This document shows, piece after piece, positions 1 to 64,000 of a stretch of 64,000 nt of DNA. Location of the stretch: NCBI GenBank assembly GCA_015039465.1, contig MU130239.1, positions 131,707-195,706 on the forward strand, written 5' to 3'. This DNA comes from Phlegmacium glaucopus (lineage: Eukaryota > Basidiomycota > Agaricomycetes > Agaricales > Cortinariaceae). Below the pieces are notes generated by a model, which made no database searches, had not been told where the DNA came from, and saw only the letters and a program-made list of their open reading frames with translations. A program made the translations under genes and the position numbers. How positions within the stretch are numbered: the stretch's first letter is position 1; the number at the start of each line of letters is the position of its first letter.

Positions 1-3000
1 CGTGACCTTCGACCACAAGATAGTCGAGGTCGAAGATAGCGTCAACGGACGTGTCCCCTGGGAAGAGTTTGCCAAGTTGGATATTGTCAAGATCGTACAA
101 GGCTTCGCGAGGACGGACGAGCCATGATGTTGGAACGTCCATTGCTAACGTGTAAATGGGATCGAGAGGAATATCTTCGAAGATGGCCTTCAAAGGTACT
201 TCAAGGCTTGACCTAACATCAGAACATGGTTACTAATCGATATAGAAAGACGCACCCATTTCTATCGTACGAGAGAGAGGGAATAAGGTTATAGCGATAG
301 AAACGCTTTAGAGGAATCTAAGAAAATTGCTTTGAGCACTCGGTCCGATAAAAATAGAAGGGAGAGGGCATACATCCGTATAATGGCCTGGATTCAAATG
401 AATTTTGATGAAAACTTCTGGTACATGTGACAACCACTTGAAATTTCGAAATTGGAACAAGGGTTGAATCTTGAAATTTGATCAAACTCATACCTCTAAG
501 ATACTAGACCACTTCTGGGCCGTCTCGCTTAGCGGATCTAGGAGAACTGCAATGTGATAGAGGGCGGTCGAGTTATTGCCAAATTCAAAAGAGCTGGAAA
601 CGATCAAAATCAACGGCAGTACAATGGACAGATAGACGACCTCAGCCTACGTGTACTCAGAGTCTAGTATCTGATAACCCCGTTGCCTGGGTTTCAAAGG
701 TGCATCAAAGAGGCCAGTCTCACTAGGATCAGGAAGCTGTGAAGACGACACAACGGAAGAAGCCATTGCTACAGCATCAGCAGACAACATCCTAGCAAAA
801 TTAAACATTTAAAAGTTAACCACAATTAAAATGTCCAAAAAGATATGCGTACTTGTTATTTGCAATAAGAGGCGCAACATCTTCCATAGCTTTCACAATG
901 GGCTCGGTGCGTTTCCGATATTCATAATCTTCCAAAGCTTTGAAATCTGCGGTGCGGAACTTTCCTGGTTCGATGGGTCCTACAACCTAAAACAATCAAG
1001 GAATCCTTGAGAAACTTGTGCCAAGCTTGCCGATTGATGCACCTACCCGTCCATTCACAACCAAAGCCAATTGACCTGGCGAGATTTTCAGATCCCGCAC
1101 CAGAAGTCGACTGGCTCTGACATAATCCATGTACTCCTCCGATGCAACATCCTCCAACATAACTCCTTCTGTGAACTTTGCAAAAGCTTCGTCCTTGCTC
1201 ATAGGAATTTGTTGCTCTCCTTGGTTCGCCACGGCAGTAGTGTCATCCAGTTGAATACCGAGAGCCAGAGCAAAAGTAGCTGGACTAGCATGTCGCATCA
1301 ATTCCTTGATATGGAGATGAGATATCAACCAGGAAGCAGGTGAGCGGGCGCCTTTCTCCGACCTGATGGGCGTGCTAGGATTGTGGATGAACGAAATGCG
1401 GGTTCTTGAGCCAGGCGTCTACACAGGCCAGCAACAAACATCAGCAAGGTTGAATAGCAACAGACGCCATGAAACCACGCACGAGTGAAGTCAAAGCCTC
1501 TTTGATCAACTCCAATCCGCCTTGGCTATCCAAATCCGCAATAATAAACAAGCTCAGAGGGGTGGAATCCGACTCTACGAAAAGAACACGAGGGTTTAGG
1601 AGAAAATAAAAAAGACGAGAAAACAGGGACAAACCCGGATATATGTATGTTGACGAAGAAACCCGCAGCCGCACTTTTGCAAAGAGCTCAGGAAGATTAA
1701 CAATGCTCAAACTGCTCGCATCAGAGGGGAAGGTATATCGATTTCTTCGTTTACTAGTTGTCGGAAGGTCGTAGAAATAGGTCTCCATAGTCTCGCCCTT
1801 ATTTTCGTCCGATAGAGAACCTCCATACACCTTTGAGATAAAAATTTCGGATATATAAAAAAAGGTATCATAGTAAGAAAGGTCCCACCTTCTCTTGCAA
1901 GAAACCCAACTGTTGTGTGAATTCGATTTGCAGTTTTCGGATAAAGTCCTATGAAACGACAATTCTCAACCTCAGTTGTCAAACCGATATAGAGAAGGTG
2001 CATACATCATTCATATCGAGATGTTTTCCATTGAAGAAAGCATGACCCAGTGGAGAAGTATCAGGAGTAGCATCCAAACGTTCCGTATAAGCTGCTATCT
2101 TGTCAAGAGGAACTTGTACATCGGCATCAGCACCTTCGAGGATAGATTTTAGATCGGGTTTGGGCGCCTCTGGATCTTGTTCAAGTTCTGCTGCGATCAG
2201 GGAATTGTACGACGAGCTGACGGCAAGCCAGTTAACGGTAGGAGTTTGTAAACTAGGCGGTAGTTGCATTTGGGCAAGCTAAGCAGAGTTGATTGAAAAG
2301 AAGTGTGGAATGCTTGATTGAGTCATACATACTGGAGTTAGGAATGCCAATGTCTTCTTTCGTCCATAATTTTTGATGAGATAATAAAAGAGCCTCGCCA
2401 TCTTCTTGGCTGAGGATGTTCATAAGTTTGGTGTTTGAGACGACAGTCGTTATGAAGCAAGTACGTACCATCCGCAGTTTCAACTTGTGGAATAACACCG
2501 AACCTGAGAGGCAAATCCCTGTTGAGGATATTCGACATAGGCCCTGAGATGAAATTCAGACTTGATGTATAGGACAGATCCAATACAAGAATAACGTTGA
2601 ACAAGTTCGCCTTGATGGTAGGCATTGTTCCGGGGTACATTGGGCGCAAAAGCTGAATGCACAAATAGAAACTATCAGCTGACCACTCTCATATGTTTAA
2701 GGGAGACATACCGCAAAAAGTGATGGGTTCCAACGTGCATATCTTTGACACGAAAACTCATCAGTACGTTGAACGCAAAAACAAGTGTATACGGTTGCTC
2801 ACCTACTATCCTTCTCCATATCGTTCCACCACATGATAAGACCACCATCCTCCGGCCTATCACTCGCATCAAATACGGCTTCCATCACTTCGCCATCCTT
2901 TTGAGAAGAAGCAATAGCCGGATGTGTTAACAACTCAAATGCCTGCAAGTTGGAAATACCATATGACGTTAACGACTTCACTATTGTTCTCTCTTTCTTC

Positions 3001-4408
3001 AGAATTCTCAAAAGTGCGAACGGATTGACATCTTTAGGCTCGGTTTGTGCCCCGTTGAACCAGAACACGTTGCCACCTTTTTGAACTTTGAGAGAATTGG
3101 TGTGAAGCTCTTGAATGACACTTTCGTTCGCGACTACGCGTCGAGCAAGAGAGGCTGCGTATTTGGGGAAATTTTGGGAGAGATGAGAGAGGACAGTCAG
3201 AGGTTCAGGGGACTCTGCAATTATTTGTGCGGCTTGGACTCCCAGATCTGACACATGGGATTAGATGGTCAGAACAGTAGAATTTTCATCCCATACCTGC
3301 AAGCTCTTCCGGAGACAGTGGTATACTCGCGTCTGGAGCTGTACTATTTTCGGGATGGGCAAGAATAAGAGGAAGGACTGGATCCACTCGTTGTTCTTGA
3401 CCTTCAGCGACAGAATTAGAGCGCGTCGTAGCCGTTTCTGTCCCAAGAATGTCATAGATAGCACAGATGGATAATAATTCAATGACCTACCACCTGAGCT
3501 TGAATGTCGGTCATCCAAAGCGAGGTAATCCATCTTCTTCAGGTCCAAGGCGACTCCATAGCCAGATAGGTAACTACGACCGTTAGAACGAGTTGTTGGT
3601 GGAATATGTCGGAAAATATATTCCAAATGAGGATCTAGCTTGTTGACAATTTTCAATAAGTATGTGTGTAGTTCCCGGAAATTCGGAGACGTTAGTGAAG
3701 CGTAGAGTATTGCGGTTCTGGGAGGGCGGTCAAGAATAAGACCGGGAGGTGGGAATATGTGGTCAAAAGTCAGGATTTTAGGTCGTGTTTGTAAACTTGA
3801 ATTCCAGCTTGTGAGAATAGCAGAAGAGCGAGAGCTAACAGAAAGGACATACATTTTTGAATTCCTAGTAGGATCAATAGTTTCTACTCCAGCAAGTTGC
3901 GCCAACCTGTCTGCATCACAAACAACTTCCCCGTACCAATCCACCCATGATCCACAATGTGTGCCTCGACTATGATTGTGATGGTCTTCGTAATGGTTAT
4001 AGAAAGCTTCTAATTTAGGAGTGGCAGCGTGTAGCGCAAGATTCATTTCGACAGCAGATAATGAGCCCGTTTCTTGTAAAATTCCATTATCGAGAGCAAT
4101 TTGCAATGCAGCCTGATGTATGGCTTCAGGTGTCATACTTGCTCGCAACGCAAGTCCTTCGGTGTCCGTAAGTCGGTCAAGATATGTAAAGAAAGCATCT
4201 GGTTTCACTAGTGCCACAGTTTCTCTACAGCTATATTCAGAACGTGCACGTATTTGCAACAACTCCTAATCACGTACAATATTTCGGCAAGCAGTGGCGG
4301 GGCAGGCCAAGAAGACCTCAAAGAAACCTTTACGGGTGGACCCTGAGCATTCCCAGTAGATTGTTGAGCTGCCAGAGCTACTCCTAGCAGGATGAGCGCG
4401 GATTTCAT
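1..4408 (-). CDS. UDP-glucose:glycoprotein glucosyltransferase (UGGT), N-terminal part, cut by window edge
   Basis: UGGT is the ER-lumen folding sensor that re-glucosylates misfolded N-glycoproteins so that calnexin can rebind them. The start at 4408 gives a clear signal peptide (MKSALILLGVALAAQQ, then a polar stretch). Next comes the family's N-terminal block (PPLLAEI, then a VALVKPDAFFTYLDRL-type segment after an intron), followed by long thioredoxin-like regions spread over many exons (3261-4262, 2799-3254 and further pieces down to about 1000). At the far left the minus strand reads a PTSWLVRP..LYDLDNIQL stretch, typical of the beta-rich region just before the GT24 catalytic domain. The catalytic domain therefore lies outside the window. 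The family is normally about 1,500-1,600 residues, and roughly the first two thirds seem present. I see no lesion. Exon borders were not all resolved. The gene is divergent from NMD3. Confidence 0.85.
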
Positions 4409-4556
4409 GGTAACAAGGGTATTCAGAGCATAGAGTACGTGGTCAATGTCAACACGTCAACCCCATCTTATCAGGCTGAATGCACGTGACCGAGATTTTT
4501 TATCAGTAGATTTCGGTACCGCTGACTAAATTGCATATCTCTCATCGACGGTAAGC
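4409..4556. promoter_or_regulatory. Shared divergent promoter region of UGGT and NMD3
   Basis: Only 148 bp separate the two start codons (UGGT at 4408 leftward, NMD3 at 4557 rightward), so both genes must use this stretch or each other's first exon for control. It contains short AT-rich runs but no convincing TATA box. Assignment rests on geometry only. Confidence 0.5.
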
Positions 4557-6529
4557 ATGGAATTTGTACCAGGACCTGCAGTTCATAGAGTTTTGTGTGC
4601 TGATTGCGGTACGATCTTTCTTTTTCAAAAAATGGATGAAAATTGATCAAATACATTATGCTAGGCACACCCATCGTGCCAAATTCTGCCAATCTCTGCG
4701 TAGCTTGCTTGCGAAATACGTGAGTTTTTTTGAGAGTTGCAATTTACTTTTGAATTCACATATATATCCACTAGCGTTGACATAACAGAAGGAATCCCTA
4801 AACAGGGTCTGTTCCTTCAGATCTAAACATTCTTTTTCAATCTCAAATTTCCAACTAGCATCTGTGTCATTTTGTCGGAATTGTGAACGATTTCTGTCAC
4901 CACCACAATCATGGACCCTCGCCAAACCAGAATCTTCAGAACTATTGGCGATCTGCTTAAAAAAGCTAAAAGGCCTGAGTAAAGTACGATTGACAGAAGC
5001 CCACTTCATATGGACAGAACCTCATTCAAAACGACTTCGTGTGTCCATGACTATACAAAAAGAGGTGCCTATAACAGATTTATATCTCGTTTTCCATATT
5101 TAAATTATCCTCAATTTAGGTTTTGACGAACACGATCCTGGAACAAACTTTTGAGATCGAGTATCTCGTTCAACATAGTCAATGTTCGGACTGCGCCAAG
5201 CTTGCAGCTAAAAACACTTGGAAAGCCGTAGTTCAAGTCCGACAAAAAGTTCCTCATAAACGGACATTCTTATACCTAGAACAGCTTATCCTCAAACACA
5301 ACGCTCAAAAAGACACAATCTCAATAAAGGAAATCCGAGATGGTCTTGATTTCTTCTATAGCCAGAGAAGCCACGCCTTGAAAATGGTGGAATTCCTGGC
5401 TAGTGTCGCCCCAGTAAAGTACATCCTCAAATTTATTCTGAAGGTATCATCATTATAAACTTACTGTTACTTTTCTAGATCTAAATCGTCCGAACAATTG
5501 CTATCATCCGATACACATAGTCATACCGCCACATTCAAGTACACCTACTCCGTCGAGATCATCCCGATTTGCAAAGATGATCTCGTCTGTATTCCTCTAA
5601 AACAAGCTCGTCTGCTGAGCAATATCAGTCCTCTAGCAATCTGCATCCGAGTTGGGAACTCTATCCAACTCCTTGATCCAGCCACGCTCCAAAGTTGTGA
5701 CATCACCTCCCAAGTGTACTGGCGTACACCCTTCGATTCCCTCGCAACTGTCAGTGATCTCGTAGAGTTTACTGTCCTCGACATCGACCCAGACAATACA
5801 CGTACAAAGGGGAAATTCCTTATGGCAGATGTTCAAGTCGCTCTCGCCGGAGCATTCCACTCTACCGGAGGAAAAGACGGAGAAGACGACAGCATGGACT
5901 TTGAATCCTCAGGGATCACAAACCAGATATACCACACCCGTACCCATCTCGGTTCCATCCTTCAACCCGGCGACACCGCACTTGGTTATTTCTTGACCAA
6001 CGCGAATTACAACTCCGATCATTTCGCTTCATTACCCGCCGGAAGGATCCCAGATATCATCCTTGTGAAGAAAACCTATCCAAACCGTCGGAAGAAAAGC
6101 AAAGCGAGAAATTGGAAGTTGCGCAGCATCGCTAAAGAGGCAGGGGAGGATGGTGAGACGAGTGGAGCGAGAGGTGCTATTGGACGTATGGGAGGGAGAG
6201 ATCAGAAGAAAGTCGAGGAGGATTATGAGCTTTTCCTTCGTGATCTCGAGGAAGATCCTGAATTACGATCTGGGATTAACCTATACAAAGCAAACGAGGT
6301 TAAGATGGCACCGCCTGATGTGGAGAAGAAGCCGAGGAGGAAAGTTCAGTATGCAATGGAAGTAGATGAACCAGGCCCAGTGGTGGGACTTGTGTCATCA
6401 AGTAACGTCCCGGGTGCGGACGAGGAAGAAGAACCCGATTTCCCTGAAGTCAAGCTGGATGAGCTACTCGAAGGCTTCGATGAGCTGACGCTGGGCCCTG
6501 CGGATGACGAGGAAACGGAGATTCCATAG
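4557..6529 (+). CDS. NMD3: 60S ribosomal export protein NMD3
   Basis: NMD3 bridges pre-60S ribosomal subunits to the exportin Crm1 during nuclear export. The start at 4557 is followed by short exons. Introns at 4609-4664, 4720-4774 and 4807-4858 join a CADCGT-PIVPNSANLCVACLR stretch to VDITEGIPKQ and SFCRNCERFLSPP. Two later introns lead to CSDCAK and to the long last exon (about 5496-6529). The four CxxC pairs (CADC, CVAC, CRNC, CSDC) form the N-terminal zinc-binding part. The SSEQLLSSDTHSHT and YSVEIIPICKDDL segments are family hallmarks. The C-terminal third is basic, then acidic (EEEEPDFPEVKLDELLEGFDELTL), which fits the C-terminal tail carrying export and import signals. Length is near the usual 500-520 residues. 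It is intact as read, with its 3' end facing the DDX60-like helicase. Confidence 0.93.
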
Positions 6530-7008
6530 GCATTCCCAAGTTGTAGGTCTATCTCCACAATTTATGATACAAAAGTGTTATTTTAGATTGGCGACATCTT
6601 GCTCAAGCTGGGTGTAGGACAATTCAAGTTTTTACTATTGATCTGTATGCCCACATCCTCAAACACATCTTCAAATAGAACTGACCGCATGAAATTATCT
6701 GGAAACCCACCGCACGCCGTTGGCCATTGCGTTTCTACATTTTTTGTTAGTTTCTTGGTCGCAAACTTCAACTTTTTATTGGTAAGGTGCCATGATCCCG
6801 CTCCGCACTTGTCCTGGCAGCGTGGGCAGGAAACATCGTTCAAGGGATAGGCTCAAGTCTTTCATTGTATGTCATCAGGAGAGTACGAAAACTGGGATTC
6901 CGCTTTATGGACATGGCTTAATCTCTCTCATATTGTAATTCGAGTTTAAGTCAAGAAACTTTACATCCAGTTGTTCAAAAGTTACACAATATTTTTTCGA
7001 CTATCTAT
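6530..7008. other. Convergent intergenic stretch between NMD3 and the helicase
   Basis: About 480 bp lie between the NMD3 stop and the helicase stop. Small open frames exist on both strands (for example 6583-6843 minus, with a CPRCQDKC cluster), but none has introns, homology I recognise, or a credible start context. Most of this is probably 3' UTR of the two flanking genes. Confidence 0.5.
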
Positions 7009-10000
7009 CTATGCCCACATCTTGTTGAATTTATCGGAGAATTCATTGGCAGCAGCACCCACTATCTCATATACCCTCCAATCGGCATCGCTCACCCTCG
7101 CGGGCCTATCGAAGCCAAACTCCGATACGATCCTTTTGTTGCCAGTGGATTCCTTAACATCGCCATCATCGTCGTGGTCGTCGGCCTCTGCAAGGTCGCA
7201 AAATTCATGGTCATCACGATTTTCTTCTGCCTCTGGGGTATTATTAGAAACATTCAACAGCAATTTCTGCAACGCCGCCTTCACAGTCAACAAAGTCAAA
7301 GAGAAGTCTTGCAGGAGGTACCAAATGTCGCCTCTTCTAATGGCGTTTGCGTCAACCAACGTTGAAACCTGTCCATGGAGATAGAAGTCTAAGAGATAGG
7401 CGTTTAACATGTGTTCATCATGTTTACTGCTCGAAGATGCCGTTAGGTGTGTCATGGAAGGTATTGCATGGGCGTTCAAGTTGATCCCGGATCTCGACGT
7501 CTGCGTGAGTTCAAAGACATCGGCGAAAGAGTCTCCATGTCCAGAGTTCGCGACGAAGGAAGAGCGAACGGTAACGGGGATGGCATTATTTTTTAGATAT
7601 TTACGAAATTCGGAAGATGAGTCGACATCTGTTCCACAGTAGCGTATCTTGCTGAGAGGAAGAACGTCGTCGGTGTCCATCTCCCCTGCTGATTTAGTTG
7701 CGAATGCAAGCGCACAACCCTCGAAAATGCGAAGAATTTCCGCATCATGCTGGACTAAGACTTTCCGAGCAGCTCCAGGTAGCGGAGGGAGAACGACCAT
7801 AGAAGGATACTTAGACTGCAACGTCTCAATATGTTTTTCCTGAGCAAAGGCCTTGGAAAGGTATCGTCGCCCAAAGAGGTTGCACATTAAAAGCATGTAA
7901 TCTTTCTTCGCAGCTTTCACATCTGGCTGTTTGCAGACTTCATGGAAGACACCATTTCGCATAAGCGCAACAAGAGCAAGATTGCTAGGCTCAGTATACT
8001 ATAAAATTCAAACATTAATTAATTGTGATGGAAGTTCGTATCTGGAACATCGACTGACATAGAGATGCGCTGCCAATGCAAAGAGGTTCATAGGCCGACC
8101 ACTCTTGTCCAAAAGGCGACTCTGTCTGAGATACTCAATGCTAAATCGAAGATGGTGCAAGAGTTCGCTTCGTCCAATGTCGGAATTGAAGCTGATGTGC
8201 GGGAGAGTCATCAGACTTTTAACAGCCTTGACTGCATAGTCAGCATTTTGTGACCCGTCCAGTAAGTTAAAGAGTCGTAGAGTTAGTGTAGGTGTTAAAG
8301 GAAAAGTTCCGCCTAGCGACGGCAATTTCGACAAGACAATTCGCTGAACGCGGTCTATGGGTAAACCGTAGAAAATCACATTTCCTAACAGATCAAAACC
8401 ACGCCGACCTGCACGACCTGCGCATTGACGATACTTTAACGGGCGTAAGGAATTCAATCGATTTGCAATAAACTCCAAGAACTCACCATCAAGGCTGTTA
8501 GATATGGCGAATCGCCACAAAATACAGTCGTTTTGGCTGGGGCATTGATACCCAAAGCCAAGGTTCCTACAAATCGGGAATATATAGCCCAATGACAAAA
8601 GTATTCAAAGTCATAGAGACATACCCGTTGCGATTACAACCCGTAAGACACCCCGTCTGAACAAACTAGATTGATAGGACATTTCAGATAAATAATCTCA
8701 AAACCCACATCGAGGATGCGCTTGCCTTTCGACCAAAGTTCTATAATGCCTGTGCATTCCAGCATGGTGGACCCCGACCCCCCGTCGCAGAGCGGCAAAC
8801 GCCCAATGGGGAGTACTCCCCCAACTCAACTTCTCGATATCCACGTCAAGTTGAGCTTTTGAAGTATCAGGCGCAATAAAAGTAAATTGCGGTGAAGGAT
8901 CATCGGGATTGAAGGAGCTTTCCCAGGATGCGTCAGGTATATCATAACCCTTTCCATCGTCTTCTCGCTGTTTGCGCTTTTTGGCCTTTTCCTCACGGCG
9001 CTCCCGTTGCTTCGCTTGGGCCTTCCAGGTCTCCCATTTTATCAACTTCTGCTTCCATTCTGGGCTGCTGAGACGCCATTTCTGCTCTGCATTTTTCAGA
9101 GCTTCAGTTATATGTTGAGCCATTAGTTCACAGTCGGTTCTATCGAAGCTAAACAACAGTCCAGGCTGAATATATGTGCAGGTCATTACAATCTTCTACT
9201 TTGGAAAATAGGAAAAGCTGGACGTACCAGTTCTTCCTTTTTATGAAGATCGGCAAGCAAGACAATCAAATCATTCTTCAATGCATCACGAGATGGTATG
9301 GCATATGCGTGACTTGGATCCAATCTTATAATCTCTGGGTCTTGTAACGCGTCTATAACCCCACGCAATGGACTAGCTTTGTCTTGAGGGTTGAAATCTC
9401 GAATCAAATCTGACAGAACCGCTTTCAGCTCAGATTCATAGCGTAGCACATCTTTCTGTCGGAGAAACGTCGAGGAATTCTTGGAAAAGAATGTAGTCGG
9501 TTCAAGAGAACTCAAATCGTGAGGAATCACACTTTTAAATTGAGCTAGAGCTTGGAATAGGGTCAGAGTATCCTGGGCTTCGAGGGCAAGGTCCGGGGGC
9601 AAAGGTCGTACGCCGAAGGCGAGGAGACCGATTGGGTGCAAAAATCTAGCGCGTTGGGAGGTTTGATGGGAAGCCAGACTCGTGAAGGCGCCCCTGCCGT
9701 CGATAAGGTAATAGAACTTCCTTAAGTGTGAATATCGATAGGGATGTTCGACAAACGTATGTTCGTAGCCGTGGGCTCTCTGGACAGATGCAAGCCAACG
9801 GTTGAAATTTTGCGGTGAACCGATAGTAGCCGAGAGACCACTTTATTTACAGGAAAGCAGTCAGCATGATAGCGAAATGACATTCGAGAGTTAGACCCAC
9901 ATAATTGGACACGGGGCTAACAAGATAATCTGTTCCCAAACGGCTCCTCCATCTTCATTTCCCATCGTATGTATTTCGTCTAAAACGATCCTAGAAAGGA

Positions 10001-13000
10001 GAAAAAATTATTGGAAACTTCACAAAGATTCAAAAAAGCCTTGCCTCTTTATTCTTGGGGTCCAAGCCTTGGCTAGCGGAGGTGAAAGCAACATGATCGC
10101 CAGCATATCTGGCACAGTTACAAGGATCTGACATTTTTGAGGTTCGTGGATCCGGAAGTCGCGTGTATGGATCGCCCAACAGCTTCCTAGAAAGAGGGGA
10201 GGCGTTGCAATTAGGGAAGAAAACCTCGAAAGAACTTGGGAGGCTTACTACCAGCCAGTGTCTTGCTGAACCGAGCATACACCTCTGCCGCTATTTGAGT
10301 GACGAGGGCTTTCGTTGGTGCAATGTAAACCAAAATATTATCGTCCGATTCTCTTAGTATCTTCTCCATCGCATAGAACGAAATAAACGTCTTTCCGGCA
10401 CTCGTGGGTGCTGTATAAAGTCAAATGGGTCAATATAGTATCGATCAAGGTTGATTGTGAATAGACTGACCGACCACCAGAAGAGAATGGTCCTGGTCGA
10501 TGCAATCCAATACTTGACGCTGCCATGCGTCTGGTTGAAAGGCGACACGTTTATCCGGAGCACCATCCATGCTTCGGTCCATGTATTTCCCAAACAAACG
10601 GAGCTGCCAGACAATAGGGGGTTCAACTATCGCCATGAATTTGTGGTACGGGTGATTGCTTTTCGAATGAACCAGGTCGATAGTAGGAAAACTCAAAGGC
10701 CGGTCAGGTACCATCTCCGGCATTGAGAAAAGAGGCGTATTAGGGGATGTAAAGTCTGTGAAACCAAGAGCCCTGAACATTGCAGTCAGAACTTTTTTTG
10801 CTGAAGATGTCATGACATTCGCATCGCAAATTTCCTTTAGCATGTACGCGATGGAAACTGTGTATTTATCCCTTGTCGTCCCAGAATCTCTATCGGGCTC
10901 CTGCAACCAGAGCTGGAACTCTAGCTGAGTGCGGAATATCCTCATTTCCAGTGCCATAAGACGGTCTTTCAGCACCTTGGGGTTACGAAGTAAATCTTTC
11001 AGCGATGCAACCTGGTCAGGGATGGATAATTTTAAGAGCTTCACGAGTTGAGTCTTCCACCACGCTAGGGATCCGTTACCCTGAGCGGCTTCCTTTTCTT
11101 CCTTTATTTTCAGTAAAAGTTTGTCTTTTGAAGAGAGCTTCGGCTCTGGGTCCTTCTTGACACGAGATATCAGTTTCTGTGTGAAAATAGATCAGTCCAA
11201 CTGACAAATAAGTTGATAGAACCTCGATGGCTCCCAGAGTAAGTATTTACAAAATTCATACTGACCTTGTTCGTTTGAATCCCTTCTGATGTTGATACGC
11301 TGAAACGACCGTTCCGGGATCCTAGCGAAGAAATTACGATCTGTTCCAGTATCCCGCCCGATGCTCCAGTCAAACTAGCCGCTTGGACTTGAAAAAGTGC
11401 CATGAAACGCTGTTCCGAGCGAAGGATTCGACGCTTGCTATATTCATCTTTCGATATGGGCTTGGATCCGCCGAGATGAGAGGGTAAGATAGTTTTCATA
11501 CCATGCCAATGTTGAGTATCAGAAAAAATGGTTTCGTTACCAAACTCTGAGGACGGGAGATCAATATCTGTGTCGTTCCCTGGTGTTGAAGTGGAAATTT
11601 GGGACATATCACCGTCAAATACTGGATTATGAAATCGAAGAAGTCGGTGAGGTTCAATTTTTCTGTGCTGGATGTGCGAGAAATGGTCTTTGGGTATGGG
11701 ATAACGAGCGTAAAATGCTTCAAAGTCCAAAGCTGGTCCTTTGAGAGCACACCAAATCGCCTGAGCTTGAGTGATGATGACAGATCCAACTACATGGGAA
11801 AGGTCGGCGGAGGATCCTTGCGATCCGCAAAATGCAATTAACATGATGAAAATTGTACCATCCATGTCGAACTGGAAGTCGCAACCAGCCAAGAGGACCG
11901 CAACTTCGTGAAAGAGTGCAGGTAGAAAATTCTGAGAGATGATCTGGTCAAGTTGTGAGGGCAGGACCTGATGTACGTGCCCTCTTTCTTGGACGGTGAG
12001 GTTTGGAAGAAGCAAACAGTGGACGATAAATAAGTAAATGACTTCAGCAGGAACGCCTAATTTGAGGCTTGATAGAATATTGAGACATCGGAAGACCTTC
12101 GTAGGAGAATTCGCGTTTCCAGTAGAACGATTCGCGGCTGTGAGAAGAGGTCCTGAACGACGATATTTATGTAAAAATTTATTGTGAAGAGTCTCAGTCC
12201 CAAGAAGAAGCCACTGATCAGCAATGCGTTTGGGTTCATAAACGAAGGACAAAATCTTCAAAGAGGATCAGAAATGAACAAGGGGATTGAACGATGGCTT
12301 CACCTTGGAGTCGCGATATTCAGCACCTTTCAGCAAAGCTACGCCAGTTCCCCTACAAGCAATGTTCAGAATAAATATACGTTGAGATAGAATTCTTTCA
12401 GCAGTTGGCTCTGGTTCATCAGTTGGCTTTCGCTCATCAGTTGGCTCTGGCTGACAGACCCCCCCATCGTTCGTCATAATAAACATCGGCTGACAAAAAC
12501 GTCAAAATGCAGAACGAGAACGAGGAAATTGAAAGCTATATCATACTTTTGTTTCAGAGCTATATCGGATCCATGAAGGATCATGGAAACTTTCAAATAC
12601 ATGCACTGGAATTTCCAACTTCAAAAGGTGCGCAAATAGCAAGGACCTAGCTGCTGTTCGTGCAGCGACCACATTTGGCGATCCGCCTGTCTCGATAGTG
12701 AGATGACGCGTTTCTGGATGTATATTGGAAATGTAAAATAATTGATTTGCAGGAGCAGATTTTGTTAGTGTACTCACCGTTCCAAAAGACGATCTCGAAG
12801 TTGGCAGATCGCCTACTGAACTCGCTGAGGATTTTCTCAAGAATCATGTAGGCATGGAGGATCTGGAATGTGCAGTCTTCGATCATGTTGGATGAGAGTC
12901 GATTATAAGAAAAAGTGAAATTAGTTACCTGATTTCTGTCCGATTGCAAGCAAGGGGTTTTCCAGAACTATCTGAAAGATCGCCTCACCTAACATTTGTT

Positions 13001-13221
13001 TCATTGGAATCTTCGAAGTAATTCCCATGTAAATCCAACCTACCATCGATTATGAATAGCTCATTACCAGCATAATCCCCAAATAAATCCATCCATCTTG
13101 CGGATCTGGTTGCGTTTATAAACCACCTCTGGTCAAGATAGTCTAGCACATCACGAGCTGATTTAAAGTCAGAGGGAACGCTTGGGATCTGGTTTGATCC
13201 TTCAAACTCTTCCAAGTCCAT
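7009..13221 (-). CDS. DDX60-type Ski2-like DExH RNA helicase
   Basis: This is a large, intron-split superfamily 2 helicase of about 1,700 residues. The N-terminal exon (12985-13221) has [16 protein letters not shown], a DDX60-family start. The core motifs come in order from right to left: motif I APTSAGKT near 10385-10410; motif II DEIH near 9975-10000; motif [17 protein letters not shown] near 9790-9835; and motif [14 protein letters not shown] near 8390-8440 inside the 8008-8598 exon. A winged-helix and helical tail follows down to the stop at 7009. A charged insert rich in Lys/Arg/Glu (8950-9060) sits between the two RecA-like domains. DDX60 proteins in animals take part in antiviral RNA sensing and exosome-linked RNA decay; the fungal role is not known to me. 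No stop inside the exons was seen, though not every intron was mapped. Confidence 0.85.
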
Positions 13222-14393
13222 CTTATGGGGTAGAGTGATAGAGATTGAAAGGAGGGCTGGTGAGCGCCTATCGATGGCATTTTTACCAATGGGGAGAATA
13301 AATTTGTTGTCTGTTGATAGAGCGGAATAGAATCATGATAAGTCTCAGTGTTCTATGTATTTCAACTGCCTCCGCGGTCTACACGTGTTCAAATAAGCGC
13401 TCAAGTCGGCAGCCGGATCTATAGTTGAAGACTAGATAAGTAGGTAGAGATATTTTGCCAAATTTACGGGGGCCAGTAAATCACGGGTAAATCGACATGG
13501 GAACCTGAGGAGGGAGCTAAGGAAGGTGACAAGGAGTTGTTACAGTGTGTGGCATATTGTTTTGCACACAAGCGTACCTTGTGATGTGACCTCGTGTCGC
13601 TTTAATTTTTAACCCGCTGAGGTTCCTTCTGGTTCCTTCCGTTGAGTTTCATACTATTTCCTACTATTTCTTGATGAACGACAAGACAACAATGAGGCTT
13701 CAGGATGAGATCCATACAGAGGTGCGCAGGTCACCAAACGGGGCTCTCAACCTGTGGAGCATGTTCAGAACCCGAAAAAACGACCAGGGTTCTAGGGTTC
13801 AGGGTTACCGTGAGAAAGTGACGACTATGTCACGCGCCAAAACAATATGCAATACACCGGGTTGAGGATGTAGCTGATCGGCACGCTCGGCATCCCTTTC
13901 CATCTTGTGTTTATGCACCATTTTCATCATATTATTATTATTATTATCGGAAGGTTTAGAAAAAATAAGAGAAATAAGTTCCAAAATGAACGTTATAGTT
14001 TTTGTCAGATAACCCATATAATTGGTTAACTAGCTAGTAGCAGAGTTCCACTGTCGGTCGCGATGTGAAGTTTAGAAGTCGCCACTGCCAGTGGTCCGGG
14101 CGGGGTCTGTTCAGTCTATGTTCTGTAGTACATCCCTGCAGGGCAGCGATGCAATATGATGTGACATCAATCTGGACTTTTGTCTACACTCTGCATGAAC
14201 CCAAATGACACAAAGATGGCGCATCTACATAACGAATTATTTTGTAATTGATGGTTCTAATTGGTTAGGTTAATATGTTTTTGTGAGTATGGAGCAAGCG
14301 ACAAATTGAGCGTACATAGTGATTCTGACTCACTGAACTTTTTTTTTTTTGTTTTTTTTGAGTTAATTTAAATTTTACCATCAGTGTGCGCGG

Positions 14394-14441
14394 CATCAGG
14401 AAAATAGCACGCTGCTAGAGCGTTGTGTTATTTTCCTGATG
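14394..14441. repeat. Near-perfect 17-bp inverted repeat (hairpin)
   Basis: The arm catcaggaaaatagcac is followed after a short spacer by gtgttattttcctgatg, its reverse complement with one mismatch. The spacer itself holds a small GCT..AGC pairing. It lies in gene-poor DNA just after a T-rich run. It could be the end of a small inverted-repeat element or a chance hairpin; no flanking duplication was found. Confidence 0.55.
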
Positions 14442-17400
14442 GGCATATATTGCGACCTAAACCAAATCTAAATCCCCCTCGACCATTTTTAGATCAAGTG
14501 TATTAGCACAGTTCTTGCCATTTTTTTTTAAGAAAAATCTACGGAGAGAATAGTATATCTGTGGCACAGAAAATCTGGTTCAAATTTCTCATGTGCAACC
14601 ACCGATTGCACCGCTGGCAACTTCAATTCGGCCTCAATATTTGATTCCTTTTTTGTATCAACACAAATGGTTAGTAGTAGGATATACATTGGTGATTGGA
14701 ACGAACCAGAACGAACCTACTAGTGGCCATTTCCACCTACGTTTCAAGTTCTCGTTAAAACCGAGCTCCAACTATCCAAAATACTGTATGTTTAGATACC
14801 ATTTCATACTATATTGTATGGGGCTATGCCACAAAGAGCAAGATTTTAAGCGTGTTAGCGATATATCCGAAGTCATTTAACTTGGAGCTCAGGGTACTAC
14901 TACCCGGCGTTCGGCGGCTGCTATCGCCAACATGCTATACTCATAGTGTGCACTTTAAAATGGAAATGAACAAGACGACCAAAAAAAAAATTTTTTAGGG
15001 AGACGCTTTCTGCTGTTAAATAATGGATATCGTACTAAAAGAGAAGAGACCACAGGATGATCGAGGAGCTAAGGCAAATGGGGATGGGTCAAGGTCCGAG
15101 TCACATGAAGCCCATTATACCTATAATATTTTTAGACAGACTCGGATGTGCTTCTGCTCCGAATCCAAGAATTAGTGAATTACCTCTGTCGCCGCGTCCA
15201 CTCGACGCGATGGCTTAAAATCTCCGCACTTTTACATCATGAATGAGTAGCGTGGGGGTGATAAGCACAGCCTGAGGACTCATGTCATCAATTCCTCTAC
15301 AACGGTACGTGAGACCTACGTACGTATCCTCAAACAACCGCACCATAGCTAGTATATCATTATGAAATCCAATTTTGGCATACGTGCTATCGGAGGTTTC
15401 CAAAATAACCCGTTTGATTCGGTTAGGTTCCGTGAGCGTAATGGAACGGCACGATGTCACGGAGTGACCCACTGAGAATCGGCGTTCCCCTATATTTGAA
15501 AGATTTCTAGCCTTTCAAGTTCAATACTTAATTGACTTTTATTAAATCGTATATTTAGAATAACCCAGCCGTTATGAAGATTTTTTATTATATTTTTGTG
15601 GCATTTGATGCACTGCACCGTCGAAGTGTCAAAGTTGGCCGCCTTAACATTCTTACTTCTGAGCAATTTTAGCGCAACTGAAATTTGTGCAATATATTGT
15701 ATCCCCCCGTTGTCGTTTGGTAACTTCAACTTTGGTTAGATGTGACCTATGTCTAATATTTCGAAATGAGAAGCCTATGAAAGGTATGTTAATTATATAT
15801 GCTAATCCGAGTCATCTGCACCAGTACATACGTAGACCCCAGTGATATCATACGAGAACAATAAGTACGTACCCAGTTATTAGAGCCCTTTCTCTTCGGA
15901 GTCTGGGGACCGACCAACGACCCCCTCGAGCGATCTTCTCGTTCACTGTCTTCTGATTCTTCTCGGCGGTTATATACACTTCGTGCTGTTCATCGCAGTC
16001 CAGATGAAATAAAAAATGCATACACTTGCGTGTTGTTCAAAATTCTTGGGCCGTTGCTATTCAATATATTTCAGATCATGAGTATTTGGTTTTCTACTTG
16101 AGAAATTTGGTTAGTTAATTGAGTCTTGACGAAGCTCGACAACATGAGATAACCACTGGTAACTGAGTGCTTCTTCCTTTGATCGGCGGCTAACTTGAAA
16201 TAGTATTATCACTTTTTGGTACTCATCAGTCGTCGTTTGAGGAGTTAGTCAGGAGTCGAAGTAGACAGATATGCGGAGGAGAATAAATTAGAATTAATTG
16301 TGATTATGTGATTAGAGAAACCAAACTTTGGCGCGACGAAAAACAGTGGAGATTACTAGTACCTAAGGTCACAGTAAGGAGTAACTAGCGCAAGTAGAGA
16401 AAGCTTACGTAGTGTCCCGAGAAAATAGCGATCCGTACGTCGGTCCAAGCTCTGGTGAAGGGGTCACGGTACCGATAAATTTATAGCTATTACGGTCATA
16501 CGGTATATTCGGAGCATGTTTTTCCATCCGCGAGCTCCCTTCCCAGGCGTTTGTGCATGGAAACAGACAAAGTAGGCTCACGGCAGAAGGATCCTTGGAA
16601 ATTGGGTTGGATACGAACTCCCGCGAGGCATTTTCTTGGGGTAAGAATGACGGATCAGATCCCACGCCTTTTGCGAGGGAATGGGTACGAAATCCGCCTC
16701 GTAGCCTAAAATGAGTCTGAATGAGTCTGAATTTCAGATGAAATCCATATAAAGTTTGCCCAACTTGAAGCTGCGAAATACCGGCATGATCATTTACATT
16801 TAGACTCCTTCTCTCCGCTGACTATCTACCTGGACTTTAAAGCCACATCGGAAACTGGAATGACTGACTGAGGGATGTCGAAGTTTGCGACCGCCGGTGG
16901 CAGGTACAAATGTTAGCTCAAACCACCGAACATATCTAGTACCGTACGATTGAATATTGACCTCGACTCCGAGTCCGCGTGCGGAGGTCGATTTATATTA
17001 GGGGTTACATAGGTATGATGTATGGATCCGGATCAAGCTGCTGTTAGACCACGCTATCGGGCCATTTGAGTCCCTTGACGACCGGTGACCGGCCACCTCT
17101 AAAAGAGGAAGTTGAATCAACTTGAATGGGAAACCAGTCTACACACGGATACCCAATTATGGCAGATCCCTGGGCCAAATGGATGGTTCTCGGAGTTGGC
17201 CGGCGAGTCGGTGACCGGTGCCTGTATCCAATCGACCGGTGCACAATTTGTTGCCAGCAGCGCTGAACCCAAGCTGAACCACCTTTCCTTGTCCCATGTT
17301 CCAGTCCTGAGATATCGTGCGAGGACGGCCCTTACGTGTGTAAGGAGTTTCGAATGTTTTGTTACAGATTAAAATTCATCTATGAATCAATTGTAAGAAC

Positions 17401-17448
17401 AAGAACAAGGTCAGCGGACCCGGCGGACCGCGAAGGCCACCTGTTTAT

Positions 17449-17458
17449 ATAGCATAAC
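17449..17458 (+). promoter_or_regulatory. TATA-like box of the aldo-keto reductase gene
   Basis: A tttatatag motif lies about 60 bp upstream of the ATG at 17516, a usual distance for compact fungal promoters. Upstream, at 17090-17240, a GC-rich stretch repeats the words gaccggtg and caccggt several times. These could be protein-binding sites, but that is only inference. Confidence 0.4.
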
Positions 17459-17515
17459 TATGCAGGTTTTTCTCCCTTCTTATCTTCATTTATCCATATC
17501 GCATATACAGTTACA

Positions 17516-18979
17516 ATGTCAGCAGGACCTAAAATCACACTCAATAGCGGCTTTCAAATTCCAGCCATTGGACTCGGTATGTGCCATAGGGAGACATGTA
17601 ACTACCCTTTTTGATATTATCATCCTTCCATAGGAACTTGGCAAGCGAAACCAGGAGAGGTAGCAGCCGCTGTGGCTTGCGCTTTAAAAGAGGGGTACAG
17701 GCATATTGATTGTGCATGGTGAGGTTGCAAGGGTCACCGTGGTACACCAGTCCGCTGACCCTGAACATAGGTCCTACGGAAATGAGAAAGAAGTAGGTGA
17801 AGGGATTCGTGCCTCTGGTGTCCCTAGGTGTGAAATATTCGTAAGAGTCACCCTCGTTCATATTCCCAAGTTAATTTTGTTGACATGTTTGTTCCCATCT
17901 ATCTACGCAGATAACCAGTAAGCTGTGGGGAACATTCCACAACAATCGCGTCGAAGAGTGCCTGGACCAGAGTCTTGCTAATCTAGGGACCGACTATCTC
18001 GATCGTAAGTTAATTGAAAATTTAGAGGCTAGGAATTTGGAGATGTTAACACGATATTTACCAGTGTATCTCATTCACTGGCCTGTCGCGATGAATCCCA
18101 ATGGGAATCACCCTACTATGCCAACCCGTCCGGATGGAAAACGCGACGTCCTATACGGCTGGAAATTGCAAGATACCTGGAAACAAATGGAGGCGGTTTT
18201 GAAAAAGGGTTAGTAAACAGCCTCTCATGTAGAGCGTCATGTTCACGTTCTCACCGCATATATAGGCAAAGTCAAATCGATTGGAGCTTCAAATTTCTCG
18301 GAAGTAAAGCTCGAGGAAATCCTTCAAACAGCAGAAATTGTTCCTGCTGTTAACCAGGCGAATAGGTTCTTCCTAATCAATCTATGAACGCGTGCTGATA
18401 TGCCTCTACTTATAGCTTGAACTTCACGTGTATAACCCCCAACACGACCTTCTTTCGTACATGAATTCGAAAGGGATCGTTCCTGAGGCTTATTCACCGC
18501 TTGGCTCTTCAAATTCTCCACTTCTGACAGACGATGTCGTTGTCAAAATTGCGACAAAGCACTCGTTGCAACCCTCAGATGTTTTACTAGGTTATCTTCG
18601 TATGTGATTTTCTGCTGTGACTTATGGTGAATAATACTAAGGTATACCTTTATTTTTTTAGTCGCGAAAGGAATCATTGTGCTTCCGAAATCAGTCACGC
18701 CTGCTCGTATCACATCCAATTTTACGGGTGCCGTGGCTGCCGCGAACATATTAAGGTTTGACAGCGCCGACCTTCAAACACTCGACGGCTTGGCTGCAAG
18801 TGGCAAACAGAAACGGTGAGCCTTATTTATGTGATTGTAAACTATAGATACTGATGGTTGCTTTTTAGATTCATAACTCCTCCATGGCGTACGTATTTTT
18901 TTCGAACGAATTGCAAGAATTTCAGCTCATTTCTTCTGTAGCCGTCGAACTTGGGTTTGCTAATTGGCCCATATTGTGA
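17516..18979 (+). CDS. NADPH-dependent aldo-keto reductase (GCY1/YPR1-like)
   Basis: Aldo-keto reductases reduce aldehydes and aldoses with NADPH. The gene is cut by short introns (the first is 17577-17633). The joined exons give the family layout: [17 protein letters not shown] at the start; the catalytic Asp and Tyr in HIDCAWSYGNE; the catalytic Lys in TSKLWG; the catalytic His in [20 protein letters not shown]; a VNQ..ELHVY block; and the NADPH-binding PKSVTPARI stretch near the C-terminus. It ends with FANWPIL at 18979. All four tetrad residues are present and length is about 315-320 residues, as expected. It lies 1 kb upstream of myo-inositol oxygenase on the same strand. A role as D-glucuronate reductase in inositol breakdown is plausible, but substrate cannot be read from sequence. 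Confidence 0.88.
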
Positions 18980-19982
18980 CCACCGTCAACTTTTTATGGC
19001 AGAGCATGTTTCATAGTTGGTGACCCCTAATACGAGGGCGATAATATCTCGGGTTGTGATATTTATCGTGATAGATGGTGTTTAGATGTGCTTTGCAAAG
19101 AATTCTAGTGTACTCAAGCAAGTCTTTGGTAGCAATAAATTTCTGTGAAATTTGGAATAATCTCAATAATTAAAAATTTTATCATGTCTATCAGAACTAT
19201 CCCAGCGAAAATGAACCTGAGCGGTAGTTACTATACCTCCCCTGTGAAATGTATTGAATTGAAAGATACTTGAAGCTACCCGATGGAGCTTGTCGTGTTA
19301 CTATGTGATGAGGACCATATGAGCACGCAATCCGCCCACATCAAATGGGGCCAATTGGATCTGAAGACTACCCTGAGCAAGACAGTTTAGTTTAGGCCGT
19401 GAAACGGTTTGGTACTGAATCGGGCCAGATCAGGATCTAAGCAATGAAAGTTTACGTAAGTACCTCGAGAATGATGTCAAGTGTTTGGGCGTGGGTTCGG
19501 ACAGTTTCGGACGCTGTTCGTACATAGCAACCTGGTTCAAGGATATTGCGCGCAGAATGATTGGAGGTAGATTCAATCAGAACAGATCCAAACCTGACTT
19601 CTCTTGGTCAATCATTCGAGGAATTCCATTCGAGCAACGGAGCGTACCATTGTTATTATTGGGTTTTAAGGGGGATCCCAGGGACATCCATGCACGTGGC
19701 GTGGTCTTCCACATCTGGCCTCCCAATCTCAGCAAATTTCTCCGCATGTAATCCCAATGATGCCTGAAACCTGTAAATTTGCTTGTAGGGTTACCTGATT
19801 CAAATCATGTAATGATCCTGACTGATCCCGTCGCATTCGCCTCGAATGCCACACTTTGGGCTGTTGACTTTTCGTGGATCGACTCAAATGTTCATAAAAG
19901 GCCTGGAATCTTTTTGTCGTCAACTCACAATTCCTCACTCTCCCCCCGTTCTCGTGACAACTTCAACTCTCGTCTGAACAAC
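18980..19982. other. Intergenic stretch with the myo-inositol oxygenase promoter
   Basis: One kilobase separates the aldo-keto reductase stop from the oxygenase start. Short open frames (19485-19751, 19561-19767) have no recognisable features. A cataaaag TATA-like word near 19891 lies about 90 bp before the ATG. Nothing else could be supported. Confidence 0.45.
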
Positions 19983-21274
19983 CATGCCTATCACCCTCGC
20001 CAGTCATAGTGGTCGTGATCTCGACGCCACTTCAGATGCTATTGACGAAGGTTAGACCATGCCTAGTGTCTTCAATCTGTCCATCGTACTAAACTAGTTG
20101 CAGTGAACGTCATAAAGGGAAAATTATGGGACGATAAATCCGAATTCGACGAAGCCAAGGACAGGTCCCAGTTCCGAGACTACGACGCTGCCTGCGACCG
20201 AGTAAAAGCTTTCTACAGGGAGCAACACGGTTTGTCGCCTCTTAGACGTCTTTAGCGTTGAACCATCTAACATTTATTCCCGCAGAAAAACAAACTGTGG
20301 CATATAACATCAAGGCACGAGTCGATTTCAAGAGCAGAAAAAGGGCTCGAATGGGCGTCTGGGAAGCCATTGAAATGCTAAATACATTGGTGGATGACTC
20401 CGACCCTGATGTTAGTCACCGTTCTGGCCCCACACAGATTTTTGTCCTGATGACGTCAATTTCAATAGACTAGCATGTCCCAAATCGACCATCTTTTACA
20501 GACTGCCGAAGCCATTCGTAGAGATGGAAAACCAGAGTGGATGCAGGTTTGTATTATTTTCGAACTTCACTCATCAATTCATACTCATGCTGTCCTCGCC
20601 AAATAGTTGACTGGTCTCTTGCATGATCTCGGAAAGCTCCTTTTACTCTTTGGCTCACAGGGTCAATGGGACGTTGTCGGTGTAAGTCGAGAGCCTTTTA
20701 CATTTTATTTCTTTCACTTACAGTAATTTTAGGACACCTTTGGTATTTTGTTTTCTCTCCGTCTCGCTAACAAAAAAAATCTGATAAACCCTTCAAGTTG
20801 TCGGATGCAAATATTCAGATAAAATTATCTACCCTGACACATTCATAAACAACCCCGATTATTATGATGCTGTTTACTCAACCGAATGCGGAATTTATCG
20901 GCCACACTGTGGTTTGGATAACGTGATGTTGTCATGGGGTCATGACGAGGTAAGGACCAATTTCAAAAATAACCTTGCCCAGGAATATGTTGTTAATTTA
21001 CTCGCAGTACCTCTACCACGTTTTCAAGGATCAAAGCTCTCTTCCTGCCGAGGCCCTTGCGATGATCCGTTACCACAGCTTTTACCCATGGCATAGAGAG
21101 AGTGCCTATGCGCACCTCACAAACGAGCACGACGCCCAAATATTGGCGGCCGTCCAAGCTTTCAACCCGTACGATCTATATAGCAAATCCGACGAGCCCT
21201 GTGACGTCGAAAAACTCCGACCATACTATCAGGACTTGATTGCCAAGTATTTCCCCCCACTTCTCGACTGGTGA
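19983..21274 (+). CDS. myo-inositol oxygenase (MIOX)
   Basis: MIOX is a cytosolic mixed-valent di-iron enzyme that cleaves myo-inositol with O2 to D-glucuronate. The gene starts [10 protein letters not shown] at 19983 and has several short introns; one interrupts [13 protein letters not shown] and two lie around [13 protein letters not shown]. All six iron ligands known for the family can be placed: His in SQIDHLLQ, the His-Asp pair in GLLHDLGK, His in LSWGHDEYLYHV, His in [10 protein letters not shown], and Asp in [10 protein letters not shown]. The C-terminus (KYFPPLLDW) is the family end and the length is usual. The neighbouring aldo-keto reductase and polyol-phosphatase-like gene on the same strand suggest a small polyol/inositol gene neighbourhood. 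It is intact. Confidence 0.93.
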
Positions 21275-22048
21275 TTGATGGATTCTTTTCGTGAAACTAT
21301 ATATTGTTAATTCCCTTCGATGGACGCCTATCGATTCTTTTGTATCTTGCTATCAAATTGTCTTGTTATTGTCTAGTACTCATTGCTAATTCGTTCGTTT
21401 CACCATAGATATTATGTTTCCTCTTAGATTGCTACTTGTTGACCTAAACTACCATAGTTATTACCGTAGATATCCTGTATCCATATGATTAAATAATGTT
21501 ACTGCCCCGTTTGCTGTCGTGCATCACCATTGTGGTCTATGTGTGCGACTAACTTTACATCTTTGACAGTGCGGCGGCTATCTTGGCCTCCGTGGCCACA
21601 TTGGCCACAATGGATTTTTCTTTTCTTTGTCTCTGCTCTCCTAGTATATTATACTCTTGTTGCTTCACAGCCTTCACTTCACTTGGTGTTCTCTCTCTCC
21701 CACAGTATCTCACATAGCTCGATAGGCTCTTCGCCTCGAGCTTTTTCTCTTTTCACCCACCATTACCACGGACCCATTTTCTCTTTTTTTTCTCGTTGTA
21801 TACAGTCTTGTTGTAGTAATTACTCGCCGTAGCCGGCTTGAGCTCGGCCCTTTCCCATCTCGGGATATGGGTCCGTGCGAGGGAGCTTAGGCGACTAAAA
21901 CATAGCTTTTTCTCCTAATAACGCCCTCGTCCTTGCGTGAATTCCTTTTCTTTCCTCTGAATGAGTACGGAGTCATATGACACATACTTCTTTATCCAAC
22001 CAGGGTGCACGTGACTGATAAGATCATCAAGGTTTGCTTTACTCCGCC
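21275..22048. other. Intergenic stretch between MIOX and the HAD phosphatase
   Basis: About 770 bp, pyrimidine-rich in its middle (many ctct/ttct runs from 21610 to 21800). A pyrimidine-rich stretch upstream of a plus-strand gene is typical of fungal core promoters. The open frame at 21530-21832 is a by-product of this composition. No other feature was seen. Confidence 0.45.
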
Positions 22049-23389
22049 ATGACTGAACAACTTGTTCCTGAAAGCACCCTGCCCTACCCACCAATTCATA
22101 CAGATAAGAACTTTATTGCATTGTCCGATTGGTTAGTAGGCGTATTCCCCAGTCTCGGCGCACGCGATTCTTACTAAGCATTAACCAACCCCACAGGGAT
22201 GGCACGATCACCACATATGATTCAAACGATTGTACGTCCAACAAAACTTTAATACAAAACTTTACATTACATATCAATTCAAACAAACAAAAAATATCGA
22301 ACAGTCTTGACGGATAACTATGGTTTTGGGAAAGATAAACGGAGGTTGGGGAATCTGGAAATCCTTGCTGGCAGGGACACTTTCAGGTACGGCGGTCTTG
22401 AATTTAGACGCCCATATATATTAACTTTTTCTCTATACTTTATCAGAGACGGATTCCGCCAAATGCTGGCTAGTGTCGTCGCTAATGGCCATACATTTGA
22501 AGAATGTAAAGAGATCTTACGAAACAGTACGTACTTACCCATTTATATTACTCTTTATATATCGGGCAATGGTCCATGTTACCCACGCCATGGATAGACA
22601 TCAAGCTCGATCCTGGCTTCAAGGAGTTCTATACCTGGTGCAAGAGCAATGATATACCCCTTATTATTGTTTCTAGGTGAGCTCATGACGCACTCTGTTT
22701 CGTTCCTGAAATAACAATATAGAATGATAATAGTGGCATGACTCCACTCATTCGCGCCGTCCTTTCAAAATTATTGGGAGATGAAGCCGCCGACGAAATA
22801 GATATAATCTCAAACGATGTGACCCTTCTTTCAGATGGAAAATGGGAAATAAAGTTCAGACACCCTTCCAGGTAAGGGCCAACCTTACTTTTCATTTTGC
22901 ACGTGAAAATTGGGTTTCCGGTTCTCAAACACGGAGACTCCGTTTTGAATGTGGAAAGCATATATTTTTTATTTTGACAGATTTCATTGTATATATGCTA
23001 ATATTGATGTTTTAGTGGATTTGGACACGACAAATCACAAGCGATCCTTCAATACAGTAAACTTGCACGGCCACCTACATTATTCTTCTTTGGAGACGGC
23101 GTCTCAGGTTAGTACCTTATCCAAAATGAAAAAAAAATGAACCTGCAATGTGTTGATGCGCCACAACGCCATAGATATTTCCGCCGCCAAACATGCTGAC
23201 TTACTATTCGTGAAAACGAAACTCGATGGGGAAAATGATCTTGCTGTCTATTGCCAGAGAGAAGGGATCAAGCACGTTTTGTTTGACGATTTCTCAAAGG
23301 CTTTACCGGTGGTGGACTCGATTGTGAAAGGGTCAAAAAGTATTGAAGAAGTCGTCCGGTCAAACATAGTCCGCCCATGTGTGATCTGA
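22049..23389 (+). CDS. HAD-superfamily phosphatase, PYP1-like (polyol phosphatase family)
   Basis: This is a small HAD phosphatase of the phosphoserine-phosphatase-like subgroup. It starts MTEQLVPEST at 22049 and has several short introns. Joined exons give motif I as SDWDGTITTYDSND; here the usual DxDGT nucleophile motif reads DWDGT, with only the first Asp certain across the intron at the motif. Then come GRDTFRDGF..ML, the WCKSNDIPLIIVSSGM motif II block, the Lys in KWEIKFRHPS, and FFGDGVSDISAA as motif IV. Yeast YNL010W/Pyp1, in the same subgroup, dephosphorylates polyol phosphates, and nearby inositol genes fit that. The substrate is inferred. The gene is convergent with the TBC gene. 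Confidence 0.78.
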
Positions 23390-23799
23390 CAGGGGTGCGG
23401 GGCGCGACGCGACGGGGTATTGAATCTAGTATCTACATACTTAGACACGGAGCGCCAAAACCTAAGGGTCCGGATCGCATAATTGATCTATTAGAACTGA
23501 TATACATACATGGAGTATACAGAACCATGGCCCGTCCCCTGTCATACTATATTAGTAAATGAGATTCGAGAAGCGGAACCGGAGTTATTCGGGACAACAG
23601 GGTCTGGACGCGTACCCAGGCTCGGGGCGGCCTGAGTGTACGCAGAACAAAGGTTACGGCGGGGCTGGCTCTGGGGCAATGCTAACTCTTCCTATCTGCA
23701 GGTAGGTGGAAGAGGGGGGAGAGACCGGGGTGGCGAAGAAAAACGCAAATTGGGGAACCCAACCTTTTTTTTCGACCATTCCAACTAGTCGCATGTGCG
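23390..23799. other. Convergent intergenic stretch
   Basis: About 410 bp between the phosphatase stop and the TBC-protein stop. It is GC-rich near 23580-23720 and holds no gene signal. An alternative frame on the minus strand (23654-23887) overlaps the TBC C-terminus and is a shadow. Confidence 0.4.
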
Positions 23800-26002
23800 C
23801 TATCGAGGTGTTGACGATAGACCATTCATGATTTTTGTGGTCATTCCAGTAACTGCGCCACCAACCCATCCACCTAAGCGTCTCCAATCCTTGGTGCCCG
23901 TATGTCCATGACCTTCAGCAAAGCTATGGAATATACCATGGCCACTTCTATCCCGCGACACTTTGACGCCATATATGGCCATGGCAACGCCCAAAACGAT
24001 GACAGTACCTGCCACCATGGTTTTTTTTTCCACGTGGCTGAATGGCGATTTCCTAAGCCTATGGCGTTTTCGGCGTGCCTTTTTGTCTATTTTTTCTTCG
24101 GCTTCGGATGATTCTTTCGATTTCATTTCATGCGAGTCGGTCTCGATAAATGGATAGACGACTAGGTCTGGACAAGAGACCATGGCTTCTGCTGTATTGT
24201 CAGATGGTAAGGATGAAGGTGATTCAGACCAGGTGAAGACGACACTTTGTGGTCCCATTATTGAAGATAGTGAGAGGCCAGGATGGCCTGGAGGAAACGC
24301 GCTATACAGAGCGTCGGCATGCTTGAGTAGGTCGGTAAGGAAAAGTTTTGGCAATTTAGGACAGGTTGAACACGCTGGTAGTATGTCGTCATCATCTTCA
24401 AGCTTGACAGTGATATTTGAAGTAGGGTCAGACGCAGGCACCTCGGGAACCATATCCAAGATGTGCTCGCCTGAGGCTGAATCAGCCTTGCTGTGTTCTG
24501 GCGAAGTCTCGGAGATTTTTGGAGATGATGTTGCTTCGTCTTCGCTATGGTCCTGCTGTAAAGGAACTTTATCGGAGTCGAGTGGTTTTAAAGCTTGTTC
24601 TTGATCGTTCACAGGTGGTTCATGACGTTCAGATTCTGTCTTGGCGTGGTTTAGAACTTGGTCCAGAGCTCCATCGACATGTCCGTCGGGTGCTGTCTCC
24701 TCCTTGAAAAAGGTTTTATCTGGGTCGTTTAAAGATTCCTCTCCTTTCAATGGGGTTAAATCCTCTGCAACACTCTCTTCTTCATCAAGCGCGTCGTCTG
24801 CAATGTTTGGAAGGCTGCTCAACAACGAATGTATCATCCCTTCTTCCCCTTCTTCATCTAGATGTAATACTTCTTCTTTACGCGAAAGAATGATCTAAAC
24901 CCATCATGGAAGGGTCAGCTTCATGATGAGAGCCAGAGCGGAATATGTGGCTTACTGCGGCCGCTAGATAAACAGCAGCTATTGGAGGACGACATAATAG
25001 ATAGTCGAAAACATGTTGGATGAGAGGTAGTGTGGGCATGTCGTGAGCAAATAGGGTCAATAAATTGGGTAACGCGTAGAATGGCAGAGAAGAGCTTCTT
25101 GGGAACAGTGAGCAGTGACGTCATTGAGCTTTCAAAAGGGAGGGACGCACTGTTGAAGAACGTTGGTGTAGTCTGGATCAACGAGATGAAGTAAATTCTT
25201 GGTGACTCTAGTATACAAATGTCATTCTCAGATGTAAGGATAACTGAAATAGGGTACCTCAACAGTCCAATTATTGGCTCCAGGCCCGACCCCATAGAGT
25301 CTCTGACGCGGTGTAAGCTTAGCTTTTCCACACAAGCGAACTGTAAATCCTGGGGTAATGTTAGAAAAAATACAGTAACGATATCATGATATCCCTATGA
25401 AATTGTAGGTTAGATAAATACAGGCGATGAGAAAAGGCATGGCACACACCTGGAAATAGCTTAATCGAGGTCGTTTTCGGAAAACTGACACAAGCAATTC
25501 ATGAAGCCCCGCTTGTAGCGTTTCACGGTCGTATTTCAAATCTTCAATATCCAGCTTCAATAAGTTGTTCAAGAACCTCCAGATAAATTGTTCCCACCCA
25601 CGGGATATAAAACAAAACTACGGTCTGTATCCAGACCGATCTGTCGTTCGTCTTGGTGTGGAGGTTTCTCCTCCTCTACAGGTCCTATTAGAGGCTTTTT
25701 GTCTATTACGGGTTTTGTGTCCGATACATTCAATAGCTTTGGCCTGTAACAATTCCTGACTTAATTATACTTAAATTTATTCAAGTGTTAACGCACCAAA
25801 TTGTGACTCTTTCTTCTCCAAATCCTCCTGGTTGTAAGCTTTTCGTTCTAAGGGTCTGCCAGTCAAGGCGGGTATGCTTTTCCTTGTGGTTTATTCTAGT
25901 ACTGTCCTCTTCAGGGAGCATAGTTGCTTGACTAAGAACAACCGGTGGCAGTGTCGCCAAACGGGAACCCTTGATGTTGTCATGTTGATGTGTGTTGTTC
26001 AT
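23800..26002 (-). CDS. TBC-domain Rab GTPase-activating protein, TBC1D20/GYP8 type, tail-anchored
   Basis: TBC proteins speed GTP hydrolysis by Rab GTPases; TBC1D20/Gyp8 acts on Rab1/Ypt1-class Rabs at the ER-Golgi. The first exon starts at 26002 (MNNTHQHDN) and ends near 25795. The next exons carry the catalytic arginine finger in IGLDTDRSFVLYP (IxxDxxR) and the glutamine finger in LSYFQ/GYHDIVTVFF, with an intron between the two parts. KLSLHRVRDSM and LFAHDMPTLPLIQHVFDYLL follow. A long acidic linker (23990-24840) leads to a basic stretch, then one hydrophobic segment (VAGTVIVLGVAMAIYGV) and a short tail, matching the C-terminal membrane anchor of this subfamily. Both fingers are present, so it is probably active. 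The upstream gene (Vps3-like) is divergent. Confidence 0.82.
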
Positions 26003-27111
26003 TGGCTTCCATTGGACACGTTCTGTTCAAGGCAAGCTTGAAGCACTCCAACTCATCCAATTTCTCGATTTCGCATACCTTTTGTTTATTTATTTCTTGG
26101 CTACCCATATCCAGGCAGAAATTAAAATAGCTGTGCATGCTACTGCTTCAGTTATATCCCAAAAGCGCCGATGATTTGCACCTGGCTCCGCACCCGAGGT
26201 TACCCAGACTGAACAAGTTCCCAAAGACCTTTTGGAAGAAATATCTTCCGTTCAGCGCCTAGAATCCTTCTTGAATCCTGGGATCCTGGGTTACAAAGCA
26301 GTGTGCTAAAGCTCCCCCTGCTGGCACGATCTTAGTCCTTTGGGACTACCACGAAAACTTCTTGATTCATTGCTATGATGGCCTTATCTTTGGCTATGTT
26401 CAGCACAGTACAAATATGTCATGAAAGAACCATATGGACGTCATCCGACAGAATTGAACTCTGCACTCCGCTCCATTTCAGATTGTTTCGGAGTGTCTAT
26501 TCATTACAAACGCCACTCTATGATCGTTCTTATCGCTGCATGTCAAGCCACGCGACGATGGCTTAGAATATTCATGACCGAAGGTGTCGGTAAAACGTTA
26601 CCGTGTGTACCTTGATGGTCAGCTTCATTTCTGTCCTCATCTTAATAGGGAGGCGATTCTCGTTGAGTTGTGCGAGTGTCTCGGGCACCAGTCTCCACAA
26701 ATTGCCATTACCAAAAGGTTATAGGTTATGTCTGCCGGCATGAGAAGCATTCACTTCTCATCTCTCGAGAATAACGGTATTTCAGAGGTTCTGTATACCG
26801 ACATATGGGCATGACATTGAGTCTAATTAAATATGTAAAGTATTATAAATTTCTACCTTAGCTATCTTCCCATGATAATCATATTTTCTCCTGATCATGA
26901 GAAATTTCTTAACAACGTCGGTCACGACGAACTCAATGCATAGTCAATGTATTCGCCTGCAACAATATTAGGCCAGTGTTGTCAAAGGCAAACTTGAATT
27001 TGAATAAGCGGCAATAGCTTGCTCCTCAGCCACCATCACTACCACCGCCAACGACAAAGCTGCTCAGATCAGGATTTCGTAACACCTAGCCAATCCGAAT
27101 CCACCTTTTTT
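26003..27111. other. Divergent intergenic stretch with a possible decayed coding relic
   Basis: Between the TBC start and the first usable ATG of the Vps3-like gene lie 1.1 kb. From about 26190 to 26810 the plus strand gives sensible-looking protein segments in changing frames with stops between them (for example a DLLEEISSVQRLESFLNPG stretch and an ILVLWDYHEN stretch). This looks like a decayed gene I cannot name. The CNH domain expected for Vps3 was not recognised here. Confidence 0.35.
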
Positions 27112-29900
27112 ATGAGACTACCTACATTTCCGCGTTCCAACGTTCTCGTACTCGGACCTAACTCAATCCAATCACTGGTCCCTTCTACCCTCATATCACA
27201 ACTCGAGTCTCTGCTGGAAAGTCACAGACTAGAAGATGCCTTTAATTTGGCTGACCAACGGCGGAAAAAGCTGGAAGAAAGCATCACCGTCGACGAGGAC
27301 CAGGTAAATATGAATTTCAATAACTCTCAGTGTTCAAAACCTGATATAGTATATAAATTTCAGGCAGAAGAGTTACGTTACGTGTGTCAACGTATTGGAT
27401 TCCAGTGTTTTACAGAAACACTGTTCGAAGATGCAGGAAAACATTTGTTCGCTGGAGAGCTAGATCCACGGCTGCTAGTCAGCTATTACCCCGAACTCAG
27501 GGGGTCATTATTCACTGCCGAAGATGCCTTGGACGTGTTCGCGGGTATAGCAGAACATATGCCGCGAGAGAACTCCGTGGACGATATCAGTAAGTCACCC
27601 CTCTTATTCCCCCATTTCGCTCCCACTTTCTCCACTATTCTACGCCTCTTCTCGTGGCTCCCTTACACCCATTGACCTCCTCCCCTTTTCTCTACCTGCG
27701 CGCCATGTTCCTGTCTTTGGAACTGATTTTCAGTTGTATCGAACCTAGTCAGGAACTACTCACCTTACTTGGGACCCAATGAACCTCCCACAGCGGAGCT
27801 GAGGAAGATACTGGGCATGGCTGCGCAGGAGATGCTGACAGTGTTTCTGAGAAAAAGTCAGACGAGAAGGAGTGTGGCCAGAGGTATGGGAGTAGGAAGT
27901 ACGGGCCACCCAGTTGATGTTGTAAGCCTATATTCATTTTCATAGTGTGTTGCAGAATGACACAAGTATTTTTGAAGGCAGTGGATACGGTCCTAGTCAA
28001 ACTGTACGCTCGATTTGAGAGAACAAAGGAACTCCTGACTCTCGTCCAGGAACCTAATGACGTGTCAGTATTGGAGGTCGAACCCATACTCCAGACGGAA
28101 GGGCAATATAATGCTCTTTGTCTGCTGTACAAACAACGGAGAGATGATGTCAAATTGCTTGAATCTTGGGCAAAGTAGGCTGAGTTCGTTCTCATTCGGC
28201 CGTGGACTAAACAAAAGTTACTCAGGCTAATTGACGGTCAGTGGTCAGACGAAGACATCAAAGACCCGCAATCACAAATGGTCGCTTTACTTTCGGAGAA
28301 ACGTGATAGGGCATTAACCCAGCGTTGGGCTATTTGGTTGACAAAACGGGATCCAGAAACTGGGCTCAAGGTGAGTTATATTTATTGAGAGTGACATTGC
28401 AAAAAATCAATCTGACGAAAAATTCTAGCTCCTTATGCCTCGAGATACGGGGAAAAGGAAAGAAAGACCAGAAGAAGATATTGCTTTGTTAGAACAGATC
28501 CAAGACGCGAATCCAACTGCTGCAGTGCGATACCTGGAATATTTGGTTCTACAACGACGAAGTACTGTATGTTCTTGGTTTTGGCTACCGATTTTAGTCT
28601 CTATTCACATTATTAACAGTCAAGAGACCTGCATATGCGATTAGCACAGTCATGTGTGTCCCAAGTTCTATCTTACCTTCAAGACGACTCCGTTTCCAAA
28701 CTTTGGCGAGCAAAAGGTGCATATATAAGCTGGAACTTTTGCTCATCTATACTTCATGGCCTAAACATATCTCACTTCTAGCATCATCGTATGCCTCAAG
28801 TCGTAATGAATCATCCTTTATTTCATATTTCGCTTCAACAACTCCTGAATCCGAACATAAACGGGCGCGTCTAAAAACTGTGCTGATACTTGCAGGATCA
28901 TCTTTATATGACCCTGATACTATTCGGCACCTATTGTTGGAGCAAGAAAAGATCCTCAAATTCGAGCTAGCCATTATTGATGGGAAGGTATGCTCTGTTC
29001 TAGCACGTTTCACCATCGGTGCATTCTAATCAACAAGTAGCTTGGCAATCACCAATCCGTTTTCGAAACACTTATTCACGATCTTGGGGACTCAACCTCC
29101 GCAGAAACTTATTGCACTCTAGGAGGGGATATCATTCCACCAAAAGTGGCACAATCAATAGCGAATGACAGTGGCCTGCAGGATTGGGCTGCGACTCTAT
29201 TCTCAATACCTTCAACAAAAGCTATCAATGGGAAGCATCCAACGGGTCCTACGCCGGTAAATGAGGAGTTGAAGAAGGAACTGTTGAAGACATGTTTTAA
29301 CGTAATGACACGTCAAGGGACGCATGAACGCGCAGCTCGTCTATTGAATGCCCAAGCTATAAATCTCGACGTGCTTGATGTAAGATTTACTCCTATCTGA
29401 AACCTTTGTTATAGGTCCAATTAACCTGTTTATCCTTAGATTATCCCACTCGTTCCCTCAGATTGGCCACTCAATATGATGACCTCCTTCCTTGCACGTT
29501 CTTTTAGGCGAACGATGCACGCTCAACTAGAAGGAAATATAATCAAAAATATGAGTGCCGGCCAGAACCTCGAAGTATGTTAATGATTCCTCTTTTGCCT
29601 CAGTCTGCCTTCGCATTTCCCTTTCTCTAATTTTTTTTTCCTTCCTAGGTCAAGGACTGGACATGGGAAGCTCTCCGAGACGCAGACCCAATTCTCGAAG
29701 AGGAGACCGAAGACAACGAAGATACTGAGGAGGAGGAGATAATGGAACCTCGGTCATTTGACGAGAAGCAAGTACTTGCTGAGGAAGCTACGGTACACCT
29801 ATCAACGGAGAATATCGTTGTGTCTGGGTTGAAAGAGGGACGTGTCAAGACGATAGGGACTGGCCGGAGAAATGCTAGTGTTGACGATGATGATCCGTGA
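27112..29900 (+). CDS. Vps3/TGFBRAP1-type tethering protein (Vps39 domains), N-terminus apparently missing
   Basis: Vps3 is a CORVET subunit that tethers early endosomes through Rab5-type GTPases. The joined exons carry LVLGPNSIQSL..STLISQLESLL, then GFQCFTETLFEDAGKHLF and LVSYYPELRGSLF, typical of the central clathrin-repeat-like part. The middle of the protein is helical (LYARFERTKELLTLVQEPN), and the C-terminal Vps39-type domain has DIIPLVPSDWPLNMMTSFL. It ends in an acidic tail with DDDDP at 29900. About 800 residues can be read. Full fungal relatives begin with a CNH domain of several hundred residues, and I cannot find that domain upstream. Either distant exons were missed or the gene is 5'-truncated. 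The ATG at 27112 is simply the first in frame. Confidence 0.72.
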
Positions 29901-30900
29901 ACATGGAGTGGATGGGGGGATGGCAATTGCAATACATAATTGTGCGCAGCTACTGAAGTATTGAATGGCCATGTTCTTTGGGTCCGAGTCTAACTCAAAG
30001 ACTTGTTTTAGTCTGCTGTCGTTGCCTTCTCATCATCACCGTCTTATTCAATTGCCTTCCATCGCTTGAATCCTTTAATGCCTCGAATAAGGTATGCATC
30101 ATATCAACATTGGACTGCACCACAGTGATAAACGTCGGAACATCTTCAAGTTGTAATACATACCGCTGGTTGTATGATGGGTAAGCGTTTAAGCTATCCC
30201 GGTGGAATATAGCAATAGCTGAAACCTCCAGATCAGCATGCAGTCATTGAGCTCATCCGAACAGATTTCCTTCACATTATGCTGGGCCAGTGGTTGGGGG
30301 GGGGGCAATTTGTCTTCTGACGTATGCAGAAACGTAGTACTAAATAACAACTCTGCGTTGCAGCCTGGGAAACTGAAGTCACACATACACACTTGCGCAT
30401 TATGAACTGCAACTACGAGGCATCTGGCGCATTTCGGGAAGCGCTCACGAGGTTGTGGTGACAATGATACTCGCATTGATTGGCCAACTTCTTTGATCCC
30501 AGGGTATTGTTTGTGATTTGCACCAGGTGAGCTCGTCCTGGAGTTTTCTGGGATTGACCTGAAGCTTGGGGAAAGAAAGATTGCGATTCACCGCGAAGGT
30601 TCTTCGAGGTCTTGCATGAGATTCGCCGTCATCTACTGGTCAGGTTCTAGAACGCGGATTTTTTGCGCATAATCTTTGATAGTCCTTAATCATCGTGTGC
30701 AAGCTGCGAACGTGCAACGGTCAAGGCTAGCTGGTGTTTTAAACAGTGATGTCGTGCCATTATACGGGATTGGAGAATGAGTTGAGAATGAGAAGATGCA
30801 CTGGATAGAAGATAGGATCGCTGCTTATGTAATCGAGTGTAGCTTTCTTTTCGACTCTCACCACTTTCTGATCGCTCACCACAACCCACTATTCAACGAT
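29901..30900. other. Intergenic stretch before the NLR gene
   Basis: One kilobase with only short frames lacking domains. A run of ten G's lies near 30297-30306. The last 150 bp before 30901 include aag/cac-rich sequence that may be the NLR gene's promoter and leader. Nothing more can be supported. Confidence 0.4.
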
Positions 30901-33778
30901 ATGAAACGCATTTTTAAGAAAATTTTCAAGTCCAAGAAACAAAAATATTCATCTCTGACCATCAACGATGCTCTAGATTCAAACTCTGAACCAGCAACTT
31001 CAACATCGACAATCAAAACAAGCACCGCTGATCCCATGTCATCTATTCTTGCTAGTGCTGCGACTGCAACCGGACAAGTTCTTCAAGTCGCTGGCGCCAC
31101 CGTGAGCATTCAACTTCACCCATCGCATCCTTAAGTATCTAACCATCATCATCCATTAGACTGCCCATGACTTCCGAGTCTCTACTTCCGTTTCCGCTCT
31201 CGCGACCAATCCTGTAAGCGTTCCAGACACTGGCGTTAATGTGAGTGTTCAACTTAGCCCATCACATCTATAATTACTCAGTCATCATCGTCGATCAGAT
31301 TGCCCATGCACTCCAAGTCTCCGCTTCGAACTTGGGATCCACGGAATCGGAACAAAATCCTTCGGTGAGGGGCTTACACCATGTGTTCTCGGCTTTCGCT
31401 GATGATTACCAGGCTCAACAATCTGTCTTGGGTCTCTTTCCGAATGCCCAGAATATCCTCATCACTGGCGGCACCTTCAATGTAAGTCCTCCTTGTAAGT
31501 TGTGTGTATGAATAAGCGGTAATTGTACATATAGAACAATGTTATTCTCCCTGCCAGTACTGGCGAAGGGTGGGTGAATATCCCGGTGACTCAAAAACCC
31601 AACTCCAGTCCAATCTTTACTGGACGCCAGGATGTACTCGATAAACTTGGGAAGGTTTTTGTTCATCGTGTTACTAGTAGACTGATGTCAAGGCGCTCTT
31701 GTCTCCTCTGGGGATTGGGGGGGATTGGGAAGACCCAGATTTGTCTCAAGTTCATAGAGGAAATGTCTGACAAGTAAGGGTTCTTACTTTGCCATTCACA
31801 ACACTGGATTCATTTCTTGATAGTTTTTCACATGTCTTCTGGGTCGATGCCTCCTCTCTGGAGAGCATAGAAATGTCTCTCAAGGGCATATCTAGCCTTC
31901 CTGCTGCACAAGATTCTGGTGTGGATATCTTCTCTCCAAGAAGAATGGTTGGTTGTGTTTGATAATGCTGATGATCCTCCTCCTGAGGTAGTGGAGAAGT
32001 TCATTCCCCCAGGTAACAGAGGTAATATTCTGATTACTAGCAGAAACCAATCCATGGGAAGGATTGTATCATTTGGGAACAAAATTGAGATCCATGAAAT
32101 GGAGGTACCAGATGCTATAACTCTTCTTCTCAAAGCTAGCTATTTGCATCCATTGCCTGAGCATCTGGAAGCTGCCGAAAAGATTGTGACTGAACCTGGT
32201 TGCATTCCTCTTGCTATTGATCATGCTGGGGCATATATTGAGGCTGGGAAATGTGATATTGATCAATATCTGAGGTAATTCTCAGTGCATCATCAGGCTC
32301 TTATGTCAGATGCTACATTCACAGGAGCATCAAAGTATAATAAAACAGTGTATGGGACTTGGGATCTCTCTTTCAAAGAAATAGAAAAGAGAGCTGGTGG
32401 AAGTTCAACTGCTAGAGATGCACAAGCAGCCCAGGCTGCAATCCTAATTCTTCAAATATGTGCTTTCTATCATCATAGTAATATTTCTAAAGACATATTC
32501 CAATCTGCTGCTGAGGAGTCCATGCAACATGTTGTTGATAGTGACATAACTGAGGAGTTACCTCAGGCAGTCACTTTACTGGATCATACTCTGCTTGGCT
32601 TGGACAATGATGATCACTGGGATCAATTCATCTTTGGACAAGGAATCAGTGTCCTTCTCTCATTCTCCTTGATAAAAAGAGGACAATCATCTAAAATGTT
32701 GTCTGTTCATCCTCTGGTGCACTACTGGAGTTGGCAGAGGATGTCAAAATATGAGCAACAAAGAATGTGTGAGATGGGAAGCATAATCTTGTCCTGTGCA
32801 ATTCCATGGAGATTTGGAAGTCAGGATTATACACTGCAACATTTAATATTTCCACATATCATGGCAAATGAGCTATATGGAAGGCAGATAGGACTCATCA
32901 AGCAGTACTATGATGATAAATGGACCAATTTTGCACTAGTAATGGTGGAGAACAGGGACTGGGATAATGCAGAGCAGCTGCAGGTTCAAGTTGTGGACAT
33001 GAGAAGGAAGCTGCTTGGTGCAGAACATCCAGACACCCTCAACAGTATGGGAAATCTAGCAAACACATATGGTAATCAGGGAAGGTTGAATGAGGCAGAG
33101 CAGCTGCAGGTTCAAGTCATGGACATGAGGAAGAAGCTGCTTGGTGCAGAACATCCAGACATCCTCAAGAGTATGGCAAATATAGCAAATACATATAGGG
33201 ATCAGGGAAGGTGGAATGAAGCAGAGCAGCTGCAGGTTCAAGTTATGGACATGAGCAAGAAGCTGTTTGGTGCAGAACATCCAGACACCCTCATGAGTAT
33301 GGAAAACCTAGCCATCACATACAGTGATCAGGGAAGGTGGAATGAGGTAGAGCAGCTGCAGGTTCCAGTTATAGACACGAGGAAGAAGGTGCTTGGTGCA
33401 GAACATCCACACACCCTCAACAGTATGGCAAATCTAACATGCACATATCATCTCCAGGGAAGGTGGAATGAAGCAGAGCTGCAGGTTCAGGTTATGGACA
33501 TGAGCAAGAAGCTGCTTGGTGTAGAACATCCAGACATCCTCAAGAGTATGACAAATCTAGCAAATATATACAGTGATCAAAGAAGGTTGAATGAGGCAGA
33601 GCAGCTGCAGGTTCAAGTTATGGACATGAGGAAGAAGTTGCTTGGTGCAGAACATCCACACACCTTCAAGAGTATGGCAAACCTAGCAAACACATACAGT
33701 GATCAGGGAAGGTTGAATGAGGCAGAGCAGCTGCAGGTTCAAGTTATGGACATGATGAAGAAGCTGCTTGGTGCAGAA
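30901..33778 (+). pseudogene. STAND/NLR-type protein (NB-ARC plus TPR), 5' portion, broken
   Basis: NLR-like STAND proteins are fungal intracellular sensors linked to non-self recognition and cell death. The N-terminal exon (30901-31100) is basic, then Ser/Thr-rich. Two small exons (31160 and 31300 regions) look duplicated. The NB-ARC core has IFTGRQDVLDKL, Walker A GLGGIGKT near 31704-31728, WLVVFDNADD as Walker B, GNILITSRNQ, and GCIPLAIDHAGAYI. From about 32960 a TPR array of 42-residue units (HPDTLNSM..LA.TY..QGR type) begins; about six and a half units precede 33778. Lesions: a frame break near 31915 before WISSLQEEW; an in-frame TAA at 32276-32278 where relatives have a Gln; and interruption of the array by an insertion after 33778. 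The 3' half of the array resumes at 56433. Confidence 0.8.
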
Positions 33779-33908
33779 TCTTCATAAGTCGCTAGGGCCT
33801 GTCTAAGTAGTCCTGAGCATTCCTGAGAATGAACTGGAATGCTCGTTTTGAAGTTGCTGCAATGTGGGCAAAAGCCGAAGGCTTTTCAATCCGCCAGGAA
33901 TTCCTAAT

Positions 33909-35270
33909 CTATGAGAAAAACAGATGAGCTGAGATTCCCAACATTTTAGGAGTGATGCGACGCATCGAGCGAATCTCGAATCCCACTAAGCTATAGGCGC
34001 GAAAGGACTTACTATGCTGCTGAACAGGTGGCATGGTTAACCGAACAAATCCTTCGTGGTTTGTTGGCGTTGCCTGCATGTATGGCGCTAACACTTGGGC
34101 GTGCTTCCATAGATATATCAGGAAAGCGTCGCTTGCCCATCTACCCTTCGCCTTCATGACGTCGAATGGGACTCCTCTCAAGAGGTACTCAAGCGTGGAC
34201 CCTATTCGTATGCCGTGACCCTGCAGCGGGTCTAAGCCTGCTCTCTTCGCAGCCTGCTGAACGACTTCGAGGAACTTTGCCTTCGTCAAAGGCTTATGAC
34301 ATCCGTTGTCTGAGCGATAGGCAAAGAGCAGCCCCTGCAGAGGCAGACTGTTGATTACTAAATGATTGTCGAAAGCAGCCTGGGGATCGGTGTCCCCGTT
34401 TTGGGCTGACCAGGACATGTCCTCGCCTTTGGGCTGCGTCTTGGTGTGAGGGAGATGAAACACGACCAAGACCAGCAAGTGCCGGTCCGTCTCTGTCCTC
34501 ATGTCTGAAGGTTTTATGTGCTGCTCTGGGTCAAAGGCCTTGAGGGTCTTGACTGTGAATTCTCCCAGATGCGCAGCTGTGAAGAAGGTTGTTGTCAGGC
34601 AAGCAAAGGCTGCCGCATGCAACGGAAAGTCCAAGTTGAGCTGAGCCCTTAGATCGGACATGTATTTTAATGTGAATGGCTTTCTCTTTTTTTTCTTGGA
34701 GGCAAGTGGTGCTGCTTTGTCTGCTGCTTTCAGCAACACTTTGATCTCCCCGTCGTTCATCTCCCATCTAAGCCCATGAAGGATGTGCCAAGCCCTGATC
34801 CCAAATACATAGTTGCGAATCGTAGATCCTGCATACATGCCTGCTATTGTGGCAATGAACGAAGCAATAAGAACAGGGCTGCTTGGGGCCCGTTGGTCCT
34901 CTGCGATAATTTTTTGGTCGCAGAACACATGAAAGACCAGGAGACCTGATCTGTAAGACTCCCTCGTCCCTTCCTCCCAAGCGCCTGCTATGACCCCGGT
35001 TATCTCTGCTAAGTCCTCTACTGTGAGGTTGGTGGGAAGTCCATTGCCGTCCAACGTGTTGCAAGCTGTCGTCGGAACCCATAGCCTGAGACGATCTCTT
35101 GCAAAAACATGAGGTCGAAGAACAGATGGCAGTGGCTTTAAACCCTCCACGTATGGGGCTGGCTTCAGAGGTCTTACTGGACCTATGACCCACGTATCAA
35201 CGCGAGGCGCGCACATAGTCTGAGAACTCTCAATCTTGCGCCGCTTGGCTGCTCTCAAAAGACTGTCGCT
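33909..35270 (-). pseudogene. Tyrosine recombinase of the DIRS-type element
   Basis: The reading frame carries a SAM-like N-terminal core-binding part (ESYRSGLLVFHVFCD, STIRNYVFGIRAWH) and the catalytic domain. Visible catalytic positions are HGIRIGSTLEYL (His-x-x-Arg), GRWAS, and a C-terminal Tyr in YLWKHAQVLAPYMQ. The first catalytic Arg, normally in an ARxGEFT-like motif, is replaced by His (AAHLGEFTV), which would follow from a single CGC-to-CAC change. The frame is open for over 400 codons, but with this key residue lost the enzyme is probably inactive. It lies directly downstream of the RNase H part and is shifted in frame relative to it. Family assignment is from motifs only. Confidence 0.75.
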
Positions 35271-36938
35271 GGGAGATAACTCTGACTGGTTTCTGGACTG
35301 GATTAGGTGCTTTTCCTTCATAAGCAAGACGCTGCTCAGCTGGGCTGAGAGGTGCATTGTAGACTGCGACAAAGGGTGTGAGCCCTTTGGGGATAACGAT
35401 CTCGGGAAGGACATAGCTAGCGGGCCTGTATTCACCTCGTGAGATGCCATCTGCTGGGTTCCTCTTGCTAGCAACGTAGTGAGTGTGGAATGTAAGGTTA
35501 GCTTCTCTCAAAATTGAGTGAATTTCTCTGAAGACGAGGTTGGTCGCGACGTTCCTACTTCGCCCTTTCCACCAACCCTCGACAACGCCTTTGTTGTCCC
35601 CATACACTTTGAAATGGACATTTGCCTCTGAGCTAATGTTGCGGATAGTGAGGACGAGAAAGAGGAACCCAACCGCTTCTGCCCAGCCAATATCTCTCCC
35701 ATCTGCCTTCTACCCAGGTAAGAGCCTCCAAGCTTGCCATTGGCCTCCGATTGTGATGCCAATGCCAACTTCTGAGCTAGCATCTGAGTAAGCTGTGAGG
35801 TCTTTGATGGGAGTGGGACCAGGAATGGGACGCGAGAGGTGATGAGTTTCAAAGAGGGCCCTCCACCAGAGAAGATCGCCTTGCGATTGTTGAGGGGGGG
35901 TACGTGGCATAAAAGGACTGTCATTACACAGTCCCATGAAGGTCTCCAAGCTGGCGAGATATGCTCTTCCTTCAGGAATAACAAGCGTAGCGTGGAGTAA
36001 CCTTTCCATAAAGTTTTTGCGTCTCATCCAGCATGTGTCTGGGAGAATCGCTTGATAGCCAGTCCTGCACGGCTTGGTGATATTTGAGCCTCTTGAGGTC
36101 TGAAATACTAACTGTTTGAGACTCCAAGTTCCAAAGAAAGCCAATGAATGGCACTTCGACTTGGAACTGGATGTCTTTTTCCTTCTCCCAGGGAATACCG
36201 AGTTCATTAGATATAGCATTGATGTCGTCCATGCAATACATGTAAGGAAGATCCAAACTAGATCTAAAAACAAAGTATTAAGCGCTGAAGGCTTGCTACG
36301 ACTCTTTGATGCTACTTACCGATGCGAGCAATTTGAGAGATCTTGCAAGACCACCGAGACATCCTCGTCGAATTCTTCTGGTTTGTCATCCGGCATGGTT
36401 TTTCCTTTGAACCAGTCTACCTCAATCCTGATGCTGACCCCCATTACCATCAATTTCCTCAGCCCACTGCCTATGCTGGAGGTTATAGGCCTGAAGGGAC
36501 GCTCTGAGAATATGAAAGAATACATGGTCGTCGACCCATTTGGAGAGTGGGCTGACACCTTCAGTGCGCATGACTTGTGCTCCCGCATCTGCGATCCTAC
36601 TGTAGGTGCCCGAGCCTGAAGCGAGTCCGAAACAATCACGTGTCGATTCCAAATATGTTGTTACCTTGAAGTCGAATCGCAATGCCTGGCCATTGTGATG
36701 GAAGGAGAGGGACTGTGCGGTAAGCTTTTTTAACGTCTCTGACTGCTGCTTGAGATCCGGGAGGCAGACAAAAAATGAGAAGAGAAATGACGTTAAATGT
36801 ACCCCATGTGGATGGGAAATGATCAGAATTGATGGCACTATTAATCAAGGTGATGCCTGACTGCGTGGGGTTATGGGGGTGTGACAAATTCTGTAGTAAA
36901 TGGAATTTCTCTGGTTTCCCTGGTTTTGGGAGGAGCCT
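35230..36938 (-). pseudogene. Reverse transcriptase-RNase H of the DIRS-type element (broken)
   Basis: Minus-strand frames give, in order: LPKPGKPEKFHLLQNLSHPHN, RDVKKAYRTVPLLPSQWPG, FGLASGSGTYSRIADAGA, KWVDDHVFF (RT catalytic region), MYCMDDINAISNELGIPWEKE, and an RNase H part with TAYSDASSEVGIGI and YGDNKGVVEGWWKGRS. An intron with gtaagt..ttttag borders fits at about 36262-36320. Lesions: frame shifts near 36640, 36460 and 36005, and a TAG near 35710 where the context calls for Trp. The 5' side stops abruptly at 36938, exactly at the end of the nested element; the missing upstream part is the gag frame at 52197. The element cannot make an intact polymerase. Confidence 0.75.
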
Positions 36939-36970
36939 TGTCGGAAATCTCCGGAGTACCTTATAAGGCA
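36939..36970 (+). repeat. Left terminal inverted repeat of the Plavaka-type element
   Basis: Starts TGTCGGAAATCTCCGGA and, after a few bases, holds the palindromic word CCTTATAAGGC. It mirrors the right end at 52166-52196, with a small mismatch or indel region between the two blocks. The preceding CT is the presumed target duplication. Confidence 0.78.
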
Positions 36971-37203
36971 GGGCAACTGATAACGCTATCTGGACCCTTA
37001 TTAGATGTCTGATAATCTCTGGCACAGCCTTGAGATTGCTGGATGACTGATAATCAAGTTGATAAGATTCGTTTGGCATGTGATCCCACCGGCAAGATTA
37101 TGATCAGCGTGTGGATTCAACATCGAACTTCTCCCCTCTTGTCCCCTGACTCCCCTCTTGTCCCCTCTTATCCCCCCACATTTACTGCACCTTTCTTGCA
37201 ATA

Positions 37204-40200
37204 ATGGGTCCCTCACGATCCAAGAAGACTAAAACCTGTGAGATATGCAACAATATTTTTGATGCTCAGGGATTCGTATCGCATGAAAGATCCTGTAGGA
37301 AGAAGCATGGAACAAAGGGAAGCTGATGAGCGCATGTTGAGTTATTGAACAGGGAGAAAGAATTAGGTGAGTTAGTATCTTATGTTCTACCGTCACCATC
37401 ATTTATAAACCCTCAAGAGTCCAATTTCCTCGCGCTTGCTCACAAAAGTGCAGATTGTGATCGCGCCCAATTCGCTGATCCTCGTTCCCAACAGGCTGGT
37501 CCCTCCAATTCATGTATGTCAATTAACTCCTTTTTATTAATAAGATTGTCATCTCCCTTTTCAGTCAATGATCCAGCCGATCTTGAAGCAAATTTACCTT
37601 GGCAGCCCACCTTTCTGGACGAAAACCTTGGTAAGCATCGTTTGGCTTCTGCTGCTGTGTCAATGTCATCCAATAACCCCCATCCAGATGGGGAAATGCT
37701 GCAGCAGATCCCTCCACCTCCCATTCCTGTTCAATACAACATTGACGACATCAAAATTGTTTACCATCCGAATTGCAGAAAGCCAGATAAAGTTTTCCAC
37801 CTCGAAGACTACAACAGCAGCCTTCCACCACCTACTGACATCCCAACAGAGGAAAATCCCTGGAGACCCTTCCAAACGCGCACCGATTTTGACATTGCAG
37901 AGCTAATTCTTGATACACACATGAATAAGGACCAAACCACCGATTTTCTCAAGATTCTTCACAAAATAGCAGGCGATCCAACATGCTTCACCATTGCAAA
38001 TAGGAAAGAACTCAACAAGATGTGGGAGGGTGCGCGTAGTTATCACGCAGCTAGGGTGAGCAATTATCTTCTCTTTCTTGTCCACTGTCGGAAATAATCA
38101 TTCAAGTAATAGTTCAAACATAATGTCGTGTCTGTCCCATACAAAGATGAGGTGCTCAATTTTGACATGTATATGCGGCCGCTGTGGGACTGGTGCACGG
38201 AACTTCTCATGGACCCGAAAATTGTGCAACAATTTCACTGGAACGCCGAGAAGCATTTCAAATACAATGGTGACAAGTTTGAGCGATTCATTGATGAGCC
38301 ATGGACTGCGGATTCATGGTGGGAGCTACAGGTTTATTAAGTTCTTTTGCCTTGTTGTCAATTGATTTACTAATGTCATCCTAACTCTAAGTCGACCCTT
38401 CCTACAGATGGATTTCCATTCTGTATCATTATGTATGCGGACAAGACGAAGCTATCATCATTTGGGACTCAGAAGGGCTACCCTGTTCTTGCCCGCTGTG
38501 CAAATTTACCTATTGAACTGAGGAATGGGGAAGGTGTTGAAGGTGGCCGTCTGGTTGGCTGGTTGCCCGTTGTAAGTATATCCTCGAAATTCTAAAATTG
38601 CTTGCTACTAGTACTAATACAGGTATAAACAGCTAGAGGAAGATTCTGGGGAGACTGGAAAAAAAGGATATGTAGATTTCAAGCGAGTAGTGTGGCACAA
38701 GGCCTTCTATGAAATAGTTGAATCAATGGAGAAATATGCAGAGCTAGGCTTTGCGCTTGACTGCGGTGATGGAATTAGGCGGAAGATATACCTCTTCATT
38801 CTCATTGTTTCAGCTGATTATGAAGAACAGTACGTGACATCATCCATAAACCTCATTGAAGAATTGTCACCTTCACTGACAGATGCACCATTGCTCTTAT
38901 TCGTGGAATCAACAGCAAATTTCCCTGTCCAATATGTCTTGTTCCTGGCAACGAACTCACAAATCTCACTGACAAATTTGCACTGAGAACGACAGAAACA
39001 ATGAAGAAGGTACACGATGAAGCGCAGCTACTCAATGCAACCGAACGTGAACAACTTTTGAAGGATCATGGCTTGCGTAATGTAAAGGTGGTGTTCAATT
39101 TATCATCTGTGTGTAACCATAACTAAAGAGTCCCTCAATTTACTTGAAATCTTAGAATGTGTTTTGGTCGCTGAAAGGCTCTGACATTTACCGGGCCCTA
39201 TCTTGGGATCGGTTGCATGCGTATCATGGTGGACTTTTCTCGGATCACCTCCTGGTTGAGCTCAAGTGTATTGTGGATGCTATGGGAAGACAGTCTCATG
39301 CGAAGATCGACAATCAGTGAGGGCTTGCCATAGATGAGACTAATGCTTATTGCGTACTTAGTATACTTTTTAGGTTGGATCAAATTCCTCGGTGGAAGGA
39401 CCTCAATCACTTTAATTCCCTCAAAAAAAGTGGTGAATATACGGATGGAACCAAATTTGAAGACCTTTCAAAGGTACTATGCACCAATCTCTTTCTATTA
39501 TACCACCATAATATAATTAACAATCCACTAGGTTATTATTTTTGCCTCCCATAATGTTGTTTCAACAACTGACAGAGGACTGCTCTTATTGCGGCTAATG
39601 CGAAGCTACCTTGAGTTGGACATGTATACATCCTTGACTGTACATACTGAGTCCACACTTGCAGCGGGTCGGGCAGAGATTTTGGTCTTCGAGGAATTGC
39701 TCCATGTAAAACATCTCTTCACTCCCACGTATAATGCCCAACACTGATATTGTGTCCAGGAATACGAAGCTGTGAACCCAGACAAAAATTGGAATTTCCC
39801 AAAGGCTCATACCCACAATCATGTTTTTGACGACATTGAAAACAAAGGAGCGACACGGGGTTTCAACACGAAACCTAATGAAAAGGCCCACCGACCATTG
39901 AAGGCTTTTTATAAATTCCATACTAACTTCAAGGACGTTGCGCCTCAGGTATCTATGCGTTTATGTTGATCCTCTGACTTCACCTTCATTATGCTTACAA
40001 TTTCACAGATATTGAGATGTAATGAGACAGATCTCATCGCCATGATTATCCGTACAAAAATTGACCAACTTGACAGTAAAGAAGCAGCTTCACGGGAAGA
40101 GACGCAGAAGGAACAGACAGTGATTGGAACATTGCACGTCTCTCTTGGCTCACCTTTACCCAGAATGACCCTTGACGAACTTGAACAACTCTTTTCTGGT

Positions 40201-40810
40201 GATTCGGCCTTCCATGACTTGCGCAAACGGTTGAACAAGAGATCATCTTCATTGTTTCGTGAATTGATTCGTTTTGAGAGAGTTCAACAGGTTTGCGTCT
40301 GTAATACTTAATATAATAATGATGATACTCACTATTGCTCCTCCTTAGATCATCCCTTATCAACTTCTGCGCGTCTCCTATCAATCCGTGATTGATTGGA
40401 GGCTCACTACTGATCTCCTCCATGCAAACTCTGACTTCCACCATCGTCCTCGCTATGATTTTGTTATTATTCAAGCTAGCAACATCGAAGTTATGTTTGC
40501 TCAAATCCTTTATGTCTTTGGTGTCACCATCAACAATACTGAAGAACATGTTGCCCTTGTCTTACCTTTTGATGAAACACCAGACAGACAACACTGTGAA
40601 AGAGATGAAGCTCTGCGTTTCACTCATGTTCAGGCACGGCACCGATCCAAAGCAACATTAATCAATGTTGAGTCTATTGTTTGAGGGGCAGTTTTGGTGA
40701 AGGATTTCAAAGCTGAGCATGACGATGAGTATATTGTTATGGATGTGGTTGATGCAGATCTTTGGTGGCGGATGAAATTTGTTTCGCTCGCAAGACATGT
40801 TAGGATGTAA
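37204..40810 (+). CDS. Plavaka-family transposase (intron-split, with probable lesions)
   Basis: The start at 37204 opens with a zinc-finger-like KTCEICNNIF..FVSHERSC block (C-x2-C..H-x4-C), usual for the N-terminus of Plavaka transposases. Later exons give DKFERFIDEPWTADSWWELQ, PTDGFPFCIIMYADKTKLSSFGTQKGYP, KKGYVDFKRVVWHKAFYEIV, KFPCPICLVPG, RALSWDRLHAYHGGLFSDH, FNTKPNEKAHRPLKAFYKF and DFVIIQASNIEVMFAQI. These family signatures come in the usual order. A TGA near 40682 interrupts the last part (ESIV/GAVLVKDF) where an Arg codon is likely, and the frame after the zinc finger (about 37324) also needs an intron or is broken. The core is well preserved, so the element is younger than the DIRS host. 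Whether it is still active is open. Confidence 0.78.
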
Positions 40811-42054
40811 ACTATTTAAATTACCCTTGATATTGATTTGATGGGCGACGTAGGATTACTTTTGCATTTTGAGTTAAAACTCTCGCCCATGAGTTCGCCG
40901 CAGGAATGCTCCCCAATTGAATCGCATTGTATAATCTCCGTGTCAAAATCAACAAACCTGAAACTCTGCGATGTAATACAACACGGTCGTTGGTCACACG
41001 ACTATTCTCTCTCCCCTTCTTTCACCACTCTTCACAGCTTTCCATGTTTTAATCAGCCACATCCCCAACTCTGACACCGTCAACTTCACAATCTTCAACC
41101 GCAACAAATGTATGTTCGCGAAGTGATGTATTTTGGTGCGTGATCTCCTTTGCCCTTTAATCAGACACCTTATCCCATTCACTTTCATTAGATCCAATGT
41201 GCCACCAAGACTTGCCTCGTATGTTCACGCCGCAAGTCACTCAAGCCCTTAATACCCCTGTCATTCGCTTAAAATGATTATAATCTGTGCTATTGTTGGT
41301 GAGATACTCAACATATCTATTTTGAATGATCAATCATGATGATATATTAGAAAAACCAAAACAAAAAAAAATTGAAGCTCATCCCGTGTTATCGACCATC
41401 GCAATCTTGATGTCATTGGCCTTGCAATCTAATTTCGATGTCAACCTTTATCATTGTCGCCTCCGGCTTGAGGCGTACATACCACTTAACTTGGACATAA
41501 ACCCCTCTTCATAAATGACATGAACTATGTCACAATCACAAAAAAAAATCAATCACTATTTCCCTTCCCATCTCAATAATGTTTATCATTCCTGAATCCC
41601 GTCTGCGTAGTCTTTCAGACCTTGCCCCGCAAGCACCCATATCAAGCCAAATCTACCCTTATATATCTCTAATCCATCACTGGACAAAAAAACTACTGGA
41701 CGATTTTCCTGGCCGTTACCCATAAAGTGGCAAGTGTTTCCAGCTTTGCATCCTTCCATGTTATAAAGCTTCAGGCTATTCCCCCATGATACGATGAAAG
41801 GCGATGAAACTTTGTTTTTTCATGCCTTTTCTATTTCTCTGCTTTTGCAGTTTTTTATGCTTTCATTTTGATGTTGGATAGTTCCGGGAGATGGAGATGA
41901 CGATCTGTCTGCAGAGACTGCAGGTTGATATTGTATGGATTGTTCCTTTTTGAGAGTGGGATGGATGGAACTTGGAGACGAAGTTTTTTAATTTGATGTT
42001 GTACGGATAATTTCAACAGTTACTGATTATTATTATTTTTGCGTAGAATGGTGC
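40811..42054. other. Non-coding stretch after the transposase, inside the element
   Basis: About 1.2 kb with scattered short frames only (40838-41074, 41326-41514). Parts read like ordinary fungal intergenic or intronic DNA with A-runs (41362, 41544). No domain is recognised. Confidence 0.4.
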
Positions 42055-43838
42055 TCTTCTCATTCCTGACCGAGTGGCTACATCATCAACATCATCTTCC
42101 TCTTCATCTCATCACCACCATACCACCATCTGGATCATTGTCAAAATCAAAATGAATTCCGACAATCTAAACATGCTATGCACGACCAAAATGCGTTGTC
42201 GTCCAACCATCATCATCAACAACACCATCATCACTGCCAGCATCAACACCAACCCCATCCTCATTCCCATCCAAAACCGCAACTGCAGCCGCATCATCAT
42301 CATCTCCAACAACAGATGATTTCAGTTGGTGATAATCTAGGTCGACCAGAGTTTTCTTCTGCGTTTGGGTTATTGCCACTTGAGCATCCTAATGTTATGG
42401 CTGGGATATCGACGAATGGAACGCCTTTTTTTTGATGATCCTGGTCAAGCTCATAATCAACCTCGTAGTATGACACGTCTGGGTCCATGACAGTCGATTT
42501 GGATATTGTCCAACTTGGTGACGCTGCGGATATGGATACCCCAATGCCTTTGAAACGAGATTCAGGACAGTTACAACTTCTTTCACTTGAAGGAAGTGGT
42601 TCTAGTTCTGGTCAGAGATTTTCAATGTCAACTTCATCGACTACTGCGGGAACGGTTGTAGAGAATGGATCTCCGCCCTTCTAAAAAGAGGGATGCGAAA
42701 GAGTTGAGGGAGTTTTGGAAGCAGTATATGCGTATGGGATGTTGTCATCCGGTGGGAGTGATGGCATGGCGCCGAATAGTGGGATCGGGAATAAGTCTAC
42801 TACAAATGTGACCATACCTGGACCTGCTGGATATTGTCGACCGAGAGTGGCTTCTCTACCTACTGTGAAAACTCCGGTTATGGAGAAGGATAGAGATCCA
42901 TTTTAATCTCGGATTTGCGAATGTGATGTATCAGAATCAACTACTTCAACCATCTACTTCGACCTCAACCTCAACTTCAACTGATACTTCCAACCCGGAC
43001 CTACGAAGATCATCGCATGAGGTACCTGGAATGGGAATGGATATGAGTATGAGTATGAGTATAGGCGATACGGAAGACTTGAGATCGTACGAAGTTGCTG
43101 TGATGGCTAGGAAAGCACCTACGACTTTAAACTTGAAACTGAGGAGACCGATGAGAGGGAGAGGGAGGCATGGAGGAGGCGTACCGACTTTGGGAACTAG
43201 TGACAAGTCGAGGGACAAAGGAAGTGCTGGTTCTAGGAATAGTCCTGGTGGTGGTGGTGGTGATACCATTACCTCATCGGATTGTTCGTCGTCTTCGTTG
43301 CTTGTGAATGCTTTTGGAACTAGTCGACATCAACCTTCTCATTCGTGCGATAAAACTCTACTCGCTTCTGGAAGTGGGCGGTTAAATCCATCTGCTACTT
43401 TCGGGAGATTACCATTTCCTCCTGGTGGTAATAGGAGTGGGTTCGATCCAATCCAAAAGGAAGAAAGTTGGAGTCCTTCATTATCCTCGCCTGTTTCATC
43501 ATCCGATTTTGAAGCAGAAGCTGGTGATCAATCTGATATGGGAGGACCTTCCCCGATGATAGGGGGGAACTTAGATACAACAACTGTCGTCACACCAAAC
43601 AAGGACACCTTCCTTCGCAACTACTCAAGTCTGACCATATGTCTCATGGTAACAACAGTCAACCACGCGAACACTCAATTACTTCTTCCTTGGCTCAAAC
43701 ACCGAGACTGTGGCTAATGCGCCGCACGAAAACCCTACCAATATGGAATATACATTTCTGAACGAGGACGCTACCGCCACTGAGGGCAAGTCCACCATCT
43801 CTGAAAGCCCCCTCAAAAAGAGGAGGTCTTTGCTGTGA
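42055..43838 (+). pseudogene. Remnant of a Ser/His/Gln-rich basidiomycete regulatory-type protein
   Basis: Plus-strand frames give a Ser-run, a His/Gln/Pro-rich stretch (42178-42320), a RDAKELREFWKQYMR segment near 42690 in a frame that breaks soon after, YCRPRVASLPTVKTP, DLRSYEVAVMARKAPTTLNLKL near 43080-43140, and a Ser-rich end with ESPLKKRRS before the stop at 43836-43838. I recall these blocks from conserved basidiomycete proteins of unknown, possibly regulatory function, but cannot name the family. The blocks lie in different frames with stops between them, not all explainable by introns, so it looks like a decayed copy. It sits between the Plavaka transposase and an inverted-repeat element. 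Confidence 0.5.
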
Positions 43839-43840
43839 TC

Positions 43841-44147
43841 CACCAGATCTGATCAGATCTGAGCAGATTTGGCAGGCATTCTGAGCAGATCTGCTCAGAT
43901 GGTCAGATCTGAGCAGAATTGCAACTATATACCTCCCTAACCTTAATAAAACCCTAACCAAACCTTAACCCAAACCTTAACCCAAACCTTAACCAAACCT
44001 TAACCAAACCTTAACCAAACCTTAACAGAAGTAGCTAGTAGGTCTCTATTTTCTCAGATCCACTTGGATCCACTCAGAATCTGAGCAGATCTGAGCAGAT
44101 CTGGTCAGATATAACAGTTCTGATCAGATCTGATCAGATCTGGTGGG
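43841..44147. mobile_element. Foldback/MITE-like inverted-repeat element
   Basis: The left end ccaccagatctgatcagatc and the right end gatcagatctgatcagatctggtgg are reverse complements. Inward, both arms are built from the word GATCTGA/GAGCAGATCTG repeated many times. The centre (43934-44024) is a repeat of an AACCTTAACC-type word. No coding frame is present. This is the layout of a small non-autonomous foldback element. Flanking duplication was not clear. Confidence 0.6.
43934..44024. repeat. AACCTTAACC tandem repeat (telomere-like word)
   Basis: About eight copies of accttaacc(c/a)aa units of 10-12 bp. The word resembles degenerate CCCTAA telomere repeat, but the common unit here is CCTTAACCAAA, so it is not a true telomere array. 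It lies in the middle of the foldback element. Confidence 0.7.
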
Positions 44148-44599
44148 GGACAGAAAAGTACTGAAAAAGAGGAAGAAACGGAACAAATAGTAGCTCTATT
44201 GGTACGTTTCATATATCGAGCGCACACCTCTTCAACTTGAAAATTTGTCTATATTCAATTAGACAGAGATATCGATCTATAGCTTTATGTCATTTAATCC
44301 GGTGCATTTCCGTCTACAGCCGAAACAAAGGAAAAGCGCCAGGTTGGTGGCATCGATGAAAGCCTAAATACGTCATTATGACATCATTGGCAGAATGCGT
44401 TCCATCTACACCCGAGGCAACCGAGAACGCCCCTTCTTCATACAACTCTACCTCTGCGATTAGGAACACCAAGCTTGATACCCCGAGCGAGCGTCGGTGC
44501 TTATTGGAAAAATGAAGCTGGTTATTGATAATAAGACTGTGGATGTTGTCGAGACATCCCTATGAGAAATCTCTACCTGAAGCTATTGTGGTAGGCGAT

Positions 44600-45055
44600 A
44601 ATGGATGCAGGGAAGGATGATTGGTGGACCCGGTGGAACCACTTATTTGGAACTTCAAGTCAAGAATCGTTCTAACAAAAAGGTGATTCCTCCCCCCCTC
44701 TTCCCTCCTTCCTTTGTTATAAAGCTGATAATAATTGTATACTAGAACTCTAGCTTAACTCTAATGCTTACACGCACGCTTTACTTGCCTGGTCAACAAC
44801 AACCACAACAACCAGCTACAGTTCAGATCTCGGACACTCTAACAACTGTTCCATTCCGCGGTCCAGAGTATATTATCCCCCCGGGTGCGGAAGGTGTCGC
44901 CAATCCGGTCTTTGATGTTCCTAAACTTGCCTGGGGGGTTCAAGGCGGCACCCTAGACAGAGAAAGAGAAGAAGATGGAGGACAACCTAGGCAAACCGAG
45001 AGCCTTTTTAAGATCCGGTGTGAAGCCGAAGTCGTCAAATTAGTCGTTTCATTTT
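44600..45055 (+). pseudogene. Arrestin-like protein fragment
   Basis: Joined across an intron at about 44682-44745, the plus strand reads TYLELQVKNRSNKK/NSSLTL and then TRTLYLPG, DTLTTVPFRGPEYIIPPG, VANPVFDVPK and ESLFKIRCEAEV. These blocks resemble the arrestin-fold region of fungal arrestin-like proteins, which recruit ubiquitin ligases to membrane cargo. Neither the front nor the rest of a full protein is present. The next sequence belongs to an unrelated transcription factor. I read it as a captured piece; naming is from memory of the family and moderately sure. Confidence 0.5.
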
Positions 45056-45144
45056 TTCTTCAAAATACTTTACTGATCACATCTTTCTTTGTTCTTACAG
45101 GAGGCAATCACAAAGTCAGTAAAGCTTCTATTTCTTACTTACCA

Positions 45145-46740
45145 ATACTAACCTTTTTTTATCAAGGCTGCGATGCATGTAGAGCTCGGAAAGTTCGTTG
45201 CGCCAGAGAAAACCCTGACGACCCACAGCAAACGTGCAAACACTGTATAACCCTCGGAATCCTATGTACTTATGATTACCAACCCAAAAAGCGTGGTCCG
45301 CCGAATCTGTGAAATAAATTATTCCCCTCTTCAGACAAGAACCTGATACCATATATACAGATACCTTCGACGCCTCCAGGAGGCGGCAGCGGCAGCGGCG
45401 GCCACTCATCCACAATCAGATAGCGCTTCCGATAATGATATTGAATCACCAATCTCCTCTCTTGCAAACCCATCCCAAAATAGTATTGCGTCGGCAAACA
45501 TAACCTTAAAGAGTCCGCCATCTTTCCTTGAACCCACAATAAACCAATTGCCTCCCATTTCAACTATCCCGATTCCTCCATCACGATATCCGATTGCAGC
45601 GGACACATACCACAGCCATTACACTCCCCAAAGTACTGTCCAATCCAGCTCAAAAACAAATACCGCTGGCAATGGCATACGCCGTTCGAGTTCACACCCC
45701 CGACCAAAGGTCGAGGACCAATCCTATATTTCATCCCCGTCGGATAATAACTCTTGTCCTCTTTACAATTGGTCTTACAAGCAACGTCAATTGCTACCCA
45801 TTCCAGCTCCTACAACAGTTCCGCCGCTTTCTTATTATTACAGGCCTCGGTGACTTGAAGAGATCGCCCCGAAAGATACTATCTCTCTTATTATTGCTTT
45901 ATTTTTTGACTTTGTCTATCCGCTTACACCCTGCATTCATAAACCTTCTTTCATGGCCGACTTGCATTCACGACGGGAGGAGCGTGATCCTCTCTTCTTT
46001 GCCCTAGTGATGTCAACTTTGGCCTCAACGTTGGTCCAAGTTCCTCGGTCCTACTTACCGATGGACCGACCTGTCGTTCGAAAACTGGCACAGGTGAGTT
46101 TGTTCGTGCGCTTTCAACGTTTATATCACTCAATCTATGGTCAGACTGCTCACGAAGCAAGCCGACACATTACCATTGCTTCTTACGATCCACCAACATC
46201 AATGCATGTTGTAATTCGATACTTGTCAGTCGCCCTGTCTCCATCGAACCCTAAACCTCATCTTTTTCTTCATAGTGATTGTATCTATCATTTTTGTGAG
46301 GGCCATGACGCTACACAACATGCTGCATTCGGCGAGGCTGCGCACATTGCCGTGACCCTTCGTTTGCATGAAGAAGCCCCATATGAAGGCCTTGATCCAA
46401 TTGAGTGCGAAGTGAGGAAACGAATATTTTGGCTCCTCTTTGGGTATGGACAATTTCACTGTCTTCTCAACTGTGGCAAATGTTTGTATTATCCTAGTGG
46501 ACAAATCCATGTCCAGGTTTGTTCACTAAATTCTCTACCTTTGAACCAGGTCTTGATGATGATTACTTTTCAATAGCAAAGATATCATCCTCCAAATCCC
46601 TGCATGCCCTTCCGCCGACAATAACATCTCCGATGGACAACTTTGTTACTCTAGTTCTAAACCCTTCTTCCCCCGCTCCCAACGCTGTGCTATCCCCCCA
46701 TCCTCAACTTCATTCACTCGAGATCCTGTACTCAGTTCTC
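45145..46740 (+). pseudogene. Zn2Cys6 fungal transcription factor, front half only
   Basis: A canonical binuclear zinc cluster is seen at 45170-45265: GCDACRARKVRC, a spacer, TCKHC, then LGILC (C-x2-C-x6-C..C-x2-C-x6-C). After a small intron the linker RRLQEAAAAAA..HPQSDSASDND follows, then a Ser/Pro-rich spacer. The start of the fungal-specific middle domain is present (FVYPLTPCIHKPSF, RDPLFFALVMSTLASTLVQVP, TAHEASRHITIASYDPP, DCIYHFCEGHDATQHAAFGEA, VRKRIFWLLFG, then DKSMS). Shortly after, at about 46740, the protein ends and the sequence becomes an aldo-keto reductase. The second half of the factor is missing and no promoter or first exon is evident. The piece is relatively well preserved. 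Confidence 0.72.
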
Positions 46741-47442
46741 TGACTATGTCGACCTCTTCTTGATCCACACCCCGGAGCAAGCCAGAAAAGAGGCAAATTT
46801 CAGTCAGTTGTGGGAGGACATGGAGAAAATCAAACAGGAAGGCTTGGCCAAATCGATCGGTGTCTCCAACTTCATGGTCGAGGACCTCAAGATTATCCTA
46901 GAAACTGCCAAGGTGCTCCCTTCTGTAAATAAGGTAGGAGCTGGTTTTTACTCGATCTTGATGAGGTTTCTTTTATTTACTCCTGATTCCTTTCCACCAG
47001 ATCGAATTCCATCCATATGTTTGGGAAAGCTGCAGAGCCGATTACTAAACTCTGTCAGGAGCATGGCATCGTTATAGCATCCTACGGTGGCCTGACACCC
47101 ATCGTACGCGTTCAAGATGGCCCCCTCAATCCCGTTCTTGCATCTATTCGTGAGCGACTCGAGAAGACTCGTGGTCACACAGTCACGACCGGACAAGTAT
47201 TGACCAAGTGGATCCTGGCTAAGAACGCAGTCGTCGTTACGTGAGCAAACCTCCATCTTCCATTGCTCTTATTTGGTTGACCTGTTGAATTGCAGCACAA
47301 CATCGAAAGTGTCCCGTATACAAGAGTTTTTGGACGTTCAAAACGTCCCTGATTTAACTGCAGAAGAAGTCAAGGCCATCGAAGCGGCAGGGGCCAAGTT
47401 GCATAAGAGGGCATATCTTCGCCACCTCTTCGGCGAGTAAAT
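46738..47442 (+). pseudogene. Aldo-keto reductase, back half only, frame-shifted
   Basis: The piece starts abruptly at YVDLFLIH, the family block with the catalytic His, and continues GLAKSIGVSNFMVEDL, then after an intron IEFHPYVWE. A frame shift of about one base near 47030 follows before AEPITKLCQEHGIVIASYGGL, VLTKWILAKNAVVVT and, after another intron, TTSKVSRIQEFLDVQNVPDL to the end HLFGE. The N-terminal half with catalytic Asp, Tyr and Lys is absent. It differs clearly from the intact reductase at 17516-18979, so it is not a copy of that gene. The direct join to the transcription-factor piece is unusual. Confidence 0.75.
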
Positions 47443-47751
47443 TATGAACCAATCATTGCATATCGTCATTATCCAAGCAGAGCTTGTAAACGAGAAGTAA
47501 ATGTACGTGTGCCATCAACTTCGCTATACAATTATTTAACTATGTCAATCCCAATAGACCATTGCCTTTATGCAACATTGAACAACTTTGATTTGGAAGG
47601 GGTCAAAGCCTACGGAGCAAACATGAACTGCAGCGACAATACATCATTTAACAATTAGTCATTGCAAGAAACAAGAGCGTTCAAAGTCTAGGTGTTGAAT
47701 CTTCTAGATCTTTTGCTATGAAGCGGGCTCTAGAAAGTGCCTATATTGCCC

Positions 47752-48240
47752 CGATTTTCTGCACTATAGCGTGGCTACTACTGGCAGATTTGAATTACGG
47801 TGGGAGTGAGCCAGAGTCAACAACCAACAACAATCTCTTCTTCTACTGTCTTAGCGAGTTCTCCATCAACTAGTACTTTCGATGCCCACGCAAATGCTGT
47901 AGAAGGAGGCGTAGTTGGTGGGGTCCTGGGCCTTTTCATACTTTGTGGATTGCTCTATGGTTACTTCCAATGGAAACAGCGCCTTTCTCGCAACAGGGAG
48001 ACTCTATCATCTCGAACTGATACGGATGATTCTGCCTTGAGCAAAGTCGAAGAAGAACATTCCATGACACAAGTCCGAGCCGCCAATGGCATCATAACAC
48101 CAGGTTCGGCTGTACCCTCCTTTGTGAGTCCCGACTTTGAAGATACGGTCAATCCTTTCCAACGTATATATTATTCACCCTTCCAGGTCTATTCTCTATC
48201 GACCCGGCCAGATCTACTTGTAATTCATTCCTGGACATAA
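47752..48240 (+). pseudogene. Single-pass membrane protein fragment (Ser/Thr-rich stalk plus one TM segment)
   Basis: The open frame shows a Ser/Thr-rich stretch (TTISSSTVLASSPSTSTF), one clear hydrophobic segment (GGVVGGVLGLFILCGLLYGYF), then a basic, polar cytosolic tail with SRTDTDDS. This is the common layout of fungal cell-surface sensor-like proteins. No ATG with a signal peptide in the same frame is seen, so the front is missing or in an exon I cannot place. It lies within the transposon, after the reductase piece. Family naming is not possible. Confidence 0.45.
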
Positions 48241-48481
48241 CTTATTGTTGGTCTGAGCTAGAAGGATATACAATTATACACAATTTTCAACATATACTTG
48301 TACGCGGTGTATGTGGTGTTGTCACTGATCAAGTTAATCACGTGATGACAATCGTTAGGCTTTCTCCATTGCCTCCTTCCCTTCTCTTTGACACTCTTCT
48401 ACTCGTAAGCATACATCCTTGTTCTCCTATCCCACTCCAGCTCTCTAACGCCTAGCAAAAGCACTTCATATTACAGCACAG

Positions 48482-51437
48482 ATGGGGTCACTACGCCGTA
48501 CAGAGACCTTAGTCCAGCTTCCAGAGACGAATACCACATCAGCATCTGCCAACCCTGCTAACAATACAACCGCTCTACCCTACCCTACTCTCCAATATTA
48601 CAAAGAACAGCAACTACGACAGAACGGCCTTGTTAACCATGCTACTGTGGAATCCATCACTATCCTGGACCATAATATGCGGCCAAACAACTTAGTCTCA
48701 CAGAACGGAAGGCATCAACGTCAATCATCTACAGCTCGACCCTCATCCGCTCACAAGGTGATATTTAGCACCATCAAGCGTGTACCTCCCCCCAAAGCAC
48801 CATCACAGGTGATATTGCCATCTGTTGCTTCCCCCATCACCATCACCCATACACACCGGACATCTTCGCCTCTCTCTCCTTTGCGCACTGTCATCCCAGG
48901 TCGTCCCATTTTCCCTCATTCAAAACCAGAGCCTGATCTTTATCATGTTGCCATCAAAACTCACATGCGTTCCAGTCCTGTAGGTCAGAAAATCCTCCAT
49001 ATGGGTCCAAGGCTGGCCTTGTCCATCATCGATGTCACCAAGGAGCTGGAGATATTTTGGCTGATCAGGGGTGGGAGAGGGACCGAGACAATGATGTCGT
49101 GATATCAGATTCTACCCTCAATGTGTTCAGCATCATTTATCACCGACACCCTGCTAGTCTTAATATCATCCTTCTTCAACTGTTCTTTTGTCAACAATTA
49201 AAAGTCATGTCAAGGAAAATAGGGACAGACAAAGATCAGCTACAAGTATCGGCTACAAGTACGGTATTCAATTATTAGGTGGATCTATCATGAAATGCAA
49301 GGTATTTGGTTGTGCTTTTTTTATGTCTTATGACACTTATTTGAGTTCTCTTTATGTCTTTACATCTCCTTGAGGACAGTGACGTCCATTAACATAGGTT
49401 TATTATTAAAGGACGTAATCGCTTGTGGCTTGGAATATACACCATACGAGCCGCTCATTTCAGAAGTTTGTTTACACGTGTTCTCGCCCTTTTATTATAA
49501 GTCTGACAACTCATGCAAGGCTATTGTTGTGGAACGCCCTCTGCTGAACATTACCCGCTTCTCAATATGCCTGCACCTGTGCCCACCCATCCCCGTGCCT
49601 TTTCTGTCGTCGTAGATGGCAGCTCATCAGATGATTCCGATACATCAAAATTTCCAGCCGCCCTTACCTACCCACGAGGTCATGACCGCAAACAGACGAT
49701 AATTTTGGAAAAGGTATGTGACACGAAGCTGTTGTGAATGCTCCAGCTGATCATACTTGTCTGTTAATAGGCACTCAAAGAAGCGCAGGCCAGGAGCATA
49801 GCACTTTCTCAGGAGATCAAAGCTCTGAAGGCGGCCAATGTAGACCTTCAGATGCGTCTTGCAAAGTCCCATAAGCCACAATGCTCCAATGAAAGTGATC
49901 CTGAGTCGAGTGGTGGCAAGGCCAATGCTGTTGATGCTGCGAAGCTTGGTAAAGAAATTTGCAAGCTTGGGAAGCGGCATGTTATTTTGTATTCGGTTTT
50001 CCTCACCCATGATGCGTTTGGATCCAGTAAGCCTTCATTTGGCTCCGACGACCCCATACGATATGCCAATGTAGACAACATTGAGCTTGGTCCCACAGCT
50101 GAATTATATGCAAGTATTCCTGCCAAATTCCACCAGTATCTATCGACTATATCTTCAGTTGCTGACGAGGTAAGCATCCTCGTGCATCTCAGGTTTATCC
50201 TTGCTAATTTTACATATGATATACAGTTTATAAAAGGGATGAACTCAGAGCGTTCAACTGCTTTACATATCATTCGCGGTGTAGCGGTAGTAATGTTTGA
50301 CCATGAGGACCTGCCCTCTGAATGCTTCACCCAACGCTCATTCTCTCGGAGCAGCCTTGATCGAGTTCAATTCTTACTTGGCACCACTGTTGACAGCAAT
50401 GGTGAAACCGCCAATCCTGACTTTCCTCCCATTGTCTTCGAGGACAACAACCCTGCCATGGCTAGAGGAGTATTTCGAAATGATGTATTGTTCAAGGTCT
50501 GTATCGGCATATCTACCTCTCGAGATACGGCTTACTAGAATTTACTTTGATAGATCGCGCGCGTGGTTATCTATGGAAAACAAGCCCTGGTCTTGAAACA
50601 CACAGATGGCCGGCTCAACTTCCCTTCACTGAAGAGCAACAGTCCCTTCTCTCGAAAGGATTGTCCACTACAAACGACTGCAGGGCTCATTGCTTTTGCT
50701 GCCATTGCAGTAAGTGTTCGCTTTAATTTTGTTGCTCTTTTCGGCTCTTACCTTTTCATGAGGTCCGTTTCATTCTTTCGGACGACGAAACATGGCCTTC
50801 CACTGGAGTTGGCCCCAAGAGCTCCATTAACTACGGAGATACTTTCAACACCTACAAGCACTTTCTTATCGTTGGTCACCACAAGGAAGAGTCTCGACGC
50901 TCTATTGAGCTGTTATTCCAGCGGTGGGATGCTGAAGTGTTTCCAAAGAAAGCTGGGGTCGCATCTACCCTCGGGACGCATGACATGGATGCTGAGGTAG
51001 TGGAGGAAAGGCGTAGTGCTGAATTTGCCGATTTCTTCAACCGGATGCAGCTCGAGGACAGTGATGCTAATCCTGACCCACTGTCTGATGCGGACTCTAA
51101 TATTTACATGGATGAAGAAATTGATCCTCGTTCTCACCATCCAGGATGTGCTCAAGTTATACCACCGGTTCCTATTATCTCTACATCAAGTGTCGTCTCA
51201 ATTGTCCATGCTGTCACCATTGCACAAGATGTCATGTCACAGGCTGTCACAGGGCCAAAACCGCGTCACAAACCCAACGTATCAGCTGCCAAGAAGGCAC
51301 TCAAAATCCCTCAAGTCGCTCTCAGTAGCAAGGTTACTATAGAAGATGGTTTGGTTGCTGTTGATGAGGTTGATGCTGGTGGGAAACCTGCTGGAAGAGC
51401 CACTCGGAACCGAAAGGGCAAGTCTCAAGCCAAATGA
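48482..51437 (+). CDS. DUF6698-like protein (basidiomycete, function unknown)
   Basis: The first exon starts MGSLRRTETLVQL at 48482 and is Ser/Pro/Thr-rich. Later exons hold a coiled-coil-like stretch (LKEAQARSIALSQEIKALKAANVDLQMRL) and the conserved domain: KLGKEICKLGKRHVILYSVFL, IPAKFHQYLSTIS, FIKGMNSERSTALHIIRG, KIARVVIYGKQAL, TTAGLIAFAAIAVRFIL, SINYGDTFNTYKHFL and ELLFQRWDAEVFPK. A basic tail (RATRNRKGKSQAK) ends at 51437. I match the domain pattern to DUF6698, widespread in agaricomycetes, with no known activity. The stretch 49037-49110 needs an intron or frame shift. It may be the transposon's own second gene or another captured one. Confidence 0.6.
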
Positions 51438-51658
51438 TTCAAATGATTCAACCGTTATGTTGTAGCAGATGGAGTCTTGAAGAGGAGAACTATTTTATTA
51501 GACATGTCAAATACATAATGATTGTGTTCTGACAAATCGGAGTGACAAACAACCTTGGTGCTGCTTAAATCGTTTATCATGAGGCAGATATTATTCATTA
51601 TGCTCTGGAGAATGACCTGCCAGTGTTATAGATTAACCCAGGTGGCCCTGCTAATATA

Positions 51659-51745
51659 TGCCTCTGTGGCCTAGTGGTAAGTATCGTCAAGATTCCTAGG
51701 TAGTAATATAATTAAATAGTGTCACTGGTTCGAATCCCCAACATT
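51659..51745 (+). repeat. tRNA-derived relic (Arg-CCT-like) or SINE head
   Basis: An A-box-like tggcctagtggt (51667-51678) and a B-box-like ggttcgaatcc (51727-51737) match RNA polymerase III internal promoters. The middle, with ttcctag, recalls a CCT anticodon loop. The acceptor and T stems do not pair, and the A-B distance is about 15 bp too long. A tail of short agtata repeats follows (51760-51776). So this is not a working tRNA gene. Confidence 0.4.
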
Positions 51746-51886
51746 GTAATAAATAAATTGTAGTATAGTATAGTATAACCCTAGTAAATGTAGTGTAATT
51801 AACCACCCTTACTTAATAATTATAATGACTTAACTATAACCTCCTAATAAGTATAATAACAAATGTATTAATAATACGACTACTGG

Positions 51887-52053
51887 CTGATAAGATTTGA
51901 GAAGTGGCTGATAAGATCAATCGTCCCTGATAAGGTAAGATTTCTTTATTATCAACTCAACCGGCAGATAAGAGCAAGCCCCTCTGATAAGATTTGAGAA
52001 GTGGCTGATAAGATCAATCTTCCCTGATAAGGTAAGATTTCTTTATTATCAAC
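51887..52053. repeat. Direct repeat pair in the right sub-terminal region
   Basis: A block of about 70 bp starting ctgataagatttgagaag occurs at about 51888 and again at about 51984 (97 bp apart). It differs at only a few positions, such as cgtccc versus cttccc. Each copy contains three tgataag words. Confidence 0.8.
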
Positions 52054-52165
52054 TCGATCAATTATTAGACATGATAAGATAAAACAAGGCAATCCACCTG
52101 ATTGTAAGGGGAACTGCCACCTTATGAGGCCTTATAATCGGCTCACCGGATTACTGGCCTTATCA

Positions 52166-52196
52166 GCCTTATAAGGCAATCCGGAGATTTCCGACA
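52166..52196 (-). repeat. Right terminal inverted repeat of the Plavaka-type element
   Basis: Read on the minus strand it begins TGTCGGAAATCTCCGGA and continues TTGCCTTATAAGGC, the mirror image of the left end at 36939. The following CT (52197-52198) repeats the CT before the left end. Confidence 0.78.
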
Positions 52197-52952
52197 CTAA
52201 GTGGGGATGTCTGAAACGGGCCAAGCAATTGCTCTGCTTCAAATTGTGAAACTGGGCCCAGATATCTGCCCCTCTTGAATTCAATATTGATAATTTCATC
52301 AAACTTATCACTGAGCTTTGTGATGGAAGGTTTATTGAGTGGAACGTAAGTCCTTGTGATCCTCGGTATCCCCGCATTGAAGCCATGCTTGATTCCATAT
52401 GGAATGTCATGATATTTATCAGCAATCCCTGATTTTTCCAACAACCTTTCCCAAGCCTCGTGCTTGTACGGAGACCCTGAATTAAGCTTTTTGTGCTCGA
52501 GAGCACTTCTGAGCTCCGTGAGACGCTTTTCCGCATCCTGAGCACTTGTGTTTGGAATCGTGCGTAGTGGTGGAACATCCATTTGGCATCTGCCAGTCGG
52601 AGCAGAGGATGGTTCTGGCTAGGTTGACGAGTCGACCCTTGTCCTCCTTTCTGCAGTGAGCTGGAGAGCCGTCCCACAGGGTTTGGACCGCGCAGGCCCA
52701 GACATTGTGTCAATGACGACCGAGGCAAATGGTGCAGGCGGACAAGGTCGCCGAAGAGCCTGCACCTGAGTGAAAAGACTGAGTGGACTTCGAAAAGTGC
52801 CTTCTCTTCAAGTCCTGGGGTACTACCCTGACCGGCAATTTTTGCCTAGGTTCATGAGTCCTCCTAACGGGTCTGTAACTCGCACTCGGATCTGACGTTG
52901 GCGAGACAGACCTACCCCTTTTGTACCTTCCTCGGTGGTTTGGACTAGCCAT
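52197..52952 (-). pseudogene. DIRS-type gag/pol front part, cut by the Plavaka-type insertion
   Basis: Starting from MASPNHRGRYKRGRS at 52952, the minus strand gives a basic Ser/Arg-rich region, then a CTICLGRHRH piece that looks like a partial zinc knuckle. After a frame change near 52580 it reads SPYKHEAWERLLEKSG, IPRITRTYVPLNKPSI and RGRYLGPVSQFEAEQLLGPF. These blocks lie directly upstream of RT in basidiomycete DIRS elements. The frame stops being DIRS exactly at 52197. Its continuation is at 36938, where the RT begins in the same phase. The frame change near 52580 suggests decay before or after insertion. Confidence 0.65.
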
Positions 52953-52989
52953 AGACGCTCTGGAGAGCTGCTCCTCTAGCCTGGTGTGA

Positions 52990-55331
52990 CGTGAAAAAAG
53001 ATGATCAAGTGCAATAATTAAGTACAAAGAATAAGTAATAAAATTTTCGGGACAAAGCAGAGCCGAAAATTGAAAACCAAGAGATCCGAAATTACATTTT
53101 TTATCACGAAAGATAGAGCCGACAGGCCAAAAGGGAGAGAGAAAATACAATAAAGTAGAACAGGGTGGTTATGACATAAATGTAAGACATGATGCAAATT
53201 TTTGTGATGAAGCCAGAGGCGGTAGAAGCGGGCGAATATAAATATCCGAGGCTGTGATGCAACAGAGGCAGTCCCAAAGAAGGGTATAAGTTATGATGCA
53301 ATGAAGCAGAAGATGATGCAGCGAGTTGTCAAGGACGAGATGAAGGGAGAGACGGCAAGAGAAATTTGTTAGTACTTATGAAACAAATTCTTAATGACTA
53401 ACGAAACTCACCATTGATATGACTCAAAATTGCATATGCATGGATTTTGCAAATTTTGTCTATTATTTCAGCATTATTAAATCAATAAGTGCACCCAACT
53501 GTTAAATACAACTGATAATTAAATAACAGAATTGGAGTTGTATGCCCTACAACTGCTAATTACTGTTTCTGTTGACTCAAACACTTAGTAGTTTTTGAAT
53601 ATGGTCAAATGACTATTTATTCAATGCTACAAAATAATATAGTCAAGAGTTAAAACCATAAACTCCATGATAACTCTATATTATACAGAAACAGTACCTA
53701 AACACAGGGGGCAAAGTCACACAAAGCATGCCGATGTTTTAGACCGTGGGAGAATCACTCGGAGTTCCAAGCAGGTGCTCATACGAGACCAAACAGTTGA
53801 GATTTATACCGTGGGAAAGTTTCGGAACATTCCGAAAATCGTCGGAAATAAATGATAGACATATGCAGTACATTTGGGAGTTGGAAACTCCGGCGTCAAC
53901 TCCGGCGATCACAATTTCTGCCGTAGTCACGTAAAACATCACAAGCCAGAGTTTACCTCAGATCTGTTTGGAACGCGAAGGCACTCTACTTAATCCTAAG
54001 CCAGGTATATGAAATAAATAAAGAACTCTCTATCGTCCTTAAAGAAATTGATTTCCAAGATTGACATTGGGTTGTTCAATGAGAAAGCCACAGTGATTTT
54101 AACTATTTAAATATTTATTTATTGAGCAGTGGAAAATAATATTTGAATATGTATCGCGGCTGACACACTAACACAGTGACTTCGACTAACACTGCAGGTT
54201 GTGATGGAGATATTTATAGATAATGCAAGTTAATTTATTTATTTTGAGCGTTTGCTTGGGTAAAAGGGCCTCAGGACATAAAAATTATTACTTCAATTAT
54301 GGGCCATGTGTTTCTTGAAAAAATGCTCATGCCAGTGTTATGCTGTGAAGGCGGGCAGGTCACAAGACTACGGCGGAAATTGCCGCCATAGTGATCGCCG
54401 TAGTTTTGATGCCGTAGTTTCCAACTCACGAATGCCCTCGACATATGAAACCAATATAACTCTGGGCTCGGAGTTGATGTGGGAGTGATTAATTAATCAC
54501 AAACCCAGAGTAGCCCAGAGTATCTATCAATCAATCAATTAATCTACCTGTCTCTGACAGATGTATCATTTGTTTCAAAGAGATTGTATAAGGACTTTTC
54601 TAGCTATTTCCCCTTTTGTAAATATTTGTATGTATATAAAGGCAACCAGAACTGTAGTTACAGTAGATTTTGATATCTCTTGCTTCCCCCCCACATTTTC
54701 TATTGAGTACAGCTCTGAACCAGAGTTGGAAATTAGCAAGTGGGTCAAGGAAAAATAGATTATTGAATTCTCAGAGGTGTACAAGAGTTGTTGAAATATT
54801 ATTTGATTTATCCAAGTCAATTATATTTGAGTACGAGTTTTTTTGTGACTTTGTCACAGTGTCACAGAGAACTTGTGTGTGTTGTTGAGGTGTTTAAGTT
54901 GGTGTTTTGTTAGTCACAGCAAGGGTACAAGAGTCCCTTAGTGTGTGCAATTTATTGTGTTAGTCACAGCAAGGGTACAGGAGTCCCTTAGTGTGTGCAA
55001 TTTTGGTTGTTTAAGTCACATTAGGCCTTGGACTTGTCTGTGCAAAATATATTGTTGAAAATCAATCTAGAAGATTTAAGGAACTTCTTGCTAGATTGTT
55101 GGTGCAAACCATAAATTGCAAAACACACTCAAAAAGTTTGATCACACTTTAAAATTGATCCAAATCATTAGTTTTCTGTGTTGTATAAGTTGAAGTGAAT
55201 TTCTTAATTTTGGAACGGTTAAACTTTCCAGGAAACCTGAATTCATCTTTTACACAGATTTGATTGAGTATAAGATTGAGTAGAGATTTTATATCTCCAA
55301 AAGTCCTATTTTCTCTATCATCCCTGAGTAG
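52990..55331. other. AT-rich, gene-free insert-like stretch with LTR-like parts
   Basis: About 2.3 kb with no supported gene, separating two parts of the DIRS element that would be expected to lie close together. Around 54470-54760 it has LTR-like features: a tatataaagg TATA-type box near 54635, short T/C-rich runs, and purine-rich sequence after. A possible short inverted word (gtgaaa at 52990, tttcac at 55334) lies at its borders. It may be a decayed non-autonomous element, but I could not define its ends. Confidence 0.4.
54909..55004. repeat. Two tandem copies of a 50-bp unit
   Basis: The sequence gttagtcacagcaagggtac, then a(a/g)gagtcccttagtgtgtgcaattt, occurs at 54909 and again at 54959, with one clear difference (acaag versus acagg). 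It lies in the AT-rich insert-like stretch. Confidence 0.8.
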
Positions 55332-56198
55332 TCATTTCACCGTACTCGCGATAAGCAGATGACTGTGTATTGCGTCTATTCTTATATCGTTAATGACGCT
55401 GATATCAAATGCCTCTTCTTCAGAGCCGCCCCTCAACGCACTATGCCACTCTCTACGAACCTCTGCTTGATAGATCAGGAGGGTATTATCCCCGCCTGGG
55501 ATGAGCCTAACCCGATGGCTGTCTAGCTCCAGGAAAAATGTTCCTAGGGCCAGAATGTGCGAGTGGGGCCATCCCTCCTTCATCATGTGTTGCAGTAGAC
55601 TCGTCTTGGCAATCGACATTTGCTTCCATGTCAATTCTTCGTCTTGAAGAGCCTTGGAGGACGGTTTGTAAGCCGCCATAGGCCTGAGTAACATCTGATC
55701 CTCATGTTGAGTGAATGTAAACACTTCACTTGGGATGGATCTCTCATGTTGGAGCGCTTTGTCACAGCCTTCTGCTGTGAAATAATACAATTCCACATAC
55801 TCCAGCGCTTTAAGTTTGTTGAGAGCAAAGGCCGAGGTCCTAGGGATGACCACATTTTTGACGAGTTTATTGGGAACGAAATCCTTTAGCTTGGGTTTCT
55901 TCTTCTCTTTCTCTAGGGTGTCTGCCTCCGCCTGCTTCTGTATTAACACTTGCTGAGCAAGCTCCTCTGCATCTCTTTCTTGTCTAGCTTGCCCGTCTGC
56001 GACGACATCTTCTTCCTGTTGGGCGACCCAAGCCGCTACTCGAGTGTCGTGGTCAAGAGTCCACGCATTATTAAACTGCTGAATGACAGCCTCCAGAGGA
56101 TTCAAAGCACTGACTAGTATATTGAATATGAGTAGGAAGGCTGGGGAATTAAAGTCTGGGGGTAGCTCCAGATTTGGGTCTTCAGTTATACGGGGCAT
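55332..56198 (-). CDS. DIRS-associated gag-like protein
   Basis: Starting from MPRITEDPNLELPPDFNSP at 56198, the frame is open to 55332 (about 288 residues). It has an Ala/Glu/Gln-rich helical stretch with EEDVVADGQARQERDAEEL, then KPKLKDFVPNK, FALNKLKALEYVELYYFT, EELTWKQMSIAKTSLLQHM and LIYQAEVRREWHSALRGG. I know this pattern as a very common small protein in agaricomycete repeats, placed upstream of DIRS RT genes. Its function is presumed particle formation (gag-like), by position. The upstream extension of the open frame to 56435 has no support and runs into the NLR junction. Confidence 0.55.
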   Translation of the reverse strand: MPRITEDPNLELPPDFNSPAFLLIFNILVSALNPLEAVIQQFNNAWTLDHDTRVAAWVAQQEEDVVADGQARQERDAEELAQQVLIQKQAEADTLEKEKKKPKLKDFVPNKLVKNVVIPRTSAFALNKLKALEYVELYYFTAEGCDKALQHERSIPSEVFTFTQHEDQMLLRPMAAYKPSSKALQDEELTWKQMSIAKTSLLQHMMKEGWPHSHILALGTFFLELDSHRVRLIPGGDNTLLIYQAEVRREWHSALRGGSEEEAFDISVINDIRIDAIHSHLLIASTVK

Positions 56199-56432
56199 GG
56201 GAAACTCGAAAGATTTTGAAAAAGGTTCTAACAAAAGTACTTCTTTTGTCTTTAAGAAAAGGTCTATAAAATAAACAAGCGAAGGATGACTCGGACTGGC
56301 TCTAGCAGTTCTAAGAGTATGACAGTCGAGAAGAAAGAGAAAGCTAGGAGCGTGAGAATTCCAACTGCCATCACTTATATGAAGACTACACCCTTTCCCT
56401 TTTCTTGTGCCTCGTTGTGTACTAGGCTCAAA

Positions 56433-56933
56433 CATCCATACACCCTCAAGAGTATGGAAAATCTAGCAAACACACACAGTGGTCAGGGAAGGTTGAATGA
56501 GGCAGAGCAGCTGCAGGTCCAAGTTATGGACATGAGGAAGAAGCTGCTTGGTGCAGAACATCCATACACCCTCAACAGTATGGCAAATCTAGCAAACACA
56601 TATGGTAATCAGGGAATGTTGAATGGGGCAGAGCAGCTGTAAGTTCAAGTTATGGACATGAGCAAGAAGCTGTTTGGTGCAGAACATCCAGACACCCTCA
56701 ACAGTATGGCAAATCTAACATGCACATATCATCTCCAGGGAAGGTGGAATGAAGCAGAGCTGCAGGTTCAGGTTATGGACATGAGCAAGAAGCTATTTTG
56801 TGCAGAACATCCATACACCCTCAACAGTATTGAAAATCTAGCAATCATATACCTTGGTCAGGGAAGGCAGATTGAGGCAGAGCACCTGGAGCTTGAAATT
56901 ATGAATATAAAGAAGAGAATAGAAAGAGACTGA
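56433..56933 (+). pseudogene. NLR gene, 3' part: remaining TPR units and C-terminus
   Basis: The sequence resumes inside a TPR unit at HPYTLKSMENLA and gives about three and a half more 42-residue units, ending MNIKKRIERD with a stop at 56931-56933. A premature TAA at 56641-56643 replaces a CAG present at this place in every neighbouring unit (agctgcaggtt becomes agctgtaagtt). The unit near 56700-56780 lacks one Gln (EAELQVQV instead of EAEQLQVQV), exactly as one unit near 33430-33490 does. Together with 30901-33778 this was one gene before the insertion. Confidence 0.8.
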
Positions 56934-59900
56934 AGTGACCTAATCATCAAAGTATAAGGTGTTTGTACTCTAGTTACTTACTTTCATTTACACTGCTTTG
57001 GAAAAAATAATTAAATAGCAGAAAATCAAAGAAACAGAAGATAGTCTTTCTGTAGAAATCAAACTAGCAAGCAATGTGTTACAGTGAATACAAGCCTGGA
57101 CTGATGTTCAGTCAGTGCTGAGAAAAGTAGACCAAATAACTGAGGCTTTTATATTTACTGAGGTGACCAAGATAGGACTAAGGCCAAGTTTATGAGCAAG
57201 CCAGTAGATTAAGACCATGTGGATACAATAGGTCTAAACTAAGGCACTGTGTCAAGTGTTATCAAGGCTGCATGACATGGGATCATGGGCAAGTAGTATT
57301 TTCTCGGGAACAAGGCTGCACCTTTCAAGTGTTGACTCAGGACCTTTCACATTTTTGACATGACCACACACCTATGGAGTTGATATATTTTTGCTATTGG
57401 ACTATGTACACTGCCTTCTCTTCTTTTCTCTCACACTTTGACACTTTACAGATTTTTTTATTGTTCCTTCTTCTTCCATTGTTCTTTTCTTCTCACAGCT
57501 GTCCTCTCTTCATCATTCTCCCTTTGACAGCATGTACTTCTTTTTTTTTATTGTTCTACATAGCCTCATCCTTAGGGTATAAATACTGCTCTTTTGTACC
57601 AGGATAGGTAGTTCCCTCCAATTCAGTTCTTAGTCCCCAACAGTCATCATCTCAGTGGAATTCCAGTGAATTCCTCCCTCAAGTTCACTTTTTTATCCCT
57701 TTACTGTCAATCTTTCCCTCTGCTGCTATAGTCTCACCAAAGACTCTTTCATATTCATCCTCATCCTCCTCTACTCTCTTCTAACCAAGTGTGCTTACTA
57801 GTCTCTGGTTATACCTTCCCTAAATGAACACAGAAGGATATTCTGACCTAAAGTCTGGTCCAGTTCCCTCTGGTTGGTGTTTTATAACAACACAAACAAC
57901 AATTTATAGTGTTGCATTGTTGTGTTTTGTTGATAGCTGAGAGTCAATGAGATTTTAAAACTTCAACTCCCAAAATATGGGTTCAGGCGCTTGTCTGGTG
58001 CCTAACAATATTTTATAGATTTTAAATTCAATTCTGCACAGAAAAATTAGAAAAAAATATTGAGAGAAAGTTTGGTTCAAACTGGTTCAAACCTGGTTCT
58101 CAAAATTTTAGAAATGTGAGAACCAAGAACAGAATTGACAGCCCAAAATTCCTAGACTAAACTGAACTAAACCTGAACTGATGGTTTGGTTCTTTTGGTT
58201 CTCAGTTCTTGTGTTGGTTCAGAACCAAACTTTGGCATCACTAACCTTAACTGGTCTACAAAAGTGCTAGGACCTCAAAAGGACTGGTTTTATGCAGTCT
58301 ATTTTAAGCAGTCTATGACCAACATTTTGTTATAATATTGAATGGTAAAAAAATAGAACTTTATTTAACTTTAAAACAATCTACGATGAGTAAAGACACA
58401 GTGTTGTCTGATCTATAGGGATTGTCATGGGTTTTTCAACCCCTGTGGGTTGGTGGGTAGGGTACACATTTCTGTACTTCCCACCTAGAAAACAAGCCCT
58501 AAATCATTAAAAATGGATTAGGGGAGATATGACCAAAATGATGGTAACTATCATTTAGCACATATTGTTATGAACTTTATTTTCTCCCCCTTCAACTCCA
58601 CCAAACACGATATCATCTCACCTACATGCACTTTACATTTCCTTTTCATTTCTGTTTACATATGTTCACCTTACTCTTTTCATTGTTTCATTGACATGCA
58701 TATGACTCATTGCATGAGTCACCTTTATTTTTACTTACAACTCACTCTTTACATGCGGATGACTCATACTATGCATGACTCATCTATTTACTATAAATAC
58801 TGTATTTACTCAACATGTATTCACTAGCTAGTTCTTGAGAATTGTACCCACTTTTCTATCTTGATCTTCCTCAAATTCCTAAGACAACTCCTTGAGACAA
58901 TTCTCTTGGTACTCTTTTGAGCTCACTTTGAACAACAAACTTATCTTTATACAACTGTCAACAGTCAGAGTCATCTGAACTGTTTGAAGTTGTAACAGAA
59001 CCCATCTGTAGAACCTGTAGCTACAGGTATGGTGTGCAGCCCTACTGTTGGTTTTGGACACATACCCATCCATGGGTTATATACCCTTGGGTTTTTGCAA
59101 AACCCACACCTGTACCAGTTGAAACCCGCACCCATGGATGTGGGTATGGGTTTTGATGGGTATGGGTGCAGGTTGCCCTGGGAGACCCCAGGGTAGCCCG
59201 TGACATTCCCTAGCTGGTGGCATATAAGCAGTTCAATGATGTCCCCTGACACTGGTAAGTTATATTGTTGACAAGAAGAACAGCCTGGAAAGAAATGTTC
59301 TTGTTTCATTACTTGCATAGAAGAACCAACATTTGAACACAAAGGTTTTTTGTAGGCAACTCATTATTGGCTGGCACTTCAATATAAAAAAAGCACATTC
59401 TGTTAAGTTTAGACAAAGGGGTAATGTTGGAGTAATTCCGGAACAGACAGAATGGAACTGGAACAAGTAATGGAAAGGACATTAGGAAAAATGACTTCTG
59501 CCCTAGGCTGTCCTAAAATGTCCTGGGGTGCCCCAGGCAGCTCAGGGCACTCAGGTCAAGAGGTCGCCCTGGGGTGCAAGTTACCTATGTATGAAAAGTC
59601 TTAGGCTGTCCCTGAGGCAACCTGAGAGCGCCCTGAGGCAACCTGAGAGTGTCCTGAGGCAACCTGAGAGTGTCCTGAGGCAACCTGAGAGCATCCTGAG
59701 GCAACCTGAGAGCATCCTGAGGCAGCCTTAGTCCCTTTGGATCTAATGCTAGAAAACATATATAAACCAGATATTTGAGTGGTCTCACACAACAGAATAA
59801 TAATAATAATAATAGAATTATATTCAATTATTCTAAACATCATATATACTAGTAATAAAATAATAATAAAATAGTGATACATAAATATACTAGTATAATA

Positions 59901-60130
59901 CTGGGGAAGTAGGAAATAAGAAAACAAAATTGTGGGTGGTTTATATATCTTTTGGATAGCACAAAGACCATTGGTCACATGATCACAGATAAGCATGATT
60001 TCAAGCATAGGGTCAGGGTAGATTACATAAATTCCAAAAAAGGAAATTTTTTAAAGATGGTAGAGAATTGTTTTAGGACCCTGAATATGTTTAAATTATA
60101 TTAATAGCAGCTCTCCTTATTGAGAATGGT
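56934..60130. other. AT-rich repeat region without supported gene
   Basis: About 3.2 kb. 57360-57610 is T/C-rich with a TATA-like ggtataaatac near 57577. 57077 begins tgttacag and 58001-58007 ends cctaaca, LTR-like borders, but without a matching target duplication. 58060-58240 repeats the word ggttcaaa/ggttctcag. 59100-59200 and 59490-59580 are rich in ccctgggg/ccccaggg words. No coding series is found. Confidence 0.45.
59611..59730. repeat. 21-bp minisatellite, about 5.7 copies
   Basis: Unit cctgaggcaacctgagagtgt, with variants ending gcgc, gtgt and gcat, repeated head to tail without spacers. The period is a multiple of three, so it gives a false Leu-Arg-Gln-Pro-Glu-Ser repeat protein in one frame. 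It is not a CRISPR array, because no unique spacers occur. Confidence 0.9.
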
Positions 60131-60314
60131 GGTGCACAATCTCCGGTACATGTGACAACCGGTCACACTAAGCGTCACAGTGTGACATCGCAGATTTCTT
60201 GAGACATCACATTTGTACTCTCCACACCTCCAATATGTATAAAATATCTTGTTGTATTTAAGAATAAGAAGTGGTTGGACATCCCTTGGATATTAATTAC
60301 TGGATAAATGTGTT

Positions 60315-60630
60315 ATTTAACCCAAAAATGCAAAATGAGTCTCAATTGCCTGCCAAATGTGAGCCTCCAGAGAGATTGGACTGCAGCTCTTCAACTACAA
60401 CAGCTATGAACATGATTAGCAGATGTATTTTTATTATAATTCAAATTCCAATTGATCTACAAGTCCATATTTTTAATTAGTGGCCCCAGTGTAAAGATAA
60501 TGCCCTAAAATAGGCATTTTAACATGGTTAGAGGACAGGAATCAAAATTTTCAACTTGTAGAAGTAAAGCCACAAAAAAATAGATTATTTCGTCTCTGCA
60601 AACCTAGTCTTAAATCCCATCCATTGTGAA
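60315..60630. repeat. Copy 1 of a 0.3 kb dispersed direct repeat
   Basis: Starts atttaacccaaaaatgcaaa and ends near taaatcccatccattgtgaa. It matches 63569-63882 in the same orientation over its whole length with many small differences, for example the shared word ttttaacatggttagagg in the middle. Confidence 0.8.
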
Positions 60631-61125
60631 GTTAGAGCCTTAGCAGTGCTGAGTGGGCCCATAGGAGCTGCACAGCCACTGATTGCATTCCAAAATGGGC
60701 TGTGCGTGCCTTGGGGTGCACATGGCAGCCTCATGCATGCAGAAACATTGCTGGCTCGCTTGTAGAGAGCCTTTCTTCTCTTTACCATCACCATTACCTA
60801 TAATTACCCCTATTTTACTCCCTTCTCTCTCTTTTTTGCTCAAAAAGCATCCAAATTGCATCCAAATCTATACTGTAAGTGAGGAACTGCCTCTGAATTG
60901 TACTTGAACTCAATATAATATATAGGCCTTTCATTTAGGACCAAAGTGGAGATACAAAGTGAACTTCTTTAGGTATGAACCCTAGGCAAATCAACTAACC
61001 TGTGTTTTCATATATCCTGGCAGGGATTCACCCATTATTCTTTCATGCCTACAACATCATGAAAGCAGCAGATAGCTGCTGCCCATGCAAAAGGACAAGA
61101 AGCTCTGACTGAAAAGCAGGCTATC

Positions 61126-62835
61126 TTGGCTTCAGAGACTGCAACAAATGATCTCTTGAGTAGGTTACAGGCTGCAAACTCACACATTGAAGTCCTGGAG
61201 CAGCTGCTTTCTCAGAAAGAGATAGAATGTGGTAGACTGCAGTCTGAGCTTGAGAAGTCCAATGAGAACCTCCAAAAGCACAAGGATAGTTCTGCTCTTT
61301 GGAAGGCAAAGCATGAGAAAACATATCATGAGCTTTGTATGCAGCGCCAATCTACAAAAAGAGGCCAAGGAAAATTGGCCAAATTAGAGGAACAGCTGGA
61401 GATCATAAAAATTGCTGAGAAAGAGGCTTCTAAGCAGCTTTTGAGAGGATCTCATGAATCATACCAAGCTCTTATTATCACTAAGAAAGGAGAACAAGGA
61501 TCTTGAGAGGGAGCTCTCAAAATCTGTGGCCATGTGGTCTTCACAGCTTGAGAAAACACATGCTAAGCTTGCTACTTCAAATTTGGATCTCAAGACCTTA
61601 TGTGAGAAAGCTTCTAAGCTACATAGGGCAGTTGTACGCTCTAAAGAGCAGAAGGAGTGAGCAATGGACTCAATCAAGAAAAAAATCTTCCACCAACAAT
61701 CAGTCCATCATTTAATGTGCAAAGGTGTCTTTACTGAAGAGACACGTAATGTTGTCTGCCTGCTGGTTAAGGCTGGCTGCTCACATAAATACATCAATAA
61801 GATTATTTCAGCTGTTCTCACATCTGCAGGAATAACAACTGTTGGCACTATCAGCTGCCCTTCTAGCTGTTTCATATCCATATATGAAGGCAATCTGTAC
61901 TTCTAGTGACAAGGATCAGAACATGCTTGACCTTGGCCCTCTTCACTCCAGTGTCTATGACCATATGCAGAAAATTATTGAAAATCCTGATATTCTCATT
62001 GGCAAGGACTTGAACCCATCAGAATCATATAAAATGGCTACTCTAGATGGTGAAAAATGGCAAAATACTGCTGTTGTAAATAAGATACTAGACCTCATTC
62101 CTACACTTCCACACTTCTGTGATCTCTTGATTGCATTCTTCAAAGGAGCAGCAGAGACATGGGAACACTTCACTTCTGAGTTTGCACCAGGTGGCCTAAT
62201 TGATGAGGCAACTGCAGAGGAGAGGGAGCTTGCATGGATGCCTGCTACAAATGATGAGAATGAGGGATTCTTAGGGTCTTTCCGACACATCATGCGGTAT
62301 CAACCCCAGCTTACACTGCTTAGTCACAATGCCCTAGCAATGTTTTTCTGTAACAATACACAAGCATTCATGGCAGCAAAGTTCACTGAGGAGGAGGACT
62401 ATCGCTACCTACACAAGCTTGCATGGGAGGCTAATGGGGAGGAGAGGAAGTGACAAAAGGAACTTGTTGATTTCTGTGACAAACAACAAGCAGATAAAAC
62501 TGCACACAAGGAGGTCCAAGAGAGAAATGCTAAGGCAACTGCAGAGCAGATTGCACAATTGGACCTTATTTTTGACAAGAGAAAAAATTCCAAGCTTCAA
62601 AGGCTTGGCCCTGAAGGACCAATTAAAGCTTTTCAAGAATGCAGGTGCCCCAAATCTAAAGCAGGGAGCACTGCCAACCAAAGTTGGTGACATCCATAAA
62701 GCACTCATAGATGCTATTGATCTGCATACAAAAGGCACTTGGAAGCTTGTCCCTGATGAGGATAGTGATACTGAGGACACAGATTATGAGGAGGAGGAGG
62801 AGGAGGAGGAGGAGGATTGGGAGGACATAGAGTGA
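61126..62835 (+). pseudogene. Transposon-derived protein: coiled coil, transposase-like core, acidic tail (broken)
   Basis: A first frame (61126-61506) is a long coiled coil (LEQLLSQKEIECGRLQSEL..). It continues in another frame at 61454-61660 (ENKDLERELSKSVAMWSSQ), then 61664-61906, then 61842-62453 with ETWEHFTSEFAPGGLI, LAWMPATNDENEGFLGSFR and LLSHNALAMFFCNNTQAFM. 62460-62835 ends in a Glu-rich tail. The NDxNEGxLGxFR..NA.AMF..N.TQ.FM pattern is one I associate with basidiomycete transposases, possibly of the KDZ group, but I am not certain. A TGA at 61658-61660 and another at 62451-62453 interrupt otherwise continuing sequence, so it is broken unless introns explain them. Confidence 0.5.
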
Positions 62836-63244
62836 CATTAGAATTTATAAGATCTTTGTTATGGCACTGCATTTTTCCAAGACTTTTTCATGTATTTAGA
62901 GTTATTGTACTATTTAAATGTATTCTATAGGCTATAATTTGTCTTCTATACAAAAAAAAATCAAGGGAAACGGTCAAGAACTCATGGAATTGCACTGTCT
63001 CAATATTTGTGACACTTGTGGCTGTGTCACATAATGTGACTGGACCCGGCTGTTACCGGTGATTGTTCATCTCCATTGAGAAAACTGCAAAATACTTTCC
63101 TGGACGCAGTGGTTAAAGATTTTCTAGCAAAATTCATAAATTCTAAGGGACTCCCAGGGCCTCCTGATGTGATTTAATCCAGATGGTCAATGCACCAGGA
63201 TACACTAAAGGTGTCCTGAGAAAATGGGTGACAGTCAAAACTTT

Positions 63245-63365
63245 ATCTATGCTGTCCTAGGTTGTCCTGAGGTGTCCTTGGATAAGTGTGTAACACTCAA
63301 ATTTTACCTGTGCTGCTCTAGGATGTCCTGGGGTGTCCTGGGGTGTCCTGGGATGTCCTGAGTAG
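63245..63365. repeat. Short tandem repeat of a tgtcctgggg word
   Basis: About eight copies of a 10-bp word (ggatgtcctg, gggtgtcctg, gaggtgtcct), partly broken up. The same words occur near 59510-59580 and 63170-63220, so it is a local family of simple repeats. Confidence 0.7.
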
Positions 63366-63568
63366 TGATGTGATACTAACAAATTACCCAAGGCTACCTA
63401 GGGCCAAAATCATTTTTCCTGATGTAGTAGAACCGATTGAGGTGAAACCTCATCCGTTTATACCAATTCACTGGGTATTTGCTTACACAGAGCTTATTGA
63501 CTGAGTATCTTAATCACCCTCTGTTTGTGATCTATAAACCAACATCCAATATTTTCAACAAACATTAT

Positions 63569-63882
63569 ATTTAACCCAAAAATGCAAAATGAATCTTAAT
63601 TGCCTGCTAAATATGGGGTTACAAAGAGATTGAACATTATCCCTTCAACCACAACACCTATGAGCATGATTTGCAGGAGGATTTTTCTTAACATTTAAAT
63701 TCCAATTGATCCACAAGTCCAAAATTTTGATTAGTGCCTCTTATGTCAAGATAGACCCTCAAAATGTGCACTTTAACATGGTTAGAGGCCAAGTAATTAA
63801 AATTTTGAACTTGTAGAATGGAAGCCATATACAAGTAGATTTTATCTTTGAAAATCTAATCCTAAATCCCATCTGTTGTGAA
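63569..63882. repeat. Copy 2 of the 0.3 kb dispersed direct repeat
   Basis: Same orientation as 60315-60630, about 3.25 kb apart. It starts atttaacccaaaaatgcaaa and ends near aaatcccatctgttgtgaa. One copy lies inside and one outside the inverted-repeat element, so the pair are not its long terminal repeats in a simple sense. Confidence 0.8.
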
Positions 63883-64000
63883 TAAAATAGCCCATGGAAA
63901 TATACATCTAAACATTCTCTACATTTTACAATTATATTTGTCCAAAATGGTGAAGGAATGAGTAATCTATGGGCCCACCATGGTAGATCAATAATCAATG

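Follow-up and report, generated by a model that had tools for sequence, protein, structure and literature searches.

Can a cut-and-paste transposon of a mushroom-forming fungus assemble pieces of unrelated host genes and travel with them? The question is raised by a stretch of 64,000 nucleotides of Phlegmacium glaucopus (contig MU130239.1; hereafter the window), in which an initial annotation, made from the letters alone, recognised a giant Plavaka-type transposon that seemed to have captured several host gene pieces. Plavaka elements can be abundant, in this assembly with at least 183 matches to the transposase family PF18759 (best 123 of 351 candidates scored), and in Marasmius oreades the KDZ and Plavaka groups are reported to dominate the DNA elements (available text of PMC8290104). 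We compared the ends, the insertion site and each interior piece (Table 1) with the remainder of the assembly.

Ends, transposase and insertion site

The inverted ends 15.26 kb apart and the CT duplication described initially hold: the terminal inverted repeats (TIRs) comprise 31 nt and are 94% complementary. The 17-nt end, with up to three mismatches, occurs at two sites of the window, both exact (0.20 expected by chance), and exact copies in the 60.5-Mb assembly are confined to these two. With up to two mismatches, 12 sites are found in the whole assembly versus 18 for a reversed control pattern, so loose end matches are uninformative by themselves; at least two of the ten inexact sites are alignable relics, one of the left end (C105) and one of the right end (C202). 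The motif CTGATAA, counted on both strands, occurs three times in 36939-37240, seven times in 51850-52196, once in the element interior and eight times in the rest of the window. Shorter copies with the same ends around the transposase only had been named as evidence that would speak against capture; in the 60.5 Mb, an unloaded full-length relative with these ends was not recognised.

The Plavaka transposase placed at the left end was likewise borne out. The predicted protein, translated from our hand-made splice model, matches PF18759 over positions 3-322 of 325 (E 1.4e-48, stops set to X), and single exons match by themselves; three in-frame stops are present, two codons at 37324-37329 and one at 40682-40684. 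PlavakaA elements are described with TGT..ACA termini, a 2-bp target site duplication (TSD) and a Plavaka transposase (available text of PMC12730594), and the present element, with its TGTCGG...CCGACA termini, 2-bp CT duplication and PF18759 domain, fits a PlavakaA-type cut-and-paste transposon.

It has inserted into a retroelement with duplication of the two bases CT. Another, uninterrupted copy of this retroelement (C247:102612-103011) represents the empty site. When the two flanks are put together around a single CT, they are identical to it at 381 of 400 bases with no gap and form one open frame on the minus strand; the flank alignments extend further, over 1700 bp (95.5%) and 1235 bp (94.4%), and overlap on that locus by exactly 2 bases.

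Table 1 Features of the element (positions in the window; C numbers denote other contigs of the assembly)
Feature	Position	Strand	Basis or closest match
Left TSD copy, CT	36937..36938	.	checked against joined flanks and empty site
Left TIR (TGTCGG...)	36939..36969	+	relic copy at C105:280289
Left subterminal region, CTGATAA motifs	36970..37203	+	
Predicted Plavaka transposase gene	37204..40809	+	12 exons, 989 codons, hand-made splice model
Unnamed gene piece ("regulatory-type"), frames broken, contains MITE	40821..44479	+	left limit approximate
MITE, 340 bp, without CpG	43824..44163	.	many genome copies, best 99%
Arrestin-like piece, first part	44480..45043	+	best copy C220:61902-62480, 86%
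Zn2Cys6 / Fungal_trans factor, front part with upstream DNA and intron	45040..46513	+	within arrestin-like piece
Arrestin-like piece, second part	46514..46752 (46514-46600 + 46601-46752)	+	C220 comparison
Aldo-keto reductase (AKR), back part with introns and 3' flank	46741..47805	+	PF00248
Tail of gene next to AKR on C242	47806..48226	+	C242:714125-714555, 95.1%
Piece of unnamed gene family (C62 family)	48392..49134	+	C62:306139-306878, 84%; C251:22873-23624, 82%
DUF6698-like gene	49771..51437	+	PF20414, E 6.8e-8 on hand-spliced exons
Right subterminal region, CTGATAA motifs plus a pair of 72-bp direct repeats	51850..52165	-	
Right TIR	52166..52196	-	complementary to left TIR
Right TSD copy, CT	52197..52198	.	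checked against joined flanks and empty site

Cargo of the element

Five unlike host gene pieces had been listed between the ends; four of them have counterparts elsewhere in the assembly and a further piece, of the C62 family, can be added, but the "regulatory" one matches nothing else in the assembly, as DNA or protein, beyond 61 bp on C123. Its label was not sustained, as Pfam offered no match worth naming, and a search of solved structures led nowhere. The front part of the Zn2Cys6 factor (PF00172 and PF04082) was identified correctly and is 97.4% identical to C238:70530-72007 over 1478 bp; so was the back part of the aldo-keto reductase, 98.5% identical to C242:711438-712501 over 1065 bp, whose introns are retained with the same splice sites as in the counterpart (a plasmid-record search with this piece led nowhere). 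The presumed membrane-protein tail belongs to the next gene on C242 and has the look of a single-pass membrane protein, with no Pfam family above cut-off. In the element it is joined to the AKR piece after loss of 1.62 kb, a stretch that on C242 holds open frames resembling the front of this next gene; because of these frames, and as no duplication was seen at the joins by eye, the idea that the gap stems from an insertion at the C242 locus was rejected. The arrestin-like piece is derived from a gene repeated in the assembly, with about 450 bp absent between 46600 and 46601 relative to the best copy on C220; its name is weak, however, as Arrestin_C on the hand-spliced C220 copy reaches E 0.0027, below cut-off. 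For the C62-family piece the Pfam search gave no family name, and the 165 bp at 48227..48391 have no source match in the assembly among the best 39 of 430 candidates.

The proposed search for parental genes thus yielded counterparts on C238, C242, C220 and C62. By these matches, the element contains fragments traceable to four or more host loci, which lie on different contigs; the fragments occupy 4.7 kb (44480-49134), entirely between the TIRs. Comparison at this level supports the initial view of a Plavaka-type element with fragments of several unrelated genes between its ends. The plus orientation noted for all of them was confirmed for the coding strand (for unnamed pieces judged from the longest open frames), and the five pieces counted as independent (unnamed, arrestin-like, Zn2Cys6, C242 and C62) share the orientation of the transposase, which has a chance of 1 in 32. 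Capture at the DNA level, as suggested initially, is supported because introns and non-coding flanks are present in the pieces.

Part of the interior is not host capture in the same sense, namely the MITE and the DUF6698-like gene. The MITE is flanked by the 9-bp duplication AAAAAGAGG at 43815-43823 and 44164-44172, which, together with its many copies, rules it out as a captured host piece; either it entered after capture or the source already had it. The DUF6698-like gene was rightly named, but it is ruled out as a fresh capture, since a relic on C202 (308860-310091) joins a decayed right end to the tail of a DUF6698-like gene (77%); more probably, this Plavaka lineage has carried the gene for a long time. 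Its exon stretch 49771-50538 has one distant protein match (C195:308774-309382, 26%, five stops). Among the Plavaka matches listed, none is closer than 20 kb to any of 15 DUF6698 loci (the shortest distance, on C30, is about 23 kb, compared by eye), a weak negative indication that DUF6698 is no usual Plavaka partner. A tRNA scan led nowhere.

Joins and divergence of the pieces

The joins are sharp, with 0 to 7 shared bases and small losses (register judged by eye in ungapped views, in which small gaps shift some rows). That between the arrestin-like and AKR pieces shares TGACTAT, and the Zn2Cys6 piece replaces 13 bp of C220-type sequence (L045 3982-3994). As this piece lies within the arrestin-like one, capture in more than one step is indicated, a single event with back-and-forth template switching being also conceivable.

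It is the copies in the element that are damaged: the Zn2Cys6 piece has a stop within an exon that on C238 runs open for 415 codons. The closest counterparts of the arrestin-like and C62 pieces are 7.8 and 12.3% different. CpG sites lost in the element versus the counterpart number 7 to 1 in the AKR piece, 4 to 1 in the membrane gene, 17 to 5 in the C62 piece, 6 to 1 in the arrestin-like piece, 6 to 3 in the Zn2Cys6 piece and 0 to 0 in the MITE. Counting all transitions, towards and away from C/G, gives 13 and 13 for Zn2Cys6 and 17 and 14 for the arrestin-like piece, a balance that leaves no visible sign of decay on the element side in these two.

Most coding differences are synonymous, an outcome not predicted by decay of a captured copy alone: 32 of the 52 in three pieces are synonymous and 20 are not, against 16.7 synonymous expected, and none of 20,000 simulations reached 32. 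Without CpG losses, 21 of 36 are synonymous (P 0.00025). The excess appeared first as 29 of 47; it was then tested again by mutation class and extended with the remaining exons. Under half decay and half constraint (omega 0.1) an excess of such size arises with P 0.025 (47 differences). The non-coding parts of the three pieces hold only 8 differing sites, a rate like the non-synonymous one (Fisher 0.64) and below the synonymous one (Fisher 0.0009, CpG losses left out).

Origin of the loaded element

In our opinion, with a probability of roughly 0.68, a Plavaka core grew by taking up DNA fragments of host loci and then moved, loaded, into the retroelement. The starting core would have measured about 7 kb, with the transposase gene, the DUF6698-like gene and the ends, and would have been enlarged by copying DNA fragments of the four or more host loci named above. 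Breaks or excision gaps within the element were probably repaired by synthesis on ectopic chromosomal templates, combined with template switches and end joining, a process that could leave sharp joins, small losses and intact introns. In favour of this explanation are the TIRs, TSD and empty site, the PlavakaA features, the counterparts on four contigs, the retained introns, the structure of the joins, the damage on the element side, the excess of CpG losses in the element and the common orientation of the pieces. Judged from the nesting, the arrestin-like piece probably came first and the Zn2Cys6 piece later into it, and as the last step the loaded element would have reached its present site. 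That the cargo boarded before this jump we only infer, because one loaded copy is known. Besides the synonymous excess, the divergence of the nearest arrestin-like and C62 counterparts, the balanced transitions in the Zn2Cys6 and arrestin-like pieces, the "regulatory" piece without counterpart, the 165 bp without source and the lack of a recognised unloaded full-length relative count against this explanation. With counterparts located and an empty site identified, capture is testable base by base.

It is rather unlikely that the core landed first and that the gene pieces were added on site later as filler DNA of break repair, nothing loaded having moved. The single loaded copy found in the assembly would agree with such a course, and the nested order and unequal divergence of the pieces suggest several events; yet, as circumstantial counter-evidence, sources on at least four contigs contributed pieces that all came to lie in so short a stretch inside the TIRs, and the compared retroelement flanks (1.7 and 1.2 kb) took up none.

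Loading in a different lineage (haplotype, population or sister species), followed by entry through crossing or horizontal transfer, would make the C238 and C242 genes relatives of the donors. The synonymous excess and the piece without counterpart in the assembly speak for this unlikely alternative, but a P of 0.025 under half decay and half constraint rejects ordinary capture only mildly, and a lost duplicate within the same lineage would serve equally. The low non-coding divergence counts against this simplest reading of the excess too, because a diverged donor does not explain it. That the element was packed in another fungal lineage and arrived loaded with a piece of a gene otherwise absent here is doubtful; if true, a Plavaka transposon would have ferried chimeric gene cargo from one lineage to another.

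Delivery of some cargo by a nested Helitron instead of repair is very improbable: Helitrons with extra genes are reported for Pleurotus (available text of PMC4289320), but the 17 window ORFs scanned with Pfam contain no Helitron helicase, and the joins are of the shared-base or blunt type with lost bases. An assembly chimera, or ordinary host genes lying by chance between two inverted repeats, might be read from the mosaic interior but is rejected as next to impossible by the gapless empty site with its exact 2-bp duplication, the 1.4 to 2.6% divergence from C238 and C242 (which excludes that reads from those loci were misplaced here), the window being free of N and the compared C238 and C242 exons being open and belonging to longer genes.

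Relation to other gene-carrying transposons

For fungal DNA transposons, capture of genes is already on record in the literature, and Plavaka elements with TET/JBP genes are known. The element shares its ends, TSD and transposase with PlavakaA of Agaricomycotina, but the available text of that paper mentions no host gene fragments, of which there are several here; since PlavakaB families carry a TET/JBP dioxygenase gene, Plavaka elements are known to acquire entire additional genes (PMC12730594). The initial view that capture by Plavaka had not been described stands insofar as no Plavaka with a multi-source patchwork of gene fragments was found in the literature searched, but it left fungal precedents unnamed. 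In Pyrenophora tritici-repentis, a hAT element with a histone H3-like gene and a Tc1/Mariner element with an ORF, in the available text termed the first transduplication in fungi (PMC3538342), likewise combine a transposase with further ORFs; they carry one or two extra ORFs and occur in many near-identical copies, whereas at least four loci contributed to the single copy here. The HELPO1 Helitrons of Pleurotus ostreatus are also basidiomycete DNA transposons with extra genes, but rolling-circle ones without TSD, with no P. ostreatus gene fragments in intact elements according to the available text (PMC4289320); by its TIRs and TSD, the present element is not a Helitron.

In plants, Pack-MULEs (PMC6431247) are TIR elements packed with gene fragments as well, though of another superfamily, and none in the first report exceeded 7 kb (Jiang 2004, cited in PMC6431247) compared with 15.26 kb here. 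Pack-CACTA and other Pack-TYPE elements are likewise described as coding-gene DNA fragments between TIRs (available text of PMC8903248 and PMC13317346). The Pack-type label given initially is apt for the host gene fragments between TIRs, but less so in that the definition used for plant Pack-TYPE elements requires them to be non-autonomous (PMC8903248), whereas this 15.26-kb fungal element has kept a transposase gene, albeit with three stops. CACTA/EnSpm and Plavaka are placed in the same CMCT clade (available text of PMC12730594), and if Plavaka take up host gene pieces like plant CACTA, gene shuffling by TIR transposons would be wider across this clade and would give rise to chimeric genes and false gene models in mushroom-forming fungi.

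Boundaries and identity of the element

The outer boundaries of the Plavaka-type element at 36939-52196 are the mark of one transposition event, since an uninterrupted counterpart of the joined flanks was found on another contig of the assembly (C247:102612-103011; 381 of 400 identities, no gaps), and the longer flank matches overlap there by exactly 2 bases, the left match ending where the fetched stretch ends. This empty site is the strongest single result and independent of the initial annotation, whose matching inverted ends and CT duplication it bears out together with the terminal inverted repeats and the CT outside each of them. Both flanks are halves of one minus-strand frame, which is open throughout when one of the two CT copies is taken out and the flanks are put together. 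This interrupted frame (35243-36938 and 52197-53412) is retroelement-like, and its uninterrupted relative (locus L054 on C247) is 94-96% identical. CTGATAA motifs crowd at the termini, with three in the left 302 bp and seven in the right 347 bp; one lies in the element interior and eight in the remaining window.

The Plavaka transposase named in the initial annotation is confirmed by a match to PF18759 (positions 3-322 of 325, E 1.4e-48), the gene model containing stops at 37324-37329 and 40682-40684. TGT..ACA termini and 2-bp duplications are described for PlavakaA families (PMC12730594), and the element has both. The window is C82:131707-195706 of the assembly (60.5 Mb, 259 contigs), and its Plavaka, Zn2Cys6 and DUF6698 content suggests a basidiomycete-like fungus. 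The assembly has at least 183 PF18759 matches (123 of 351 candidates scored), but relics with these particular ends were recognised only twice, beside eight further loose matches to the 17-nt end. On C105 a left end is preserved at 85% over 565 bp, with other sequence thereafter; on C202 a right end aligns at 77% over 860 bp, and in addition its final 44 bp align at 95%. A short full-length sister element lacking the cargo was not recognised in the assembly.

Features of the element and their closest counterparts elsewhere in the assembly (C, contig; CpG losses, element to counterpart)
Feature	Position	Description or counterpart	Gap-free divergence	CpG losses
Terminal inverted repeats	36939-36969, 52166-52196	31 nt, 94% complementary, about 15.2 kb apart		
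Plavaka transposase gene	37204-40809	12 exons, hand-made splice model, 989 codons		
'Regulatory' gene piece	40821-44479 (surrounds MITE)	61 bp on C123 only		
MITE	43824-44163	340 bp, 9-bp duplication	0.6%	0 to 0
Arrestin-like piece, two parts	44480-45043, 46514-46752	repeated gene family, best copy 86%	7.8%	6 to 1
Zn2Cys6/Fungal_trans gene, front	45040-46513	C238, 97.4% over 1478 bp	2.3%	6 to 3
Aldo-keto reductase (AKR) gene, back	46741-47805	C242, 98.5% over 1065 bp	1.4%	7 to 1
Next C242 gene after AKR ('membrane gene'), tail	47806-48226	C242, 1.62 kb further on, 95.1%	2.6%	4 to 1
Piece of unnamed gene family	48392-49134	C62 84%, C251 82%	12.3% (C62)	17 to 5 (C62)

Sources of the cargo

To find sources, the entire element was compared as DNA with the assembly (39 of 430 candidates were scored, and counts are lower bounds); narrower DNA searches and local alignment to fetched loci supplemented this. 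Counterparts were recovered on C238, C242, C220 and C62/C251, and the proposed Zn2Cys6 front and AKR back pieces are thereby substantiated. The arrestin-like piece does have counterparts in a repeated family (8 of 14 copies on C220 among the matches listed), but its name is weak, the Arrestin_C match (E 0.0027) being under the cut-off. The gene is part of a repeated block that extends over as much as about 3.7 kb among the matches examined, the longest matches to the C220 locus L045 (C220:58500-68400) reaching 84-92%; a local gene array or an unrecognised repeat is possible. The fetched surroundings of the C62 and C251 matches (L043, L044) have only about 1 kb in common, at 95%, and their family is perhaps another dispersed gene piece. 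Likewise, the 'regulatory' stretch stands as a gene piece but not under that label: a Pfam search gave no name, and the rest of the assembly offered no DNA or protein counterpart beyond the short C123 match. Its parent may be lost or lie in a gap, or the piece may be of outside origin. For 48227-48391, neither the candidates scored nor the local alignments gave a source. The MITE has zero CpG and occurs in many copies (up to 99%); a ACCTTAACC-type repeat lies at its centre.

The DUF6698-like gene (hand-spliced exons against PF20414, E 6.8e-8) is present as annotated, but rather than a captured piece it is, judging by sequence, probably an old resident of the element, because the C202 relic carries its tail (77%) beside the same right end. 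It is no evident general partner of Plavaka, since by-eye comparison of 15 DUF6698 loci with the Plavaka matches listed gave no DUF6698-Plavaka pair less than 20 kb apart.

Divergence from the counterparts

CpG losses are weighted to the element side in all five gene pieces compared; transitions as a whole, towards and away from C/G, are balanced in the Zn2Cys6 (13/13) and arrestin-like (17/14) pieces, however. The Zn2Cys6 piece has a stop codon where the C238 exon stays open over 415 codons. Unexpectedly, 32 of the 52 coding differences between 45040-48226 and the C238 and C242 loci (L041, L042) are synonymous; decay alone predicts 16.7, and 32 was reached in none of 20,000 simulations. Without CpG losses the excess persists (21 of 36, 10.7 expected, P 0.00025). 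For an earlier set of 47 differences, a mixture of half decay and half constrained evolution (omega 0.1) still produces an excess this large with P 0.025, and a quarter-decay mixture does so with P 0.39. A large share of the divergence thus seems to date from a time when both copies still functioned as genes; the counterparts on C238 and C242 may therefore be relatives of the donors, perhaps other-haplotype alleles, rather than the donors themselves. However, the non-coding parts of these three pieces hold only eight differing sites, at a rate like the non-synonymous (Fisher 0.64) and below the synonymous one (Fisher 0.0009); the two signals conflict, and 52 differences are a small sample.

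Assembly of the patchwork

The piece borders, read by eye, are abrupt. TGACTAT is common to both sides of the arrestin-like/AKR join, and other joins have 0 to about 4 bases in common. The Zn2Cys6 piece is nested in the arrestin-like piece, where C220 sequence resumes 14 bases on (L045 3981 to 3995); after 46600 a further 450 bp of C220 sequence are absent, and two C242 stretches of one locus are joined with the loss of the 1.62 kb between them. Given several source contigs, nesting, small losses and little sequence common to the joins, the patchwork could have originated by repair synthesis with template switching, or by filler capture. The route proposed in plants, by which adjacent elements fuse around intervening DNA (PMC13317346), should bring in a single chromosomal stretch each time, and here it would have had to operate repeatedly. 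Capture at the DNA level, as initially suggested, is upheld, since the AKR introns are kept with their splice sites. All five pieces counted as independent are oriented like the transposase (chance 1 in 32; the strand of two unnamed ones taken from open frames), which is suggestive only.

The cargo probably moved together with the element, although only a single loaded copy was found in the assembly; that the core element landed first and was filled with gene pieces in place is less likely.

Comparison with known systems

A Plavaka element with an extra gene is not novel per se, as Plavaka elements bearing a TET/JBP gene are on record (PMC12730594). In the literature searched, mostly outside subscription papers, that study and one on Amoebidium were the two linking Plavaka to 'host gene', and the Plavaka passages covered make no mention of captured host gene fragments. 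Nothing was found there on CACTA transduplication in Basidiomycota, and none of the titles listed around CACTA, captured genes and basidiomycetes named Plavaka. Intact Pleurotus Helitrons are without host gene fragments, according to their authors (PMC4289320). In other fungi, transduplication by hAT and Tc1/Mariner elements was reported in Pyrenophora tritici-repentis in 2013 (PMC3538342), and a transposon amplifying a housekeeping (histone H3) gene in 2019 (PMC6710886). The initial reading of a Plavaka element with captured gene pieces is in the main correct: this gene-fragment cargo is real and well bounded, and is a variant of the already known capture by transposons.
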